Origin: an uncultured Phascolarctobacterium sp.
Lineage (GTDB): Bacteria; Bacillota; Negativicutes; Acidaminococcales; Acidaminococcaceae
Direction: 5' to 3'
Assembly (NCBI GenBank): GCA_949299135.1
Contig: CASFZG010000012.1
Location: 1 to 64,000 of the forward strand
Length of the DNA: 64,000 nt
Within the stretch, counting starts at the first letter, position 1. Each line of letters starts with the position of its first letter. Made by a program: the position numbers and the translations under genes. Positions 1 through 64,000 of the stretch are shown piece by piece. Under the pieces are notes generated by a model that ran no database searches, had not been told where the DNA came from, and saw only the letters and a list, made by a program, of their open reading frames with translations.

Positions 1-1
1 C

Positions 2-1234
2 AGCCCCGTGCGTTCGTTCCGCAGCGTCGGCGGCGTTCCGCCGATTATCGCAGGCGGCTGCGGCAGCAAGCTGACCGACATCGACGGCAACGAATACATC
101 GATTACGTTTTAAGCTACGGTCCACTGCTTTTGGGTCATGCTCATCCGGTTGTTACCGAAGCCATTAAAAAGGCCGCCGAAAAAGGCTCGTCCTACGGCG
201 CACCGACGCTGGCTGAAACCGAGCTTGCCAAACTTGTTTGCCGTTTAGTGCCTTCCATGGATATGGTACGCATGGTAAACAGCGGCACTGAAGCAACCAT
301 GAGTTCCTTACGCCTGGCACGCGCTTACACCGGCCGCGACAACATTGTTAAATTCATCGGTTGCTATCACGGCCATCACGACAGTTTGCTTGTAAAAGCA
401 GGCAGCGGCGCAGCAACGCTTGGCGTACCCGACAGCCCGGGCGTGCCGAAAAATGTTGCCGCTAACACCATTACCATTCCGTTCAACGATGAAGCGGCGC
501 TGGAAGAAGTTTTCCGCGCGCAGGGCGAAACCATTGCTGCCGTTATCATGGAACCCACCCCCGGCAACATGGGCCTTGTGCTTCCGAAGGACGGCTACCT
601 CGCCAAAATCCGCGCCATTACCAAAGAATACGGCGCGCTCCTCATCTGCGACGAAGTTATGAGCGGCTTCCGTTCCTGTCAGGGCGGCTCGCAGGCGCTG
701 TACGGCATCAACCCCGATATTACCTGCCTTGGTAAAGTTATCGGCGGCGGCCTGCCGGTAGCTGCTTACGGCGGCAAACGCGAAATTATGGAAAAGGTTG
801 CACCAGTCGGCCCGATGTACCAGGCCGGTACTTTAAGCGGCAATCCGCTGGCTATGGCAGCAGGCATCGCCAACCTTACTTATATGGAAGAACATAATGT
901 GTGCGCCACGCTGGAAAGCCACGCGGCAATCCTCGTCGGCGGGCTGGAACGTGCGGCAGCCAAAGCAGGCGTGCCCGTTCAGTGCCACCGTTTAGGCTCG
1001 ATGTTTACCGTTTTCTTTAACGATAAACCCGTTACCGATTACGCATCGGCCTGCGCCAGTGATTTGGACGCTTTCCGCATTTACTTCCACAGCATGCTGG
1101 AACAGGGCATTTACCTGCCGCCCTCCCAGTTTGAAACCAACTTCACCTCGCTGGCACATACGCCGGACGACATTGCCAAAACCATTGCCGCCGCCGAAAA
1201 AGCCTTCCGTGATGTAGCAGCAAGCAAAAAATAA
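2..1234 (+). CDS. hemL: Glutamate-1-semialdehyde 2,1-aminomutase, 5'-truncated by the window edge
   Basis: PLP-dependent enzyme that converts glutamate-1-semialdehyde to 5-aminolevulinate in C5 haem/corrinoid synthesis. The frame is open from base 2, and the first visible residues ([14 protein letters not shown]) match the conserved segment that normally lies about 20 residues into HemL, so the true start is upstream of the window; the GTG at base 8 is not the start. Visible motifs are the class III aminotransferase core, NSGTEA for phosphate binding, the CDEVMSGFR strand, and the PLP lysine in [13 protein letters not shown] near visible residue 246. A strong terminator follows at once. No other hem genes are in view. 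Confidence 0.95.
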
Positions 1235-1247
1235 AACCAAAAAATTA

Positions 1248-1292
1248 AACGCCATCAGGATTAACCTAAAATTATCCCTGATGGCGTTTTTA
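1248..1292 (+). terminator. Intrinsic terminator after hemL
   Basis: A 12-bp stem (AACGCCATCAGG pairing with CCTGATGGCGTT) is followed by a T run. It starts 13 bases after the hemL stop. Confidence 0.85.
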
Positions 1293-1310
1293 TTATCTAT
1301 TTTTTGCATG

Positions 1311-1335
1311 AAAAAAGGACGTGTTGCAGCACGCC
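1311..1335 (-). terminator. Terminator for the exported protein at 1425-1856
   Basis: Read on the minus strand, GGCGTGC pairs with the CACGTCC side of a short hairpin that is followed by six T residues. It lies about 90 bases beyond the stop of the minus-strand gene. Confidence 0.6.
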
Positions 1336-1424
1336 CTGATTTCGTTACCTCATGAGAGATTCGGTTTATTTGTATTATTATAATAAATCCAATCAGTTTT
1401 TTTGTCAAGCAAAGGCTTGTTAAA

Positions 1425-1856
1425 TTATTCTGCGTTTTCCTGTTCTTCTACCTGAAGTGCTGCCAGGCTGAACTCGGTGATTTTTGCGTTTTTATCCAGC
1501 GTGAACACAATGCTTACGGCCGGTTCGCGGTTAAAGGAAGCAATATAAGTCAGTCGGTCGGCTTTGTCAAAGCGTTCAAACGCAAAGAATTTGGTTTCCT
1601 TATGGTTGCCGAATTTTTCCTTAACCTGACGCTGCATAGCGATAAAGGTGTTGACGTTCATGTTTTTGGCAAGATCGGCGCTCATGGCTTTTTCAGCATC
1701 CTTGTAGCCCAGCGTATCGCTGGCAACCAGCGCCGTAATAACCTTCTGCGCCGAATTTTCCGCGCTGTTCAGGGCACTGCTGTTTTCAGTCGCAAAGCAG
1801 CTTGCCGCAAAAGCCAGTGTTAAAAGCGTAGTCAGCAAAACAATAAATTTTTTCAT
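1425..1856 (-). CDS. Small exported protein of unknown function
   Basis: 143 residues. A clear Sec signal peptide is visible (MKKFIVLL, a hydrophobic core, then ASCFA at about residues 18-22). The mature part is alpha/beta-like with a helical first half and a conserved-looking FFAFERFD segment. The overall shape resembles small DUF3887-like periplasmic domains, but I do not recognise the family with confidence. The start is set by a CGGAGGCG ribosome site 6 bases upstream. The M23 gene upstream on the same strand ends 45 bases away, so the two may be co-transcribed. No enzymatic motif is visible. Confidence 0.7.
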   Translation of the reverse strand: MKKFIVLLTTLLTLAFAASCFATENSSALNSAENSAQKVITALVASDTLGYKDAEKAMSADLAKNMNVNTFIAMQRQVKEKFGNHKETKFFAFERFDKADRLTYIASFNREPAVSIVFTLDKNAKITEFSLAALQVEEQENAE

Positions 1857-1901
1857 AAAATCGCCTCCGGTTTAATTTTAATATTTAACCGCTTGCGCGG
1901 A

Positions 1902-2792
1902 TTATTTACTGCTTAACATATACATCGGGTCAACATACTCGCCGACATGCGGACCGGTGCTGTAACCGCTGCTGCCTGCAAAGCCGATAAAATCACCCTT
2001 GCGCACTGCCTGCCCTTCTTCAACGGCAATGCCGCTCATGTGCCCGTAGGCAGTTTCGTAACCGTTGCCGTGGTCAAGTTTAACGTAACGCCCGTAGCCG
2101 CCGTTCCAGCAGGCCATTTCCACCGTGCCTGCCGCAGCTGCATACACCGGCGCGCCAAAATCAACGGCAATGTCGATGCCGGGGTGCCAGTCGTAACCGC
2201 CGCCAATCGGCGCCATGCGCCCGCCGTAATCCGAACTGATTACGCCGCCCTTCGTCGGCCACAAATCTGGAAAAGCATTCAGCGAATTGCTGCGTTTTTC
2301 CATCGCTGCCAACAGCTCCTTCATCGAAGCTTTTTTATCGTCAATCTGCTGTTTGATGTTTTTGTTTTGCACTTCCAGAACGCCAAGCCGCTCTGGCATG
2401 TTCATCCCGGCCGGGCCGCCCTGCCCCATGTATTCCGGCTTCACCGCCGTACTTTCATCCTGCGTTGCCGTGCCCAGCTGCAAGCCTGCTTCCGGGTCGC
2501 GTATCAGCGCGCGGCGCAGACGGCTTTCCAGCGTCGCCATTTCGTTCATGTCGCGCAGCATTTTTTCGTTATCGTCCAAAAGGCTCTGCATGCGCTCCTC
2601 ATATTCCGCCTTATGCGCGCGGTAATCGGCAAATTCCTGCTGCAAGCCGTGGTAACGCATAAACGCATACGCCGCGTAAACGCCAAAGCCCACTGCCGCC
2701 ACAGCCAGCACCGCCGCAGCTTTAAACGCAAGCGCCGGTATTTTGCGCGTTTTGCCTTCCGGCGATGTAAATGTATAAAACTTATCGTTCAT
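1902..2792 (-). CDS. M23-family (LytM) envelope protein, probably catalytically degenerate
   Basis: 296 residues. There is one transmembrane helix at about 23-45, a coiled coil at about 47-160, and a C-terminal LytM/M23 domain from about residue 180. This is the layout of cell-wall hydrolases and hydrolase activators. The first zinc motif is intact (HPGID, His and Asp). The second motif should read H-x-H (GPHLHYE or GPHVHFE) but here reads STGPHVGEYVDP: the second His, a zinc ligand, and about seven following residues are missing in frame. A regulatory, EnvC/NlpD-like role is therefore more likely than peptide cleavage. The gene follows the MurJ-like gene at 12 bases, so the two probably share a transcript. 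Confidence 0.85.
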   Translation of the reverse strand: MNDKFYTFTSPEGKTRKIPALAFKAAAVLAVAAVGFGVYAAYAFMRYHGLQQEFADYRAHKAEYEERMQSLLDDNEKMLRDMNEMATLESRLRRALIRDPEAGLQLGTATQDESTAVKPEYMGQGGPAGMNMPERLGVLEVQNKNIKQQIDDKKASMKELLAAMEKRSNSLNAFPDLWPTKGGVISSDYGGRMAPIGGGYDWHPGIDIAVDFGAPVYAAAAGTVEMACWNGGYGRYVKLDHGNGYETAYGHMSGIAVEEGQAVRKGDFIGFAGSSGYSTGPHVGEYVDPMYMLSSK

Positions 2793-2804
2793 TATTGTTC
2801 CCTC

Positions 2805-4418
2805 TTATTTAAAATAACCAACACGCTGACCCAACGCCAGCACCCTGCGCCCGATGAACGGGATGTCCTCAAGGTCGTCCTTGTTCAAACCGCCGACGCC
2901 CGCCAGCGCAACTGCGTACACCGGCATTGCAACAGCCATTGCCGCAAGGATGGACCATGCGCCCCAACCCGCACCGATAAGCAGCACGCCGTACACCGCC
3001 GCACCCATTGCCGCCGACGCCAGCGCCGGTTTAATAATGCCGCCGATGCTTAACGAATAGTGCGCGTGCTTGTAAATAAACAGCATATTCAGCACCGCCG
3101 CGATACCAAAATCGGCCAGCGTCGCTATGGAAGCGCCGTTAATGCCAAGTTCCGGCTGCGCCGTCAGCACCCAGCTTAAACAAACCTTAACCGCCGCCGC
3201 AAAAATCATGGCGATAACAGGCAGCGCTGTTTTGCCAAGCCCCTGCAAAATGCCGGTGCTTATCTGGTGCAGACCCAAAAGGAAAATGCCAAAACTCATG
3301 GTGCGGATTGCGCCCGCCGCGCCCGGCGCGTTGTAAATCAGCGCCGCCACATCGCCCGCCAGCAAATACAAACCGACGGAACACGGCAGGGTGATAATCA
3401 TCGCCACACGGAAGGCCGTACTGATTTTTGCCTTAATGCCCGCCGCATCTTTGAGCGTGCGCGATTCGGAAATCGCAGGCACAAGGTTTATCGTCATTGC
3501 CGCCGTAAAAATGGTGGCAAGGTTTACCAAAGGCACCGCCATGCCGGTCAGGTAGCCGAACAGCTCCGTCGATTCGCCGACGGAAAAGCCCGCCGCTTCC
3601 AACCGCTGCGGCACAATAAGTAAATCCAGATTGGCAACTACCGGCAGCATCAGGCTTGACATTGATACCGGCAGCGCCAGTTTTAACAATCTTGTAATAA
3701 TCTTGCGGGCACTTTCCGGCTCTTTCGTCATCGCCGCGCCCTGCATTTTATCTTTTAAGCTGCGTTTAAGGCGCGCGTAAAACCACATCAGCACCAGCAG
3801 CGCGCAGAACGCGCCCACGCCTGCACCCATGCTTGCGCCGCCCGCTGCGTATTCCAGCCCGTACGGCATAAACATGTAGGCAAAAACAATCATCGTCACA
3901 ACGCGCATCAGCTGCTCCACCACTTCGGAAGCCGCTGTCGGCGTCATAATCTGCCAGCCCTGCAAATATCCGCGGAAGCTGGCAAGGAAGGTTACAAAAA
4001 ATACCGCCGGCGCCAGCGCGATGATGGAATAATAAGCGCGCGCGTCGCGAATCCAGTGGTTCTCAATCAGCCAGCCTGCGCCGAACCACAGCGCCGAGCT
4101 GAACACCAGGCCGCTTAAAAACAGCAGCCGCAGCGATACGTTGAACACCCTTTTCGCGCCGAAGAAATCGTTCTCCGCCACTTTTTCCGCCGTAATGATG
4201 GAAATAGCCACCGGTATGCCCGCCGACGAAACCGTTATCGCCATCAGGTAAATCGGAAAGCCCATCTGGTACAGCCCGATGCCCTCGCCGCCGAGGATGC
4301 GCGAAAGGATAATCCAGTTCAGCGAGCCGATGATTTTTACCACCATGCTGGAAGCCGTGAGGATTAACGTGCCCTTCAAAAATTTTTTGTTGCCTGTACT
4401 GCCATTATTTTCTGACAT
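2805..4418 (-). CDS. MurJ/SpoVB-type polysaccharide or lipid-linked precursor flippase
   Basis: 537 residues of MOP-superfamily membrane protein with about 14 predicted helices. The N-terminal KGTLILTASSMVVKIIGSL segment and SRILGGEGIGLYQM are typical of the SpoVB/MurJ branch of Firmicutes. It probably flips lipid-linked cell-envelope precursors across the inner membrane. It is first in a two-gene unit with the M23 protein, which fits an envelope role. A promoter with TTGTCA and GATAAT 17 bp apart lies about 40 bases upstream. Whether it is the main lipid II flippase or a paralogue cannot be told from the window. Confidence 0.85.
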   Translation of the reverse strand: MSENNGSTGNKKFLKGTLILTASSMVVKIIGSLNWIILSRILGGEGIGLYQMGFPIYLMAITVSSAGIPVAISIITAEKVAENDFFGAKRVFNVSLRLLFLSGLVFSSALWFGAGWLIENHWIRDARAYYSIIALAPAVFFVTFLASFRGYLQGWQIMTPTAASEVVEQLMRVVTMIVFAYMFMPYGLEYAAGGASMGAGVGAFCALLVLMWFYARLKRSLKDKMQGAAMTKEPESARKIITRLLKLALPVSMSSLMLPVVANLDLLIVPQRLEAAGFSVGESTELFGYLTGMAVPLVNLATIFTAAMTINLVPAISESRTLKDAAGIKAKISTAFRVAMIITLPCSVGLYLLAGDVAALIYNAPGAAGAIRTMSFGIFLLGLHQISTGILQGLGKTALPVIAMIFAAAVKVCLSWVLTAQPELGINGASIATLADFGIAAVLNMLFIYKHAHYSLSIGGIIKPALASAAMGAAVYGVLLIGAGWGAWSILAAMAVAMPVYAVALAGVGGLNKDDLEDIPFIGRRVLALGQRVGYFK

Positions 4419-4455
4419 ACGCGCCGTCCTGTTCTACAAATAAATACTCATTATA

Positions 4456-4484
4456 ATTATCTCTTTAAAAACGTATTTTGACAA
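4456..4484 (-). promoter_or_regulatory. Promoter for the flippase-M23 unit
   Basis: On the minus strand, TTGTCA (4479-4484) and GATAAT (4456-4461) are separated by exactly 17 bp, upstream of the ATG at 4418. Confidence 0.55.
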
Positions 4485-4533
4485 GTCTTTTGCAATTCTT
4501 TTCACAAATTCTTCCGCTTTGGCGGATAGCTTA

Positions 4534-4562
4534 TTGCACTTTGGCCGTTAAATTGCTACAAT
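4534..4562 (+). promoter_or_regulatory. Promoter for the BMP lipoprotein gene
   Basis: TTGCAC (4534-4539), a 17-bp spacer and TACAAT (4557-4562). The -10 box carries the extended TGC element. Confidence 0.65.
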
Positions 4563-4594
4563 TAAATATATAAATTACGGACGGAGGTTAAACG

Positions 4595-5689
4595 ATGAAA
4601 AAATTACTTGCTTGTTCCCTCATCGCCATGCTGGCCTGCGGCGCACTTTTAACAGGCTGCGGCGGCGATAAAAAAGACGAAGCGGCTGCCGGTAAAACCA
4701 AAGCTGCTTTTATTTATGTAAGCTCGGCTAAAGACGGCGGCTATTCCATGTCGCACGAACTGGGCCGCCAGTACGTTGCCAAAAATATGCCGGAAGTACA
4801 GACTTCCTTTATGGAATCCGTACCGGAAGGCGCTGACAGCGAGCGCGTTATTAACCAGCTTGCCGCACAGGGCAACAAAATCATTTTCACTACCAGCTTC
4901 GGCTATATGGACCCGACGATTAACGTCGCCAAAAAATTCCCGGATATCACCTTCCTGCACTGCTCCGGCTTTAAAACCGCAGAAAATGTCGGCACTTACT
5001 TTGGCCGCATGTACGAAGCGCGTTATGTAACCGGCATCGTTGCAGGCAAAACCACAAAAACCAACACCATCGGCTTTGTTGCCGCTTTCCCGATTCCGGA
5101 AGTTATCCGCGCCATCAACGCCTTTACCCTTGGCGTGCAGAGCGTAAACCCGGACGCAACCGTTAAAGTTTTGTGGACCAACACCTGGTACAACCCGACC
5201 ACCGAAAAACAGGCTGCGCTTACGCTGATTGACGCCGGTGCGGACGTTATCGCCCAGCACCAGAACACCCCCGGACCGCAGCAGGCTGCTGAAGAACGCG
5301 GCGTGTACGGCATCGGCTACAACGTAGATATGTCTGCCAACGCACCGAAGGCTTCCCTGACTTCCGCCGTTTGGAACTGGGGCCCGTTCTATGAAAAAAC
5401 CATCAAAGAAGTTGAAGCAGGCACCTGGAAATCCTCCGCTTACTGGGGCGGCATGAAAGATAAAGTTGTCGATATCGCTCCTTACGGCCCGGCCGTATCG
5501 GACGAAACCAAACAGCTGGCTGACGCTGCCAAACAGAACATTATCGACGGCAAGCTGGTTGTCTTCGCAGGCCCGCTGTATGACCAGACCGGCGCAGAAC
5601 GCGTACCGGCAGGCCAGGCGCTCAGCGATAAGGACCTTCTTTCCATCGACTGGTTCGTTAAAGGCGTAGACGGACAGATTAACAAATAA
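4595..5689 (+). CDS. BMP-family ABC transporter substrate-binding lipoprotein (Med-like)
   Basis: 364 residues with a lipobox (LLTGC, Cys at about residue 22), so the protein is expected to be anchored on the outer face of the inner membrane. The rest is a basic-membrane-protein fold of the nucleoside-binding type, with repeated ligand-strand motifs such as FIYVSSAKDGGYS near the start and GADVIAQHQNTPGPQ in the middle. Family members bind purine nucleosides or related ligands for an ABC importer. No permease or ATPase gene of that class is in the window, so it is an orphan here. GGAGG precedes the ATG. A hairpin terminator separates it from the next gene. Confidence 0.9.
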   Translation: MKKLLACSLIAMLACGALLTGCGGDKKDEAAAGKTKAAFIYVSSAKDGGYSMSHELGRQYVAKNMPEVQTSFMESVPEGADSERVINQLAAQGNKIIFTTSFGYMDPTINVAKKFPDITFLHCSGFKTAENVGTYFGRMYEARYVTGIVAGKTTKTNTIGFVAAFPIPEVIRAINAFTLGVQSVNPDATVKVLWTNTWYNPTTEKQAALTLIDAGADVIAQHQNTPGPQQAAEERGVYGIGYNVDMSANAPKASLTSAVWNWGPFYEKTIKEVEAGTWKSSAYWGGMKDKVVDIAPYGPAVSDETKQLADAAKQNIIDGKLVVFAGPLYDQTGAERVPAGQALSDKDLLSIDWFVKGVDGQINK

Positions 5690-5700
5690 TTTTATTTGCA

Positions 5701-5737
5701 GGCGGCTCATGGCAATCCATGTGCCGCTTTTGCTTTA
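5701..5737 (+). terminator. Terminator after the BMP gene
   Basis: GCGGCTCATGG pairs with CCATGTGCCGC (one mismatch) around a CAAT loop, followed by TTTTGCTTT. Confidence 0.65.
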
Positions 5738-5750
5738 AGAGGAACTTACC

Positions 5751-8228
5751 ATGGTTGATAAAATTAAAATCCGCGGCGCGCGCGTACACAATTTAAAAAA
5801 TGTTAACGTAGATGTGCCGCTGAACAAAATCGTCGGCATTGCGGGCGTATCCGGCAGCGGCAAATCATCGCTGGCTTTGGGCGTGCTGTACGCCGAAGGC
5901 TCGCGCCGTTATCTGGAAGCGCTCAGAACCTACACACGCCGACGCATGACGCAGGCCGCCAAAGCGCAGGTTGACGAAGTGCTGTATGTACCGGCGGCGC
6001 TTGCACTGCACCAGCGCCCCGGCGTGCCCGGCATCCGCAGCACCTTCGGCACGGGCACGGAACTGTTAAACAGCCTGCGCCTGATGTTTTCGCGCCTTGC
6101 CAGCCACCGCTGCCCCAACGGGCATTACGTGCCGCCGACGCTTGCCGTCGCTGCCGAGCAGCAGTTAACCTGCCCCACCTGCGGCGCTAAATTCTGGCCA
6201 CCCGGTGCGGAAGAACTGGCGTTCAACAGTCAGGGCGCGTGCCGCACCTGCGACGGTACTGGCATGGTGCGCACCGTTGACCGCAGCACGCTGGTGCCGG
6301 ACGAAAGCCTGAGCATCGACGAAGGCGCAGTTGCCCCGTGGAACTCGCTGATGTGGTCGCTGATGACGGACGTGTGCCGCGCTATGGGCGTGCGCACCGA
6401 CGTGCCCTTCCGCGATTTGACGGATAAGGAAAAGGACATTGTTTATAACGGCCCTGCCGAAAAGAAGCACATTTTTTACAAAGCCAAAAGCAGCAATCAG
6501 GCAGGCGAGCTTGATTTTACCTATTACAACGCTGTGTACACCGTGGAAAACGCGCTGGCCAAAGTTAAGGACGAAAAAGGCATGAAACGCGTGGAAAAAT
6601 TTTTGAAACAGGATGTTTGCCCCGACTGCCACGGCACACGTTTAAGCGAAGCCGCACGCGCGCCGAAACTGCGCGGCATCGGGCTTGACGAAGCCTGCCA
6701 AATGACGCTGACGGAACTCATCAAATGGGTGGACGGCGTGCCGCAAATGCTGCCCGAACCCATGCGCCCCATGGCCAAAAGCATTTGCGAATCGTTCCAG
6801 AGCGTCGCCAAAAGGCTGATGGATTTGGGGCTGGGCTATTTAACGCTCGACCGCGCCAGCAGCACGCTCTCCACCGGCGAACGCCAGCGCATGCAGCTTG
6901 CCCGCGCCGTGCGCAACCGCACCACCGGCGTGCTGTACGTTCTGGACGAGCCCTCCATCGGGCTGCACCCCTCCAACATCGTCGGGCTTACCGGCGTTAT
7001 GCACGATTTAATCGCCGACGGCAACTCCGTCCTGCTCGTCGACCATGACACGCAAATTTTAAAAGCGGCGGACTGGCTTATTGAAATGGGGCCGGAAGCA
7101 GGCGCAAACGGCGGCCGCGTTATCGCGGAAGGAAGTATCGGCGATATTGCCGCCGACAAAAATTCCAAAATCGGCCCGTTTTTATCCGCCGGGGCGGATT
7201 TACACGTGCCCCCGCAGACACCGGCAGAGGAAATGTTCAGCGAAGGGCGCATCCACCTTGCCACCGGCGCCATCCACACCGTTAAACCGCTGGAAGTTGA
7301 CATACCCAAAGGCAGGCTGACGGTTGTAACCGGCGTCAGCGGCAGCGGCAAAACTACGCTGATTTTGGAAAGCCTTGTGCCTGGGCTGACCGCTGCCATA
7401 AACGGCGCTAAACTGCCGGAACACGTGCTGGCGGCAGAAGCCGACGGCATTAAAAACGTAAAACTGATTGACGCCACGCCGATTGGCATTAACGTGCGCT
7501 CCACCGTTGCCACCTACGCCAACGTACACGACGAGCTGCGCAAAATTTTTGCCCGCACCGCCGCTGCAAAAGCGCTGGGCTTTAAGGCAGGCGACTTTTC
7601 GTACAACACCGGCAAACTGCGCTGCCCCACCTGCGACGGCACCGGCGTTATAAACCTTGACGTACAATTTTTGCCGGATGTGCAAATACCCTGCCCGGAC
7701 TGCCGCGGCAGCCGCTACGGCAAAGACGCGGGCAAGGTTGCCTACACCAATAACGCAGGCAAGGCTTACACCCTGCCCGATTTGATGGACATGGACATTA
7801 CCACCGCCCTTACCGCCTGCGCGGATTTAAAACTGGTACGCCAGCGTTTGCAGGTTTTGCAGGATTTGGGGCTGGGTTATTTAACGCTGGGCGAAGAAAC
7901 GCCGAGCCTTTCCGGCGGCGAAGCGCAGCGGCTGAAACTTGCCAGCGAAATGGGCAAAACGCAGAGCGACGCCGTCTTTATCTTCGACGAACCGACCATC
8001 GGCCTGCACCCGCTGGATGTGCGCACACTGCTCGGCGTGTTCCAGACGCTGATTAACAGCGGCGCAACTGTTATCGTCATCGAACACGACCTTGACGTTA
8101 TCCGCAATGCTGATTACATCATCGACATGGGCCCGGGCGGCGGCGAAGAAGGCGGGCGCATTGTCGCCACCGGCACGCCGCAGCAGATTAAAGCCACCCC
8201 CGCCAGCATCACCGGCAGGTTTATTTAA
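5751..8228 (+). CDS. UvrA paralogue (UvrA2-like excinuclease ABC subunit A)
   Basis: 825 residues, shorter than canonical UvrA (about 940). Two ABC ATPase modules are visible: Walker A GVSGSGKSS near residue 30 with signature LSTGERQRM, and GVSGSGKTT near residue 530 with signature LSGGEAQRL. CxxC zinc-binding pairs are present (CPTCGAKF, CRTCDGTGM, CPDCHGTRL, CPTCDGTGV, CPDCRGSRY). UvrA2-type proteins act in DNA damage tolerance or drug resistance and usually lack much of the UvrB-binding region; the shorter length agrees. No uvrB or uvrC is nearby. The ATG follows AGAGGAA. Class assignment comes from length and layout only. Confidence 0.85.
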   Translation: MVDKIKIRGARVHNLKNVNVDVPLNKIVGIAGVSGSGKSSLALGVLYAEGSRRYLEALRTYTRRRMTQAAKAQVDEVLYVPAALALHQRPGVPGIRSTFGTGTELLNSLRLMFSRLASHRCPNGHYVPPTLAVAAEQQLTCPTCGAKFWPPGAEELAFNSQGACRTCDGTGMVRTVDRSTLVPDESLSIDEGAVAPWNSLMWSLMTDVCRAMGVRTDVPFRDLTDKEKDIVYNGPAEKKHIFYKAKSSNQAGELDFTYYNAVYTVENALAKVKDEKGMKRVEKFLKQDVCPDCHGTRLSEAARAPKLRGIGLDEACQMTLTELIKWVDGVPQMLPEPMRPMAKSICESFQSVAKRLMDLGLGYLTLDRASSTLSTGERQRMQLARAVRNRTTGVLYVLDEPSIGLHPSNIVGLTGVMHDLIADGNSVLLVDHDTQILKAADWLIEMGPEAGANGGRVIAEGSIGDIAADKNSKIGPFLSAGADLHVPPQTPAEEMFSEGRIHLATGAIHTVKPLEVDIPKGRLTVVTGVSGSGKTTLILESLVPGLTAAINGAKLPEHVLAAEADGIKNVKLIDATPIGINVRSTVATYANVHDELRKIFARTAAAKALGFKAGDFSYNTGKLRCPTCDGTGVINLDVQFLPDVQIPCPDCRGSRYGKDAGKVAYTNNAGKAYTLPDLMDMDITTALTACADLKLVRQRLQVLQDLGLGYLTLGEETPSLSGGEAQRLKLASEMGKTQSDAVFIFDEPTIGLHPLDVRTLLGVFQTLINSGATVIVIEHDLDVIRNADYIIDMGPGGGEEGGRIVATGTPQQIKATPASITGRFI

Positions 8229-8245
8229 AATAACAGTATTTGTGC

Positions 8246-8251
8246 TATAAT
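8246..8251 (+). promoter_or_regulatory. Extended -10 promoter of the PhzF-like gene
   Basis: TATAAT is preceded by TGC (extended -10). The -35 region is weak (TTTAAA at 8224). It lies 32 bases before the ATG. Confidence 0.5.
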
Positions 8252-8282
8252 GATATTATAAAATTTTTTGGAGGGGATATTT

Positions 8283-9059
8283 ATGAAACAATACGTTGTA
8301 GATGCTTTTACCGATAAGGTTTTCAGCGGCAACCCTGCCGCCGTATGTCTGCCGGATGAATGGCCGGAAGACAACCTTTTACAAAGTATAGCTATTGAAA
8401 ATAATTTATCCGAAACCGCTTTTGCCGTTAAAGAAGCAGACGGACGCTACCGCCTGCGTTGGTTTACCCCCGGCGGAGAGATTGACCTGTGCGGACACGC
8501 CACGCTGGCAACAGCTTATGTCATTACCACTTTTGTGGAGCCTGCCTGCACTCGTGTGGAATTTAACACCTTAAGCGGCGTGCTGACAGTTACAAAAGAA
8601 GGGAATTTATTTGCAATGGACTTCCCCGCTTACAAACTGCAAAAGGTAGAAGTTACGGACACTATGGCGGAAGTGCTTGGCGCACGCCCCACAGAAGCCT
8701 ACGTTGCCCGTGATTTAGTTTGCGTGTTTGATGATGAAGAAACCGTACGCAAAATGCAGCCTGATTTTGCCAAAATGATTGAGCTTGACGGCTTACTTGT
8801 AAACGTTACTGCACCCGGCAAAGAATTTGACTGTGTTTCCCGCTCCTTTGCACCCAAACTGAATGTTGCCGAAGACCCTGTGTGCGGCAGCGGACATTGC
8901 CATATTTTGCCATACTGGCAGGCAAAGCTTAGCAAAAATGAACTGGTTGCTTATCAGGCATCACGCCGCGGCGGAATTATTTACGCACAGCTTGCTGACG
9001 GACGCTGCTGCTTAAAAGGTAAAGCCGCCCTGTTTGCAAAAGCAGAAATTTACATTTAA
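8283..9059 (+). CDS. PhzF-family isomerase/epimerase
   Basis: 258 residues of the diaminopimelate-epimerase-like fold. The catalytic glutamate of the family lies in NNLSETAFAV near residue 45. The CGHATLATA and EDPVCGSGHCH loops, which cradle the substrate carboxylate, are both present. Physiological substrates of most bacterial PhzF proteins are unknown. An upstream TTG at 8268 is in frame, but GGAGGGG sits 7 bases before the ATG at 8283 and the family begins MKQYVVDAF, so 8283 is used. It is monocistronic: its own promoter precedes it and a terminator follows. Confidence 0.85.
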   Translation: MKQYVVDAFTDKVFSGNPAAVCLPDEWPEDNLLQSIAIENNLSETAFAVKEADGRYRLRWFTPGGEIDLCGHATLATAYVITTFVEPACTRVEFNTLSGVLTVTKEGNLFAMDFPAYKLQKVEVTDTMAEVLGARPTEAYVARDLVCVFDDEETVRKMQPDFAKMIELDGLLVNVTAPGKEFDCVSRSFAPKLNVAEDPVCGSGHCHILPYWQAKLSKNELVAYQASRRGGIIYAQLADGRCCLKGKAALFAKAEIYI

Positions 9060-9071
9060 CTACCAAAATAC

Positions 9072-9115
9072 AAAAACTGCTGTCTGAACTTTAACCTTCA
9101 GACAGCAGTTTTTTA
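9072..9115. terminator. Bidirectional terminator between the PhzF-like gene and panD; copy 1 of a dispersed hairpin
   Basis: A 16-bp arm AAAACTGCTGTCTGAA and its complement flank an 8-base loop, with A and T runs on both sides, so it can serve both convergent genes. The same 43-bp sequence with one change recurs at 12353-12395. Confidence 0.85.
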
Positions 9116-9118
9116 ATT

Positions 9119-9502
9119 TCATCCTATTTCTCTTTCCATCTCTGTGCCGCGCACCTTCATGGGTTTGTTGTTTTCGTCAACCATTACAACTTTTGGCACA
9201 AGGCTCAATGCCTCCTGCTCCGTCATCTGCGCGTAAGCCATAATAATAACCTTGTCGCCCGGCTGCACAAGGCGTGCCGCCGCACCGTTAAGGCAAATTA
9301 CGCCGCTGCCCGGCGCACCCGCAATGGTGTAAGTTTCAAGGCGCGAGCCGCTGTTGTTATCAACAATCTGCACGCGCTCACCCGGCAAAATGCCTGCCAG
9401 CTGCATTAAATCGCTGTCGATGGTAACGCTGCCCATGTATTCAAGGTTGGCTTCCGTAACGGTGGCGCGGTGGATTTTGCCGTGCATCATTGTGTAAAGC
9501 AT
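9119..9502 (-). CDS. panD: Aspartate 1-decarboxylase
   Basis: 127 residues, the usual length. It makes beta-alanine from L-aspartate for pantothenate synthesis. The self-cleavage site that generates the pyruvoyl cofactor is visible as GSVT at about residues 24-27, within [12 protein letters not shown]. It is the last gene of the operon, and its start codon directly abuts the panC stop. The Negativicutes-type enzyme should be a cytoplasmic tetramer. Confidence 0.95.
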
Positions 9503-10360
9503 TTATTTTACCTCCAAAATTACGTTGTCAATCAGGCGGGTGCTGCCAAATTTTGCGGCAACCGCCAAAAGATACTGCCCGGTTGTTAAAACTTCCGGCA
9601 CCGGTTTCAGCCCCGGCAGGGCATACATTTCCACATAATCAATATCAGCCATGGGCTCGTCGCCGATGAGTTTTTTAACGCCTTCCACCAGCTTTTTGCT
9701 GTCGCGCTCGCCTGCGCCGAATAAAGTTTGTGCGGTTTCAAGGCTGCTGCTTAAAACAACTGCCGCCGCACGCTCCGCCTTGCTTAAATAAGTGTTGCGC
9801 GATGATTTTGCCAGCCCGTCTGCCTCGCGCACAATCGGCATAATGCGCAGCTGCACGTTAAAGAACAAATCCTTAACCATGCGCTTGATAACCTCTGCCT
9901 GCTGTGCGTCCTTCTGCCCAAAGTAAGCGTGGTCCGGCTGCGCCAGGTTAAACAGCTTGCTTACCACGGTTGTTACGCCGCGGAAGTGTATGGGACGGGT
10001 GCGCCCGCACAAGACTTTGGTAATATCACCGGTAACTTCCACCCACGTCATCTCCTCACTGGGGTACATTTCCACCGGGCTCGGTGCAAAAACAATGTCC
10101 GCACCCATGCTTTCCGCCAGCTTGCAGTCCGCTTCCAGCGTGCGAGGGTAAGCATCTAAATCTTCGTTGGGGCCAAACTGCGTAGGGTTTACAAACACGC
10201 TCACCACCACCAGTTCGTTTTCCATTGCCGCCGCTTTAATAAGCGAAGCGTGGCCTTCATGCAGCGCGCCCATAGTCGGCACAAGGCCGATGGTTTTGCC
10301 GGCAGCTTTAGCCAGCGTAATTTCTTCGCGGAGTTCCGCCACAGTTTTGCAAAGCTTCAT
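9503..10360 (-). CDS. panC: Pantothenate synthetase
   Basis: 285 residues. It joins pantoate and beta-alanine with ATP. The nucleotidyltransferase motifs PTMGALHEGH near residue 28 and the later KSSRNTYL loop are intact. It sits between panB (15-base gap) and panD (no gap) on the minus strand, in the third position of the operon. Confidence 0.96.
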   Translation of the reverse strand: MKLCKTVAELREEITLAKAAGKTIGLVPTMGALHEGHASLIKAAAMENELVVVSVFVNPTQFGPNEDLDAYPRTLEADCKLAESMGADIVFAPSPVEMYPSEEMTWVEVTGDITKVLCGRTRPIHFRGVTTVVSKLFNLAQPDHAYFGQKDAQQAEVIKRMVKDLFFNVQLRIMPIVREADGLAKSSRNTYLSKAERAAAVVLSSSLETAQTLFGAGERDSKKLVEGVKKLIGDEPMADIDYVEMYALPGLKPVPEVLTTGQYLLAVAAKFGSTRLIDNVILEVK

Positions 10361-10375
10361 TTTCGTTCTCCTTTA

Positions 10376-11209
10376 TCAGTACAGTTTATCCAACACGTCG
10401 TCGTCAATTTTAAAAGTATGCTCCGCCGCCGGGAAGCTGCGCGCCTTAACGTCGGTGATATAGTTCTTAACGGCGTTTACAATCTCACCGTATACATCGG
10501 CATAGCGTTTAACAAATTTGGGGCAGAAGCCATCCGTAAAGCCCAGCAAATCATTGCACACCAGCACCTGCCCGTCACAGTATTTGCCCGCGCCGATGCC
10601 GATAGTTGCCGCCGTTTGCAAACTTTCCGTAACCTTTTTTGCCAGAAGCTCCGGCACACATTCCAGCACAATGCTGAACGCTCCTGCCTGTTCCAGACTG
10701 CGGGCGTCGTCCAAAAGCTTCTGCGCTGCTTCCGCACTTTTGCCCTGCACTTTAAAACCGCCCAACTGGTTTACCGATTGCGGCGTAAGCCCAATATGCC
10801 CTACGACGGGTATGCCTGCCTGCGTCAGCTTATGCACCAGCTCGCACACCTCGCTGCCGCCCTCCAGTTTCACTGCCGCACAGCCTGTTTCCTTCAAAAA
10901 GCGGGCGGCGTTGTACATGCCGTCAACCACGCTCGCCTGATAGCTCATAAAAGGCATATCGCCTACCACCAGCGCGCCCTGCGCACCGCGCATAACAGCT
11001 TTGGTGTGGTGAATCATCTCGTCCATCGTTACCGGCACTGTGCTGTTGTAGCCCAGCACCACATTGCCCAGCGAATCGCCCACCAAAATCATTTCAATAC
11101 CGGCCTCGCACACGTTTTTTGCCATGGCGTAATCATACGCCGTCACCATCGTAATCGGCTCGCCGTTCTGCTTCATCTGTTTTATTGTAGCCGTTGTAAT
11201 CTGTTTCAT
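10376..11209 (-). CDS. panB: 3-methyl-2-oxobutanoate hydroxymethyltransferase
   Basis: 277 residues. It transfers a one-carbon unit from 5,10-methylene-THF to 2-ketoisovalerate, giving ketopantoate. The metal-binding LVGDSLGNVVLGY segment and the VGHIGLTPQ loop are intact. Its ATG overlaps the stop of the upstream oxidoreductase gene (ATGA), but it also has its own CGGAGG site 6 bases upstream. It can therefore probably still be translated although the upstream gene is frameshifted. Confidence 0.96.
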   Translation of the reverse strand: MKQITTATIKQMKQNGEPITMVTAYDYAMAKNVCEAGIEMILVGDSLGNVVLGYNSTVPVTMDEMIHHTKAVMRGAQGALVVGDMPFMSYQASVVDGMYNAARFLKETGCAAVKLEGGSEVCELVHKLTQAGIPVVGHIGLTPQSVNQLGGFKVQGKSAEAAQKLLDDARSLEQAGAFSIVLECVPELLAKKVTESLQTAATIGIGAGKYCDGQVLVCNDLLGFTDGFCPKFVKRYADVYGEIVNAVKNYITDVKARSFPAAEHTFKIDDDVLDKLY

Positions 11210-12092
11210 TTAGTTGCCTCCGTTAATAAACTTTCCATTTCCGCTGCCGCGGATGGCGTTATGCTGCCGTTTTCCGCCGCCAGCTTTACAGTTTCTCTGC
11301 CAAGGGCGCAATAGGCGGATAAAAATTCCTGCGGCAATGCTGCAAGATGCGCCTTTACCGTTACCGCATCTCCACGTACGATAGGGCCTGTAAGCGCCTG
11401 CACCGCCGTGTCTGCTTTTTGCAAATTGTTTGCCGTGCCGTTAAAGAGCGGCAGCAGCAATTTAAACGCTTCTTCTTCGCTTTGCGCCCAGCGGCTGAAC
11501 AGCTTTTGCGCCAGCGCCACCACCGTTACGGCGTAGTTGCTGCAAAAGCACGCTGCCGCGTGGTACGCCGCCCTTTCTTCAGCAGGCACGTTAAACGGAA
11601 CTGCACCTGCAAGCCGCGCCAAATCGTTTGCCAAAGCCTGCGCCTTAGGCGTGCCGTCCACCGCCATGCCGATGTTTGCCAAATTATCGCGCGGCGCGGC
11701 AAAGCTCTGCAAAGGGTGTAAGCTGCCCACTTCCATACCCAAAGCAGCCAACGGTGCCAGCACACTAACCTGTGCGCTGCCGCTGACGTGATAAACAAAT
11801 TTGCCACGCACATCAATTCCGCTGCGCACAGCTTCTGCCGCCAGATCTTCGGCAACGTCGCCAATCGCCCTGTCAGGCACGCAGATAAAAATTACATCCG
11901 CCCTTTGCGCCATTTCGCCCGGCGTAACAAGCGGCACGCCAAGCAATTTTGCTTTTCGCCAAGCAATTTTGCTTTTTTATCCGCGTAAGCGCCGCCGTAA
12001 ATGCCTGCGCAGCGTAAACCTACCGCGCCAAACGCCTTAACAAACGATGCTCCAACTTTGCCCGCGCCTGTTACGCCAAAAGTTAAATCCAT
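11206..12092 (-). pseudogene. DUF2520 Rossmann-fold oxidoreductase, frameshifted by a 20-bp tandem duplication
   Basis: The N-terminal part (start 12092 with AAAGGAG upstream; GVTGAGKVG dinucleotide-binding loop) leaves frame at about 11957. Because of the duplication it ends as a roughly 66-residue peptide at 11892. The remainder (MAQRADVIFICVPDRAIGD onward, with a DUF2520 helical domain) continues in another frame to 11206. Removing one repeat copy rejoins AYADKKAK to LLGVPLVTPGEM exactly, so the lesion is recent or reversible. The family often sits with pan genes and resembles ketopantoate reductases. No panE is in the window, so it may be the cell's pantoate-forming enzyme; this last point is inference. 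An assembly or sequencing artefact cannot be excluded. Confidence 0.85.
11937..11976. repeat. Perfect 20-bp tandem duplication inside the DUF2520 gene
   Basis: The unit CGCCAAGCAATTTTGCTTTT occurs at 11937-11956 and 11957-11976 with no mismatch. The unit contains its own inverted repeat (AAGCAA/TTGCTT), which would favour slippage. Twenty is not a multiple of three, so one extra copy shifts the frame. Confidence 0.97.
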
Positions 12093-12126
12093 AACAACTC
12101 CTTTCTGCAAGGATTACCGGAAGCAT

Positions 12127-12156
12127 AAAAAAAGCGCACTCCACCCGGAGTACGCT
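12127..12156 (-). terminator. Leader terminator upstream of the pan operon
   Basis: On the minus strand, AGCGTACTCC and GGAGTGCGCT form a 10-bp stem with one A-C mismatch and a GGGT-type loop, followed by seven T residues. Confidence 0.8.
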
Positions 12157-12290
12157 AAAAATACGCATAAATGCCCAATTTCAGTCACGTCCCGGCAATT
12201 AAGTCCAAGCGGTTTATCGACCTGTTTTTTTGCTTTTGCCGCAGCATCTCTGGTACAGCCCGAACGGTGCTGCCCTGCCACTGCAAACGC
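12127..12290 (-). ncRNA. Structured 5' leader of the pan operon ending in an intrinsic terminator (candidate regulatory RNA)
   Basis: About 165 nt of transcript lie between a consensus-like promoter (12297-12325) and a terminator hairpin. The hairpin ends 35 bases before the DUF2520 start codon. Local hairpins are visible on the minus strand, for example CTGC/GCAG close to the 5' end and CAGC-CCG/CGG-GCTG around 12260. The layout (promoter, structured leader, terminator, ribosome site) is that of a transcription-attenuation element. I do not recognise a named riboswitch class: T-box and cobalamin signatures were looked for and are not convincing. A free-standing small RNA is the alternative. 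Confidence 0.5.
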
Positions 12291-12296
12291 AGGTAC

Positions 12297-12325
12297 ATAA
12301 TAGCACAAAGCTGTGCTGCGTGCAA
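12297..12325 (-). promoter_or_regulatory. Promoter of the pan leader/operon
   Basis: TTGCAC (12320-12325), a 17-bp spacer and TATTAT (12297-12302) on the minus strand, with TGC before the -10 box. Confidence 0.75.
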
Positions 12326-12352
12326 GTAATTTTTTAAAATTTATAAACGCAT

Positions 12353-12395
12353 ACAAAAACTGCTGTCTGAACTTCAACCTTCAGACAGCAGTTTT
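12353..12395. terminator. Terminator of the BioY-thiolase-ligase operon; copy 2 of the dispersed hairpin
   Basis: This is nearly identical to the hairpin at 9072-9115 (one loop change, T to C). On the minus strand it begins right at the ligase stop codon and ends in a T run. Confidence 0.8.
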
Positions 12396-13614
12396 ATTTT
12401 TCAAGCAATGTTTTCAGTTTTTTCCTGTCGGTTTTACCGCTTTCGTTTTTGGGCAAAGCGTCCATAAAAATTATACGTTTGGGCAGTTCGTGCTCCGTCA
12501 ATTTGCCGCGCAGCATTTGCAAAAGCAGCGTTTTGGTTAAGCCCTTGCTCACAATAAAAACTGCCAGCATATCGCCGCTGTTGCTGTGTAGCGGCATTAC
12601 CGCCGCGTCCTCCACGCCTTCGCAGTCCAGCAGCGCGTCCGTCACCTTCAAGCCGGAAATTTTCAGCCCGTTGATGTTGTACATATCGTCGCGCCGCCCC
12701 AAAAAGTGCAGCATGCCGTCCGCGTCAATGCTGCCGCAGTCCCCAAGCGTACAGGAGCGCGGTTTGCCGATAACGTGGTACGGCGTATCAATGTAAATTT
12801 CGCCGTTCTTAACGCTTACGCCTACGCCGTTAAACGGCCTGCCAATAAGCGTGCGGTCGTCCGTCATTTCTGCACCGGTAATGTAAGTAATGTAGTTCAG
12901 TTCGCTTGCGCCGTAGTACAGCGTCATCTCCGCATTGGGCATAATGCGTGTTACCGCCGCCATATCCCTGCGGTCAAAACCCTGCGACCCGGCGATAATA
13001 TTTTTAACGCATGCCATAGGCTCTTTGCTGCTGCGCGCAAGCAGGCGCAGTTTGGCGGGTATCAGGTACACCACGTCGCAGTTATACCGCGCAATCATCT
13101 CCTGCCACAAACGCGGGCGGAATTTATCCGCCGCAGCGATTGCCGCCCCGGCATAAAGCGCGCCCATGTACAAATTAAGGTTGCCGGTAAACGCCAGGCT
13201 GCCCTGCGCAAACATACAGCTTGCTTCCGTTATGCCAAACACGTGGTTCTGCTCGTCAAAAAAGCCCGCCCAGCTTGCAAAAGTGCGGAACAGCACCTTC
13301 GGCCTGCCGGTTGTGCCGCTCGTCATTACGCCCATGCAGGCTTCCGCCGGGGCGGATATATTTACAAGGTGCGCGGTATCAGCTTCCTGCGGCGTAAGCA
13401 CCGGCACTAAAGGCGTGCCGCTCAACGCGATAAATTCAATCAGCTGCTCTGCTATCGTTTGTTTTTTGATGAAGCAAACGCCGCTTTGCCCCTGCGTTTC
13501 GCGCCGCCGCTTCTGCACCAGCTCCGTCAGCGCGCCGTAGGTATAAACACGTTCTTCTGTTATTAAAGCCGCCTTTTGGGGCGGCTTTGCTGCTATTATA
13601 TCTAAATAATCCAT
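12394..13614 (-). CDS. AMP-forming acyl-CoA ligase (YhfT-like), biotin-regulated operon
   Basis: 406 residues, short for the ANL superfamily (usually about 500). The phosphate-binding loop MTSGTTGRPK, the YGASELNYIT adenylate motif, and the C-terminal domain with a K-containing NESGKTDRKKLK tail (A10 motif) are all present, so the protein should be active. It should activate a carboxylic acid as CoA thioester through an acyl-AMP. A TTG at 13629 is in frame, but GAGAG lies better before the ATG at 13614, which is used. It is the last gene of the operon, 1 base after the thiolase stop. In B. subtilis a comparable ligase (yhfT) sits with a BioY gene and a thiolase. The substrate is unknown. Confidence 0.8.
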   Translation of the reverse strand: MDYLDIIAAKPPQKAALITEERVYTYGALTELVQKRRRETQGQSGVCFIKKQTIAEQLIEFIALSGTPLVPVLTPQEADTAHLVNISAPAEACMGVMTSGTTGRPKVLFRTFASWAGFFDEQNHVFGITEASCMFAQGSLAFTGNLNLYMGALYAGAAIAAADKFRPRLWQEMIARYNCDVVYLIPAKLRLLARSSKEPMACVKNIIAGSQGFDRRDMAAVTRIMPNAEMTLYYGASELNYITYITGAEMTDDRTLIGRPFNGVGVSVKNGEIYIDTPYHVIGKPRSCTLGDCGSIDADGMLHFLGRRDDMYNINGLKISGLKVTDALLDCEGVEDAAVMPLHSNSGDMLAVFIVSKGLTKTLLLQMLRGKLTEHELPKRIIFMDALPKNESGKTDRKKLKTLLEK

Positions 13615-13615
13615 A

Positions 13616-14746
13616 TTAACATCTCTCAATTAACAGTGCCGTGCCAACGCCGCCCGCCGCCGCAACCGAAGCCACGCCGTACCTGCCGCCGCGCTTTGCC
13701 AGCGATTTTAACAGGTGCAGCAGAATAATCGCGCCGGAAGCGCCGTAAGGGTGCCCGTATGCCAGCGCGCCGCCAAAAATATTGTAGCCGTCCTCGTGCC
13801 CGTGGAACGCACGGCTGAACAGCACGTCGATAACGGCAAACGCTTCGTTCAGTTCAAAGCAGTCTATCTCGTTATGCGTAAGCCCTGCTTTTTGCAGCAG
13901 CGCCTGCACCGCCAGCACCGCGCTTTTGGGGCTAACCAGCTGGTCTCCGCCCACGGCCGCGCTGCAACGCACTTTGGCCTGCACTGCAAGGTTGTGCGCT
14001 TTGGCGTAGCTTTCACTCGCCAGCAGCACAAACGCCGCGCCGTCATTCGTCAGGCAGGCATTGGCAGCATTGGTAAAGCTGCCGCCCTCCAAAACGCAGG
14101 GCAGCCTGTCCAGCAAACGCTGGCTCATTTTAGGGCGGATGCCTTCATCACGCACCGCGCCGAAGCAAGGCACGATAATGTCGTTTAATACGCCGTCCGC
14201 CGCTGCCTGCGCCGCCAGCTTATGGCTGCGCAAAACCCACGGGTCGCTTTCCGCACGGCTGATCTGCTCGCGCTCCGCCGTCAGCTCCGCGCCTTCCAGC
14301 ATCACCGTTTCGCGGTGGATATTGGGCATAAACTTGGCGACGCTGTACGTTTCTTCGCCCTTGTAATCCGGATGGTTGGCGTTGTATCCGCGCCGCGGCT
14401 GGGTACTGGTGCTTTCAAAACCACCGGCGATAATCACGTCCGCCTCGCCCGCTTCTATTTTTGCCGCCGCCATCGCCACGGCTTCCAGCGCGCTGCCGCA
14501 CTGCACATCGACGCTTACGGCAGGTATCGCTTCATCAAGACCGGCTTCCAAAGCCGCCAGCCTTGCAATGTTGCCGCCTGCGCCCACGCCGTTGCCCGCA
14601 ATTATCTGCTGCGGCACAGCGTTATATTTTTTTACAACTTCCTTCAGCACCGCCGCACCCAAAAGTTCTGCCGGTACATGCTTATACACGCCGCCCGTCA
14701 GCCCCACATAAGTGCGCAGCCCGCCGATTAAACAAACTTTATCCAT
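13616..14746 (-). CDS. Thiolase-family acyltransferase (YhfS-like), second catalytic Cys absent
   Basis: 376 residues of thiolase fold. The nucleophile region VQCGSALEA near residue 85 and the histidine loop AYGHPYGASGA near residue 325 are present. At the C-terminus, where thiolases normally carry the acid/base cysteine (C-[IV]-GGG-x-G), the sequence reads VASVAAAGGVGTALL: the cysteine is alanine. It may condense or cleave by a modified mechanism, or may not be a true thiolase. The start at 14746 overlaps the bioY stop by one base (TGATG); an upstream in-frame start lies inside bioY and is unlikely. Partner of the ligase and the MaoC-like protein. Confidence 0.8.
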   Translation of the reverse strand: MDKVCLIGGLRTYVGLTGGVYKHVPAELLGAAVLKEVVKKYNAVPQQIIAGNGVGAGGNIARLAALEAGLDEAIPAVSVDVQCGSALEAVAMAAAKIEAGEADVIIAGGFESTSTQPRRGYNANHPDYKGEETYSVAKFMPNIHRETVMLEGAELTAEREQISRAESDPWVLRSHKLAAQAAADGVLNDIIVPCFGAVRDEGIRPKMSQRLLDRLPCVLEGGSFTNAANACLTNDGAAFVLLASESYAKAHNLAVQAKVRCSAAVGGDQLVSPKSAVLAVQALLQKAGLTHNEIDCFELNEAFAVIDVLFSRAFHGHEDGYNIFGGALAYGHPYGASGAIILLHLLKSLAKRGGRYGVASVAAAGGVGTALLIERC

Positions 14747-15294
14747 CAGCGCCCGCCGCCAATCGCCCTTTGCACCGGCGCGGTGATGTACGCCGCCGCC
14801 ACGCATTTAACAATGTCCATCGGGATGAACGGCAAAGCGCCGGTAATAATTGCTTTTTCCCAGCCGATGCCGGTCAGCAGGTTAAGCTGCGCCACGCCGA
14901 ACAGATAAATTACCGGTATGCCTACAACCACGCCCAGAAAGGCGCAGCGTTTAAAGCCGTAATTATTGCCGCGCAGCCAGCTGATGATAAACGCCGCCGC
15001 CATAAAACCAAAAATGTAACCGCCGGTCGGGCCAAACAGCTTGCCCGGTCCGCTGGCGCCGCCGGTAAACACCGGTATTCCCGCCAGCCCCATCAAAAGG
15101 TACGCGCTCATGGCAATTACTACCTGGCGCGGTGTCAGCAAAAAGCCCAGCAGGTTAACAAACACCGTCTGCAAGGATATCGGCGACAGCGAAAACGGCA
15201 GCGGAATAATGACATACGCCGACACGCAGTTCATCGCCATGAGCAGCGCCATCTTCACCATATCACGCGTGCCGCCTGTTTTTGCCTGTGCCAT
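14746..15294 (-). CDS. bioY: Biotin transporter S-component
   Basis: 182 residues and about six membrane helices. The BioY hallmark segment GGASGPGKLFGPTGGY is visible in the middle. BioY captures biotin and works alone or with an ECF module; no ECF ATPase or T-component is in the window. It is second in an operon with a BirA operator at the promoter, which independently supports the call. It is followed by the thiolase with a one-base overlap and preceded by the MaoC-like gene with a one-base gap. Confidence 0.93.
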   Translation of the reverse strand: MAQAKTGGTRDMVKMALLMAMNCVSAYVIIPLPFSLSPISLQTVFVNLLGFLLTPRQVVIAMSAYLLMGLAGIPVFTGGASGPGKLFGPTGGYIFGFMAAAFIISWLRGNNYGFKRCAFLGVVVGIPVIYLFGVAQLNLLTGIGWEKAIITGALPFIPMDIVKCVAAAYITAPVQRAIGGGR

Positions 15295-15295
15295 G

Positions 15296-15829
15296 TTACC
15301 GCCCCTTTACCGCAATGCTGAACAGCTCGCGCCCGCCGCAGTAGCCGTCCAGCGCGCCGCCGTTTTTATATACGTCAATCGTTTCGCCCGCAAACGCCGG
15401 CATTTTAAACTTCACATCCCAGTTCAGCGGCATCGGCTTATCAAGCTCGCGCCACAAACGCTCAACCATGCACAAGCCCGGCACAACCGGGTTATCACCG
15501 CGGTGGATGGAATTGGTGTCGTTCACCGCGTCAAGGTAAGCGTTAATCTCATCCTTGTCAATCACAAAGCTCAACAGCTTTTCTCCCTGCGGCACAACCT
15601 CAGGCATCTCGCCTGCGCGCACCAGCGGACGCAAAAGCGTAACCGTCAGCGAAGCAGCGCCTTCGCGGTAAGCTTCCATCACGCCCATGCGGGGCGGAGC
15701 CATTTTTACCGGACGCGTTAAATATTTACCGTTGGATAAATCTGTTGCGCGGATTGCAGCCTTGGCCATTACCGCGCCGTCGTAAGTCGGGCCGTTGTAT
15801 TCTGATAAAGCCCTGATAAGTTTTAACAT
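15296..15829 (-). CDS. MaoC-like hot-dog hydratase/dehydratase, first gene of the BirA-regulated operon
   Basis: 177 residues. The C-terminal half shows a hydratase-2 type motif, NDTNSIH near residue 120, with the Asp/His pair expected for enoyl-CoA hydration; PGLCMVERLW follows. The N-terminal half may be a degenerate second hot-dog lobe. Family members hydrate or dehydrate CoA or ACP thioesters. It is not part of the B. subtilis yhfSTU set, so it is an addition to the known biotin-linked cluster. Its ATG lies 25 bases after a perfect consensus -10 box. Substrate unknown. Confidence 0.7.
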   Translation of the reverse strand: MLKLIRALSEYNGPTYDGAVMAKAAIRATDLSNGKYLTRPVKMAPPRMGVMEAYREGAASLTVTLLRPLVRAGEMPEVVPQGEKLLSFVIDKDEINAYLDAVNDTNSIHRGDNPVVPGLCMVERLWRELDKPMPLNWDVKFKMPAFAGETIDVYKNGGALDGYCGGRELFSIAVKGR

Positions 15830-15853
15830 AGTTCACCACACCTTTACGTTTTA

Positions 15854-15907
15854 ATTATAAGTTTTGCCGTTTTTATTGTCAACCTTTTGTCGCGTTATGG
15901 TTAACAT
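15854..15907 (-). promoter_or_regulatory. Consensus promoter overlapped by a BirA (biotin repressor) operator
   Basis: On the minus strand, TTGACA (15877-15882) and TATAAT (15854-15859) are 17 bp apart, both perfect. The BirA-type palindrome TTGTCAACC (15876-15884), 14 bp, GGTTAACAT (15899-15907) covers the -35 box. This matches the Firmicutes BirA site (TTGTnAACC, 14-16 bp, GGTTnACAA) with one outer mismatch. Biotin-loaded BirA should block RNA polymerase here. The divergent MATE gene lies on the other side. Confidence 0.88.
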
Positions 15908-15964
15908 TATTTTTTCAGACTTTTGCGAATTTACCGCCGCAGGTATTTTTTTACATTTCTCTGC

Positions 15965-15992
15965 TTGTAAATGCCGTGCAAACTGCTATAAT
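15965..15992 (+). promoter_or_regulatory. Promoter of the MATE gene
   Basis: TTGTAA (15965-15970), 16 bp, TATAAT (15987-15992) with TGC before it. Confidence 0.6.
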
Positions 15993-16025
15993 AAAAGATA
16001 TTTTTCCGCACCAAAGGAGCATATC

Positions 16026-17378
16026 ATGCCTAAAATAAAACACGCCGAAGGCACGCAGAAGCTTTCGGTTTTTAAAATGACCTGGCCGATTTTCATTGAG
16101 ATACTTTTGCAGATGATGGTCGGCAACGTGGACCAGTTCATGCTCAGCCACTATTCGCAGCACTCGGTCGCCGCCGTCGGCAACGCCAACCAGATAATCA
16201 ACATCGTCATCCTCGCGCTCAGTGTTATCAGCATGGCGGCAACCATTTTAATCGCCCAGCACCGCGGAGCCGGCAACAAAGAAAAAGTCGCCGAAGTCTG
16301 CACCGTATCGCTGCTGGCAAATATGGTTTTTGGCGTTATCATCAGCGCGGCGCTGTTTATTTTTGACGGCTTCTTTTTGGGGCTTTTGGACGTGCCGCCG
16401 GATATCTGGGACGAAGCATCGCTGTTTTTGCGCTACATAGGCCTCTTTATCGTCGTGCAGTCGGCGTATATCTCGTTCATCTCCTTCTTCCGCGGCTATT
16501 CGCTTTTAAAAATCACCATGATTTGCTCCGTTGTGATGAACCTCATAAACATTGCGGGCAACTGCGTGCTTATCCACGGCCTCGGGCCGATTCCCTCCAT
16601 GGGCGTTCTGGGCGTAACCATCAGCACCAACACCAGTAAAGTGCTGGGGCTGCTGCTCATATTATACTTCTTCCGCAGGTTTATTGATGTTAAACTTTCG
16701 TTTAAATACCTGCGCCCCTTCCCCAAAAACACGCTGTATAAAATTTTGTACCTCGGTTTGCCCTCCGGCGGCGAATCGCTTTCCTACCAGATTTCGCAGA
16801 TGGTTATCATGCGTTTCGTCAACGTCATGGGCATCGTCGTCATCACCACCAAAATTTACGCCTACATCATCGCCATGTTCTCGTACATCTATTCGCAGGC
16901 GCTGGCCATGGCAACGCAAATTATCGTCGGCTTTTTAATCGGCGCAGGCGACCTTGACGCTGTTGAAAAGCGCGTATGGAAAACCATCCGCCTGTCGGTT
17001 TTAATCAGCACCACGCTTACGCTGATTTTATTTTTTAACAGCGACCGTATTTACGGCATTTTTACCGATAACCCCGAAGTGCTGGAACTTGGGCGGCACA
17101 TCTTTTTGATTGAAGTATTCCTTGAAGCCGGGCGTGCCGTCAACATGGTAATGGTTATGAGCCTGCAGGCGGCTGGCGATATCAAATGGCCGATAACGAC
17201 GGGGCTTGTCTCCATGTGGAGCGTGGCGACGCTGGGCGCGTGGTTCTTCGGGCTGCACCTCGGCTGGGGGCTGGTCGGCGTATGGCTTGCCATGTGCCTT
17301 GACGAATGCCTGCGCGCGCTTGTCTTTATCTACCGCTGGAAAAGCGAAGGCTGGCGCAAAAACAATTTGCTGGAATGA
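16026..17378 (+). CDS. MATE-family multidrug/organic cation efflux protein
   Basis: 450 residues and about 12 membrane helices of the NorM/DinF superfamily. It opens with FKMTWPIFIEILLQMMVGNVD-like sequence, which is typical of MATE proteins of Firmicutes. An upstream in-frame ATG exists at 15864, but it lies inside the bio promoter region. AAAGGAG sits 7 bases before the ATG at 16026, so that start is used. It is divergent from the biotin operon and monocistronic, with a terminator downstream. Substrate not predictable. Confidence 0.88.
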   Translation: MPKIKHAEGTQKLSVFKMTWPIFIEILLQMMVGNVDQFMLSHYSQHSVAAVGNANQIINIVILALSVISMAATILIAQHRGAGNKEKVAEVCTVSLLANMVFGVIISAALFIFDGFFLGLLDVPPDIWDEASLFLRYIGLFIVVQSAYISFISFFRGYSLLKITMICSVVMNLINIAGNCVLIHGLGPIPSMGVLGVTISTNTSKVLGLLLILYFFRRFIDVKLSFKYLRPFPKNTLYKILYLGLPSGGESLSYQISQMVIMRFVNVMGIVVITTKIYAYIIAMFSYIYSQALAMATQIIVGFLIGAGDLDAVEKRVWKTIRLSVLISTTLTLILFFNSDRIYGIFTDNPEVLELGRHIFLIEVFLEAGRAVNMVMVMSLQAAGDIKWPITTGLVSMWSVATLGAWFFGLHLGWGLVGVWLAMCLDECLRALVFIYRWKSEGWRKNNLLE

Positions 17379-17391
17379 TAAACTTTTCGTA

Positions 17392-17441
17392 CTTGTAAGT
17401 CTAAAACTATATCATTTTTAAAAGTTTTGGACTTACAAGTT
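17392..17441. repeat. Long imperfect inverted repeat after the MATE gene
   Basis: ACTTGTAAGTCTAAAAC (17392-17408) faces GTTTTGGACTTACAAGT (17425-17441), with one G-T type mismatch and a 16-base AT-rich loop. Partial pairing extends outwards. There is no T run directly after it, so it is not a clear terminator; it may be a relic of a small mobile sequence at the edge of the AT-rich island. Confidence 0.6.
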
Positions 17442-17466
17442 CGAAACTTTTGACTCATTAATAACA

Positions 17467-17498
17467 AAAGAGTTTGGCAAAACGCCAAACTCTTTTTT
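17467..17498. terminator. Bidirectional terminator between the MATE gene and 17501-17917
   Basis: AAAGAGTTTGGC pairs with GCCAAACTCTTT around a 5-base loop, with a T run on both strands. Confidence 0.85.
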
Positions 17499-17500
17499 AT

Positions 17501-17917
17501 TCATATATATTCTTTTATCCAATACTCACATAAGGCTAATTTAGTTTCATCACTAAAAATAGTACCACTTAAATCTTCAGAAGCACCTATAAATTGCCAC
17601 CAATCATCAGGCATTATCTTGTCTCTATTATCAAGCAATATCTTACCAATTTCTAATTTTGCTTCAGAAGATTTAAGCAAATCTGCCCAACTATCAAATC
17701 CTGCTAAAATAGCAATAACATGTTGTGCTTGCATTAATGTAAAATTATCTTCATCCAAATCAAAATCACAAACTATTTGGTCTATATCAAAATACTTGGG
17801 AGAATACTCGTAAATAATTATTTCTTTTCCTGCAATCTTCTCTTTTACAGGAACTTTGGTTTTCCAATCCCTAAAAAGATTCTTCGCCTGCAATTTGAAA
17901 TACTCAATCGTTGTCAT
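17501..17917 (-). CDS. Hypothetical cytoplasmic protein in the AT-rich island
   Basis: 138 residues, acidic, with no signal peptide. It begins MTTIEYFKLQAKNLFRDW and contains a segment (FTLMQAQHVIAILAGFDSWADLL) with the look of the 'gene-adjacent' F-x-W-x-x-L pattern seen in glyoxalase-associated small domains. I do not recognise the family and assign no function. AAAGGATG lies 10 bases before the ATG at 17917; an in-frame upstream ATG (17989) has no ribosome site. Codon use is A/T-ending, unlike the neighbours, which suggests transfer. Confidence 0.65.
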   Translation of the reverse strand: MTTIEYFKLQAKNLFRDWKTKVPVKEKIAGKEIIIYEYSPKYFDIDQIVCDFDLDEDNFTLMQAQHVIAILAGFDSWADLLKSSEAKLEIGKILLDNRDKIMPDDWWQFIGASEDLSGTIFSDETKLALCEYWIKEYI

Positions 17918-18100
17918 AATATAATCATCCTTTCTTGCCAGATATATCATCTTAAAATTTTGCGTCCGTAATCTTTTTCGACAATACATCTGAAAAAAGA
18001 TAAATTATATTATTTGTTGGTTGATGAAATCTTTACACGGACGAGCGAGCGCACCAACAGGCACATTTTTAGTATATATTATTATTAGCTGCAAATCAAC

Positions 18101-18139
18101 AAAAAAATAAAAGCAGGCACTTTATTGTACTTGCTTTTA
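18101..18139 (-). terminator. Terminator of the exported gene pair 18147-19365
   Basis: On the minus strand, AAAAGCA and TGCTTTT arms flank a long loop, followed by a T-rich run. Confidence 0.5.
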
Positions 18140-18146
18140 TATAAAT

Positions 18147-18611
18147 TTACCCTTCTTTTTTTAGTTGTTTTTTTATTTCATCAACATAGTCCGGATGAAA
18201 AGCTATATAGTAATATAATTCTCCTACTGAACCGGGTACAACCTTCTTAAAATCTTGATATGGTAAAGTATAACTATCCAATACCTCCCCTTTCTTATTA
18301 TAAGTAATATAACTATCCAAACTCAATGCCTTATTATTATAATCAATGGTTATATTATGAAAAGTATATTGATCTTCATTGTTAAAAAAATAACATACCC
18401 ATAAATTACATAATAATTTATCTTTATATTCTAACTTGTAATCAAAAGAAGTTTTATCAATTAAAATATCTCTGTCATTAAAAGGCGCTACAAATACCCA
18501 CCTATTCATATCCAAATTGGCATAATTCTTTTGCGCTTCTGCATAAGCATTGGGCATTATAGCAAAAACCATTATTAAGATTGCACAGATAAAACCTAAA
18601 GTCTTTTTCAT
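18147..18611 (-). CDS. Exported hypothetical protein
   Basis: 154 residues. The signal peptide is MKKTLGFICAILIM... ending ANAYA-like at about residue 23. The mature part (FVAPFNDRDILIDKTSF, then several beta strands) resembles small periplasmic proteins of Negativicutes that report on surface ligands, but no named domain is evident. GAAGGG lies 7 bases before the ATG at 18611; a longer in-frame start would overlap the upstream gene. It is the second gene of a two-gene unit, 13 bases after the stop of the previous one. AT-rich codon use. Confidence 0.6.
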   Translation of the reverse strand: MKKTLGFICAILIMVFAIMPNAYAEAQKNYANLDMNRWVFVAPFNDRDILIDKTSFDYKLEYKDKLLCNLWVCYFFNNEDQYTFHNITIDYNNKALSLDSYITYNKKGEVLDSYTLPYQDFKKVVPGSVGELYYYIAFHPDYVDEIKKQLKKEG

Positions 18612-18624
18612 ACATATCCCTTCT

Positions 18625-19365
18625 TTATTCTTCAATCTTTGAAGCTTTTTCTATTTTCTCTGTAAAATCATCAAAAGCACTTTTTATAATACGCTCAAAA
18701 ACTTCTTTAGGCTTACTATTACCGAATAATTCATCACCTTCGCGTTCTCTTTTATCAATTCGAGTCCACACGTTCGCCTTTGTAGCCATATCATTAATTA
18801 TAAATTTTACTGTTGTATAAGTCATCGGTACATTTTGAGGTCCTATATATTGCTGCTCCGTTGTATGAGTTGTAACAATTTGACCGCCGTACATACCGTT
18901 GCTAACATAATGTGATTCTGTTTTAGGTACATATATATAATAGCCTTCCTGATATCTGGTTCCAGTCGAATACTCAAGCAATACTGCATTAAAAACCAAA
19001 TCTATATTTTCATTTACATATTTAATAAAAGTGTTTTCTGCTTCCGATGGATTGCTTTTTGCCAATTCTTCGATATTTATTCCATAAAGTAATTCCATGT
19101 CTTTGTTAACGTCATTTAAATTTTTAACTTTATAGCCTAACGGAACAATTTTATTTGTTACTTTATCTTGTAAAACTTCTAAAAAAATTTCTTCCGTTTC
19201 TTTTTCTGTAATACCATTTTTCAATTCATCAGGCACTGTTAAATTAACCAGAATCCGTTTAGCTTTTCCGAAATCATAATCTTTATCAATCCATTCCTGC
19301 TTATCAGCAAAAGCAGAAACAGTTATCATCATTAACGCTATAACTAACAATAAAATCCTTTTCAT
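18625..19365 (-). CDS. Exported hypothetical protein
   Basis: 246 residues with a signal peptide (MKRILLLVIALMMITVSAFA). The mature N-terminus, DFGKAKRILVNLTVPDE, resembles the strand order of DUF4136-like or CsgG-like small envelope proteins, but this is weak. A Tyr/His-rich middle (SHYVSNGMYGGQ, THTTEQQYIG) and a C-terminal helix follow. AAAGGGG is 8 bases before the ATG at 19365; the GTG at 19374 lies inside that site and is unlikely. First gene of a pair with 18147-18611. Function unknown. Confidence 0.65.
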   Translation of the reverse strand: MKRILLLVIALMMITVSAFADKQEWIDKDYDFGKAKRILVNLTVPDELKNGITEKETEEIFLEVLQDKVTNKIVPLGYKVKNLNDVNKDMELLYGINIEELAKSNPSEAENTFIKYVNENIDLVFNAVLLEYSTGTRYQEGYYIYVPKTESHYVSNGMYGGQIVTTHTTEQQYIGPQNVPMTYTTVKFIINDMATKANVWTRIDKREREGDELFGNSKPKEVFERIIKSAFDDFTEKIEKASKIEE

Positions 19366-19394
19366 CTCGCGCACCCCTTTCCCTTTATATTAAA

Positions 19395-19400
19395 ATTATA
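19395..19400 (-). promoter_or_regulatory. Extended -10 promoter of the exported pair
   Basis: TATAAT on the minus strand, preceded by TGG (an extended -10). No good -35 box is visible. Confidence 0.4.
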
Positions 19401-19459
19401 CCATATATTAAACATTTGTTGTATTTAATTCGATTAGCAAATACACACCACCCTTGCAT

Positions 19460-19541
19460 GTTTTTCTGTATACAAGGATACTTCTGTTGAAACCATTGCA
19501 GTTTTTCTGTATACAAGGATACTTCTGTTGAAACCATTGCA
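19460..19541. repeat. Perfect 41-bp tandem duplication upstream of pyruvate carboxylase
   Basis: The unit beginning GTTTTTCTGTATACAAGG and ending CCATTGCA occurs at 19460-19500 and 19501-19541 without mismatch. A short remnant of the repeat's 3' end (CCCTTGCAT) precedes copy 1. Confidence 0.97.
19487..19515 (+). promoter_or_regulatory. Putative pyc promoter spanning the repeat junction
   Basis: TTGAAA (19487-19492, in repeat copy 1), a 17-bp spacer, and TATACA (19510-19515, in copy 2). Neither copy alone contains both boxes at this spacing. Confidence 0.5.
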
Positions 19542-19596
19542 ATTAGTAACTTTTTTTAATAAAATAGGTACAGTGCTATCCGAAGGAGGGTATACT

Positions 19597-22500
19597 ATGC
19601 AAAAAATTAAGTCTGTACTGGTTGCCAACCGCGGCGAAATCGCTATCCGCGTTTTCCGTGCCTGCAACGAACTCGGCATCCGCACAGTGGCAATTTATTC
19701 AAAAGAAGACACACTTTCACTGCACCGCAACAAAGCTGACGAAGCCTACCTTGTCGGCGAAGGCAAGGGTCCTATCGATGCTTACCTTGATATTGAAGAC
19801 ATTATCCGTATCGCGCATGAGCACGATGTAGACGCCATCCATCCCGGCTACGGCTTTTTAAGCGAAAACAGCGACCTTGCCAAACGCTGCGCCGAAGAAG
19901 GCATTATCTTTATCGGCCCGCGCCTTGAACACCTTATTATGTTCGGCGACAAAGTTAATGCGCGCGAACAGGCCAAGCTTGCCGGCATTCCGATGATTCC
20001 GGGCAGTGACGGCCCGATTGACAGCGTTGAAGACGTTTACCGTTTTGTGCAGGCGCACGGCTTCCCCGTTATGCTTAAAGCCGTTAACGGCGGCGGCGGG
20101 CGCGGCATGCGCATGGTAAACAGCAACGAAGATTTGGAAACCGTATACAACATGGCTAAATCCGAAGCTATGAAGGCTTTCGGCAGCGATGAAATTTACC
20201 TTGAAAAATACCTTGAAAGCCCGAAACATATCGAAGTTCAGATTTTGGGCGATACGCAGGGCAACATTGTGCATTTGTTCGAGCGCGACTGCTCCGTACA
20301 GCGCCGCCACCAGAAACTTGTGGAAATTGCCCCGGCCTTTTCGCTTAAGCCCGAACTGCGCAAGGCAATCTGCGATGCAGCCGTTAAGCTGATGAAAAAC
20401 GTTAATTACCTCAGCGCCGGTACGGTTGAATTCCTCGTTACCCCGGACGGCAACTTCTACTTTATTGAAGTTAACCCGCGTATTCAGGTTGAACATACCG
20501 TTACCGAAGAAATTACTGGTTTTGACATTGTGCAGACCCAGATTAAAATTGCCGAAGGCTATTCCCTGCACAGCCCGGAAATCGGCATTCCCGAACAGGA
20601 TAAAATTACCAGCTTCGGCCATGCCATTCAGTGCCGTATTACCACCGAAGACCCTGCCAACAACTTTATGCCCGATACCGGCAAGCTGATTGCTTACCGC
20701 AGCGGCGGCGGCTTTGGCGTGCGTCTGGACGGCGGCAATGCTTTTACGGGTTCCGTTATTACCCCGTATTACGATTCGCTTTTGGTTAAGGCAACCACCC
20801 ACGGCCTTACCCACGAAATTGCCATTACCAAAATGCTGCGCTGCTTAAAAGAATTCCGCATCCGCGGCGTTAAAACCAATATTCTGTTCCTTGAAAACGT
20901 ACTGGCTCACCCCAGTTTCCTTGACGGCAGCTACAATACTTCGTTTGTTGATGAAAACACCGAACTTTTCATCTTCCCGAAAACGCTGGACCGCGGCACC
21001 AGGCTTTTGCACTACATTGCCGATGTAACCGTTAACGGCTACAACAATGTAGGCGTACAGCCCAAACCGGAATTTGCCCCGCTCAGCCTGCCCAAAGCGT
21101 TTAAAGGCACCCCTGCCGACGGCACCAAGCAGATTTTGGATTTGCAGGGGCCGGAAGGGCTTTCCAAATGGGTTATGGACCAAAAAGAAGTGCTGTTTAC
21201 GGATACCACCTTCCGTGACGCGCACCAGTCGCTGCTTGCAACCCGCATGCGCACAAACGATATGCTGAAAGTTATCGGCACTACCTCAGCCAAGCTGCCT
21301 AACCTGTTCAGCTTTGAATGCTGGGGCGGCGCAACTTTTGACGTTGCCTACCGCTTCCTTGACGAAAGCCCGTGGAAACGCCTTGAGCAGTTCCGCGAAA
21401 AATGCCCGAACATTTTGTTCCAGATGCTGCTGCGCGGCGCCAATGCCGTTGGCTACACCAGCTATCCGGACAACGTAGTTAAAGAATTTATCCGCCTCAG
21501 CGCGAAAAACGGCGTTGACGTGTTCCGCGTATTCGACAGCCTTAACGGCATTGAAAACATGCGCCTTTCACTGGACGCTGTACGCGACGCAGGCAAATTT
21601 GCCGAAGCTGCATTATGCTACACCGGCGATATTTTAGACCCGCGCCGTGATAAATACGACCTTAAATATTATGTAACCATGGCGAAAGAACTGGAAAAAA
21701 CCGGTGCCAACTCCATCTGCATTAAGGATATGGCAGGCCTCTTGAAGCCGGAAGCAGCTTACCAGCTTGTTTCTGCCCTTAAAGAAGCAGTTAACGTGCC
21801 TATCCACCTGCATACGCACGAAGGCAGCGGCAACAGCATTTACACTTATGCCCGCGCAATCGACGCCGGCGTAGATATTGTTGACGTAGCCATGAGCGCT
21901 ATGAGCGGCGGCACTTCCCAGCCGAGCGGCGCAAGCCTGTACTATGCACTTTCCGGCCATCCGCGCCAGCCGCACCTTGACATTAACGCACTTAACGAAA
22001 TGTCCCGTTACTGGGAAAGCGTGCGTCCGTATTATAAAGCAATCGACAACACCGTTTCTTACCCCAACCCGGAAGTTTACATCCACGAAATGCCGGGCGG
22101 CCAGTACAGCAACCTGCAGCAGCAGGCCAAAGCAGTAGGCCTCGGCGAACGCTGGGAAGACATTAAAGATATGTACCACCGCGTTTCCATGATGTTCGGC
22201 GATATTATTAAAGTAACGCCGTCTTCCAAAATGGTTGGCGATATGGCACTGTTTATGGTACAGAACGACCTTACCGAAGAAGACATTTACGCCAAAGGCG
22301 ATTCGCTCAGTTTCCCGGCTTCAGTTGTAGAATTCTTTGAAGGCCGCCTGGGCGTACCGTATCAGGGCTTCCCGCAGAAATTGCAGCAAATTATCCTTAA
22401 AGGGCGCAAACCTATCGAAGGCCGCCCCGGTGCTGCACTGCCCCCGGCAGATTTTGAAAAAGTACGCGCCAGCCTTGCGGAAATGGGCGCGCCGACCAGC

Positions 22501-23037
22501 GACGAAGCCGTAAGCAGCTACTGCCTGTACCCGAAAGTATTCAGCGACTGGGCAGTACGCCATGCCGAATTCGGCGATGTTTCCGTACTTGATACGCCTA
22601 CCTTCTTCTTTGGCATGAAAACCGGCGAAGAAATTAAAGTTGAAATCGAACAGGGCAAAATGCTCGTTATCAAGCTTTTGCAGATAGGCGAAGCAAACGA
22701 AGACGGTATCCGTACCATCTTCTTCGAATTCAACGGCCTGCCGCGTGAAATTGATATTAAAGACAGAAATGTTAAATCTACCAACGTAACGCGCAAAAAA
22801 GCCGATAAAACCAACCCCGGCGAAATCGGCGCAACCCTTTCCGGTTCCGTTGTTAAACTGCTGGTTGAAAAAGGCCAGGCTGTCGAAAAAGGCACCCCGC
22901 TTATCGTAACCGAAGCCATGAAGATGGAAACCACCATCGCCGCACCTATGAGCGGCATTGTATCGCAAATCCACGTAGCGGCCGGCAGCCGTATCGAAAG
23001 CGGCGACTGCCTCATGGAAATTGAAATCAAGGCTTAA
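19597..23037 (+). CDS. pyc: Pyruvate carboxylase
   Basis: 1146 residues, full length for the single-chain enzyme that carboxylates pyruvate to oxaloacetate with ATP and bicarbonate. Domains in order: biotin carboxylase/ATP-grasp from about residue 1 to 450 (VLVANRGEIAIR, then GGGGRGMRMV), carboxyltransferase from about 530 (FTDTTFRDAHQSLLATR), and the biotin carrier at the C-terminus with the biotinylated Lys in EAMKMETT. GAAGGAGG precedes the ATG at 19597; an earlier in-frame start overlaps the 41-bp repeat. It needs BirA for biotin loading, which links it to the biotin operon 4 kb away. Confidence 0.97.
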   Translation: MQKIKSVLVANRGEIAIRVFRACNELGIRTVAIYSKEDTLSLHRNKADEAYLVGEGKGPIDAYLDIEDIIRIAHEHDVDAIHPGYGFLSENSDLAKRCAEEGIIFIGPRLEHLIMFGDKVNAREQAKLAGIPMIPGSDGPIDSVEDVYRFVQAHGFPVMLKAVNGGGGRGMRMVNSNEDLETVYNMAKSEAMKAFGSDEIYLEKYLESPKHIEVQILGDTQGNIVHLFERDCSVQRRHQKLVEIAPAFSLKPELRKAICDAAVKLMKNVNYLSAGTVEFLVTPDGNFYFIEVNPRIQVEHTVTEEITGFDIVQTQIKIAEGYSLHSPEIGIPEQDKITSFGHAIQCRITTEDPANNFMPDTGKLIAYRSGGGFGVRLDGGNAFTGSVITPYYDSLLVKATTHGLTHEIAITKMLRCLKEFRIRGVKTNILFLENVLAHPSFLDGSYNTSFVDENTELFIFPKTLDRGTRLLHYIADVTVNGYNNVGVQPKPEFAPLSLPKAFKGTPADGTKQILDLQGPEGLSKWVMDQKEVLFTDTTFRDAHQSLLATRMRTNDMLKVIGTTSAKLPNLFSFECWGGATFDVAYRFLDESPWKRLEQFREKCPNILFQMLLRGANAVGYTSYPDNVVKEFIRLSAKNGVDVFRVFDSLNGIENMRLSLDAVRDAGKFAEAALCYTGDILDPRRDKYDLKYYVTMAKELEKTGANSICIKDMAGLLKPEAAYQLVSALKEAVNVPIHLHTHEGSGNSIYTYARAIDAGVDIVDVAMSAMSGGTSQPSGASLYYALSGHPRQPHLDINALNEMSRYWESVRPYYKAIDNTVSYPNPEVYIHEMPGGQYSNLQQQAKAVGLGERWEDIKDMYHRVSMMFGDIIKVTPSSKMVGDMALFMVQNDLTEEDIYAKGDSLSFPASVVEFFEGRLGVPYQGFPQKLQQIILKGRKPIEGRPGAALPPADFEKVRASLAEMGAPTSDEAVSSYCLYPKVFSDWAVRHAEFGDVSVLDTPTFFFGMKTGEEIKVEIEQGKMLVIKLLQIGEANEDGIRTIFFEFNGLPREIDIKDRNVKSTNVTRKKADKTNPGEIGATLSGSVVKLLVEKGQAVEKGTPLIVTEAMKMETTIAAPMSGIVSQIHVAAGSRIESGDCLMEIEIKA

Positions 23038-23076
23038 GGCAGATAAACTAAAATTACATACCACACATATAAAAAC

Positions 23077-23100
23077 CACCCGCAGAACAATCTGCGGGTG
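23077..23100. terminator. Hairpin after pyc
   Basis: A 10-bp perfect stem (CACCCGCAGA/TCTGCGGGTG) with an ACAA loop. The following tract is ATTTTG, so termination may be moderate. Confidence 0.6.
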
Positions 23101-23121
23101 ATTTTGTGTTACCCAATAATT

Positions 23122-23156
23122 AAAGCCACCAATGCCCGTACGGCACTGGTGGCTTT
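23122..23156. terminator. Hairpin between pyc and the convergent regulator gene
   Basis: Arms AAAGCCACCA and TGGTGGCTTT are extended by TGCC/GGCA around a CGTAC loop; AT-rich flanks on both sides. Confidence 0.6.
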
Positions 23157-23169
23157 AATATTTTACAAA

Positions 23170-25056
23170 TTATTTCTTCCCTGTTTTCGGGGTAAGGTCA
23201 TATTTTTTAAGGTAGCGGTACAGTGTTACGCGGCTGACGTCCAGCATACCGGCAAGTTTGCTGATATTGCCGCCGGAGGATTTCCACGCCGCGATGAAAG
23301 CATCTTTGTCGTACTTCCACGATTTTTCCAGAGTTTTATCACCGGGCAGCTTGATGTTTTCTGCTTCGATGATGCTGCCGGGAGTATGGAAGAAAGCCTG
23401 TTCGATAACGCCCTGCAATTGTTTGATGTTGCCGGGCCAGCTGCAGCTTTTGAGCAGCTCCAGTGCTTCCGGCGACAGGCGCTTCGGCGAAAGGTTATGC
23501 TGTGCGGACATTTCTGCCAGAATATGCGCCGCGATAACTTCAATATCTTTGCTGCGTTCACGCAGAGGCGGAACACGGATGGTAGTATCAAGTACCAGCT
23601 CATACAGCGCGCGGGAGAACAATCCCTTATCCGCCAGTCGTTTAAGGTTGGAATCGCAGGCGGCTATTACGCGCACGTTAAGTTTTTTGCGCAGGCCGGT
23701 TTCTTTATTCAGCAAGCCATTTTTCAAAGCGTCGGCCAGTTTGTCGCCCATTTCTACAGGCAGTTTTTCCACTTCGTCAAGGAACAGCGTGCCGCCCATC
23801 GAAAGCTCCAGCTTGCCTGCAGTCGGCTGATGGTCGCCGTCTTCGCTGCCGAAAAATTCTTCTTCCAGTATTTTAATCGGCGCGTCGGAGCATTTAACCA
23901 CAATTAACGGCGCTGCCGCACGCGGGCTGGCCTGATGGATGCCGTGTGCCAGACGCTGCTTGCCGGTACCCGGTTCGCCCTGTAACAAAATATTGTTGTC
24001 GCTGCGGGCAATGCGCGACGCTTTGTGCTGCAATGCAAGGAACTCGCTCGTTTCTCCGACCATGCTGTACAGGCTGTAACGGGAGCTGTAACCGGTAGCA
24101 TGGGCAATGGTGGTCTTCAAATCTTCAATGCTCATGCTCATTACCAGCGCGCTTTCCACTTCGCTGCCGACTTTAACCGGCATAACGGTAGTAATATCTT
24201 CGTAAGTGCGGTCCTGCGTAATCCAGGTAATCTCGCGGCGGTGTGTGGGCGTACCCTGCAATGCCTTTTTAATAGGAATATGCTCGTAGTTAAGGAAGAT
24301 GTCTTCCAGATTTTCTTTGCCTTCCAGACGGCGTTTAGCATTGCCGTTGCAGTATTTCAGTTTTTCGTCCTGACCAATCCAGTAAACGGCAACGGGCAGT
24401 TCTTCCATCATCATCTGCTGGATGCTCCAATATTCCAGCATCTGCAAATGCTGCTCAATGGCATATTTCATTGTCAGCAAAAGCGAAAGCAGAAGGTCAT
24501 ACGGCAAATCATTCTGGTCCAGCGAGAAGAAGGAAATAATGTAGCGGATTTTGCCGCCGACGCAAATCGGCGCGCTGCAGGCATCGCCGGAATGGCTGTC
24601 TTTAATCCACATTTCCGGCCCGAACATCAGGAACGGCACGTTATGCTCGCGCGCAATGCTGATGCTGGACGTACCGACGTCTTCTTCCAGCACGCGCATA
24701 CCCTGAATATCCTCAATTACACGCTGGAAAAACGGCAGCGCATAGTTTTTGATAACATAGCCGTCTTCATCAATCAGCAGCATGCTTAAATTATGAATGT
24801 TAAAATGCTGTTTGCTCTGTTCATACAGGCCGTCCACGTATTTAACGATGAATTCGTGCGTTTTCTGATGCTCGATGATTTCCTCACGGCTCAGCTTGTT
24901 GATTTTCGGCATCGTTTCGTGCGGCAGCCTCATTTTGCGGCAACGCTGCCACGATTCGGCAACCCACGGATGCACGTTGGGGTCAACAATGCCTTCCTCC
25001 ATAAATTTTTTATAATACAACGCCAGTTTTTCTTTGTTGCGTCTTTCGCGAATCAT
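23170..25056 (-). CDS. AcoR-like enhancer-binding-type regulator lacking the GAFTGA loop
   Basis: 628 residues. Layout: an N-terminal GAF-like sensor (about 60-190), a PAS-like domain (about 210-315), an AAA+ module (about 335-560, Walker A GEPGTGK, Walker B GGTLFLDEVEKLP) and a Fis-type HTH at the C-terminus (ISKLAGMLDVSRVTLYRYL). The loop that contacts sigma-54 should read GAFTGA between the two Walker motifs; here the segment reads FFGSEDGDHQPTAGKLEL. It is therefore unlikely to activate sigma-54 polymerase, and may act like TyrR. It lies convergent to pyc; a role in central carbon control is inference. Confidence 0.85.
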   Translation of the reverse strand: MIRERRNKEKLALYYKKFMEEGIVDPNVHPWVAESWQRCRKMRLPHETMPKINKLSREEIIEHQKTHEFIVKYVDGLYEQSKQHFNIHNLSMLLIDEDGYVIKNYALPFFQRVIEDIQGMRVLEEDVGTSSISIAREHNVPFLMFGPEMWIKDSHSGDACSAPICVGGKIRYIISFFSLDQNDLPYDLLLSLLLTMKYAIEQHLQMLEYWSIQQMMMEELPVAVYWIGQDEKLKYCNGNAKRRLEGKENLEDIFLNYEHIPIKKALQGTPTHRREITWITQDRTYEDITTVMPVKVGSEVESALVMSMSIEDLKTTIAHATGYSSRYSLYSMVGETSEFLALQHKASRIARSDNNILLQGEPGTGKQRLAHGIHQASPRAAAPLIVVKCSDAPIKILEEEFFGSEDGDHQPTAGKLELSMGGTLFLDEVEKLPVEMGDKLADALKNGLLNKETGLRKKLNVRVIAACDSNLKRLADKGLFSRALYELVLDTTIRVPPLRERSKDIEVIAAHILAEMSAQHNLSPKRLSPEALELLKSCSWPGNIKQLQGVIEQAFFHTPGSIIEAENIKLPGDKTLEKSWKYDKDAFIAAWKSSGGNISKLAGMLDVSRVTLYRYLKKYDLTPKTGKK

Positions 25057-25077
25057 TAAAGCTCCCCCTTAAATTTA

Positions 25078-25764
25078 TTAAGCTGCCTCGCCGTTTTCAA
25101 TCAAAACACGGCGCGCTCCGTAATAATGCGATTTCCAGTAGTCGCTGTCCAGCGAATCAAGCACGACCCCGCGTGACGAAGACGCCGTCCAGAACTTGCC
25201 GCTGCCGGCGTAAATTCCAACATGGGATGCACCTGCGGCATAAGTGGTGAAGAACACCAAATCGCCCGGTTTTAGCTTGTTTTTTAACACAAAAATCCCG
25301 TCCAGCACCTGCGCGTCGGCAGTACGCGGCAGCTTGGCGTCATGCTTGCCGAAAACGTACTGCACATAAGCGGAACAGTCAAAGCCCTTCGGCGTGGTGC
25401 CGCCGAATTTATAGGGCACGCCCTTGTATTTGGCGGCTGTTTTTACAATATCCTTGCCGCGCACATCGGGTATGCCTTCCATTTTAAAGGCTTCCCACGA
25501 GATTTTATTATAGGTTTTGGTATCCAGCTTGCCGCTCTTTTTCAACCCGTGTTCCTTCTGGAACTTTTTGATGGCTTCGCCGGTATCCTTCGACATGCGA
25601 CCGTCCTTGCGGTCAACGTCGTAGCCGAGCATCTCCAGCTTTTGCTGCGCCACCGTCAGCTTCCAGTCACGCGCCGGCGTTTTGCTTTTAGCCATAGCCA
25701 TTGCCGGCACAAGGCAAAGCACAAGCAGGCAGCAGATAAAAACAGTTAATTTTTTACGCTGCAT
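25078..25764 (-). CDS. NlpC/P60 cell-wall endopeptidase with peptidoglycan-binding domain
   Basis: 228 residues: signal peptide (MQRKKLTVFICCLLVLCLVPAMAMA, written here in parts: MQRKKLTV then AMAMA), a peptidoglycan-binding 1 domain at about 35-90 (QKLEMLGYDVD, FQKEHGLKKSG), and an NlpC/P60 domain at about 105-220. The nucleophile is in GFDCSAYV and the first His in ASHVGIYAG. The third catalytic polar residue, usually His in F-x-H-A-S, is Thr here (FWTASSSRGV). GGAGG lies before the ATG at 25764. Likely cleaves D-gamma-glutamyl-meso-DAP bonds if active. Confidence 0.88.
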   Translation of the reverse strand: MQRKKLTVFICCLLVLCLVPAMAMAKSKTPARDWKLTVAQQKLEMLGYDVDRKDGRMSKDTGEAIKKFQKEHGLKKSGKLDTKTYNKISWEAFKMEGIPDVRGKDIVKTAAKYKGVPYKFGGTTPKGFDCSAYVQYVFGKHDAKLPRTADAQVLDGIFVLKNKLKPGDLVFFTTYAAGASHVGIYAGSGKFWTASSSRGVVLDSLDSDYWKSHYYGARRVLIENGEAA

Positions 25765-25999
25765 TGCAGTCCTCCCTTCTTTCAGCAAAACTGCGTTTTG
25801 ATAAAATCATTTCGTCAAAACATTACAAAACGGTAAAATCGCTTTTAAAATAAGCAACTTATAATACACTTTTCGAATATATTATATCGCATTTAACAGT
25901 TTTTGAAAAATATTTTTTAAGCGCCGCAGCATTTTGCAGCAAATTTTATTTTGTTTTTTATGTATACACGTATTTCTCTATTTTTATATTATTTTACCA

Positions 26000-26028
26000 T
26001 TGATATTTACACTTAGAACCAATATAAT
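26000..26028 (+). promoter_or_regulatory. Promoter of the rnf operon
   Basis: TTGATA (26000-26005), 17 bp, TATAAT (26023-26028). Confidence 0.75.
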
Positions 26029-26037
26029 AACTGTAAA

Positions 26038-26051
26038 ACACCTTAAGGTGT
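26038..26051. promoter_or_regulatory. Perfect 14-bp palindrome just downstream of the rnf promoter (candidate operator)
   Basis: ACACCTTAAGGTGT is fully symmetrical and begins about 9 bases after the -10 box, so it covers the expected start of transcription. A repressor site is likely by position. The binding protein is unknown. Confidence 0.55.
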
Positions 26052-26081
26052 AAGATTATTAGTATTAATTTGAGGCAGAAT

Positions 26082-27401
26082 ATGTTTTTTAAAAAGCACA
26101 GCTTTGACGGCGGCGTAAAAATTGCCGCCCTTAAAGGCTTAACCGAAAATAAAGAAATAACAAAAATAGCCGCGCCGGGTTTAGTTGTACTGCCGCTTAC
26201 CATGCACATCGGCGCACCGACAAAGGCACTGGTGCAAAAAGGTGACCGCGTGCTGCGCGGGCAAAAAATCGCCGCCGCACAAGGCATGGTAAGCGCCAAT
26301 GTACACGCAAGCATCAGCGGAACCGTCATCGGCATCGAAAAACGCTGGCTTCCTAACGGCGTAAAATCAGACTGCATTATTATTAAAAATGATTTTACTG
26401 GCTGCGCCATCTCTGCCGATCCGCAAAGCATTAACAACCTGACTGGCGATGAAATACGCCATCTCCTTGCCGGATACGGACTGACCGGCATGGGCGGCGC
26501 ATCGTTCCCAACGCATGTTAAGTACCTGCCGCCCAAAAACGGCAGCATAGATACGGTAATTTTAAACGGCATTGAATGCGAGCCTTACATCACCGCCGAT
26601 TACCGCACAATGTTAGAAAACCCGCAGGAGGTTATCCGCGGCTTGCAGTATTTTATGAAGGCTTCGGACGCTCCGCAAGGCATTATCGCTATTGAAGATA
26701 ATAAACCACAGGCCATTGAACTGTTAAAAAAACTGCTGACAGCAAATGCAAATATCCGCGTAATGCCTTGTCCGGAAAAATATCCCCAGGGCAGCGAAAA
26801 GCAGCTTATTAAAGCAGTTACCGGACGTATTGTACCGGACAGAGGGTTGCCTGCCAATGTAGGCGTTATAGTCGATAATGTTTCAACCGCCATGCAGGCA
26901 GCACGCTCCATTGAAAGCGGCATGCCTTTTGTAGACCGCGTTGTTACTGTCAGCGGTAGCGCTGTTGCAAATCCGGGCAATTTTCTTGCCCCGCTGGGGA
27001 CGCTTTACAGCCACATAGTACAAACTGCGGCCCATGGTTTTATCAAGCCGCCTGCGCAAATTATCTGCGGCGGGCCGATGATGGGTTTTGCCCTGCAAAG
27101 CCTGGATTACCCTGTAACTAAGGGCAGCAATGCTCTGCTGTGTTTTGATAAAGACCAGACTGCTTCCGAGCTTCACCCTGCAAGCCCATGCGTCCGCTGC
27201 GGCAAATGCGTTGACCACTGCCCCATGTTTTTGGAGCCGACGGAAATTATGCGTTATATCAGGCAAAATAACATCAGCGCTTTGCAAGGGTTTTCAGCGT
27301 ACAGCTGCATTGAATGCGGCACCTGCGCTTATGTCTGCCCGGCGCACATACCGCTTGTGCAATACCTGCGCCTTGCCAAACAGCTGCTTGCGGAGCGCTA
27401 A
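26082..27401 (+). CDS. rnfC: Rnf complex subunit C (electron-input, Fe-S and FMN)
   Basis: 439 residues. It forms the peripheral NADH-side subunit of the ion-translocating ferredoxin:NAD+ oxidoreductase. The N-terminal RnfC domain, the FMN/NADH slot GMGGASFPTHVKY near residue 140, and two 4Fe-4S motifs (CVRCGKCVDHCP, CIECGTCAYVCP) near the C-terminus are present. The ATG at 26082 follows GAGG by 7 bases. First gene of the operon rnfCDGEAB-apbE. Confidence 0.95.
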   Translation: MFFKKHSFDGGVKIAALKGLTENKEITKIAAPGLVVLPLTMHIGAPTKALVQKGDRVLRGQKIAAAQGMVSANVHASISGTVIGIEKRWLPNGVKSDCIIIKNDFTGCAISADPQSINNLTGDEIRHLLAGYGLTGMGGASFPTHVKYLPPKNGSIDTVILNGIECEPYITADYRTMLENPQEVIRGLQYFMKASDAPQGIIAIEDNKPQAIELLKKLLTANANIRVMPCPEKYPQGSEKQLIKAVTGRIVPDRGLPANVGVIVDNVSTAMQAARSIESGMPFVDRVVTVSGSAVANPGNFLAPLGTLYSHIVQTAAHGFIKPPAQIICGGPMMGFALQSLDYPVTKGSNALLCFDKDQTASELHPASPCVRCGKCVDHCPMFLEPTEIMRYIRQNNISALQGFSAYSCIECGTCAYVCPAHIPLVQYLRLAKQLLAER

Positions 27402-27430
27402 ACGGCTTTATTTTTGAAAGGATTTTTACC

Positions 27431-28510
27431 ATGACGCAACAGGAACAACCAAAACCGTTACTGATAATTTCATCTTCGCCGCACATGCACAGCGGCAACA
27501 CTGTGAGCGCCGCCATGCGTGAAGTTTTACTGGCGCTTGCCCCTGCGCTCGCGGCGTCGCTTTATTATTTCCGCACGGACGCTTTGCAGGTAATTTTAGC
27601 GTGCTGCGCAAGCGCCGTTATCGCCGAAGCCCTGTGCCAAAAAATTATGCGCCACCCCATAACCATTACGGATTGCAGCGCGCTGTTAACAGGGCTTTTG
27701 CTTGCCTTTTGCCTACCGCCGCAAATAAACCCAGGCCTTGCGGCTTTCGGTTCTGCATGCGCCATTGTTATCGGCAAGCAGGTTTTCGGCGGGCTGGGCG
27801 CTAATATTTTTAACCCTGCCCACATCGGCAGAGCCATTTTGCTGGCGTCGTTTCCCGCGCAAATGACAACGTGGAGCCCGCCTGTTACTGCCAATACGGC
27901 AGACACCGTGACCTCTGCCAGCACTGCAGCTATTACGGCCGCCACAACAGCTGCAACCGCAAACGCAGACGCCGTTACCGTTGCCACGCCGCTGGCGCTT
28001 TTGCGCGAAGCAGGACATTTATGGCAAAGCGGCACGACTGTACAGGATGGCTTTTTGCCGGAACTGAGCCAGCTGTTTTTAGGCAACACTGCCGGGTCGC
28101 TGGGCGAAACATGCGTACCCGCGCTCCTTGCTGGTGGTCTGTTTTTAATCTGGCGGCAGGTTATCGACTGGCACATACCTGTATTTTACATCGGCTTAAC
28201 TGGCATAATTTGCGCTCTGTACGGTTTTTATAATAATTTCGCAGCAACTTATGCGCTTTACCATATTTGCTCCGGCGGCCTTATCATAGGCGCGTTTTTT
28301 ATGGCTACGGACTGGGTTACAAGCCCCGTTACAAAAAAAGGTCGCATCATATTTGCTGTTGGGCTTGCCGTAATTACTTCCCTTATCCGCCTGCGCGGAG
28401 GTTATATTGAAGGAGTCTGCTATTCTATTTTAATTATGAATATGCTGACCCCGCTTATTGACCGTTATATCATCAACACGCCTTTCGGCAGAGGTAAACG
28501 CCATGCTTAA
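27431..28510 (+). CDS. rnfD: Rnf complex subunit D (membrane, covalent FMN)
   Basis: 359 residues, about nine to ten helices. The flavinylation site is the Thr in VATPLALL near residue 180. Just before it lies an unusual run of about 35 residues made mostly of Ala, Thr and Asn (TADTVTSASTAAITAATT and onward), which is not typical of RnfD and probably forms a flexible periplasmic loop. An ATG at 27431 with GAAAGG upstream is used; longer in-frame starts lie inside rnfC. The stop overlaps the rnfG start by 8 bases. Confidence 0.92.
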   Translation: MTQQEQPKPLLIISSSPHMHSGNTVSAAMREVLLALAPALAASLYYFRTDALQVILACCASAVIAEALCQKIMRHPITITDCSALLTGLLLAFCLPPQINPGLAAFGSACAIVIGKQVFGGLGANIFNPAHIGRAILLASFPAQMTTWSPPVTANTADTVTSASTAAITAATTAATANADAVTVATPLALLREAGHLWQSGTTVQDGFLPELSQLFLGNTAGSLGETCVPALLAGGLFLIWRQVIDWHIPVFYIGLTGIICALYGFYNNFAATYALYHICSGGLIIGAFFMATDWVTSPVTKKGRIIFAVGLAVITSLIRLRGGYIEGVCYSILIMNMLTPLIDRYIINTPFGRGKRHA

Positions 28511-29066
28511 AGATACAATCCGCCTGCCGCTGATTTTATTAATTGTCTGCGGGCTTTCAGCGGCAGTTGTACACTACGCCCACGGGCTTGCCACGCCTGT
28601 AATTGCCCGCCGCCAGCACCAAAACATTATCATGAGTTATACCCAGGTACTGCCGCAGGCAGTAAACCTTGAAGATATGCCGTTGCCGGATGACAGCATG
28701 ATTACCGGAATTGTCCGTTCCGAAAAAGATGGGCAGCCCAACGGTTATATCTACACCGTTACGCCGAACGGTTACAGTGGGCAAATACATTTAATGGTCG
28801 GCATCAGCTGCCCGCAGGGCACAATTAGCGGCGTAAAAATTTTGCAGCAGACGGAAACGCCGGGCTTGGGCGCTAAATGCACAGAGCCGGAGTTTCTTTC
28901 CCAATTTGCGGGCAAACCGCTGCAAAAAAAACTTGTTGTTAAAAAGACCGCCGCAAAAGAAAGCGAAGTACAAGCCATCACCGCCTCTACCGTTACTTCC
29001 AAAGCGGTAGTTAGCGGTATCAACGCCGCAAGGAAACATTATCTTGCAAATTACGCACAAAAATAA
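28503..29066 (+). CDS. rnfG: Rnf complex subunit G (covalent FMN)
   Basis: 187 residues: one N-terminal helix and a periplasmic FMN-binding domain. The flavinylation motif reads ITASTVTSKAV near residue 163, where the Thr before VTS should carry FMN through a phosphoester added by ApbE. The ATG at 28503 overlaps the end of rnfD, consistent with translational coupling. rnfE follows after 12 bases with its own AAGGAGGAG. Confidence 0.93.
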   Translation: MLKDTIRLPLILLIVCGLSAAVVHYAHGLATPVIARRQHQNIIMSYTQVLPQAVNLEDMPLPDDSMITGIVRSEKDGQPNGYIYTVTPNGYSGQIHLMVGISCPQGTISGVKILQQTETPGLGAKCTEPEFLSQFAGKPLQKKLVVKKTAAKESEVQAITASTVTSKAVVSGINAARKHYLANYAQK

Positions 29067-29078
29067 GGAGGAGCAGCT

Positions 29079-29669
29079 ATGCTGAAAAATTTAACAAACG
29101 GCATCAAAAAAGAGAATCCGCTTTTAGTTCAGCTCCTCGGCGTCTGCCCCGCGCTGGCCACCACCACTGCGCTCAAAAGCGCCATCGGCATGGGTGCCGC
29201 CTTTACACTTGTGCTTGTTTTTTCCAATATCATCATTTCACTCATCAAAAACTTTATACCCAACAATATCCGTATACCCTGCTACATCGTCGTTATCGCC
29301 TCGCTGGTAACGGTTACAGAACTGGTTATCCACGCCTATTTCCCCGCTACTTATGAGGCGTTGGGCATTTTTATCCCGCTCATAGTTGTTAACTGCATTA
29401 TTTTAGGGCGAGCGGAAGCCTTTGCCTCCAAGCACGGTGTGTTCAGCTCTTTGCTTGACGGCGTCGGCATGGGCATTGGCTATACTCTGGCGTTGGTGCT
29501 TATTGCCACTTGCCGCGAACTTTTCGGCAGCGGCACGCTGCTGGGGCAGCCTGCAAACATCGCGGGCCTGCCGCCGGTACTGTTTTTAGTGCTGCCGGCC
29601 GGAGCTTTCCTTACGATGGGTTTTCTGTTTGCCGCTTTAAATTATCTTTCCCATTACAGGAGGGCTTGA
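29079..29669 (+). CDS. rnfE: Rnf complex subunit E (membrane)
   Basis: 196 residues and six predicted helices. The first helix region carries NPLLVQLLGVCPALATTT, the paired-repeat signature shared by RnfA and RnfE/NqrD and NqrE, which hold a shared membrane 2Fe-2S cluster; the Cys in GVCP is conserved. rnfA starts 1 base after its stop. Confidence 0.95.
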   Translation: MLKNLTNGIKKENPLLVQLLGVCPALATTTALKSAIGMGAAFTLVLVFSNIIISLIKNFIPNNIRIPCYIVVIASLVTVTELVIHAYFPATYEALGIFIPLIVVNCIILGRAEAFASKHGVFSSLLDGVGMGIGYTLALVLIATCRELFGSGTLLGQPANIAGLPPVLFLVLPAGAFLTMGFLFAALNYLSHYRRA

Positions 29670-29670
29670 C

Positions 29671-30246
29671 ATGGACAGCTCCTTCGCTTTGTTATTCAGC
29701 AGCATTTTTATTGCCAATATAGTTTTGGTGCAGTTTTTAGGCATCTGTTCATTTTTAGGCGTTTCAAAAAATATGCGCAATGCCGCAGGCATGAGCGCCG
29801 CCGTTGCTTTTGTCATGGTACTTTCAGCCGTTGTTACCTGGCTGGTTTACCATTATGTGCTGCTGCCGCTGGCGCTTGATTATTTAAAAACCATCGTCTT
29901 TATCCTCACAATCGCATCACTGGTGCAGCTTGTTGAAATGTTTTTAAAGAAAAAAATGCCCGCGCTTTACAAAGGCATGGGTGTATTTTTGCCGCTGATT
30001 ACCACCAACTGCACCATTTTGGGCATTGCGCTTTTAAATATCCAAAAGCAATATGACTTATGGTTGAGCGTTGTCAACGCCGCCGGTACGGCTATCGGCT
30101 ATACGCTGGCGCTGGTTGTTTTTTCATGCATCCGCGAGCGGCTTGACCAAAGCCTTGTACCGGACGCTATGAAAGACCTGCCCGTCGCCCTTATCACAGC
30201 AAGCTGCATGTCGCTGGCGCTGATGGGGCTGGCAGGCATACATTAA
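29671..30246 (+). CDS. rnfA: Rnf complex subunit A (membrane)
   Basis: 191 residues, six helices, with inverted topology to RnfE. The signature NIVLVQFLGICSFLGVS near residue 12 supplies the cluster-ligand Cys. CAGGAGGGC lies before the ATG. It is homologous to NqrE. Confidence 0.95.
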   Translation: MDSSFALLFSSIFIANIVLVQFLGICSFLGVSKNMRNAAGMSAAVAFVMVLSAVVTWLVYHYVLLPLALDYLKTIVFILTIASLVQLVEMFLKKKMPALYKGMGVFLPLITTNCTILGIALLNIQKQYDLWLSVVNAAGTAIGYTLALVVFSCIRERLDQSLVPDAMKDLPVALITASCMSLALMGLAGIH

Positions 30247-30258
30247 AGGAGATTCGCC

Positions 30259-31137
30259 ATGTTTGGAACAATTATACTGGTTGCCGCTTTGGGTGCGCTG
30301 TTCGGGCTGGTGCTGGCATTTGCCTCACACCGCCTGCATGTGGAAGCTGACCCGCTGGCAAAAAACATTAATGAACTGCTGCCGGGCGCCAACTGCGGAG
30401 CCTGCGGCTACCCGGGCTGCAGCGCGCTGGCCGAAGCCATTGCCGACGGCAAGGCCGGGCACAACAGCTGTGCCGTTGCCGATGCAAATGCCCAAAATAA
30501 AATTGCCGCGTTGCTTGGCGCAAAGCCAGAAACCGGTAGCGCAGAACCGCAAATTGCAGCGCTGCAATGCAACGGCTGCCATGGCAATAACACCCATGAT
30601 TATAATTACAAAAGCGTACATGACTGCCGTATGGCGGCGCGCCTGCTGAACGCGCCCGGCAAATGCAGCAGCAGTTGTTTGGGCTTTGGCACCTGCGCAG
30701 AAGCATGTCCCTTTAACGCCATTACTATCGGCGCAAACTGCTTGCCGCAAATTGACCCTGCCAAGTGTAAGGGCTGCGGCATTTGCGTCAGCAGCTGCCC
30801 GCAAAAACTGCTGCGCCTGTTGCCGCGCAATGCCAAAGTACGCCTTGTTTGCAGCAATACGGATTCCGGCAGCGCCGCAATGAAAGCCTGCCAAAGCTCC
30901 TGTATCGGATGCGGCATTTGCGCGCGTACATGCCCGAGCCATGCTGTTACTATGGCAGACGACCTGCCGCAAATTGACTATGCCAAATGCACGGGTTGCG
31001 GTTTATGCAGCCAAAAATGCCCGCGCGGCTGCCTTATTAAAATAAATCCGCCAACCGGTGGCACACCGGTAAATATGCCACCCAAAAGCAAAGGCTGCGC
31101 ACATTGCCCACTGGCAGAAAGCTGCGGAATAAAATAA
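30259..31137 (+). CDS. rnfB: Rnf complex subunit B (ferredoxin-like, multi Fe-S)
   Basis: 292 residues: one N-terminal helix, then the Fe-S domain with GANCGACGYPGC near residue 45, a CNGCHG pair, and tandem 4Fe-4S motifs (CAEACPF, CKGCGICVSSCP, CIGCGICARTCP, CTGCGLCSQKCP). RnfB takes electrons from reduced ferredoxin. The final residues (GCAHCPLAESCGIK) add further cysteines. Its stop shares one base with the apbE start (TAATG). Confidence 0.95.
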   Translation: MFGTIILVAALGALFGLVLAFASHRLHVEADPLAKNINELLPGANCGACGYPGCSALAEAIADGKAGHNSCAVADANAQNKIAALLGAKPETGSAEPQIAALQCNGCHGNNTHDYNYKSVHDCRMAARLLNAPGKCSSSCLGFGTCAEACPFNAITIGANCLPQIDPAKCKGCGICVSSCPQKLLRLLPRNAKVRLVCSNTDSGSAAMKACQSSCIGCGICARTCPSHAVTMADDLPQIDYAKCTGCGLCSQKCPRGCLIKINPPTGGTPVNMPPKSKGCAHCPLAESCGIK

Positions 31138-32141
31138 TGAAAAAATTATTTTTGGCACTGCTCGCGTTGGCGCTGCTTGTTGGCGGCTGCGGCACTGCGG
31201 CGGAAAAAGTGAGCGATACGCGCTTTGCCATGGACACTTTTATCACCATTGACGCTTACGGCGCAAACGGCGATGACGTAATGGCTGCTGAAAACAGCGC
31301 CTTTAATAAATTTCAGCAGATTGCCATAGAAACAGACCGTTTTAACGACGGAGGAGCAGGTTCACTATGGCAGCTAAACCATGCCGCTGCTGGGCAAAAA
31401 GTACAGCTTGCGCCGCATACAGCGGCTATTTTGGATTACTGCGCAAACAAAAACGGTCCAGAATTCGATATAACTCTCGGCGCTGTCAGCGATATCTGGC
31501 TGGCCGCCAAAGAAGAAGGCGTTGTGCCCGATACGGCAGCAGTAAAAGAAGCTTTGAGCCATAGCGGGCGCGATAAAATCATCTACGACGCCGCAACAGG
31601 CACAGCCGTGCGCCACGACAGTGCAACAATCATCGACCTGAGCGCTGTTGCCAAGGGTTATGCCGTGGATGTAGCAGCCCAAACTTTGTCCGAAAGCAAA
31701 AATATCAGCGCCGCGCTGGTTAACGGCGGCGGCAACATAAAAGTTATAGGGCAAAAGCCCGACGGCAAACCGTGGGTTATTGCTGTGCAGCACCCGCGAC
31801 TCGAAAATAAAGTTTTAGGGACAATTACCTTACAGCCGGGTCAGGCGGCAGCCACATCCGGCGACTACCAGCGCTATTACGAAGCAGAAGGGCAGCGCTG
31901 GCACCACTTGCTTTCGCCGCAAAACGGATCCCCTGCAAGCCTGCATCAAAGCGTTACCGTTATCGCCCCTACGGCGCTGGAGGCCGATTATAATTCAACT
32001 TTACTTTTTTTAAAGGACAATGCTGCCATAAAAACTTACCTTAACGCCCATACGAAGCTTGCCGCCATCATAGTCAACCACGACGGTAGCCTTTGGGTTT
32101 CGCCCAATATGCAGCAGATTTGGCGTCCTGCACAGGAGTAA
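31137..32141 (+). CDS. apbE: FAD:protein FMN transferase (lipoprotein)
   Basis: 334 residues. Lipobox LVGGC near residue 19. It transfers FMN from FAD onto Thr of RnfG and RnfD. Conserved blocks: AMDTFITIDAYG near the N-terminus, AVAKGYAVDVAA in the middle, NGGGNIKVIG, and the TSGDYQRYYE strand. Position directly after rnfB makes its substrate clear. Confidence 0.93.
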   Translation: MKKLFLALLALALLVGGCGTAAEKVSDTRFAMDTFITIDAYGANGDDVMAAENSAFNKFQQIAIETDRFNDGGAGSLWQLNHAAAGQKVQLAPHTAAILDYCANKNGPEFDITLGAVSDIWLAAKEEGVVPDTAAVKEALSHSGRDKIIYDAATGTAVRHDSATIIDLSAVAKGYAVDVAAQTLSESKNISAALVNGGGNIKVIGQKPDGKPWVIAVQHPRLENKVLGTITLQPGQAAATSGDYQRYYEAEGQRWHHLLSPQNGSPASLHQSVTVIAPTALEADYNSTLLFLKDNAAIKTYLNAHTKLAAIIVNHDGSLWVSPNMQQIWRPAQE

Positions 32142-32144
32142 CAT

Positions 32145-32504
32145 ATGCGCAAAACAGATATTATTTTGTGCTTGCTGCTCGCAACGCTTGCAGCGGCAGG
32201 CTTTTTTTATAGGCAAAACAAAAGCCCAGGGCAAACCATAACCGTCAGCACTGGCGGGCGCATTATCCGGCAACAGCCGCTGGATAAGCTTCCGCAGACT
32301 ATAAATATACCAACAGAGTGCGGCGTTATTACTATTAGCAAAACCGCAGGTGGCGTTAAAGTTATATCAGCCCCCTGCCCTGACAAACTTTGCCAAAAGC
32401 AAGGAGCAATAACAAACAGCGGCAGCAGCATTATCTGCATGCCTTGCCGCACAGTAATTACTTTAACAGACACCGGCCATGAATACGACGCTATCCTTAA
32501 CTAA
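32145..32504 (+). CDS. NusG domain II-containing protein
   Basis: 119 residues: one N-terminal helix and a small beta-barrel with CPDKLCQKQGAI and IICMPCR, typical of the NusG_II domain family. These proteins commonly sit next to rnf and Gx-transporter genes in Firmicutes; the exact role is unknown. AGGAG lies before the ATG. Its end overlaps the next gene by 26 bases. Confidence 0.85.
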   Translation: MRKTDIILCLLLATLAAAGFFYRQNKSPGQTITVSTGGRIIRQQPLDKLPQTINIPTECGVITISKTAGGVKVISAPCPDKLCQKQGAITNSGSSIICMPCRTVITLTDTGHEYDAILN

Positions 32505-33012
32505 AACACAAACTATAATTTTGCTGGCGCTGATGGCAGCAGCCGCCATTGCCCTGCGTTACGCAGAAAGCTTTATCCCCGTTGCCGGGCAGTTTGCCGC
32601 CAAACCTGGGCTGCCGAACATTATTACGCTGGCGTGCATGTATTTATTCAGCTTTAAACTGACGGCGCTGTACCTTGCCGTGCGGATGCTGCTGACGGCG
32701 CTGCTGTTTACGGGGCTTTTTACGCCTGCTTTTTTTATTGGCTCAACCGGCGCAATATTAAGCCTTGTTATAATGTACGCCGCCAAACGCAGCAATCTTT
32801 TTTCCATACACGGGGTAAGCGTTGCCGGCGCCGGCGCCCACAACACCGGGCAGCTTGTTATGGCCGGCATATTAATGCAAAGCAGCGAGCTTTTTAACCT
32901 GTGGCCGCTTATTATCGCTCTTTCCGTGCCGTTCGGGCTGTTTACCGGCTTTGCCGCCGCCAAATTGTTGCGGGCTTTGAAAAATACAACTGCCGGTTTG
33001 CGCCCTTTATAA
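32479..33012 (+). CDS. Gx transporter family membrane protein
   Basis: 177 residues with about five helices. AESFIPVAGQFAAKPGLPNI and GSTGAILSLVIMY match the Gx transporter family (formerly 'heptaprenyl diphosphate synthase component I'), common beside rnf. It overlaps the NusG_II gene and has no clear Shine-Dalgarno of its own, so translation is probably coupled. Ligand unknown. Confidence 0.82.
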   Translation: MNTTLSLTKTQTIILLALMAAAAIALRYAESFIPVAGQFAAKPGLPNIITLACMYLFSFKLTALYLAVRMLLTALLFTGLFTPAFFIGSTGAILSLVIMYAAKRSNLFSIHGVSVAGAGAHNTGQLVMAGILMQSSELFNLWPLIIALSVPFGLFTGFAAAKLLRALKNTTAGLRPL

Positions 33013-33026
33013 GTTTGTGCTACACT
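32998..33026 (+). promoter_or_regulatory. Promoter of the HlyD-like gene; predicted start of transcription at its ATG
   Basis: TTGCGC (32998-33003), 17 bp, TACACT (33021-33026), with TGC before the -10 box. The predicted +1 falls at about 33033, the first base of the start codon. Confidence 0.45.
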
Positions 33027-33032
33027 AAAGCC

Positions 33033-33923
33033 ATGATGAAAAAACTTACATTAATAATCCTTGCAATTTTAATACTTGCGCTGACGGCTTGCAAAAGTAA
33101 CAGCAGCAGCACTCCTGCGCTCGGTAGTGGCAGCGTGTACTTCCCCGTTTACCAAATAACCGCCCCGGCGGATGGCAAAATACTAGGGCTGATTTTGGAA
33201 AAAGGCGACCGTATCGGACAGGAGCAGCCGCTGTTTGCCGTTGACGACCAGCAGCTTGCCGCCGAAATTAAAGAAGCCGCCACGGACGCCGCGCGCACCG
33301 AAGCGGAGATAAAAGCCATGCAGAACGGTCAGAACCGCGCCGATAACACGGCAGCCATTGCCGCCGCACAGCAGCAATACGAACAGGCTGCGGCGCAGGA
33401 AGCAAAAATGGCATCGCTTTATAAGCAGGGCGCCATTGCCCGCCGCCAGTACGAAGCGGCAAGCGCCGCCAAAGCAGCGGCACAGGCAGCGTTAAGCACG
33501 GCACAAAGCGCAGGGCAGCCTGTTAAAGCATCGCCGGAAACAATTGCCGAAAAACAAAAACTGCTGGAGGAACAGCAGCAAAAATACCACGCCCTGCTGC
33601 AAAAACAGCTGGCGCTGGAAGAAGAAAGCCCCTGCACTGGCATCGTTACGGAAAAACACCTTAACGCAGGCGATACCGCCGCTGCCGGACAAGAAGTCCT
33701 CGCTATCCGCGACCTTGAAAATTGCAGCGCCGTTATAAAAATATCCGCGCAAGCGGCGCAAAATTTAAAGATTGGGCAAAGCATTACCGCCCGCGCAGAC
33801 AGCATTAACAAAAATTTTAACGGCAGCATTGCCAAAATTGAAGGCACCGACGTGACGGTGAACATTGACAACACTTCGCTGGATTTAAAGGAAGGCATGG
33901 AAATAAGCATCACCGTAAATTAA
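33033..33923 (+). CDS. HlyD-like periplasmic adaptor lipoprotein
   Basis: 296 residues. Lipobox LTAC near residue 21. Order: a first lipoyl-like half (APADGKILGLILEKGDRIG), an alpha-helical hairpin rich in Ala, Gln and Glu (about 85-185), a second lipoyl half (CTGIVTEKHLNAGDTAAAGQ), and a beta-barrel. This is the layout of membrane-fusion proteins in ABC or RND efflux. No transporter or outer-membrane partner is adjacent. No Shine-Dalgarno is seen, and two ATGs occur in series (33033, 33036). Confidence 0.82.
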   Translation: MMKKLTLIILAILILALTACKSNSSSTPALGSGSVYFPVYQITAPADGKILGLILEKGDRIGQEQPLFAVDDQQLAAEIKEAATDAARTEAEIKAMQNGQNRADNTAAIAAAQQQYEQAAAQEAKMASLYKQGAIARRQYEAASAAKAAAQAALSTAQSAGQPVKASPETIAEKQKLLEEQQQKYHALLQKQLALEEESPCTGIVTEKHLNAGDTAAAGQEVLAIRDLENCSAVIKISAQAAQNLKIGQSITARADSINKNFNGSIAKIEGTDVTVNIDNTSLDLKEGMEISITVN

Positions 33924-33987
33924 CAAACGCGGGGCACTGTTATGTGTTATAATAAAAGTATCAAAGCAATAAAGGAGGATCTTAACT

Positions 33988-34563
33988 ATGGAATTATTTG
34001 ATAAACTTGGCGAATTTGCCAAGATAGCGGCCAACAAAACTGAAGAAATCACCAAAACCATCGGCGAAAAAGCCGAAGCCGCTATGGAGATCCAGAAACT
34101 TACCTCGCTGGTAAGCAAAGAAGAAAGCAAAATTGAAAGCACCTACAAAAAAATGGGTAAAATGGTTTGGGAAAAATCGCAGACCTGCGACTGCCTGCCC
34201 GATGAATTTAAAGCTGAATGCGAAGCTGTTAAAGCAAGCCTTGCCGCAATAGAAGATTTGAAATTCAAAATCAGCAACATTAAAGCTACCGCCTTTAACG
34301 GCGATGAGCCGAAAGTTACCTGCCCCAACTGCGGTGCGGCTGTCGGCATCAGCGCCAAGTTCTGCAGCGAATGCGGCAGTAAGATGGAGCCTGTTGAAAC
34401 CGCTAAAACCGTAGAAGCGGAGGTTGTAGGCGAAAGCGCCGAACACAAAACCGAAGCGGAAGCCGAAGTTGAAGTAATCGCGCCGGAAGCCAAACCGGCA
34501 GAAGAAGAAAAACCTGCCGAAGAACCCGCCAAAACGGAAGAAGCAAAACCCGAAGAAAAATAA
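33988..34563 (+). CDS. Zinc-ribbon protein with coiled coil and acidic tail
   Basis: 191 residues. An N-terminal helical/coiled-coil part (about 1-95) is followed by a zinc ribbon near residue 112-132 (CPNCGAAVG, CSECGSKM) and an Ala/Glu/Pro/Lys-rich low-complexity tail of about 50 residues. Similar short-helix plus ribbon proteins are widespread and uncharacterised in Firmicutes. AAAGGAGG precedes the ATG. Function unknown. Confidence 0.75.
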   Translation: MELFDKLGEFAKIAANKTEEITKTIGEKAEAAMEIQKLTSLVSKEESKIESTYKKMGKMVWEKSQTCDCLPDEFKAECEAVKASLAAIEDLKFKISNIKATAFNGDEPKVTCPNCGAAVGISAKFCSECGSKMEPVETAKTVEAEVVGESAEHKTEAEAEVEVIAPEAKPAEEEKPAEEPAKTEEAKPEEK

Positions 34564-34574
34564 TTTTAACCATT

Positions 34575-34610
34575 AAGCGTGCAGTAATTTAAGCTGTGCG
34601 CTTTTTCTTT
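34575..34610 (+). terminator. Terminator after the zinc-ribbon gene
   Basis: AAGCGTGCAG pairs with CTGTGCGCTT (including G-U pairs), followed by a T run. Confidence 0.6.
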
Positions 34611-34644
34611 GCCATTTTCAGAAAACAATCCGCGCGCAAAATGC

Positions 34645-34650
34645 TATAAT
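34645..34650 (+). promoter_or_regulatory. Extended -10 promoter of the EamA permease gene
   Basis: TATAAT preceded by TGC; 37 bases before the ATG. No strong -35 box. Confidence 0.45.
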
Positions 34651-34687
34651 AATATTGTTTATAAATTTACGTTAAGGGGTTTTATAT

Positions 34688-35587
34688 ATGCAGCAAACAA
34701 ACAGCTTTAAAGGCATTGCCATGCTGTTATTATGTGCTTTTATCTGGGGCACGGCATTTGTTGCCCAAAGCGTCGGCGCGGATTTACTCGGGCCGTTCAG
34801 CTTTAACGGAATCCGTTCATTTTTGGGCGCGTTCTTTCTGGTGCCGTGCATAGCGGTAATTGATAAATTATCCGGCAAACCGCTGACTTTTTGGGGAACG
34901 GACAACGACCATAAGCGCGGAGATTTGATTACCGGCGGCATTTGCTGCGGCGTGCTGCTGACCGTTGCCAGCACCTTGCAGCAGGCCGGTATTGCTTACA
35001 CTTCTGCCGGTAAGGCCGGATTTATAACAGCGCTGTACATCGTCATCATCCCAATTTTGGGGCTGCTGGTTAAAAAGCATGTTACTTTAATGCAGTGGGC
35101 GGCGGTTGGCGTCGCCGCTGTCGGCATGTACTTCATCTGCATTAACGAAGGCTTCTCCATCAACAAAGGTGATTTAATTATCCTCGGCTGCGCTGTTGTT
35201 TTTGCCGTGCATATCATGGCGATTGAACGCTTTACGCAGCTGGTTGACCCGGTGCGCATGTCCGCCATTCAGTTTTTTGTCTGCGGCTGCCTAAGCCTGC
35301 CCGTTATCGTCTGGGCGGAACAGCCAACGCTTGCCGCCATCACCGCCGCGTGGCTGCCGCTGGCACACGCCGGTATTATGAGCTGCGGCATTGCCTACAC
35401 CCTGCAAATTGCCGGGCAAAAGTACGTCAACGTCATTCTCGCTTCCATTCTGTTAAGCCTGGAATCCGTCTTTTCCGTCCTTGCAGGCTGGGCTTTGCTC
35501 GGTGAAACTCTCAGCTTACGTGAAATCGGCGGCTGCGCCCTCGTCTTCATCGCCATCCTGCTCGCGCAAATGTCGGAGAGGAAGTAG
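34688..35587 (+). CDS. EamA/DMT-family permease
   Basis: 299 residues, ten helices in two EamA repeats. The first repeat begins ALLLCAFIWGTAFVAQ-like (LLCAFIWGTAFVAQSVG) and the second carries SLESVFSVLAGWALLGE near residue 260, both hallmark positions. Such proteins export metabolites or amino acids. AAGGGG lies before the ATG. Monocistronic with a strong terminator. Confidence 0.88.
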   Translation: MQQTNSFKGIAMLLLCAFIWGTAFVAQSVGADLLGPFSFNGIRSFLGAFFLVPCIAVIDKLSGKPLTFWGTDNDHKRGDLITGGICCGVLLTVASTLQQAGIAYTSAGKAGFITALYIVIIPILGLLVKKHVTLMQWAAVGVAAVGMYFICINEGFSINKGDLIILGCAVVFAVHIMAIERFTQLVDPVRMSAIQFFVCGCLSLPVIVWAEQPTLAAITAAWLPLAHAGIMSCGIAYTLQIAGQKYVNVILASILLSLESVFSVLAGWALLGETLSLREIGGCALVFIAILLAQMSERK

Positions 35588-35617
35588 AGAGTTTAATTTG
35601 AAATTACATATAAATAA

Positions 35618-35650
35618 AAACCCCGGCAGAAAAACTGCCGGGGTTTGTTT
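35618..35650. terminator. Terminator between EamA and gdhA
   Basis: AAACCCCGGCAG/CTGCCGGGGTTT with a 5-base loop; T-rich on the plus strand and A-rich on the far side, so it may serve both genes. Confidence 0.85.
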
Positions 35651-35691
35651 TATTAAACAATTTCTCCGGGGACGAATACCCCATGCTGAAA

Positions 35692-36908
35692 TCATTTAAC
35701 AGTTAATTTGTAATCAATACGCGCCTCTGAATACGCGCCTCTGAATTTCATAGCTTCGTCCAGACGGTTAAGGGCTACGATATAAGCTGCGGTACGCATG
35801 TTAACTTCGTATTTTTTAGCGGTGTCATATACCTGTTTAAACGCGCCAATCATTAACTGGGTCTGTTTATCAATAACTTCTTCTTCAGTCCAGAAATAAC
35901 GGTACAGGCACTGAACCCATTCAAAGTAGCTTACTGTTACGCCGCCGCCGTTGGCGAGAATATCCGGCACAACCAGAATGCCTTTTTTATCAAGGATTTC
36001 GTCAGCTTCCGGAGTTGTCGGGCCGTTAGCGCCTTCAACGATAATTTTTGCCTTAACGTCAGCCGCATTGTCTTTGGTAATCTGAAGTTCCATTGCGCAC
36101 GGAGCAAGCACGGTAACTTCCATTGCCAGAAGGTCGGCGTTGCTGATAGCTTTGCTGCCCGGGAAGTTTACTACGCTGCCAGTTGCCTGTACGTGTTTTT
36201 CAACTTCATACGGGTCAAGTCCGTCTTCATTCATAATAGCGCCGTAAACATCGCTTAAAGCCACAATTTTAACGCCAAGGTCGTGAATGAGTTTAGCAGT
36301 CCAGCTGCCTACGTTGCCGAAGCCCTGTACTGCGCAGGTTGCTTCTTCGGGTTTAATGCCCATGGCTTTAATTGCTTCGCCTGCTGCAACCATTACGCCG
36401 CGGCCGGTAGCTGCGGTACGGCCCAAAGAGCCGCCGATGCAAATCGGTTTACCGGTAATAAAGCCCGGTTCGTACTGGCCTTTCAGCTTGCTGTATTCAT
36501 CCATCATCCAGCCCATAATCTGAGCGTTGGTATTCATATCAGGGGCAGGAATATCCATTTTTTCGCCGATAATAGTTTGGACGGATCAACAATAATGCCG
36601 CCTTTGCCGCCGCCGTAAGGCAGATTGGCAACTGCGCATTTGCAGGTCATCCAGAAAGCCAGAGTTTTTACTTCATCCATGTTAACGCTCTGATGATAAC
36701 GGATGCCGCCTTTGGCCGGGCCCATAATTGTGCTGTGCTGGCTGCGGTAACCGGTAAATACTTTGGTAGTGCCGTCATCCATTTTTACGGGAATGGAAAC
36801 TTCCAGAGTTCTTTCCGGGCAGGCAATAATTGCCGCCGCATTCGGGTCAAGCTTCATAACCTCAATAGCTTTGTTCAGCGGAATCTGCGCCATTTCAAAT
36901 AAATTCAT
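35692..36908 (-). pseudogene. gdhA: Glutamate dehydrogenase, disrupted by an out-of-frame deletion and a 3' tandem duplication
   Basis: N-terminal frame (36908 to about 36576) is good GDH: GPAKGGIRYHQS and the catalytic region LPYGGGKGGIIVDPSK. The frame then breaks: after VDPSK the next recognisable family sequence is TIIGEKMDIPAPDMNTNAQ, in another frame. About 18 residues (50-60 bases, one more than a multiple of three) that normally lie between are missing. The rest (to 35692) has the Rossmann domain (GFGNVGSW) and is intact until the end. There a 14-bp tandem duplication replaces the expected KFRGAY-stop with 12 extra residues. The enzyme should be lost. Confidence 0.85.
35716..35743. 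repeat. Perfect 14-bp tandem duplication at the gdhA stop codon
   Basis: AATACGCGCCTCTG occurs at 35716-35729 and 35730-35743. With only one copy the minus strand reads KFRGAY then TGA; with two, the stop is out of frame and the protein runs on to 35692. Confidence 0.95.
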
Positions 36909-37066
36909 AATCCATGCCTCCTTTAAAAATCTTAAATATAATATATTGTACAGTCCAAGATAATTGCATATCTAAAGAGCTGCTTTCAGCTTCATTATAA
37001 CTCTTGCAAATACAAGTGTCCACTTCTTTTTACAATAAACTGAATTTTCATAAACTTGCATTCAAT

Positions 37067-38281
37067 TTACAAATTGGTTTTAAGCTCAGGAAATTCATCA
37101 TAAACTGCGCCAAAATTAATGCCGGCAATGGTTTTGTTTTTGTACTTTTCACGCAAATCGGCCATGCCGTTAAGCAGATGCTTGCTTGTTATGCCGTATT
37201 CTGTCGAAAGATAAGCTTCAACAAAAGCCGCCAGATGGTCGCAGCCTTTTAACATTCTGCCGTCCACCGCTTTATAGCCATGTCCGTCAACATTATATTT
37301 GCCGTTCAATTCTTCTTCGCTCACCTCTGTGGGAACACCGTCAAGCATTACGCGGTTGGTAAACTCGTTCTGCGTAAAGTAAATAATTTCCTCATGCCAG
37401 CCCCACGGCAGCAGCGGCAGCAGTTTTTCGGCAACCTGGCGCTTTTCAATATCCTTAATTAAATCGTCAAGCCCTTCCACAGAAGTTTTAACCGGTGAAA
37501 TAATATCGCGTGTCAGCACCTCCGGCAAATCATGGAACAGGCCGCACAAAAAATCATTTACAATGCGTTCATCGCAGGCGCCAAGCTCTGCCGCACAAAA
37601 ATATCCCAAAATGGCAACTATCAGCACATGCCCCATAACGGAAGTTTCCGGCACGCGCGGCGACTGCGCCCAGCGTTTTTGAAAACGCAGCTGCCCGACA
37701 AGGTCGATGAATTTGCTGGTTTTGCCTTTCAGCGACAGCTTTTGCACACCGGCAAGGTCGTAATGGTCCTCAATCTCGCTTTCAATGGCGGCTTTGGTTT
37801 CTTCTACGCCGTAAATGCCCTGATTAAAATGGTAGATAATGCCAAATTCCCACTGCGTGGCAAGGTAATGCGCCGCCCGCAGCAGCTTTTTCTCAAGGCG
37901 GTATTCCTCTGGATGGTCAAACCAGCGTTTCAGCTTGGCAAAAAACACCTCGTCCATATCCGGCACGCGATTCTGAAGTTGTTTGTAAATCCAATCGTTC
38001 AGTTTGCGCCCGTGCACGCGCATCAGCTCGTGATAAATAGGCGGTTTAATATCAGTCAAAATAATGCGGTGCATAAATTCAAAAATTCCGCCTTCAATTA
38101 ATACGCGCCAGTTAATTTCAGCGTTGTGGTCCTGCTCCTCATACTTGGCGATAATATACAAAATCATCATTTTATGAGCCTGTTTGTCCAATTCTGTAAA
38201 GCCATTGGGGCGGATATGGTCATTCCAGCGCTGAATATGCGCCGCTTCAAACAAAAATTCAATAAATTTTTTATTCAGCAA
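37067..38281 (-). CDS. HD-domain phosphohydrolase (YfbR-like region)
   Basis: 404 residues. The HD region is in the middle: SVMGHVLIVAI near residue 215, then GLFHDLPEVLTRD near 245, supplying His and His-Asp metal ligands in the arrangement of HD_3/YfbR-type nucleotidases. The N-terminal 200 residues are helical and unassigned. Start choice: a GTG at 38290 lies inside the GAGGTG ribosome site, whereas a TTG at 38281 is 6 bases after it, so 38281 is used with reserve. Substrate unknown; monocistronic. Confidence 0.75.
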   Translation of the reverse strand: MLNKKFIEFLFEAAHIQRWNDHIRPNGFTELDKQAHKMMILYIIAKYEEQDHNAEINWRVLIEGGIFEFMHRIILTDIKPPIYHELMRVHGRKLNDWIYKQLQNRVPDMDEVFFAKLKRWFDHPEEYRLEKKLLRAAHYLATQWEFGIIYHFNQGIYGVEETKAAIESEIEDHYDLAGVQKLSLKGKTSKFIDLVGQLRFQKRWAQSPRVPETSVMGHVLIVAILGYFCAAELGACDERIVNDFLCGLFHDLPEVLTRDIISPVKTSVEGLDDLIKDIEKRQVAEKLLPLLPWGWHEEIIYFTQNEFTNRVMLDGVPTEVSEEELNGKYNVDGHGYKAVDGRMLKGCDHLAAFVEAYLSTEYGITSKHLLNGMADLREKYKNKTIAGINFGAVYDEFPELKTNL

Positions 38282-38401
38282 TTTTTTCACCTCATAAATT
38301 ACTTATTTTTCGGGAAAAATAAGCAAAATCCGTTTTTATTCTTTACAAGGTTTAATATTCTCTGTTTTTGTTGACTCTCCTGCATTTTTTTCAAAAAATC
38401 A

Positions 38402-38431
38402 TTGATTTTTTTACACAAATCTGTTTATAAT
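38402..38431 (+). promoter_or_regulatory. Promoter of the potABCD operon
   Basis: TTGATT (38402-38407), 18 bp, TATAAT (38426-38431). Confidence 0.6.
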
Positions 38432-38496
38432 ATGTTATTATTATAGTTAGGAATATGCAAACAAAATTTTTTATGAAAGGTTGTGACAACAAAAAA

Positions 38497-39501
38497 ATGG
38501 AAGAAATGATCCGTTTGCAGGGAATTACCAAAAAATACGGCAATAACCTCATCATCCCCAAGCTGGACCTTACTATATACGACGGTGAATTTTTGACGCT
38601 TTTAGGCCCTTCCGGCTGCGGCAAAACCACTTTGCTGCGCATGATTGCCGGGCTGGACACACCGACTACCGGCAAAATTTATCTGGATGACGAAGACGTT
38701 ACCAATAAACCGCCCTATAAACGTGATGTCAATATGGTTTTTCAGCACTACGCATTATTCCCTCACATGACTGTTGAGGAAAACATAAAGTTTGGGCTGA
38801 TGATGAAAAAAGTACCCGCCGAAGAACAAAAAGAACGTGTAGCGCAGGTACTGTACCTTACGCAGCTTGAAGAATTCCGCAACCGCCGTCCGCAGCAGAT
38901 GAGCGGCGGCCAGCAGCAGCGCGTAGCCATCGCCCGTGCCCTTGTAAATAACCCGAAAGTGCTTTTACTGGACGAGCCGCTTGGCGCACTTGACTACCAG
39001 CTGCGCAAAAATTTGCAGCTGGAACTTAAGAATTTGCAGCGCGGCCTTGGCCTTACCTTCATTTATGTAACGCACGACCAGGAAGAAGCGCTTACCATGA
39101 GCGACCGCATCGTGGTTATGAATAAGGGCGTTATCGAACAGGACGACAACCCGGATACGATTTACCATTACCCCAACACCCGCTTTGTAGCCAAATTTAT
39201 CGGCGAAAGCAACTTTTTTGAAACGGAAAGCGAAACGCTTGTTATCCGCCCGGAAAAACTCAACCTCTGCCCGGAATACGAAGACGAACAGGCGGAAAAG
39301 CAGCACCCGGAACCCGGTTATTACGGAACCGTTGTAGACGTTGTGTTTTACGGTACCATTGATAAAGTATTTATCCGTCTGGACAACTCCAACCAAACCG
39401 TTGTGGCCTACCAGTATTTTGACGACGTTAAACGCTGGTCGCCCGACGAGCGCGTAGGCATTTGGTGGTATAAAAAAGACGAGGTGAAAGTATCGCGATG
39501 A
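38497..39501 (+). CDS. potA: Spermidine/putrescine ABC transporter ATPase
   Basis: 334 residues. Walker A GPSGCGKTT, signature MSGGQQQRVAIARA, Walker B LLLDEPLGALD, and a TOBE-like C-terminal domain. It powers polyamine import with PotBCD. The start is uncertain: ATGs at 38455, 38473, 38497 and 38506 are in frame. 38497 (MEEMIRLQG) matches the family N-terminus, but its AAAGG site is rather far; 38455 has AGGA only 2 bases away. The stop overlaps the potB start (ATGA). Confidence 0.92.
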   Translation: MEEMIRLQGITKKYGNNLIIPKLDLTIYDGEFLTLLGPSGCGKTTLLRMIAGLDTPTTGKIYLDDEDVTNKPPYKRDVNMVFQHYALFPHMTVEENIKFGLMMKKVPAEEQKERVAQVLYLTQLEEFRNRRPQQMSGGQQQRVAIARALVNNPKVLLLDEPLGALDYQLRKNLQLELKNLQRGLGLTFIYVTHDQEEALTMSDRIVVMNKGVIEQDDNPDTIYHYPNTRFVAKFIGESNFFETESETLVIRPEKLNLCPEYEDEQAEKQHPEPGYYGTVVDVVFYGTIDKVFIRLDNSNQTVVAYQYFDDVKRWSPDERVGIWWYKKDEVKVSR

Positions 39502-40355
39502 AAAACGGAAAACTGATGGTTGCCCCGGCAATGCTCTGGTTAAGCATCTTTTTCGTTATCCCGCTTCTCATCGTAGTTGCCGTTTCCTTTGCCGGGCGCA
39601 CGCCTTACGGACAAATAATTTTTGAATTTACCCTAAAAAATTATCTGCGCTTTTTAGAACCTTTATACTTGCAGATTTTTGCCGACACTCTGATAGTTGC
39701 GGTTATTACTACCGTTGCTACCATCATCATGGGCTACCCGCTGGCATATTTCATTGCACGCCTGCCTAAAAAATGGCAGCAGCCGGGGCTGATTCTTGTG
39801 ATGATACCTTTCTGGATTAACTTTTTAATCCGCTCTTATGCGTGGGTTATCATTCTGCGCACGCAAGGCGTTGTAAACACCTTTTTAATGAAACTGGGGC
39901 TTATTGAGCAGCCACTTCAGATGCTGTACAACGACGCGGCCGTAATGCTTGGCATGATTTACGCCCTGCTGCCTTTTATGGTACTGCCGATTTACGTTTC
40001 CATAGAGCAGCTTGACCTGCGCCTGCTTGAAGCGGCTTCCGACCTTGGCGCATCGCCGATGACGGCTTTCCGCAAGGTTACCCTGCCGCTGACAATGCCC
40101 GGCATTGCCGCAGGCACAATTTTAGTGTTTATTTCCTCGCTCGGCATGTTCGTTGTGCCGGACGTTATGGGCGGCGCCAAATCCGCCCTTATCGGCAACC
40201 TTATCCAGAACCAGTTTCTGGCAGCGCGCGACTGGCCGTTTGGCTCCGCGCTCTCCATTGTGCTGGCAGTAATGAGCCTTGTGCTGATTATCCTTTATTA
40301 CAGAGCTTTACAGTCGCAGGAAGGGGGCAAAGCCGATGCAAAAGACGTGGCGTAG
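39498..40355 (+). CDS. potB: Spermidine/putrescine ABC transporter permease
   Basis: 285 residues, six helices. The EAA loop that touches the ATPase is visible as LLEAASDLGASPMTAFRKV near residue 175. It overlaps potA by 4 bases and potC by 20 bases, so the operon is tightly coupled. Confidence 0.93.
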   Translation: MKNGKLMVAPAMLWLSIFFVIPLLIVVAVSFAGRTPYGQIIFEFTLKNYLRFLEPLYLQIFADTLIVAVITTVATIIMGYPLAYFIARLPKKWQQPGLILVMIPFWINFLIRSYAWVIILRTQGVVNTFLMKLGLIEQPLQMLYNDAAVMLGMIYALLPFMVLPIYVSIEQLDLRLLEAASDLGASPMTAFRKVTLPLTMPGIAAGTILVFISSLGMFVVPDVMGGAKSALIGNLIQNQFLAARDWPFGSALSIVLAVMSLVLIILYYRALQSQEGGKADAKDVA

Positions 40356-41130
40356 CCATCTTCTGTTAGCTTATTCGCTGGTAATACTGGCGTTTTTGTA
40401 CCTGCCGCTGTTAATCCTTGCGCTGTATTCCTTTAACGAATCGCGTATTAACGCGGTGTGGACCGGTTTTACGCTGGACTGGTACAAAACGCTGTTCCAA
40501 AACCGCCGCGTGCTGGAAGCCCTTATGAACAGCCTGTTTATCGCAGTTATCAGCACCGTTGTTTCCACCGTGCTCGGCACAATTGCCGCCATTGCCCTCA
40601 ACCGCTATCAGTATAAATGCAAACCTGTTATTAACGGACTTTTGTATCTGCCAATACTGATTCCGGAAATCGTTATGGGCCTGAGCCTTCTGGTGCTGTT
40701 TGCACAGACGCAGGTTCCGCTCGGTAAAGTTACGCTTATTTTAGCGCACATCACCTTCTGCCTTTCCTTTGTGGTAATTACCGTTAACGCAAGGCTTGAA
40801 GGCATGCGCCATGAACTTGAGCAGGCAGCCATGGATTTGTACGCAACGCCGTTTCAAACCTTCCGTTATATTACCCTGCCGCTTGCCATGCCAGGTATTA
40901 TCGCCGGCGCGCTGATTGCCTTTACTCTTTCCATTGACGATTTTATCATAAGCTTCTTCGTGGCAGGGCCTAACTCCACCACGCTGCCGCTATATATTTA
41001 CGCAATGGTAAAACGCGGCATTTCCCCGGAAATTAACGCTCTTTCCACACTCTTAATGTTCGCAACCATTTCGCTGATTGTAATTGCGCAGATTTTACAG
41101 CCGCAGCACAGCAGCAAAAACAAAGATTGA
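40336..41130 (+). CDS. potC: Spermidine/putrescine ABC transporter permease
   Basis: 264 residues, six helices. EAA loop LEQAAMDLYATPFQTFRYI near residue 160. GAAGGGGG lies before the ATG, inside the end of potB. Pairs with PotB to form the channel. Confidence 0.93.
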   Translation: MQKTWRSHLLLAYSLVILAFLYLPLLILALYSFNESRINAVWTGFTLDWYKTLFQNRRVLEALMNSLFIAVISTVVSTVLGTIAAIALNRYQYKCKPVINGLLYLPILIPEIVMGLSLLVLFAQTQVPLGKVTLILAHITFCLSFVVITVNARLEGMRHELEQAAMDLYATPFQTFRYITLPLAMPGIIAGALIAFTLSIDDFIISFFVAGPNSTTLPLYIYAMVKRGISPEINALSTLLMFATISLIVIAQILQPQHSSKNKD

Positions 41131-41180
41131 TGCCGTAAAACGGTTCAATAAAACCAAATAAAGAAAGGATGATTTGCAAA

Positions 41181-42251
41181 ATGAAAAAACTTTTGGTCTT
41201 TCTCGTTTCCGTACTGACCATGGCCCTTCTCCTGACAGGCTGCGGAGGTGACACAGAAAAGAAAGATGCAGCGGCAGGAGGAGAACAGCAGGTTCTCAAC
41301 CTCTTTAGCTGGGCCGACAATTTTGACCCGGAGGTAATTGCCGAATTTGAAAAGCAATACAATTGTAAGGTTAATTACGACGTATTTGCCAACAATGAAG
41401 AACTTCTGGCTAAAATTCAGGCCGGCGGAGCACAGTACGATGTAATCCAGCCTTCTGACTATATGGTTGCAACCATGCTCAAACTTGATTTGCTGGAAAA
41501 AATGAACATGGACAACATCCCCAACGCCAAAAATATTGTAAGCACTTTAAAAGCACCGGTTTATGACCCCACCGGCGACCATTCCCTCGTTTACACCTGG
41601 GGCATTACCGGCATTGCCTACAACAAAAACTATGTTAAAGACGTTCCCGACAGCTGGGAAGATTTGTGGAACCCTGAATATGCAGGCCGCCTGATTCTTT
41701 TAAACGACAGCCGCGAAACTATCGGCATGGCATTAAAGAAAAACGGTTTCTCCAACAACAGCACCGACCCTGCACAGGTTGAAAAAGCCTTCCAGGATTT
41801 GAAAGCGCTTGCACCTAACGTACTTGCTTTCGATACCGATACCATTAAACAAAAATTCATTGCCGAAGAAGCATGGATTGGCACTATGTGGACCGGTGAC
41901 GCAAGCTACACCCTGAAAGACAACCCCAATATCGGCTTTGTAGTACCTAAAGAAGGCGCTACCATCTGGGCTGATACCTTTGCTATCCCCAAAGGCGCAA
42001 AACATAAAGAACTGGCCGAAAAATTCATCAACTTTATCTATGACCCGAAAATCAGCGCTAAAAACTATGAATACATCGGCTACAATGACCCGAACGAAAA
42101 AGCTCAGGAATTCCACAGCGAAGAATTTAAAAATGACCCGATGCTGAAAATCGGTATGGATAACATCGACAAAGGCGAATGGCTGATTGATATCGGCGAT
42201 GCACTGCCCATGTACGACCGTTACTGGACCGAACTGAAAACAGCGAAATAA
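41181..42251 (+). CDS. potD: Polyamine-binding lipoprotein
   Basis: 356 residues. Lipobox LLTGC near residue 19, then the extracellular solute-binding protein fold: LNLFSWADNFDPEVIAEFEK at the start of the mature part, and WGITGIAYNK and SYTLKDNPNIGFVVPKEG as ligand-cleft segments. ATG at 41181 follows GAAAGGATG. Last gene of the operon; a perfect hairpin terminator is 50 bases downstream. Confidence 0.94.
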   Translation: MKKLLVFLVSVLTMALLLTGCGGDTEKKDAAAGGEQQVLNLFSWADNFDPEVIAEFEKQYNCKVNYDVFANNEELLAKIQAGGAQYDVIQPSDYMVATMLKLDLLEKMNMDNIPNAKNIVSTLKAPVYDPTGDHSLVYTWGITGIAYNKNYVKDVPDSWEDLWNPEYAGRLILLNDSRETIGMALKKNGFSNNSTDPAQVEKAFQDLKALAPNVLAFDTDTIKQKFIAEEAWIGTMWTGDASYTLKDNPNIGFVVPKEGATIWADTFAIPKGAKHKELAEKFINFIYDPKISAKNYEYIGYNDPNEKAQEFHSEEFKNDPMLKIGMDNIDKGEWLIDIGDALPMYDRYWTELKTAK

Positions 42252-42300
42252 TTGTAGTTTGAAGGCAGAACGCCGACTTAAAATTTAACAGAAAAAACCA

Positions 42301-42336
42301 AACCCTCCGTTAGCAGTTTAACGGAGGGTTCTTTTT
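42301..42336. terminator. Terminator of potABCD, between convergent potD and rsmA
   Basis: AACCCTCCGTTA pairs with TAACGGAGGGTT, loop of 6, then CTTTTT; A-rich on the far side. Confidence 0.88.
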
Positions 42337-42345
42337 ATGCTTTTA

Positions 42346-43200
42346 TTAATTTTTAATCTGTTCAAACGTATTGGTTAAATTGGCAAAATCCTGAAGTGAA
42401 AGTGTTTCACCGCGGCGCTTGGGGTCGATACCTGCAAAAGCAAGCCACTCCTGTGCCTGCTGCGCGGTAATGCCCATGTTTTTCAGCGCGTTGCTTAACA
42501 TTTTGCGGCGCAGTGAGAACGCCGCCTTAACAACCTTGAAGAACAGCTTTTCGTCGCAGACATCTACCGGCGGTGTTGTGCGGTTTTTGCAGACTACAAC
42601 GGCACTGTCCACAGACGGACGCGGGATAAAGCAATCCGGCGGTACGATAAACGCCAGTTCCGGCTCGGTATAATACTGCATCGCAACGGAAAGCGCACCG
42701 TATTCCTTGCCGCCCGGCGCTGCCGTCATGCGCTCGGCAACTTCCTTCTGTACCATGACAACCATGCGCTCTACCGGCAGTTTTTTCTCCAGCAGCGCAA
42801 AAATTATCGGCGTTGTTATGTAGTATGGCAGGTTGGCTGCAACTTTAAAGGTTTTGCCGCCCATTGCTTCGTTTACGTTCAGTTCCAGAACATCGGCGTT
42901 GATAACGCGCACATTGCTGTAACCTTCCAGCGTTTTATCCAGCACCGGCAAAAGGCGTCTGTCCAGTTCAACCGCCGTTACGTCCGCGCCGGTTTCCGCC
43001 AAAGCCTGCGTCAGCGTGCCAATGCCCGGGCCGATTTCCAGCACGGCGTCGCCTTCAGCAAGTTCCGCAGCGGCGGCAATACGGCGTACAACGTCCTCGC
43101 TGATTAAAAAGTTTTGTCCCAGCTTTTTGTCGGCATGCAGGTTGAATCTGCGCAGTATGTAGTTGGTAACCTCGGGGGTTGCAATTACGGGTTTATTCAT
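42346..43200 (-). CDS. rsmA: 16S rRNA (adenine1518-N6/adenine1519-N6)-dimethyltransferase
   Basis: 284 residues. SAM-binding motif VLEIGPGIGTLTQ near residue 45 and the catalytic NLPYYITTP near residue 113 (N-L-P-Y) are intact. KsgA modifies two adenines near the 3' end of 16S rRNA. The start at 43200 is set by GGAG 7 bases upstream; it overlaps the rnmV stop by 8 bases. Gene order rnmV-rsmA is the usual Firmicutes order. Confidence 0.95.
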   Translation of the reverse strand: MNKPVIATPEVTNYILRRFNLHADKKLGQNFLISEDVVRRIAAAAELAEGDAVLEIGPGIGTLTQALAETGADVTAVELDRRLLPVLDKTLEGYSNVRVINADVLELNVNEAMGGKTFKVAANLPYYITTPIIFALLEKKLPVERMVVMVQKEVAERMTAAPGGKEYGALSVAMQYYTEPELAFIVPPDCFIPRPSVDSAVVVCKNRTTPPVDVCDEKLFFKVVKAAFSLRRKMLSNALKNMGITAQQAQEWLAFAGIDPKRRGETLSLQDFANLTNTFEQIKN

Positions 43201-43738
43201 CCAAATCTCCAAGTTCTTTCAGTGCGGCGTCAAATTCGGCGCGCGTTACGCCGTAAGTATTCAGCCTTTGCAGAAAAGTTTTGGCGTTGCCGTAGCCAAT
43301 GCCCAGCAGCGCTGCCATTTTATCGCGCCGTGCGGAAGCCATGCTGCCGCCGCTCAGTCCGTTCGTCATTAAATCGCGTTCGGTAAATTCAAAAGCAGGG
43401 TTAAATTCGTGGTGGCGCACCTTGCCCAATGCAGCTAAAATCGCCGCAGGGCTGGCCTGTTCCACACCGACGTCGCCGTTAGCCGTCGCGTCGATACGCG
43501 GTATAAACGCCTGCCCGGCTTCGGGGAAACGCTCCGTCAAAAAGCGGCGGATACGGTTGCCTGCGCCGTCCGGGTCGGTCAAAATAATAATGCCGCGCTT
43601 GTTATAAGCCGCTTCAATCTTTTTTAAAGTCGAAGGCGCCAGCGTAAAGCCGCCGGTTTCAATCGTATCGGCTTCCAGCGCGCGCCTGATGGCCGCTGTG
43701 TCGCTCTTGCCTTCAACCACCAAAACTTCTTTCAGCAA
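43193..43738 (-). CDS. rnmV: Ribonuclease M5
   Basis: 181 residues with a Toprim domain (VVEGKSDTAAIRRAL at the N-terminus, ILTDPDGAGNRIRRFL near residue 55). It matures 5S rRNA. It lies 4 bases after the 3D-domain gene and overlaps rsmA, as in other Firmicutes. Confidence 0.93.
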   Translation of the reverse strand: MLKEVLVVEGKSDTAAIRRALEADTIETGGFTLAPSTLKKIEAAYNKRGIIILTDPDGAGNRIRRFLTERFPEAGQAFIPRIDATANGDVGVEQASPAAILAALGKVRHHEFNPAFEFTERDLMTNGLSGGSMASARRDKMAALLGIGYGNAKTFLQRLNTYGVTRAEFDAALKELGDLDE

Positions 43739-43742
43739 ATTA

Positions 43743-44717
43743 TCAGTCCTCTAAAATATAAACTTCAACATCGCGGCGGCCCCAGTTAATGGCTTCTTCG
43801 TAGCTGTCCATAAACAGGTCTATGCGGTTGCCAACAATCGCGCCGCCGGTGTCGCCGGCCATGGCCACGCCGTAACCGGGAACATACATTTTAGTATAAT
43901 ACGGAATTACGTGCGGGTCAACAGCAACAATGCCGCGCACGGGCACCAGCCCGATGGAAGTAAGCCCCGTGCCGCTGCCGCAGTGGATGGTATAAGCACT
44001 GGCTTCCATGGTAACTATGCGGGTATATTTTTTGCGTCCCTCCGGCGTTTCAACGGACATGCCAACACCGCGGCGGATAACGGAATATTTCGGGTCTGCC
44101 AGCACTTCGCGTGCGATTTCTACCTCTTTGGCGGTATTATCTACACCGGCAACGGATTTTTTAATAATTTTTACCCTGCCAACGGCGCCCTGGTCTTCCA
44201 CCTTGTGTTCGCCGTAAGGGATGTTTTCGTCGTCGTAATATTTAACGGGAATTTCCAAATCCGCTTCTTCGCTGCTAATCTTATCGCCTTTATTAAGGAT
44301 ATGGATTTCAAGTCCGGAAGTAATTTTGGTTTCCGGCGTCGGGTAAACAAGCTGTTTGTTATAGCGGATTTTTAAATCGCGCAGCGCAGCGCCGACAGTA
44401 TCTTTATTGGTAAAAAACTTCTGTTCGGATTCGCCGCGTACAACGACAATAGGCAGGGCGCGTTTTAAAGTCAGCACCGTTCCCTGCGCACTGTTTTTTT
44501 CCTTAATTAAATCTGACTGGCCGACACGCACACCGGCTTCTTTAAAAATTTCGCGCGGCTCTTTCAGCGTGGTCGTTACCGTCTTTTCCGTACCGTCAAA
44601 TTTTAAAATAGTTACGGCCGATTCGGCAAGGCCGGGATGAGTTTGCCCCGCAAATAAAATTACAAACATAACTGCAATCAGAATGGTTCGTTTCCAAAAT
44701 GTAACATGTTTGGGCAT
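43743..44717 (-). CDS. 3D-domain protein with DUF348/G5 repeats (YabE/RpfB-like)
   Basis: 324 residues. Signal-anchor (about 10-32), two ubiquitin-like DUF348 segments (VTILKFDGTEKTVTTTL; LPIVVVRGESEQKFFT), a G5 domain around 155-225, and a C-terminal 3D domain (MEASAYTIHCGSG, GIVAVDPHVIPYYTKMYVP, AGDTGGAIVGNRIDLF) with the three conserved Asp. Such proteins are cell-wall lytic or resuscitation-type factors. A promoter with TTGACA and TAAAAT lies 40 bases upstream. Confidence 0.9.
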   Translation of the reverse strand: MPKHVTFWKRTILIAVMFVILFAGQTHPGLAESAVTILKFDGTEKTVTTTLKEPREIFKEAGVRVGQSDLIKEKNSAQGTVLTLKRALPIVVVRGESEQKFFTNKDTVGAALRDLKIRYNKQLVYPTPETKITSGLEIHILNKGDKISSEEADLEIPVKYYDDENIPYGEHKVEDQGAVGRVKIIKKSVAGVDNTAKEVEIAREVLADPKYSVIRRGVGMSVETPEGRKKYTRIVTMEASAYTIHCGSGTGLTSIGLVPVRGIVAVDPHVIPYYTKMYVPGYGVAMAGDTGGAIVGNRIDLFMDSYEEAINWGRRDVEVYILED

Positions 44718-44742
44718 AAAATAACCTCCTTAATTCCGGGCT

Positions 44743-44772
44743 ATTTTATCACAGGCTTTTTTACAATGTCAA
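44743..44772 (-). promoter_or_regulatory. Promoter of the 3D-domain-rnmV-rsmA operon
   Basis: TTGACA (44767-44772), 18 bp, TAAAAT (44743-44748) on the minus strand. Confidence 0.6.
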
Positions 44773-44856
44773 GCCGCCCACTGTTACAGCACATTAAGTG
44801 TAATTTCAAAAACTTTTAAACAAAAAGTTTTTTAGCAACGCACTTTTATTTTAAAC

Positions 44857-44887
44857 AAAAACGCGGCAGTATTAAACCACCGCGTTT
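44857..44887 (-). terminator. Terminator of the metG-tatD unit
   Basis: On the minus strand AAACGCGG/CCGCGTTT with a 13-base loop, followed by TTGTTT. It lies just after the tatD stop. Confidence 0.6.
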
Positions 44888-44890
44888 GTA

Positions 44891-45676
44891 TTATTTAATT
44901 TTGTTAAACAGCGTCTTCACATTGCGCGTTGTTATCGCCGCAATGGTTTCAAAATCTGTGCCGCGTACCTGCGCCGCATTTTGTGCTACCAGTTCGGTAT
45001 ACAGCGGGCAGTTGCGTTTGCCGCGGTACGGCACCGGCGTTAAATACGGAGAATCCGTTTCAAACAGCAGCAGCTCATCCGGCACAAAGGCAAGCACTTC
45101 GCGCACTTTGGCGGAATTTTTATAGGTGCTTGTGCCGCCGAAACCGAAGTAGTAACCGCGTTTGGCAAGTTCTTTTGCCATCTCCAGCGAACCGGAATAG
45201 CAATGGAACACTGCGCGCGTATTTTTTGGCACTTCGTTGCGGAAGATATCAAAAATATCGCCGTGCGCGTCGCGGTCGTGGATGATTACCGGCAAATCAA
45301 ACTGTACGGCAAGGTCAATCTGCTCCAGCAGGCGCTTTTTCTGCACCTCTTTCGGTTCATTTTCCTTCCAATAATAATCAAGCCCGATTTCACCGATAGC
45401 GACAACCTTGGGGTGTACCGCCCACGCCGCCAGCTTATCAAGATAATGTTCATCCTTAATGCCGGCCAAATCCTCCGGATGCCAGCCGACTGCCGCATAA
45501 ACAAAGTCATACTTTTCGGCAAGCTGCACCGCAAAGGCGGAACTTTCTTCGTCACAACCGGGGTTGATAAAGCCGTCCATTTCTTCGCCGATTTTGGTAA
45601 TCAGCTCGTCGCGGTCATCGGTAAAATAGTCAGAATCCAGGTGGGCGTGCGAATCCCACAAGCCTGTGCGCGACAT
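44891..45676 (-). CDS. tatD: TatD-family deoxyribonuclease/hydrolase
   Basis: 261 residues of amidohydrolase fold. Metal ligands: DSHAHLD near the start, Glu in AIGEIGLDYYW near residue 95, His in IIHDRDAHGD near 130, and ETDSPYLTPVPYRGKRN near 205. Acts in DNA repair or quality control. It starts 1 base after metG ends, matching the metG-tatD order in Firmicutes. Confidence 0.94.
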   Translation of the reverse strand: MSRTGLWDSHAHLDSDYFTDDRDELITKIGEEMDGFINPGCDEESSAFAVQLAEKYDFVYAAVGWHPEDLAGIKDEHYLDKLAAWAVHPKVVAIGEIGLDYYWKENEPKEVQKKRLLEQIDLAVQFDLPVIIHDRDAHGDIFDIFRNEVPKNTRAVFHCYSGSLEMAKELAKRGYYFGFGGTSTYKNSAKVREVLAFVPDELLLFETDSPYLTPVPYRGKRNCPLYTELVAQNAAQVRGTDFETIAAITTRNVKTLFNKIK

Positions 45677-45677
45677 T

Positions 45678-47636
45678 TTATTTCACCTTGCTGCCGCTGG
45701 CAATGCCCGGTGCGTCTGCCAGTACCAGGTTGCCTTCGCCGTCGCTGGCAGCCAGAACCATGCCGCGGCTTTCAATTCCGCGTAGTTTGGCAGGTTTAAG
45801 GTTGGCAATAACGATAACGTTTCTGCCAATCAATGCTTCCGGCTCGTAATGCTGGGCAATGCCGCTGACGATAGTGCGTTCCTCATCGCCGACTTTCACC
45901 TGTATTTTCAGCAGTTTATCGGTTTTCGGCACGCGTTCTGCCGCTATAATCGTTGCCACGCGCAAATCAAGTTTGGCAAAATCTTCAATAGTAATTTCAT
46001 CGGCTGCTGCCGGTGCTGCTTTTTTTGCTTCTGCTTTCGGTGCTTCTGCCTTGGCAGGTTTGGCAGCAGTTTTTTTGGTTGCGGCAATTACGGTGTCGCC
46101 GTCTTCGGTTACTTCAATGCGCGGGAACAGCGGGTCGCCCTTCTGCACTTTGGTGCCGGTTGCAAGCTTGCCCCATTCGGCGTCGGCCAGCAAAAAGCTT
46201 TCCGGTTTGCCAAGGCCAAGCTGCTCGTAAATTTTCGGCGCGGTAACGGGCACAAACGGAGCAATCAAAATTGCCACAATGCGCAGCGCTTCGGCAAGGT
46301 TGTACATAACAGCCTGCAAACGCTCTGCCTGCGCGGGGTCCTTCGCCAGAATCCACGGCGCGGTTTCATCAATATATTTGTTGGCACGGCCAATCAGCGC
46401 CCAAACGTCTTTAATCGCCTGGTTCAGCTCCATGTGGTCCATGTCGTCTTTGTAATTGGCAACGGTTTCGTTAACCAGCGCGATAAATTCCTTATCGACA
46501 GCTTCCGTACCTTCTTTGTGCGTTACAACGCCGCCGTGATATTTTTCAATCATGCTTACGGTGCGGTGCAGCAGGTTGCCCAGGTCATTGGCAAGGTCGG
46601 CGTTAATACGGTTAATCAGCGCGTCGCGCGAGAAGTTGCCATCGCTGCCCAGCGCAATTTCGCGCAGCAGGAAGTAACGGATAGCGTCCGGGCCGAACTC
46701 GTCAATCAGCGCAATCGGGTCGATTACATTACCTTTGGATTTGGACATTTTATCGCCGTCAACAACCAGCCAGCCGTGGCCATAAACCTGTTTCGGCAGT
46801 TCTTCGCCCATAGCCATCAGCATAATCGGCCAGATAATACTATGGAAGCGAACTATCTCCTTGCCAACCAGATGAATGTTGGCAGGCCAGAATTTATGGA
46901 ACTTCTCTTCATCCGTGCCATAGCCGATAGCGGTAAAGTAGTTTAAAAGCGCGTCGAACCAAACGTAAACAACATGTTTCGGGTCGAACGGAACAGGAAT
47001 GCCCCAGTCGAAGGTCGTGCGGGTAATGCACAAATCTTCAAGCCCCTGTTTAATGAAGTTAATCATCTCGTTGCGGCGCGAAACCGGCTGAATGAAATCA
47101 GGGTGCGTTTCTATGTATTCCAGAATTCTGTCCTGATACTTGGATAGTTTAAAGAAATAGCTTTCTTCCGCCATTTTTTCCACCGGGCGGCCGCAGTCCG
47201 GGCATTTGCCGTCAACAAGCTGGCGCTCCAGCCAGTACGATTCGCACGGAACGCAGTACAAACCTTCGTAATTCTTTTTGTAAATATCGCCCTGCTCGTA
47301 AATTTTTTGCAGCACCGCCTGCACAACCTTGTGGTGGCGCTCCTCGCTGGTGCGGATAAAATCGTTGTTGGAAATGTTCAGCATCTTCCACAGTTTTTTA
47401 AAGTTGGCAACAATGCCGTCGACGTATTCAATCGGCGTAACGCCTTTTTCGGCAGCCTTGCGCTGAATTTTCAGGCCGTGCTCATCACTGCCGGTCAGGA
47501 AGAAAACATCCTCGCCCTTGGCGCGGTGATAACGGGCAACAGTATCGGCAATCGTCGTGCAGTACGCATGGCCGATGTGCAGATTATCGCTCGGATAATA
47601 AATCGGAGTAGTAATATAGAAGCTGTTTTTACTCAT
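45678..47636 (-). CDS. metG: Methionyl-tRNA synthetase
   Basis: 652 residues. HIGH motif (DNLHIGHAY) near residue 20, KMSKSKG near residue 298, a zinc knuckle (CVPCESYW and CPDCGRP) near 128-148, and a C-terminal tRNA-binding OB domain (from about 545, FAKLDLRVATI) joined by a Lys/Ala-rich linker (KTAAKPAKAEAPKAEA). Its own promoter is TTGCGA-17-TAAAAT at 47696-47724. Confidence 0.97.
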   Translation of the reverse strand: MSKNSFYITTPIYYPSDNLHIGHAYCTTIADTVARYHRAKGEDVFFLTGSDEHGLKIQRKAAEKGVTPIEYVDGIVANFKKLWKMLNISNNDFIRTSEERHHKVVQAVLQKIYEQGDIYKKNYEGLYCVPCESYWLERQLVDGKCPDCGRPVEKMAEESYFFKLSKYQDRILEYIETHPDFIQPVSRRNEMINFIKQGLEDLCITRTTFDWGIPVPFDPKHVVYVWFDALLNYFTAIGYGTDEEKFHKFWPANIHLVGKEIVRFHSIIWPIMLMAMGEELPKQVYGHGWLVVDGDKMSKSKGNVIDPIALIDEFGPDAIRYFLLREIALGSDGNFSRDALINRINADLANDLGNLLHRTVSMIEKYHGGVVTHKEGTEAVDKEFIALVNETVANYKDDMDHMELNQAIKDVWALIGRANKYIDETAPWILAKDPAQAERLQAVMYNLAEALRIVAILIAPFVPVTAPKIYEQLGLGKPESFLLADAEWGKLATGTKVQKGDPLFPRIEVTEDGDTVIAATKKTAAKPAKAEAPKAEAKKAAPAAADEITIEDFAKLDLRVATIIAAERVPKTDKLLKIQVKVGDEERTIVSGIAQHYEPEALIGRNVIVIANLKPAKLRGIESRGMVLAASDGEGNLVLADAPGIASGSKVK

Positions 47637-47695
47637 CTGGCTTTCCCTTCTTTTATGTTAATTTTGTTTTGCTTTTTTAAAGGAATTCTTTTGTA

Positions 47696-47724
47696 ATTTT
47701 ATCACATTCTGCGGCGTTTCGCAA
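47696..47724 (-). promoter_or_regulatory. Promoter of metG-tatD
   Basis: TTGCGA (47719-47724), 17 bp, TAAAAT (47696-47701) on the minus strand. The leader to the ATG is only about 55 bases, so no T-box fits. Confidence 0.5.
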
Positions 47725-47738
47725 AAGTAAACATCATT

Positions 47739-48575
47739 TTATTCTTCACCCAGCAACCTGTTATACAATTCTCTTTTCGGTACTTTGCGCTGTTTGGCTA
47801 CTTGTGCAAGGGCTGCTTTTTTATCCATGCCGCCGCTGATAAGTGCTTTTACTTCGTCAAGCGGGTCGGTTTCGGTTTGCGGCTCTTGCGCTGCCGCTTC
47901 GCCCTGCGCGATGACAAGGCAAAATTCGCCGCGTGGTGGCTGCTGTTCCAACCACGCTAAACATTCGCTGACGCTGCCGCGGAAAAACTCCTCGTGCAAT
48001 TTGGTCAGCTCACGCGCTGCCGCCAGCTGCCTGTCGCCCCACGCCGCCAGAATTTCTTTCAGCACGTCCTTAATGCGGTGCGGCGCTTCGTACAAAATAA
48101 TGGTTGAAGGTATATTTTTCCACGCCGCAAGCTGTTCGGCGCGGTTCTTTTTGCTTTTGGGCAGAAAGCCGCCGAAGAAGAACGGTGACGACGGCAATCC
48201 CGACGCTATCAATGCACACAAGGCTGCGTTTGCGCCCGGCAAAGGCACAACCTTAATGCCTGCCTCAATCGCCTCGCGCGCCAGCTGTTCGCCCGGGTCG
48301 GCAATACCGGGAAAGCCCGCATCACTGACAAGCGCAATATTTTTGCCGTCCAAAAGTTCGGCAATCAGCTTAGGGCCGTTTTTGTCCTTACTGTGCTCGT
48401 CATAACGCACCAGATGCCCTTTAATATTAAAATGGTTTAAAAGCTGCAAAGTGTGGCGCGTATCCTCCGCCGCAATAATGTCGGCTTCGCTTAAAGTACG
48501 CAACACGCGCGGCGTGATATCCTCAAGGTTGCCTATCGGCGTAGCGCACAGGTATAAAGTTCCTGCTTCCGTCAT
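47739..48575 (-). CDS. rsmI: 16S rRNA (cytidine1402-2'-O)-methyltransferase
   Basis: 278 residues of tetrapyrrole-methylase fold: LYLCATPIGNLEDITPR at the start and VSDAGFPGIADPGEQL near 85 bind SAM. A C-terminal HTH-like tail (KKAALAQVAKQRKVPKRELY) is typical. The ATG overlaps the stop of the upstream methylase gene (ATGA). Last gene of the tmk operon. Confidence 0.95.
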   Translation of the reverse strand: MTEAGTLYLCATPIGNLEDITPRVLRTLSEADIIAAEDTRHTLQLLNHFNIKGHLVRYDEHSKDKNGPKLIAELLDGKNIALVSDAGFPGIADPGEQLAREAIEAGIKVVPLPGANAALCALIASGLPSSPFFFGGFLPKSKKNRAEQLAAWKNIPSTIILYEAPHRIKDVLKEILAAWGDRQLAAARELTKLHEEFFRGSVSECLAWLEQQPPRGEFCLVIAQGEAAAQEPQTETDPLDEVKALISGGMDKKAALAQVAKQRKVPKRELYNRLLGEE

Positions 48576-49303
48576 TTTGCCTGCTCCTTCGATTTAGCGT
48601 AATACGCCAGCGCCTGCTCGCTCAGGCTGCCATCGGCGTTGTACATAATAAGCGGCGGCAAAACGTCCAGCCCGTAGCTGCCGCCCTTGGTCATTTCCAT
48701 TAAAAATATCCACGCCGGTTTGTTAACCGCGCTGTGCACCCACTGCAAACGCTTCGGCTGTAATCCAAATTCCACCGCCAGCTGCATACATTCGGCAAAA
48801 CGGTCGGGCAGCTGCACAATGGCAAAGCGTCCGCGGTAGCGCACCGCATAAGCCGCTGCCTTAAAAAAGTCGCGCAGGTCAGCCGTTACTTCATGGCAGG
48901 CAGCCGTGCCGATTTTGCGCGTGTTGCCGCTGTTGCGGTAGGGCGGGTTGGCAATGACTAAATCCATGCTTTCCGTTTTAAAATACTTGCTAATTTCGCG
49001 CACGTCGCCGTCGATGACGCTGACCACGTCCTCTAAATTATTATCGGCAATGCTGCGGCGCATCAGCTCCGTCACGCGCGGGTTAAATTCCAGCCCAGTG
49101 ACTTTGGCCGCACCGCGCGCCGCCAGAAACAAACTGATGGCACCCGTGCCGCTGCCAAGTTCCAGCACCTGTGCTTTGGTTACGAGATGCGCAAACGCCG
49201 CCACAAAAACCGAATCCGTGGTAAAGGTAAACTCACCGGCGTCCTGCCACACGGTGTAGCCACAGCCCGGCAGCGAATCGCGCCTGATTCCGCTGTGCAC
49301 CAT
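48572..49303 (-). CDS. tRNA1(Val) (adenine37-N6)-methyltransferase-like protein
   Basis: 243 residues. SAM motif VLELGSGTGAISLFLA near residue 46 and the adenine-methylase motif ANPPY near residue 118 (VIANPPYRNSG). Homologue of B. subtilis YabB/TrmN6. One-base overlap with ricT (TAATG) and four-base overlap with rsmI. Confidence 0.9.
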   Translation of the reverse strand: MVHSGIRRDSLPGCGYTVWQDAGEFTFTTDSVFVAAFAHLVTKAQVLELGSGTGAISLFLAARGAAKVTGLEFNPRVTELMRRSIADNNLEDVVSVIDGDVREISKYFKTESMDLVIANPPYRNSGNTRKIGTAACHEVTADLRDFFKAAAYAVRYRGRFAIVQLPDRFAECMQLAVEFGLQPKRLQWVHSAVNKPAWIFLMEMTKGGSYGLDVLPPLIMYNADGSLSEQALAYYAKSKEQAK

Positions 49304-50154
49304 TAAATTTTATCCGCCTTTGCTGCATCCACAATCTCGTCCCATTCCACCTGAATGGTGTTGTCCGGCGTAAGCTGTACGGACGCGGTACGCATAGCGC
49401 GGTTGACGCCCATTACGCGGCCTTCGCCCAGAGGTGTAACAACCATGCTGCCAACCTTCGGCGCTTCCACGCGTTCCTGAGGCTGCCTTCTGCCGCAAGC
49501 GCCGCTGCAATAAACGTCGTTTTCGTATTTTAAACAGCACATCAGCCTGCCGCACACGCCGCTGATTTTCGCCGGGTTCAGCGAAAGGTTCTGGTCCTTA
49601 GCCATGCGGATGGAAACCGGTTCAAAATCTCCGAGGAAGGTGGCACAGCACAAAGGCCTGCCACAACCGCCGATGCCGCCCAGCATTTTCGCCTCGTCGC
49701 GCACGCCAATCTGGCGCAGCTCAATACGGGTGCGGAACACCGACGCCAAATCCTTAACCAGCTCGCGGAAGTCGATGCGTCCGTCCGCCGTAAAATAAAA
49801 GATAATTTTATTAACGTCAAAGGTAAATTCCACATCAATCAAGCGCATGGGCAAACCGTGTTTGGCAATTTTACGCAGGCAGATATTAAAGGCTTCCTTT
49901 TCGCGGATTTTATTTTCCTGCACCTTTAAAGCGTCCTGCTCCGTCGCCTTGCGCATAACCGGTTTAAGCTGCGACACCAGCTTGTTCTCCGGCACTTCGC
50001 GCGCGCCGATAACGATAGTGCCGTATTCCAGCCCGCGCACCGTTTCCACAATTACATGGTCGCCAATCTCCACGCCGGTATCGACGGGGTCAAAATAATA
50101 TATTTTACCTGCTTTTTTAAATCGAATGCCTACTACTTTCAGCAAAATCTTCAC
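49303..50154 (-). CDS. ricT: RicT/YaaT PSP1-domain regulator
   Basis: 283 residues. The PSP1 domain carries conserved cysteines: CGRPLCCATFL near 165 and CGRLMCCLKYE near 197, plus CSGACGRR near 212. In B. subtilis this protein joins the RNase Y specificity complex (with RicA and RicF) and binds Fe-S; here ricA and ricF are not in view. Position between holB and the tRNA methylase is conserved. The start overlaps the holB stop. Confidence 0.92.
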   Translation of the reverse strand: MKILLKVVGIRFKKAGKIYYFDPVDTGVEIGDHVIVETVRGLEYGTIVIGAREVPENKLVSQLKPVMRKATEQDALKVQENKIREKEAFNICLRKIAKHGLPMRLIDVEFTFDVNKIIFYFTADGRIDFRELVKDLASVFRTRIELRQIGVRDEAKMLGGIGGCGRPLCCATFLGDFEPVSIRMAKDQNLSLNPAKISGVCGRLMCCLKYENDVYCSGACGRRQPQERVEAPKVGSMVVTPLGEGRVMGVNRAMRTASVQLTPDNTIQVEWDEIVDAAKADKI

Positions 50155-51146
50155 TCCTTCCGCAGTAAATCAAGTTTTAGTACAAGCGCCTCCAAAACAT
50201 TTTTGGCGCTTACGTTTTTGTTAATGTTCTGCCAGGCTTCCTGCGCCACATTGACGCTTTGCCTGGTTGTATGTAAAGGCGTGCTTTGGGCCAAGCGCTC
50301 CAGCGCCGCCAGTATATCCGTATTGTAAATTTTATCCGCCGCGCCGCTCTGCAAAAGCAAAATATCGCGCAGCAGGTACACAAACTGCTCCGTCAGTAAA
50401 AGCGCCGCCGCACGGTCGTACTTATCGCCCCAGCCCAAACCGGCAATATGCCCAAACGGGTTTTGCAGCGGCAGCTTCTGCAATAAAGCCAGCGCTTCGT
50501 GCCGCAGGTCAAAAATACCGGCTTCCTTAAAAGCCAAAGCCCTTCCGGGCGATCCGCCTGCCAGCGCCGCCAGCACTTTAGCATTATCTATAACGCCGTG
50601 TGCCTGCAAAATGCGCTGCACATCATTTAAATCCGGCGCTTCAAACCGCAGGCGCACAACGCGCGACAGCACCGTCGGTAAAAGCCGCTCCGCCTGCTGC
50701 GTGATTAAAATAAACAGCCAGCCCGGAGGTGGTTCTTCCAGAAGTTTCAATAGGCTGTTGGCTGCCTCCGCCGTCATCTGACCCGCGTCGTCGATGATGC
50801 ACACCTTGTGCGCGGAAAGCACCGGCGCAAACGCGGCCTGCTTCGCCATCTCCTTAACCTGCTCAATCTTGATATCCTTACCGGCTTCCTCCGCCGTCAG
50901 CAGGTAAAAATCCGGGTGGGCAAAGCTGTCATTGGCAATATCAAACAAGCGGCAGCTTTCGCATAATCCGCACGGGCGCGCGCCCTGCCCGGTACACAAA
51001 AAAGTACGCGCAAAATGCAGCGCCAGCATTTTTTTGCCGATGCCGCCCATGCCGTAAAACAAAAGCGCATGCGGACGGCTGCCGGGCAAAAGCAACTTCT
51101 GCAAAAATTCCTTATTCTGTTGATGCCCCAGCACTTCGTCCCACAT
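50151..51146 (-). CDS. holB: DNA polymerase III subunit delta'
   Basis: 331 residues of clamp-loader AAA+ fold. The P-loop reads GMGGIGKKML near residue 33. A zinc module CGLCESCRLFD follows near 64-75, with the Cys upstream (CTGQGARPCGLC). The sensor region SLLKLLEEPP near residue 135 is typical. It sits 7 bases after tmk. Confidence 0.93.
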   Translation of the reverse strand: MWDEVLGHQQNKEFLQKLLLPGSRPHALLFYGMGGIGKKMLALHFARTFLCTGQGARPCGLCESCRLFDIANDSFAHPDFYLLTAEEAGKDIKIEQVKEMAKQAAFAPVLSAHKVCIIDDAGQMTAEAANSLLKLLEEPPPGWLFILITQQAERLLPTVLSRVVRLRFEAPDLNDVQRILQAHGVIDNAKVLAALAGGSPGRALAFKEAGIFDLRHEALALLQKLPLQNPFGHIAGLGWGDKYDRAAALLLTEQFVYLLRDILLLQSGAADKIYNTDILAALERLAQSTPLHTTRQSVNVAQEAWQNINKNVSAKNVLEALVLKLDLLRKE

Positions 51147-51153
51147 AACTACC

Positions 51154-51777
51154 TCAAATTTTAATAACCGTATTGATAACGCGCAGAATCTCCGCCGTTA
51201 CCCTGTCCGTATCCTGCAATGCGTTAATTTTAAAAATGCGCTGCGGGTATTTTTCCGCCAGCAGCATAAAACCGTTGCGTATTTTGTGCTGAAACTCCAG
51301 CCCGGCGTTTTCGTAACGGTCGTGCACGCCGCGCAGTTCGCGCCTTGCGGCGAGTAAATCCGGGTCGCCGTCAAGCAGTATCGTTAAATCCGGCTGCAAG
51401 CCGTCCGTGGCAAATTCACTTAAGCCGTGGATTGCCTCCAGCGGCAGCCCGCGCACAACGCCCTGATAAACCTCGGTTGAATCGCTGAAGCGGTCGCACA
51501 AAACTATTTTTCCAGCCAGCAGCGCCGGTTTAATTACGCGCTCCACATGGTCGGCACGCGCCGCAATATAAAGCAATGTTTCCGTGCGCGCGTTCATAAT
51601 CAGTTCCGGGTCCAGCACAAGAGCGCGCAATGTTTCGGCAAGCCTTGTGCCGCCAGGTTCGCGCGTGCAGACAACTTCTCGCCCCAAGCGGCGCAGCTCT
51701 GCCGCAACACGCTCAATCTGCGTGGTTTTGCCGCAGCCGTCCGCGCCTTCAAGGCTGATAAAATATCCCTTACTCAT
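51154..51777 (-). CDS. tmk: Thymidylate kinase
   Basis: 207 residues. P-loop GADGCGKTTQ near residue 10, DR-x motif VLCDRFSDSTEVYQG near residue 93 and TREPGGTRLAE near 38. Converts dTMP to dTDP. Its ATG directly follows the decarboxylase stop (TAAATG). Confidence 0.96.
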   Translation of the reverse strand: MSKGYFISLEGADGCGKTTQIERVAAELRRLGREVVCTREPGGTRLAETLRALVLDPELIMNARTETLLYIAARADHVERVIKPALLAGKIVLCDRFSDSTEVYQGVVRGLPLEAIHGLSEFATDGLQPDLTILLDGDPDLLAARRELRGVHDRYENAGLEFQHKIRNGFMLLAEKYPQRIFKINALQDTDRVTAEILRVINTVIKI

Positions 51778-53229
51778 TTATTTAATCACCCGCAGTTCCG
51801 TTAATGTATAATCCGCCGGGCCGCTTACGGGCAGCCCCAGTTCCTTCATGCGTTTGCAGTACGCCAAAACATCGGGCGTAACAACTTCACCCGGCCACAG
51901 CACCGGTATTCCGGGCGGGTAAAAGCTGACCTGCTCGGCGCAGATTCTGCTTTCTGCCTCATCAAGCGGCACGCTTTCTTTTTCCGCGTCAAACGCCTGA
52001 CGCAGAGGCATAGCCTGTGTGAAATCCGGCAGTTTGCCGCCGCTTTGCATAGCCAGCGGCTTACGTTTATGCAGCTGCAACTCCGTAAAAACGCTTTTAA
52101 TTTCGTCCAGCGCCGTGGTATAATCCGTACCGCCGTCGGCGTAAGTTACCAAAAACAGCACATTGCCTGCGTCCGTCAGTTCCACGGCAACGCCTTCCTT
52201 ACGCAGTGCGTCGCCGACTTCCACGCCGGTGTAGCCCCACGCCGCTGTGTTAACCGTCACTTTCGCAGCGTCAAACCCTGCCACGCCGTTTTTGCCAACG
52301 CAGCGTTCATCCAAAAGGCGTAAACCGTCAAATTTGCCAAGCACCCCGCGCAGTTTTGCCGCTGCTTCCAACGCCTTATCCGCCAGCGCGACACCTTTTT
52401 TTGCCAAAGTGTAACGCGCCGCGTCTAAAGATGCCATCAGCAAATAATTGGGGCTCGTCGTTGTAAGTAAGCTCATCACTTCGGCAGCGCGCGCCAAATC
52501 AATGCGCCCGCCCTTAACATGCAGCAGCGAACACTGCGTCATCGCGCCCAAAATTTTATGCGTGCTCTGCGCGCAGGCATCGGCACCGCATTGCAGCGCC
52601 GATTGCGGCAGTTTTTTATTAAAGCCAAGGTGCGGCCCGTGTGCCTCGTCAACCAGCAGCGCTGCGTTATGCGCATGGGCAATTTTGGCAATCGCCGCCA
52701 AATCGGCAGCCTGACCGTAATAGTTGGGGCTTGTTACCAGCACCGCCTTAATATCCGCATGGCGGCTGAACGCCTGCTCCACCGACTGCGGCGTAATCTG
52801 CGTGTTAATGCCAAAGGCTTCGTCGTATTCCGGCATTACAAACACCGGCTGCAAATTTGCCAAAAGCAAAGCGCCTGCCACACTGCGGTGCGCGTTGCGC
52901 GGAACGAGAACCTTATCGCCCGCTTTGCAGGCAGCCATCAGCATCGCATGGATTGCGCCCGTTGTGCCGTTAACGGCAAAAAAGCATTTATCGCTGCCGT
53001 ACAGCTTCGCCGCCAAATCCTGCGCTTCTTTAATATAAGTTGAAGGCGCGTGGATATCGTCCAGCTCGCTCATCAGCGATACGTCCATCGCCATCGCGCC
53101 CTCGCCAAGCTCATGGCGCAAAAGCTCCTCCATCCCGCGGCCGCCCTTGTGCCCCGGCGTATGGAAGGGGTAAACTTTATCGTTTTTATATTTCAGCATC
53201 GCTTCTACAAGCGGCATTCTGTTCTGCAT
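51778..53229 (-). CDS. Orn/Lys/Arg decarboxylase-family PLP enzyme (YaaO-like)
   Basis: 483 residues. PLP Lys in STHKILGAM near residue 220, the PLP-contact DEAHGPHLGF near 193, and the N-terminal FHTPGHKGGRG signature of the family. It may make agmatine, cadaverine or putrescine; potABCD 10 kb away would handle polyamines, but the link is inference. GGAGG precedes the ATG at 53229. First gene of the tmk-rsmI operon, as yaaO is in B. subtilis. Confidence 0.92.
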   Translation of the reverse strand: MQNRMPLVEAMLKYKNDKVYPFHTPGHKGGRGMEELLRHELGEGAMAMDVSLMSELDDIHAPSTYIKEAQDLAAKLYGSDKCFFAVNGTTGAIHAMLMAACKAGDKVLVPRNAHRSVAGALLLANLQPVFVMPEYDEAFGINTQITPQSVEQAFSRHADIKAVLVTSPNYYGQAADLAAIAKIAHAHNAALLVDEAHGPHLGFNKKLPQSALQCGADACAQSTHKILGAMTQCSLLHVKGGRIDLARAAEVMSLLTTTSPNYLLMASLDAARYTLAKKGVALADKALEAAAKLRGVLGKFDGLRLLDERCVGKNGVAGFDAAKVTVNTAAWGYTGVEVGDALRKEGVAVELTDAGNVLFLVTYADGGTDYTTALDEIKSVFTELQLHKRKPLAMQSGGKLPDFTQAMPLRQAFDAEKESVPLDEAESRICAEQVSFYPPGIPVLWPGEVVTPDVLAYCKRMKELGLPVSGPADYTLTELRVIK

Positions 53230-53267
53230 AAAAACCTCCAGGGCATAATAACCCATGTTATCTTTAT

Positions 53268-53296
53268 ATTTTATCACAGCGCGCGTGCTAATTAAA
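53268..53296 (-). promoter_or_regulatory. Promoter of the decarboxylase-tmk-holB-ricT-rsmI operon
   Basis: TAAAAT (53268-53273) with a weak TTTAAT (53291-53296) 17 bp away on the minus strand. Confidence 0.4.
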
Positions 53297-53388
53297 GCAT
53301 TTTAAAAATATGCGCCGTGTTTTTAACGTTAAACATTTAATTTACACCCCGGCTATGCTAAAATTATATTAAGGAAGGTAAGCACACG

Positions 53389-54234
53389 ATGAGGGAGGCG
53401 GTAACTGTGAAACTGCGCAGCAAACCGATGACCAAAGAACAGATAAAAGAATATCTGCATAAACTGCAGCTGGCAGATTTTGAGCCGAAGCCCGACCTTG
53501 CGACGCTGCAAAAACTGCACGACGCGCATTTAAAATTTATCCCCTACGATAATTTTGACTGCCTTAACAGCAAAATAACGTCGCTTAAGCGCGAGGACAT
53601 GTTTGATAAACTCATCCTGCACAACCGCGGCGGCATTTGCTTCGAGCTGAACGGTATTTACGCGTGGCTGCTCGAATCGCTGGGCTTTAATTTCGTCAGC
53701 TTCGCAGGGCGCTTTATCAATAAAATCAACGTGTACCAGATGCGCCAGCACCGCAACATGTGCGTAACGATTAACGGCAAACGCTACATCACCGACGTCG
53801 GCGTTAACAGCGAAAGCCCGCGCATACCTCTGCTGCTGGAAGAAAACCGCGTACAGAGCGATGGCATCAGCCAGTACAAATTTACGCGCGACGAATTTTG
53901 GGGCTGGCTGCTGTGGCAGAAGGAAAAGGGCAAGCCGTGGAAGCGCATGCTGGGCTTTACCGAAGAACCGCAGCTTGAAAAAGATTACGTTTTCCCGTCC
54001 TTCTGGTGCGACGCTCATCCCGATTCGCCTTTCAATAAAGAAAAAGAGCTTTCCATCTTTCGCGAAGACTGCAACATTACCATCCGCGGCAACTATTTAA
54101 AATTTTACCTTGGCGGCAAGGTTAAATACCGTTACAAAATAAAAAACGGCGCCGATTTAAAAGAAGTGCTGTGGGAATACTTCGGTATCAACGTCGAATA
54201 CCAACTGCGGAATGACGGTATGGATTATGAATGA
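53389..54234 (+). CDS. Arylamine N-acetyltransferase family protein
   Basis: 281 residues. The Cys-His-Asp triad of the family is visible: Cys in RGGICFELNG near residue 85, His in QHRNMCV near 124, Asp in YITDVGV near 137. These enzymes move acetyl groups from acetyl-CoA to arylamines, hydrazines or other amines. ATG at 53389 follows AAGGAAGG; a GTG at 53407 with GGGAGG is an alternative. A TGC-TAAAAT promoter lies 25 bases upstream. cca starts 7 bases downstream. Confidence 0.88.
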   Translation: MREAVTVKLRSKPMTKEQIKEYLHKLQLADFEPKPDLATLQKLHDAHLKFIPYDNFDCLNSKITSLKREDMFDKLILHNRGGICFELNGIYAWLLESLGFNFVSFAGRFINKINVYQMRQHRNMCVTINGKRYITDVGVNSESPRIPLLLEENRVQSDGISQYKFTRDEFWGWLLWQKEKGKPWKRMLGFTEEPQLEKDYVFPSFWCDAHPDSPFNKEKELSIFREDCNITIRGNYLKFYLGGKVKYRYKIKNGADLKEVLWEYFGINVEYQLRNDGMDYE

Positions 54235-54241
54235 GGTAAGT

Positions 54242-55738
54242 ATGTTTGAAATCCCCCCTTACGCAAAAAAAATATTGAACGTGCTGAACGCTGCGGGTTA
54301 TGAGGCTTACATTGCCGGCGGCGCTGTGCGCGATTTGCTTTTGGGCCGCCCGCCCGGCGATTTTGACGTTACGACGAGCGCAGTGCCGGAAGAAACTGCC
54401 GCCGTTTGCAAAGCGCACGGTATTAAAACGGTTGATAATCTTGGGCAGAACTTTGGCTGCGTCGTCGCCGTTATCGAAGGGCACAACGTGGAGATAACAA
54501 CCTTCCGCGGCGAAAGCTACGGCAGCAACGCCCACAAGCCGGAAAAGGTGTGGTTCAGCAAGTCGCTGCGCGATGATTTAAGCCGCCGCGATTTTACCGT
54601 TAACGCCATGGTGATGGACGCGGACGGTAAAATTTACGATTATCACTGCGGGCAGGAGGATTTGGCGAAGAAGATTTTGCGCACCGTCGGCGATGCACAG
54701 ACACGTTACAGTGAGGACGCATTGCGTATGCTGCGCGCCTGCCGCTTTGTCGGGCAGCTTGGCTTTACCTATGTGCAGCAGGACAGTTTGCTGCCGCCAT
54801 TCGGCGAAGAAGGCACGCCCTACTATCTGCCGCAGAATTTTAAATTTCCGGTTGAACGCTGCGCAGGTTTATCACTTGAGCGCGTGCGCACGGAGCTGGA
54901 TAAACTTTTGGTCAGCGAACACGCCGGGCACGGCTTAATGCTTTTAATGGCAACAGGGCTGACTGACGCACACTGCCGCGTCAAGGAAGGCGGCAGTTAT
55001 ACGAAAATCGCCATCCTGCCGGAACTGCGCCATTTGGCGGGGCTGTCGCAGAACAGGCGCTTCCACTGCTACAATGCATGGGAGCACACGCTGGCTGCCG
55101 TCGATAACAGCCCGCGTGATTTAACTATCCGCTGGGCGATGCTGCTGCATGACCTTGGCAAAGGCATGCCCGGCATCCGCGGCACACACCCGGACGGTTC
55201 GCCGAGCGATCACGGGCACGAAGCATTAAGCGCCGTCATGGCGGAAGAACTTTTGACGCGCCTGCATTACCCGAAAGATTTTAAAAAACGCGTAGTCTGG
55301 CTGGTATCGCGCCATATGCGCTTTGCGCCGATGATGTTTACCAAGGAACGCACGCTGATGCGCTGGGTACGGGCGGAAGCTGCAAGCGGCGAGTTTCGCA
55401 CCGAAAAGGATTTGACGGAAGCGTTTACGCAGCTGAAGGAAGTGTTTTTGGCGGACATGGGCGCAACACACGCGGGCAAAAACCCGCAGCTAATGGCTGA
55501 AGGGCGCGAGCTGGCGGACGCCGTTATTGAACTGGCGCGCACCAAAATGCCGGTGCATACTTCGGATTTGGCAATCAGCGGAGCGGACTTGCACGGAACA
55601 GTGCCTCCGGAAGAAACCGGCACGTATTTAAAATACCTGCTGGCGCGCGTGCAGAGCGGCAACTTAAATAACAGCCGCGATGAGCTTCTGGCAGCGGCCA
55701 GGCACCGCCGCAGCAAAACGGAAACGGCAGAAAATTAA
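54242..55738 (+). CDS. cca: CCA tRNA nucleotidyltransferase
   Basis: 498 residues. N-terminal polymerase-beta domain (AGGAVRDLLLGRPPGDFDVTTSA near residue 25, given here as AGGAVRDLLLG and DFDVTTSA), RNA-binding linker with DLSRRDFTVNAM and EDALRMLRACRF, and a C-terminal HD domain (LLHDLGKG near 315). Adds CCA to tRNA 3' ends. The only tRNA gene in the window encodes CCA itself and lies 51 bases after. GAGG precedes the ATG at 54242. Confidence 0.94.
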   Translation: MFEIPPYAKKILNVLNAAGYEAYIAGGAVRDLLLGRPPGDFDVTTSAVPEETAAVCKAHGIKTVDNLGQNFGCVVAVIEGHNVEITTFRGESYGSNAHKPEKVWFSKSLRDDLSRRDFTVNAMVMDADGKIYDYHCGQEDLAKKILRTVGDAQTRYSEDALRMLRACRFVGQLGFTYVQQDSLLPPFGEEGTPYYLPQNFKFPVERCAGLSLERVRTELDKLLVSEHAGHGLMLLMATGLTDAHCRVKEGGSYTKIAILPELRHLAGLSQNRRFHCYNAWEHTLAAVDNSPRDLTIRWAMLLHDLGKGMPGIRGTHPDGSPSDHGHEALSAVMAEELLTRLHYPKDFKKRVVWLVSRHMRFAPMMFTKERTLMRWVRAEAASGEFRTEKDLTEAFTQLKEVFLADMGATHAGKNPQLMAEGRELADAVIELARTKMPVHTSDLAISGADLHGTVPPEETGTYLKYLLARVQSGNLNNSRDELLAAARHRRSKTETAEN

Positions 55739-55748
55739 GCCGTGCCTA

Positions 55749-55777
55749 TTGTACGCCGCCGCGCAAAGTGCTATACT
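55749..55777 (+). promoter_or_regulatory. Promoter of tRNA-Ala
   Basis: TTGTAC (55749-55754), 17 bp, TATACT (55772-55777), 12 bases before the tRNA. Confidence 0.65.
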
Positions 55778-55789
55778 AATACTATCAAC

Positions 55790-55865
55790 GGGGACGTAGC
55801 TCAGCTGGGAGAGCGTACGGTTCGCATCCGTAAGGCCGAGGGTTCAATCCCCTTCGTCTCCACCA
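55790..55865 (+). tRNA. tRNA-Ala, anticodon CGC
   Basis: 76 nt including an encoded CCA. Acceptor stem GGGGACG/CGTCTCC contains the G3-U70 pair that marks alanine tRNAs. The D arm is GCTCAGCTGGGAGAGC. The anticodon stem is TACGG/CCGTA with loop TTCGCAT (anticodon CGC, reading GCG). The T loop is TTCAATC. Confidence 0.95.
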
Positions 55866-55875
55866 GCTAAAAATT

Positions 55876-55908
55876 AATCCCATAAGGCAAAAGCTTTATG
55901 GGATTTTT
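55876..55908. terminator. Terminator after tRNA-Ala
   Basis: AATCCCATAA(GGC)/GC(TTTATGGGATT) stem with an AAAA loop and a run of T. Confidence 0.8.
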
Positions 55909-55918
55909 TATTTGTATT

Positions 55919-56821
55919 TTAAAATTTTTCAGTATCCGGATAACAATTTGCTTCATAATAATCAAGAAAATGGCTGGCAACAGCGGAAAGCGACTGCCCT
56001 TTTAACTTAAAAATAGTTTTATAGGCAAAAAGGTTTGGATGTTCTAACGGTACAAATATAAGCCCGGGATATGGTACGGCATCATACTGTTCAAACGGAA
56101 TAACTGCCACCCCAAGCCCCGCCTTAGCCCAATATAAAGCAGTGGTACGTGTAGTGCTTTCACTAAGTACATACGGAGCAAGCCGTTCTTCTTCCATAAC
56201 AGCAGTAAGCAGGCTGCGGCTGCCGCTTAAACACAAAGGAACTTTTGCCAGGTCATTTAAACCAACACTGCTGATTTTTTTACCAAACCAGTCATTTTCT
56301 TCATTAAACACAGCATAAAGCTGTTGCCTGCGCCGGAATAAAACATCAAACAAATGCGGACGCACAAGCGGCGCATTGGCAACGGCTATTTCCGAAAGCC
56401 CGTTTAAAATATGCTGCTCCTGTTCTTCAATAGAACCTTCGTGAAATACATATTTGACCTGTGGATAATCGCAATGAAACCGTTTTATGAAATTTCGTAT
56501 CAATGTAGCGCTGCGAGACGGCGATAAACTTATTTTCAGCGTGCCGCTGATGCCATTTTCATAATCTTCAATCTCACGGTGCAAATTTTCATGCAGGCGG
56601 CAGATAGTCTTTGCCTGCCTGTAAAACAACTGCCCGGCTCCGGTAAGGCGAACCTCGCGCATACCGCGGCTTTTTTGCAAAAGTTCAGTGCCAAACTCGT
56701 TTTCTAAATTTTTAAGCTGATTGCTCAACGCCGGCTGAGCAATATTCAGCTGTGCCGCCGCTGCAGTAATTGTGCCGCATTCCACCACGGCAATAAAATT
56801 ATGGTATTGGCTAATATCCAT
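55919..56821 (-). CDS. LysR-family transcriptional regulator
   Basis: 300 residues. The N-terminal winged HTH (ITAAAAQLNIAQPALSNQLK near residue 18) and the C-terminal periplasmic-binding-like effector domain (from about 90) are complete. It is divergent from the MFS gene, and an inverted repeat lies over that gene's -10 box, so it probably controls it. Effector unknown. GGGGTGA lies 5 bases before the ATG. Confidence 0.92.
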   Translation of the reverse strand: MDISQYHNFIAVVECGTITAAAAQLNIAQPALSNQLKNLENEFGTELLQKSRGMREVRLTGAGQLFYRQAKTICRLHENLHREIEDYENGISGTLKISLSPSRSATLIRNFIKRFHCDYPQVKYVFHEGSIEEQEQHILNGLSEIAVANAPLVRPHLFDVLFRRRQQLYAVFNEENDWFGKKISSVGLNDLAKVPLCLSGSRSLLTAVMEEERLAPYVLSESTTRTTALYWAKAGLGVAVIPFEQYDAVPYPGLIFVPLEHPNLFAYKTIFKLKGQSLSAVASHFLDYYEANCYPDTEKF

Positions 56822-56884
56822 AAGTTCACCCCAAATTATAACAAAAAATTATGTTTTTAATAGAAAACCGGTATTTTTAATATT

Positions 56885-56903
56885 ATTATAAAGCAGTTAT
56901 AAT
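56885..56903. promoter_or_regulatory. Inverted repeat over the MFS -10 box (candidate LysR site)
   Basis: ATTATAA, 5 bases AGCAG, TTATAAT. It is fully symmetrical and includes the -10 hexamer TATAAT (56898-56903). The T-N11-A rule of LysR sites is satisfied. Confidence 0.5.
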
Positions 56904-56943
56904 CAAGGTGTAAAGTAAATTAAGTTTTAAAGGACGTGAACTT

Positions 56944-58116
56944 ATGGATACAACTAAATTAACCCCGCAAAGCAAAAATTATTTCCGCGCTTTAGCCGCT
57001 ATTATCATCACCGGCATGGCAGCGTTCAGTATGGAATACTGCTTGCAGCCTGTTATCAGCAAAATTGCCATCACTTTTGCTCTTAATCCCGCACAGGCAA
57101 GCCTTGCCGTATCGGCAGCAATGCTTGGCATGGCGCTTACTCTTTTGGCTCTTACCTCTTTTGCCGACCGTTTGCCGCGCCGCAAACTGTTGGCAGGCAG
57201 TTTAATCATCAGCAGCACTGTACTTCTTGGCGTAGGTTTTACCCAAAGTTTTGCCGCTGTTGTTGCCCTTCGTTTTATACAGGGCTGTATTTTGGCAATG
57301 GTTCCTGTACTTGCCATGGCCTATGTCAACGAAGAATTCGACTCCACTAAAACAGGTTTTGGCATTGGTATGTATGTTTGCGGTACTACGCTTGGCGGTC
57401 TTTCCGGCAGAATTTTAGCAAGCGTGCTGACTGATTTTGCTGGCTGGCAGTTTGCCGTTATGGCACTAAGCGCACTTTCTGTACTGGCAGGCATTTTAGT
57501 ATGGGTGCTGCTGCCGCAGGAACACAATTTTTCGCCAAATCACACTAAAGGTTTTACTGTCGGAGTATTCAACCGCAGCAATAAAAAATTATTTTATCTC
57601 TGCTTTGCTGCTTTTTGCATGATGGGCAGTTTTGTAGCAGTATATAATTTTATAGCATATGTTTTGAAAGATGCACCTTATAATTTAAGCCAAAGCGTTA
57701 TCGGCTTTCTGTTCGCCGTTCAGCTTTTCGGCACTTTCAGCAGCGCAGCGGCAGGAAAGCTGAACAGTAAATTCGGCAATGGCACAATCATCTGTTCCTG
57801 TCTGTTTCTTCTGGCAATAGGCGCAGTGCTTACCACACACAGCCTTCTTATTGTAAAAATTGCCGGCCTTGCTGTTCTTACACTCGGGCTGTTTGGCGCA
57901 CATGCAAGTGCCAGCGGTTGGTGCGGCAAACTTGTTGAAAACGGTAAAGCTGCTGCCGGTTCGCTTTATATGTTCAGTTATTACAGTGGAGCAAGCATTT
58001 TAGGCAGCCTGGGCGGCATTTTTTACAGCAGCTTTGGCTGGAGCGGCGTCGCCGGTATGTCAGTTTTTTCGGCAGCCCTTGCATTTACCGCCGTGCGCGT
58101 AGCCATGGCAAAATAA
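56944..58116 (+). CDS. MFS transporter (YnfM/AraJ-like)
   Basis: 390 residues and 12 helices. The cytoplasmic loop 2-3 motif reads SFADRLPRRKLL near residue 75 (G-x-x-x-D-R-x-G-R-R type). It likely exports a small molecule or drug under control of the divergent LysR protein. AAAGGACG precedes the ATG. A strong bidirectional terminator follows directly. Confidence 0.9.
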   Translation: MDTTKLTPQSKNYFRALAAIIITGMAAFSMEYCLQPVISKIAITFALNPAQASLAVSAAMLGMALTLLALTSFADRLPRRKLLAGSLIISSTVLLGVGFTQSFAAVVALRFIQGCILAMVPVLAMAYVNEEFDSTKTGFGIGMYVCGTTLGGLSGRILASVLTDFAGWQFAVMALSALSVLAGILVWVLLPQEHNFSPNHTKGFTVGVFNRSNKKLFYLCFAAFCMMGSFVAVYNFIAYVLKDAPYNLSQSVIGFLFAVQLFGTFSSAAAGKLNSKFGNGTIICSCLFLLAIGAVLTTHSLLIVKIAGLAVLTLGLFGAHASASGWCGKLVENGKAAAGSLYMFSYYSGASILGSLGGIFYSSFGWSGVAGMSVFSAALAFTAVRVAMAK

Positions 58117-58162
58117 AAACTGCCCAAAACACATTTTAAATAAGTGTTTTGGGCAGTTTTTT
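58116..58162. terminator. Bidirectional terminator between the MFS and DUF2130 genes
   Basis: A 17-bp stem (AAAACTGCCCAAAACAC and its complement) with an AT-rich loop of 11 and T runs both ways. Confidence 0.88.
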
Positions 58163-59471
58163 AATTGTCAAGTTCTGCAAACTTAGCCGCCATAGTGGGG
58201 TTATTGCGCGTCAAGCGTTTAATGCTTAAATCTTCGGCTTTGTTATTGGCAAGACGCAGATTGTTCTCCGACGACATCAATGCCTCTTTGGTTTTCTGCA
58301 AATGGTCGATGGTTTTGTCGATTTCCTCAATCGCCTTTTTAAATTTTTCGCTGGCAAGGCGGTAATTGCGCGAGAACTTGTCCTTAAACTCGTTCAAATC
58401 GTTTTCAAAGTTGGAAATATCAATGTTCTGCGTTTTGATAACGCTTAATTCCTTACGGTATTCCAGCGAGTTCTGCGCCGCGTTGCGCAGAAGCGTGATA
58501 ATGGGGATAAAAAACTGTGGGCGGATGACGTACATTTTGGGGTAACGGTAACTGACATCGACGATGCCGGTGTTGTACAACTCACTTTCGCTTTCCAGCA
58601 TGGAAACCAGCACAGCGTATTCGCAGTTCTTTTCGCGGCGGTCCTTGTCCAGTTCCTTAAAAAAGTCCTCGTTTTTCTTCTTTGTCGCCGTCGCGTCCAT
58701 TTCGTTCTTCATCTCAAACATGATGGAAATAAATTCCGTGCCATCCTCGTCAGCCTCGCGGTAAATGTAGTCGCCCTTGCTGCCGGTGCGGGCGTCGTTG
58801 TCCTTTTCAAAATAAGCGTTCTGGAAGCCCGTCGCGCGCAGCTTGTTAAACTCAATTTCGCAGTGCTGCTCAAGGCTTTCGCCGACCATTTTAGTAGACT
58901 GGCGCAGCTTGAAATCCTTATAGCGCTCAATTTCCTCGTCTTTAAATTTCAGCTTTTCTTCATAAGTGCTGATGATGTTCTGCTCGCGGATGGCGCTTTC
59001 CTTTTTGCTGTTTTCCACCTGCGAAGTCAGCTGCAAAATGTTCTGTTCTTTATTGAACAGCTCCTGCTGCTTTTCGCTGATGACTTTGTTTACCGCCAGC
59101 TCCTTCGCCGTTTCGCTGCTTTGCAGGCGCGCGGTTAATTCGGCAATCTGCTGCTCCTTCTGCGCCAGCTCCAGCTCTTTTTTGTTTAGCGCCTCCTGCA
59201 AGCTGGAAGCCTGCGCCACCTTCTGCATATCAAGCTGGTTTTTCAAATCGTTAATTTCCATCGCCTTTTTGGCGAGCGCAACGTCGTAAGCCTTGGCCGT
59301 CGCCGTTTTGGCAAGCGTCACTGCGCTTTCCTTTTCCGTCTGAAACTGCGCCAGGCGCTCCTGTATCTCTTTGGTAAATTCCCTGTCCCTTACCTGTTTT
59401 ACAATCGCGGCGTAACCCGTTTCGTCAACCTGAAACACCTCGCCGCACTTGGGGCATTTTATTTCCTGCAT
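58161..59471 (-). CDS. DUF2130 coiled-coil protein
   Basis: 436 residues. Starts with a small CPKCGEVF Cys pair, then a long coiled coil (about 35-205, rich in Glu, Gln, Lys and Ala), and a DUF2130 domain (about 210-390, with [10 protein letters not shown] and [10 protein letters not shown], resembling a nuclease-like core with E/D residues). A second helical segment ends the protein. DUF2130 proteins are common and uncharacterised. 10 bases after the patatin gene, so probably co-transcribed. Confidence 0.85.
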
Positions 59472-59481
59472 AGTGTTCTCC

Positions 59482-60336
59482 TTATTTATAATTCAGTTTT
59501 AAAATTTCATTGCACGCCGCAAGGCCGCAGTCGTAGCCGTGGTCATACAACGCCAAAAGTTTTTGCTTGTCCAAATCCAAACGGTCAATTTCCAAAGGCT
59601 GCTGCGGGCGGATGATTACCGCCTTGCCCTGTTCGGCCAGCGCTTCCGCCGCTTCAAGCTGCTTGTTGTAGTTGGCGGGGCGCTCCGCTAAAATCTGCTG
59701 CAAAAGCGGATAATGCGGGTACCACAGCTTAACAAGCGCCGAAGGCACGGCACGGTGTTTGCGGTAGCCTTTGTTGCGCGTCAGCACGATGACAAATTTA
59801 TCGTAACCCGCCCTTTGTCCCCGGTCCACCGGGATGGGGTCGGTCAGCGCACCGTCCAGCAAGCGGCGTTTATCAAAATGTACAACCGGCGCAAAAAACG
59901 GCAGCGAAGCCGAAGCGCGCACCGGCGTAAAGTTTTTGCCCATGTCCATCTGCGTGTACCAGATTGATTCGCCAGTTTCACAGTCCGTCGTGCCGACTTC
60001 CAGCCTGCCGGGATAATCGTAAAACGCTTCGTAATCAAACGGCAGCAGGCGGCGCGGTATATCGTTCAAAATAAAATCAAATCCAAACAGCGAGCGCGTG
60101 CGCAGCCAGTTTTTTACGCTGCAATAGCGGTCGTCGCCGACGAAGTCTTCAATTATACTCCTTGTGCGCCCCTTTTGCCCTGACATATACGAAAGTATGT
60201 TGCAGGCGCCCGCCGACACGCCGGCAATATGCGGGAACACAAGCTCTTTTTCCATAAAAGCATCAAACACACCTGCCGAAAACATGCCGCGCATGCCGCC
60301 GCCTTCCAGTATCAGGCTGAGATTGCCGAGTATCAT
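59482..60336 (-). CDS. Patatin-like phospholipase (YjjU/RssA-type)
   Basis: 284 residues. The patatin dyad is present: oxyanion loop [11 protein letters not shown] near residue 12, nucleophile serine in GVSAGACN near 39, and Asp in [11 protein letters not shown] near 160. The C-terminal region (about 220-284) matches the extra domain of YjjU-type proteins. Likely an inner-membrane-associated lipid acyl hydrolase. GGAGGTG precedes the ATG. First gene of a pair with DUF2130. Confidence 0.9.
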
Positions 60337-60473
60337 AAAGCACCTCCGTAATTGTTTCTGCCTTTAATTATAACATTTTTTAAATGCGGGGCATATATTT
60401 ATTTTTTGCGGCGGCAGCGTTATAATAAAAACGTAAGCCAACCTAAACCGGTTTATGAAAGGAAGTAATTATA

Positions 60474-60866
60474 ATGTCTGCTGTACTTGATTATTTAAAA
60501 GACTGCGGCGTGTTCTACATCGCCACCATGGACGGTGACCAGCCGCGCGTCCGCCCCTTCGGCGCTGTGTGCGAATTTGAAGACAGGCTGTATTTTATCA
60601 CCGCCAACACAAAAAATGTTTACAAACAGCTGGTTGCCAACCCCAGGGTTGAAATTTCTGCCATGAAAGGGCAGGACAGCTGGATTCGCCTTGACGGCGA
60701 GGCAAAATTTGATGACCGCCGCGAAGCACGCGTTGCGATGCTGGAAGCAGTGCCGGTGCTGAAAAACATGTATAACCCCGACGACGGCGTGATGGTTGTG
60801 TTCTATCTGGACAACGTCAAAGCAACCGTCTGCTCCTTTACCGAAGAACCGAAAGAACTGGCGTAA
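60474..60866 (+). CDS. Pyridoxamine 5'-phosphate oxidase-like flavin protein
   Basis: 130 residues of split-barrel fold. It begins LKDCGVFYIATMDGDQPRVRPFG, then a RLYFITANTKNVYKQL strand and PRVEISAMKGQDSWIRLDG, which are the FMN-binding positions of this family. It may reduce small molecules or bind F420/FMN or haem; substrate unknown. GAAAGGAAG precedes the ATG. A near-perfect hairpin follows. Confidence 0.88.
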   Translation: MSAVLDYLKDCGVFYIATMDGDQPRVRPFGAVCEFEDRLYFITANTKNVYKQLVANPRVEISAMKGQDSWIRLDGEAKFDDRREARVAMLEAVPVLKNMYNPDDGVMVVFYLDNVKATVCSFTEEPKELA

Positions 60867-60878
60867 GGGTAAAAAATA

Positions 60879-60927
60879 AACTGCATTGCCAACGGATTAA
60901 CTAATCCAACGGCAGTGCAGTTTTTTA
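60879..60927 (+). terminator. Terminator after the PNPOx-like gene
   Basis: Nested stem AACTGCA/TGCAGTT, TGCC/GGCA and GGATTA/TAATCC, with symmetrical AAC bulges, followed by six T. Confidence 0.88.
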
Positions 60928-61019
60928 TTATATTTTTCTTGACTTTGAGCCGCCTCTAAGTTTTATGATTAAAATGCAAAAGAAAATCCTGCCCTTGGCA
61001 GGCTAAAAAGGCAGGGATT

Positions 61020-61847
61020 ATGATGAAGAAAACAGCCAAAATTTTACTGGCGCTTTGCGCCTGCATGGTTATAGGAGGTAATGCCGCTATGGCACAGGAC
61101 AGAATGGCTGAAAGCGCAGCCACCATTAAAACGCTTTACGGCACGGAAAACCCGTGCTATGTCAAAGGCTCGCCGGAGCTGGGTGACATAATGCAGAAAT
61201 TTATTTACAGCGACGTTAACAATCAGGTACAGATGCCGCTGGCGCAGAAGGAACTTTTAACCATTGTGGTTTTAACCGCCAACGCTACGCCGGAGGACAT
61301 CGGCATCCACGTTAAAGGTGCTTTAAATGCCGGCGCAACGCCGGATGAAATACGCGAAACGATTTACCAGACCACGCCTTACGTTGGCTTTGCCCGCGCC
61401 AAAAACGCACTGATTGAAATGCAGCTGGCGTTTGAAGAAGCAGGCATCGGCGAACTTGCCAACCAGGGCACCACTAACGACGCCGACCGCGTACAAAAAG
61501 GCGAAGATACGCAGGTCGCCATTTTCGGCGAAGGCATTCGCGGCTTTGCAAATTCCGGCACGGGCGACCAGAAGCACATCAACAACTGGCTCAGCGGCAA
61601 CTGCTTTGGCGATTACTACACCCGCAAGGTGCTTGATTTAAAACAGCGCGAGCTGATTACCTTTACCGCCATCATTACGCTGGGCTGCTGCGACCCGCAG
61701 GCTAAAGCCCATGTTGCCGGCAACCTTGGCGTAGGCAACACGCGACAGGATTTGCTGGACGCCGTTACCATTGCGCTGCCGTACATCGGCTATCCGCGCA
61801 CGCTTAACGCCATCAGCGCTATTAACGCCGTGGCACCGGCAAAATAA
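61020..61847 (+). CDS. Exported carboxymuconolactone decarboxylase-like protein (two CMD repeats)
   Basis: 275 residues. Signal peptide with core ILLALCACMVIGG and cleavage after AMA (about residue 26). Two CMD/AhpD-like repeats follow: one near 60-140 (QKELLTIVVLTANATPEDIG, HVKGALNAGATPDEI) and one near 190-265 (RELITFTAIITLGCCDPQA, HVAGNLGVGNTRQDLLDA). CMD proteins are usually cytoplasmic enzymes or peroxide reductases; the single Cys pair here is in LGCCDP. Two ATGs in series (61020, 61023). GGAGGT and an ATG inside the signal sequence could start a cytoplasmic form at residue 24. Confidence 0.88.
   Translation: MMKKTAKILLALCACMVIGGNAAMAQDRMAESAATIKTLYGTENPCYVKGSPELGDIMQKFIYSDVNNQVQMPLAQKELLTIVVLTANATPEDIGIHVKGALNAGATPDEIRETIYQTTPYVGFARAKNALIEMQLAFEEAGIGELANQGTTNDADRVQKGEDTQVAIFGEGIRGFANSGTGDQKHINNWLSGNCFGDYYTRKVLDLKQRELITFTAIITLGCCDPQAKAHVAGNLGVGNTRQDLLDAVTIALPYIGYPRTLNAISAINAVAPAK
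61074..61091 (+). promoter_or_regulatory. Internal ribosome-binding site and ATG at the signal-peptide boundary (CMD gene)
   Basis: GGAGGT (61074-61079), 9 bases, ATG (61089-61091) in frame, encoding MAQDRM. The 26 bases 61074-61099 recur exactly at 61959-61984. Confidence 0.5.
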
Positions 61848-61910
61848 AATCCCCGTCCGCAAAATATATCCGCCCCAGGGCGGAAGGTTTACGAAGGAGG
61901 AGTTTTGAAG

Positions 61911-62399
61911 ATGAAAGCTAAAAAATTATTACTTGCACTTTGCGCATTTATGATTATGGGAGGTAATGCCGCTATGGCACAGGAAAAAGCAATTCCGCAG
62001 GAATTTGAAGCAGAAAACATTTTTAAACTGGGCAACCCCAATGTTGCTTATCAGCAGTATTTTATCGGCCAGAGCTATTTAAACATGCTGACCACCGAAC
62101 GCGTACCCGTGGCTAACGTAACCTTTGAGCCGGGCTGCCGCAACAACTGGCACATCCACCACAAGGGCGGTCAGATTTTGCTTGTTACCGCAGGGCGCGG
62201 CTACTACCAGGAATGGGGCAAGCCTGCGCAGGAACTTAAACCGGGCGACGTTGTAAACATTGCGCCGGAAGTTAAACACTGGCACGGCGCCGCACCGGAC
62301 AGCTGGTTTGCACATGTTGCCATTGAAGTACCGGCTGAAGGCGCAAGCAACGAATGGTGCGAACCCGTTACCGACGAAGAATACGGCAAATTAAAATAA
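61911..62399 (+). CDS. Exported cupin-domain protein
   Basis: 162 residues. Signal peptide (MKAKKLLLALCAFMIMGG, cleavage after AMA) then one cupin barrel with metal motif HIHHKGGQILLVTAGRG near residue 83 (His, His, Gln or Glu position) and HWHGAAPDSWFAH near 123. Cupins of this size often act with CMD proteins. GGAGGAG stands 9 bases before the ATG at 61911; a TTG at 61905 is too close. It is 63 bases after the CMD gene. Signal-coding DNA is almost the same as in the CMD gene. Confidence 0.88.
   Translation: MKAKKLLLALCAFMIMGGNAAMAQEKAIPQEFEAENIFKLGNPNVAYQQYFIGQSYLNMLTTERVPVANVTFEPGCRNNWHIHHKGGQILLVTAGRGYYQEWGKPAQELKPGDVVNIAPEVKHWHGAAPDSWFAHVAIEVPAEGASNEWCEPVTDEEYGKLK
61959..61976 (+). promoter_or_regulatory. 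Internal ribosome-binding site and ATG at the signal-peptide boundary (cupin gene)
   Basis: GGAGGT (61959-61964), 9 bases, ATG (61974-61976), in frame and identical in sequence to the copy at 61074. Confidence 0.5.
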
Positions 62400-62410
62400 C
62401 ACCAAACCCA

Positions 62411-62440
62411 AAGGACCGGCACCGGCCGGTTCTTTTTTTG
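62411..62440 (+). terminator. Terminator after the cupin gene
   Basis: GACCGG/CCGGTTC stem with a run of eight T. Confidence 0.75.
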
Positions 62441-62487
62441 CGCAAAACCCATAGCCAAAACGCATAACGGCGGATAATATTTAAGCA

Positions 62488-62517
62488 TTGGACGCGGTGC
62501 ATTATGCTTTTTATAAT
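62488..62517 (+). promoter_or_regulatory. Promoter of the cyclophilin-like lipoprotein gene
   Basis: TTGGAC (62488-62493), 18 bp, TATAAT (62512-62517). Confidence 0.5.
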
Positions 62518-62549
62518 TAAGGTAACAAAAGTAGTTTGGAGGGATAGCC

Positions 62550-63017
62550 ATGAAAAAAATCTTTTTGCTGCTGGGCATTGCCGCTGCTCTGGGTTTATCC
62601 GCCTGCGGCGGGATGCAGGATACACAGGCCGCGCCGGCAGAGCAAACTGCCGCAGCGCAAAGCTATAAAGCCGTGCTGAACGTGGACGGGCACAAGCTGC
62701 CGGTAACGCTGCGCAGCGAACCGAGCGCCGCCGATTTATACAGCCGCCTGCCCGTAACGCTGGAGTTTAAGGATTTTAGCGGCATGGAAAAGATTGCCTA
62801 TTTTGATAAGCGCCTTGACGAAAAAGGTCAGCGCGTTGGTTGCCACCCGCTGGCGGGCGACCTGTGCGTTTACCAGCCGTGGGGCAATTTAAGCATATTT
62901 TATGTAGATTTTAAGGCCGACCCCAATTTAATCCCCATCGGCAGGCTGGAAGAAGGGCTGGACATTATTAAAGCACAAACCGGCAATTTTACTGCCACTT
63001 TGGAAAAAGCTGAGTAA
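62550..63017 (+). CDS. Cyclophilin-like fold lipoprotein
   Basis: 155 residues. Lipobox LSAC (Cys near residue 19). The mature part shows LPVTLEFKDFSGMEKIAYFDKRL and GDLCVYQPWGNLSIFYVDF, which fit the small bacterial cyclophilin-like beta-barrel family (not a canonical prolyl isomerase). GGAGGG precedes the ATG. It is 14 bases before the next gene, and likely co-transcribed with it. Confidence 0.82.
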   Translation: MKKIFLLLGIAAALGLSACGGMQDTQAAPAEQTAAAQSYKAVLNVDGHKLPVTLRSEPSAADLYSRLPVTLEFKDFSGMEKIAYFDKRLDEKGQRVGCHPLAGDLCVYQPWGNLSIFYVDFKADPNLIPIGRLEEGLDIIKAQTGNFTATLEKAE

Positions 63018-63031
63018 AGGAGAAGAACGAC

Positions 63032-63724
63032 ATGAAAAAATTATTTTTAACCGCATTGATGTTAGTTTTGGGCTTGCAGGCTTTACCGGCAGACGCTGCC
63101 GCAGTGGCGCAGCCCTTCGTGCGCTGGGCGGTTTACAGCAGCGAAGCACAGAACACGCCCGCGCTGTTTGAAGCAGTAACCGCGTATAACAATGCCCTGC
63201 AAAAAAATAACGGCGTGCTTGCCGTCTACGGCGGCGAAGACGAAAACGGCGTAATGCGTTACCTTGAAATTTACAAGGACGAAACCGCCTGCACCGCACT
63301 GCAAAACGACGCTAAGCTGCAATCCACCCGCGCGGAAATTAAAAAGCTTGCAACTAAAACCGGCATTTTAAACGCCGAAGCCTTTTTGCTGCAAACTAAA
63401 AACAGCGGCACCGCCGATAAACCGCGCATGGCCAAACTTGTTATCGACCCGGCGCAGCTTGACGAATATAAAAAAGTGCTGGCTAAGGAAATGAAAGCCT
63501 CCGTTACCAACGAGCCCGGCGTGCTGGCACTTCTGGCAACGACGGAAACCGCCAACCCCAACGTGTTCCACCTGCTGGAGCTGTATGCCGATGACGAAGC
63601 CTACAAAGCACATATCGCAGGACCGTACTTTCAGGAATACAACAAAGCCGTACAAAACATGGTGACGGATAAAACCCTCATCGTCAACAAATTGCAGAAC
63701 GTTACCTTAAGCGGCAGAATTTAA
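63032..63724 (+). CDS. Exported ABM-domain (antibiotic biosynthesis monooxygenase-like) protein, two repeats
   Basis: 230 residues. Signal peptide (MKKLFLTALMLVLGLQ, ending DAAAVA). Two ferredoxin-like ABM repeats: 30-115 (VRWAVYSSEAQNTPALFEAV, YLEIYKDETACTAL) and 130-220 (MAKLVIDPAQLDEYKKVL, HLLELYADDEAYKAH). Putative quinol monooxygenases are usually cytoplasmic; export is unusual. AAAGGAGAAG precedes the ATG. Confidence 0.85.
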   Translation: MKKLFLTALMLVLGLQALPADAAAVAQPFVRWAVYSSEAQNTPALFEAVTAYNNALQKNNGVLAVYGGEDENGVMRYLEIYKDETACTALQNDAKLQSTRAEIKKLATKTGILNAEAFLLQTKNSGTADKPRMAKLVIDPAQLDEYKKVLAKEMKASVTNEPGVLALLATTETANPNVFHLLELYADDEAYKAHIAGPYFQEYNKAVQNMVTDKTLIVNKLQNVTLSGRI

Positions 63725-63738
63725 CGGGCGGTGATTTT

Positions 63739-64000
63739 ATGAAAAAGCTTTTAGTTCTGCTGCTGGCGCTGTTTAATTTTACCGTTACGGCGCTGGCAGC
63801 GGAAATCCCCTATCTTGACCGCGTGCAGCCGGAATACCGTGCGGCGGCGGAAAATTTTATGTTCCTTTATACATCTGACGCTGACCTTGAAGCCGCTAAA
63901 GCCATGCAGCAAACAACGGCGCAGGGGCGCGAAACCGTTACCGTCCCCGCCAAAAGCGGTGAAGCTGCCGTAACAATGTATGTTTTCCGCCCACAAAATG
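63739..64000 (+). CDS. Exported protein, N-terminal part only (possibly an alpha/beta hydrolase)
   Basis: The visible 87 codons start with MKKLLVLLLALFNFTVTALA, a clear signal peptide, then EIPYLDRVQPEYRAAAENF. The last segment (KSGEAAVTMYVFRPQN) is reminiscent of the strand that opens the esterase/lipase fold, but no nucleophile is in view, so the call is weak. The window ends inside the gene. GGGCGGTGA precedes the ATG, 14 bases after the ABM stop. Confidence 0.6.
   Translation, partial: MKKLLVLLLALFNFTVTALAAEIPYLDRVQPEYRAAAENFMFLYTSDADLEAAKAMQQTTAQGRETVTVPAKSGEAAVTMYVFRPQN

Follow-up and report, generated by a model that had tools for sequence, protein, structure and literature searches.

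A four-gene operon of an uncultured Phascolarctobacterium sp. probably serves in biotin scarcity, when it would import or scavenge a carboxylic acid and remodel it as its CoA thioester in a single ligase-hydratase-thiolase pathway. The operon is carried on the minus strand of the 64,000-nucleotide stretch of DNA analyzed here (the window), where the following features were assigned, listed in the direction of transcription.

15876..15907, minus strand: predicted BirA-type operator, two half-sites with 14 bp between them, the −35 box lying inside the downstream half-site
15854..15882, minus strand: sigma-70-type promoter, TTGACA-17-TATAAT, 12/12 consensus positions
15296..15829, minus strand: ORF1, 177 aa, predicted compact hydratase-2 (MaoC/HtdX-like) hot-dog protein with D104-x-N106-x-x-H109
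14746..15294, minus strand: BioY, biotin-specific S component, 182 aa (PF02632, E 3.6e-40)
13616..14746, minus strand: YhfS-like thiolase, 376 aa, with the Cys89/Asn316/His348 equivalents retained and Ala362 at the Cys378 equivalent
12394..13614, minus strand: YhfT-like AMP-forming acyl-CoA ligase, 406 aa, ATG at 13614, alternative TTG at 13629 possible
12356..12395, minus strand: terminator-like hairpin of 16 pairs at the ligase stop codon, at the operon end

The genes are tightly packed, with a 1-nt gap between ORF1 and BioY, a 1-nt overlap between BioY and the thiolase, and a 1-nt gap between the thiolase and the ligase; all four are predicted to belong to one transcription unit. On the minus strand the −35 box (TTGACA) spans 15882–15877 and, after a spacer of 17 nt, the −10 box (TATAAT) spans 15859–15854. 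The hairpin is nearly symmetrical and was placed on the plus strand in the scan output. No Rfam elements were found within positions 8000–20000 of the window. The preliminary description of this DNA had proposed the same promoter, BirA-type operator, and four packed genes at 12394–15907; this layout is confirmed, and the coordinates are right.

Pfam matches identify BioY, the thiolase (Thiolase_N/C), and the ligase (AMP-binding/AMP-binding_C). The best specific NCBIfam models are PRK06690 for the thiolase (242 bits against an equivalog cut-off of 498) and PRK07638 for the ligase (147.5 bits against 518), which we take to be the Bacillus subtilis YhfS and YhfT families, respectively. These matches support the resemblance to YhfS and YhfT seen earlier; judged by sequence score against the cut-offs, the two enzymes are homologs, not equivalogs. 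The BirA-regulated yhfS-yhfT and bioY/yhfU genes of B. subtilis, where they lie together, and of Staphylococcus aureus have in common with the window a BirA-type operator, BioY, a YhfS-like thiolase, and a YhfT-like ligase. In S. aureus, BirA regulates both yhfS-yhfT and bioY (PMC6391492), and control of BioY, YhfS, and YhfT by BirA is already known. In contrast to these systems, the window operon adds a hydratase-2 first gene, and its thiolase and ligase fall well below the equivalog cut-offs.

ORF1 alone had no Pfam or NCBIfam match, and a single-sequence PDB search returned nothing useful, so its recognition as a hydratase needed profile and fold evidence. A profile of 15 ORF1 relatives matches the (R)-specific enoyl-CoA hydratase PhaJ (PDB entry 1iq6, E 1.8e-8) and HTD2 (3ir3, E 6e-7), and eight of the 15 match the Pfam MaoC family PF01575 at E values up to 1, the best being 2.6e-5. 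The AlphaFold2 model of ORF1 (pLDDT 88.9) has a hot-dog fold, its best match being the double hot-dog dehydratase HtdX (3wew; Z 16.6, 2.6 Å, 165 residues); fold comparison also reveals a resemblance to hydratase 2 of MFE-2. From these two matches, ORF1 is apparently a shortened double hot-dog protein, with 177 residues compared with about 233–260 in HtdX, at approximately 15% identity. The relatives from two other families are larger proteins, of 228 and 240 residues. The catalytic D-x-N-x-x-H motif and the hot-dog fold are common to ORF1 and the hydratase 2/MaoC proteins PhaJ, HTD2, and HtdX, but ORF1 has a short loop after the motif, and a Pro or Gln where the IVHG of PhaJ has His. The D-N-H residues, which include the catalytic Asp and His, are intact in all 60 ORF1 proteins adjoining a thiolase. 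Family profile, predicted fold, and motif all support the MaoC-like hydratase proposed earlier as first gene, and ORF1 is predicted to be a member of the hydratase 2/MaoC family with (R)-specific enoyl-CoA hydratase activity. Its nearest named relatives, 98–99% identical, are records of the genus Phascolarctobacterium or its family.

The thiolase was compared across an alignment of 60 module thiolases (the window's own and those of 59 loci, a few of which come from identical or almost identical genomes). All 60 retain the nucleophilic Cys and the oxyanion Asn; the His is present in 59, and the remaining sequence has a gap at that position. The position of Cys378, however, is occupied by Ala in 58 and Pro in two, and by Cys in none; further members of the group, including those of operons without ORF1, also lack a Cys there. 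The module thiolases also have invariant tyrosines on both sides of the GHP motif. The fold is otherwise ordinary, with Z of about 50 against Clostridium thiolases, and the overall nearest proteins are biosynthetic thiolases (acetyl-CoA C-acetyltransferases), which share the fold and the Cys89, Asn316, and His348 equivalents and differ at Cys378 and at the tyrosines around GHP. Cys378 of the Zoogloea thiolase is the base that deprotonates acetyl-CoA (PMC3406046). Because this general-base Cys is missing, the module enzyme is probably not an ordinary acetyl-CoA C-acetyltransferase, and plain acetyl-CoA condensation or thiolysis is doubtful. The ordinary β-oxidation or reverse-cycle thiolase step of the preliminary description is likewise weakened, given the absence of this Cys in every member read. 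It is possible that the remaining Cys-His-Asn set would support decarboxylative, KAS-like elongation of an acyl-CoA primer or some other altered chemistry.

The predicted operator, TTGTCAACC-N14-GGTTAACAT, overlaps the −35 box of the operon promoter. A relaxed form of the pattern occurs once in the window and in none of 100 dinucleotide shuffles, and this is its single occurrence across the 1.87-Mb genome. That genome encodes a BirA with an N-terminal HTH, and two copies of the same box lie upstream of its bioB-bioW-bioF genes. Operators scoring at least 13/16 precede 38 of 72 orthologous loci, compared with 39 of 1620 random windows; counted by genus, they are found in 19/37 (15/37 with one locus per genus), against 7/1680 shuffles. 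In many loci GTTGAC falls within the downstream half-site and could act as a −35 box. A recognizable operator was not found in several loci (for example G035 and G133). BirA-type control is supported by the conserved operator upstream of orthologous operons, the box before bioB-bioW-bioF, and the HTH-bearing BirA; a general lack of BirA sites upstream of orthologous operons, which would have told against the earlier proposal, was looked for and not seen. From its sequence, the operon would be expected to respond to biotin through BirA.

Relatives of ORF1 occur in 109 of 300 Negativicutes genomes (E below about 1e-9), and the exact order ORF1-BioY-YhfS-YhfT is found in 39 of 62 neighborhoods. 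The others are rearranged, incomplete, or ended by contig ends, and in some BioY is still adjacent after rearrangement. Each of the 80 ORF1-positive genomes searched encodes BioY, and in 67 of them it lies no more than 4 kb from ORF1. Outside the class, Lachnospiraceae have BioY divergent from ORF1-YhfS-YhfT, and the full operon is present in two genomes of two further families. BioY-YhfS-YhfT operons without ORF1 also exist (G056, G067, G100, and G122), which means that some systems can do without the hydratase, and strict coupling to BioY is weakened by two genomes, G201 and G240, in which a thiolase-ligase pair is separate from ORF1-BioY.

One genus (g63) links the fates of two of the enzymes. 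In 6/6 of its genomes a thiolase of the module type is absent genome-wide (E 1e-90) and ORF1-BioY is kept, and in all six ORF1 proteins the catalytic His is replaced by Tyr and the next Gly by Glu. Since the hydratase has lost its His where the thiolase has been lost, both probably act in one pathway, as judged from the sequences. This co-decay is suggestive and not statistical, g63 being one genus and probably one evolutionary event. The His is also retained in 15 other ORF1 proteins whose loci contain no thiolase; several of these are from genomes with a thiolase elsewhere or from loci at contig ends. In G191 the catalytic His is retained, yet no module-type thiolase was found at E 1e-90.

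In the proposed mechanism, BirA would repress the single transcription unit when biotin is plentiful and allow its expression when biotin is scarce, coupling the BioY importer to three enzymes of one CoA-thioester pathway. The ligase would activate a carboxylic acid, ORF1 would interconvert its 2-enoyl and (R)-3-hydroxy forms, and the thiolase-fold enzyme would make or break a C–C bond next to the thioester. Chain extension, if this is the direction, would need a ketoreductase and an enoyl reductase from outside the operon. Reaction direction and substrate are matters on which we infer rather than observe. Tentatively, the substrate may be a biotin-related acid imported by BioY for side-chain repair or salvage, a choice favored by the adjacency of BioY. 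Action on a biotin-type side chain, also raised in the preliminary description, is compatible with the findings. A more specific and rather speculative version is a biotin-repair pathway, in which BioY would import a shortened catabolite such as bisnorbiotin, the ligase would convert this to the CoA thioester, and the thiolase lacking its base, the hydratase, and housekeeping reductases would add two carbons, restoring the biotin valeryl side chain. A literature search from which most subscription papers were excluded found no paper on bisnorbiotin with bacteria and β-oxidation.

The substrate could instead be scavenged fatty or other acids, a slightly less likely assignment that belongs to a biotin-sparing metabolism and is, beside salvage of a biotin relative, the other leading candidate. 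As an explanation of the whole operon this is rather unlikely: BioY would be merely co-regulated, the ligase would activate fatty or branched acids that the cell has scavenged, and the thiolase-like enzyme together with the hydratase would feed or remodel them for lipids. The premise is that acetyl-CoA carboxylase fails when biotin is short and malonyl-CoA falls, so that these enzymes would save malonyl-CoA. S. aureus has yhfS-yhfT as a BirA target of its own, distinct from bioY and described in terms of fatty acid elongation (PMC6391492), and a separate operon favors a more general acyl role; the module is also equally frequent whether or not a genome can make biotin de novo, and at some loci the enzymes are kept without an adjacent BioY. 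However, the proximity of BioY to ORF1 in 67/80 genomes, and its adjacency even after rearrangement, are at odds with mere co-regulation, and the missing second thiolase Cys is unexpected for an elongation that is free of malonyl-CoA.

It is less probable still that the thiolase-like protein is an aldolase or other lyase, for which the hydratase would make the 3-hydroxyacyl-CoA substrate, so that the operon would trim a side chain. The model here is the Shy-Sal steroid side-chain hydratase/aldolase, likewise a MaoC hydratase alongside a thiolase-fold partner whose catalytic residues are altered, in which Sal repurposes thiolase residues (PMC12329534). The same pairing in the operon, the co-decay of hydratase and thiolase, and the invariant tyrosines around the GHP motif are in keeping with such a reaction. 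Sal, however, has Gly in place of the nucleophilic Cys and associates with a DUF35 domain (PMC12329534), and neither is true of the window thiolase: the Cys is retained in 60/60 module enzymes, and the operon has no DUF35 partner gene. The thiolase NEAF motif is kept in place of YDCY, and the protein is overall nearest to biosynthetic thiolases.

Supply of pimelate or pimeloyl-CoA to the de novo biotin pathway, for instance built on a glutaryl-type primer in the manner of BioZ, is improbable. In its favor, predicted BirA control is common to the operon and bioB-bioW-bioF in this genome, the BioW of this genome would require a source of free pimelate, and BioZ offers a precedent for extension of a primer to pimeloyl (PMC7645780). 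Among the 300 Negativicutes genomes, ORF1 relatives occur in 52 with bioF and 57 without it (Fisher p 0.34, uncorrected for kinship), whereas bioW is present in 129 of 132 bioF genomes. As ORF1 is independent of bioF despite the near-perfect linkage of bioF and bioW, pimelate is not the general function; the 57 of 109 ORF1-positive genomes without bioF would be unable to use pimelate for biotin, and among those carrying the operon without bioF are near-complete genomes (G001, G102, and G128), such carriers being known from several families. The Phascolarctobacterium genome itself already encodes bioW. Pimelate supply was rejected as a general function on these grounds (independence of ORF1 from both bioF and bioW, and bioW in the genome), and the pimeloyl-type precursor proposed in the preliminary description fails in that role. 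A BioC route was also considered for this genome and set aside, no BioC scoring above the cut-off. With bioW present and no BioC above cut-off, the operon does not fit a stand-in for a missing bioC or bioW. The comparison of neighborhoods across Negativicutes suggested earlier upheld the recurrence of BirA sites with ORF1 operons but gave no tie to the absence of bioW.

The enzymes could also be bystanders that have no part in biotin chemistry and share their regulation with BioY for some other reason. This would agree with their patchy distribution and frequent losses but is hard to credit, as operator and gene order are conserved over many genera of the class, Lachnospiraceae, and two further families.

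A ligase-hydratase-thiolase pathway for biotin scarcity remains the favored reading. We know of no explanation for the presence of a thiolase and a ligase in the BirA regulon of Gram-positive bacteria. The literature search, with most subscription papers excluded, found no paper on MaoC, BioY, and biotin together, and none reporting the conserved hydratase, the missing thiolase Cys, independence from de novo synthesis, or co-decay. The operon adds to the regulon a previously unrecognized third enzyme, a predicted hydratase carried over the whole class and beyond. With a thiolase that does not appear catalytically canonical, and with pimelate removed as the general answer, the list of substrates becomes short. 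Its resolution would bear on how gut and rumen bacteria handle biotin shortage.

Two vitamin operons adjoin in the window, since panD, panC and panB, recognized by inspection, lie on the same strand as the biotin operon and downstream of it. These genes and two further features, the last of them at the bioB-bioW-bioF locus (L040) elsewhere in the same genome, are as follows:

Window 9119-11209, minus strand: panD, panC, panB
Window 11937-11976: 20-bp tandem duplication (CGCCAAGCAATTTTGCTTTT, two copies) inside an NAD-binding, ketopantoate-reductase-like gene
L040:3056-3087 and 3100-3131: two tandem predicted BirA-type boxes upstream of bioB

The reductase-like gene is frameshifted by its duplication. 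Alignments of two near relatives (L143 and L145) each have one gap at this position, as if they did not carry the extra 20 bp.

The hydratase ORF of genera g2 and g12 extends 150-380 nt into BioY in a different frame (L067-L071, L075, L136-L139), a length unusual for an overlap. The long frame may encode a C-terminal extension of the hydratase.

BioW and BioF are fused in several Negativicutes genera, judging from a single open frame of about 630-700 residues that holds both (G035:C16, G036:C18, G058:C6, G163:C1, and others). In the small genome G026 (L062, L052), thiolase, ligase and bioB alike appear frameshifted, and its biotin genes look as if they were decaying jointly.
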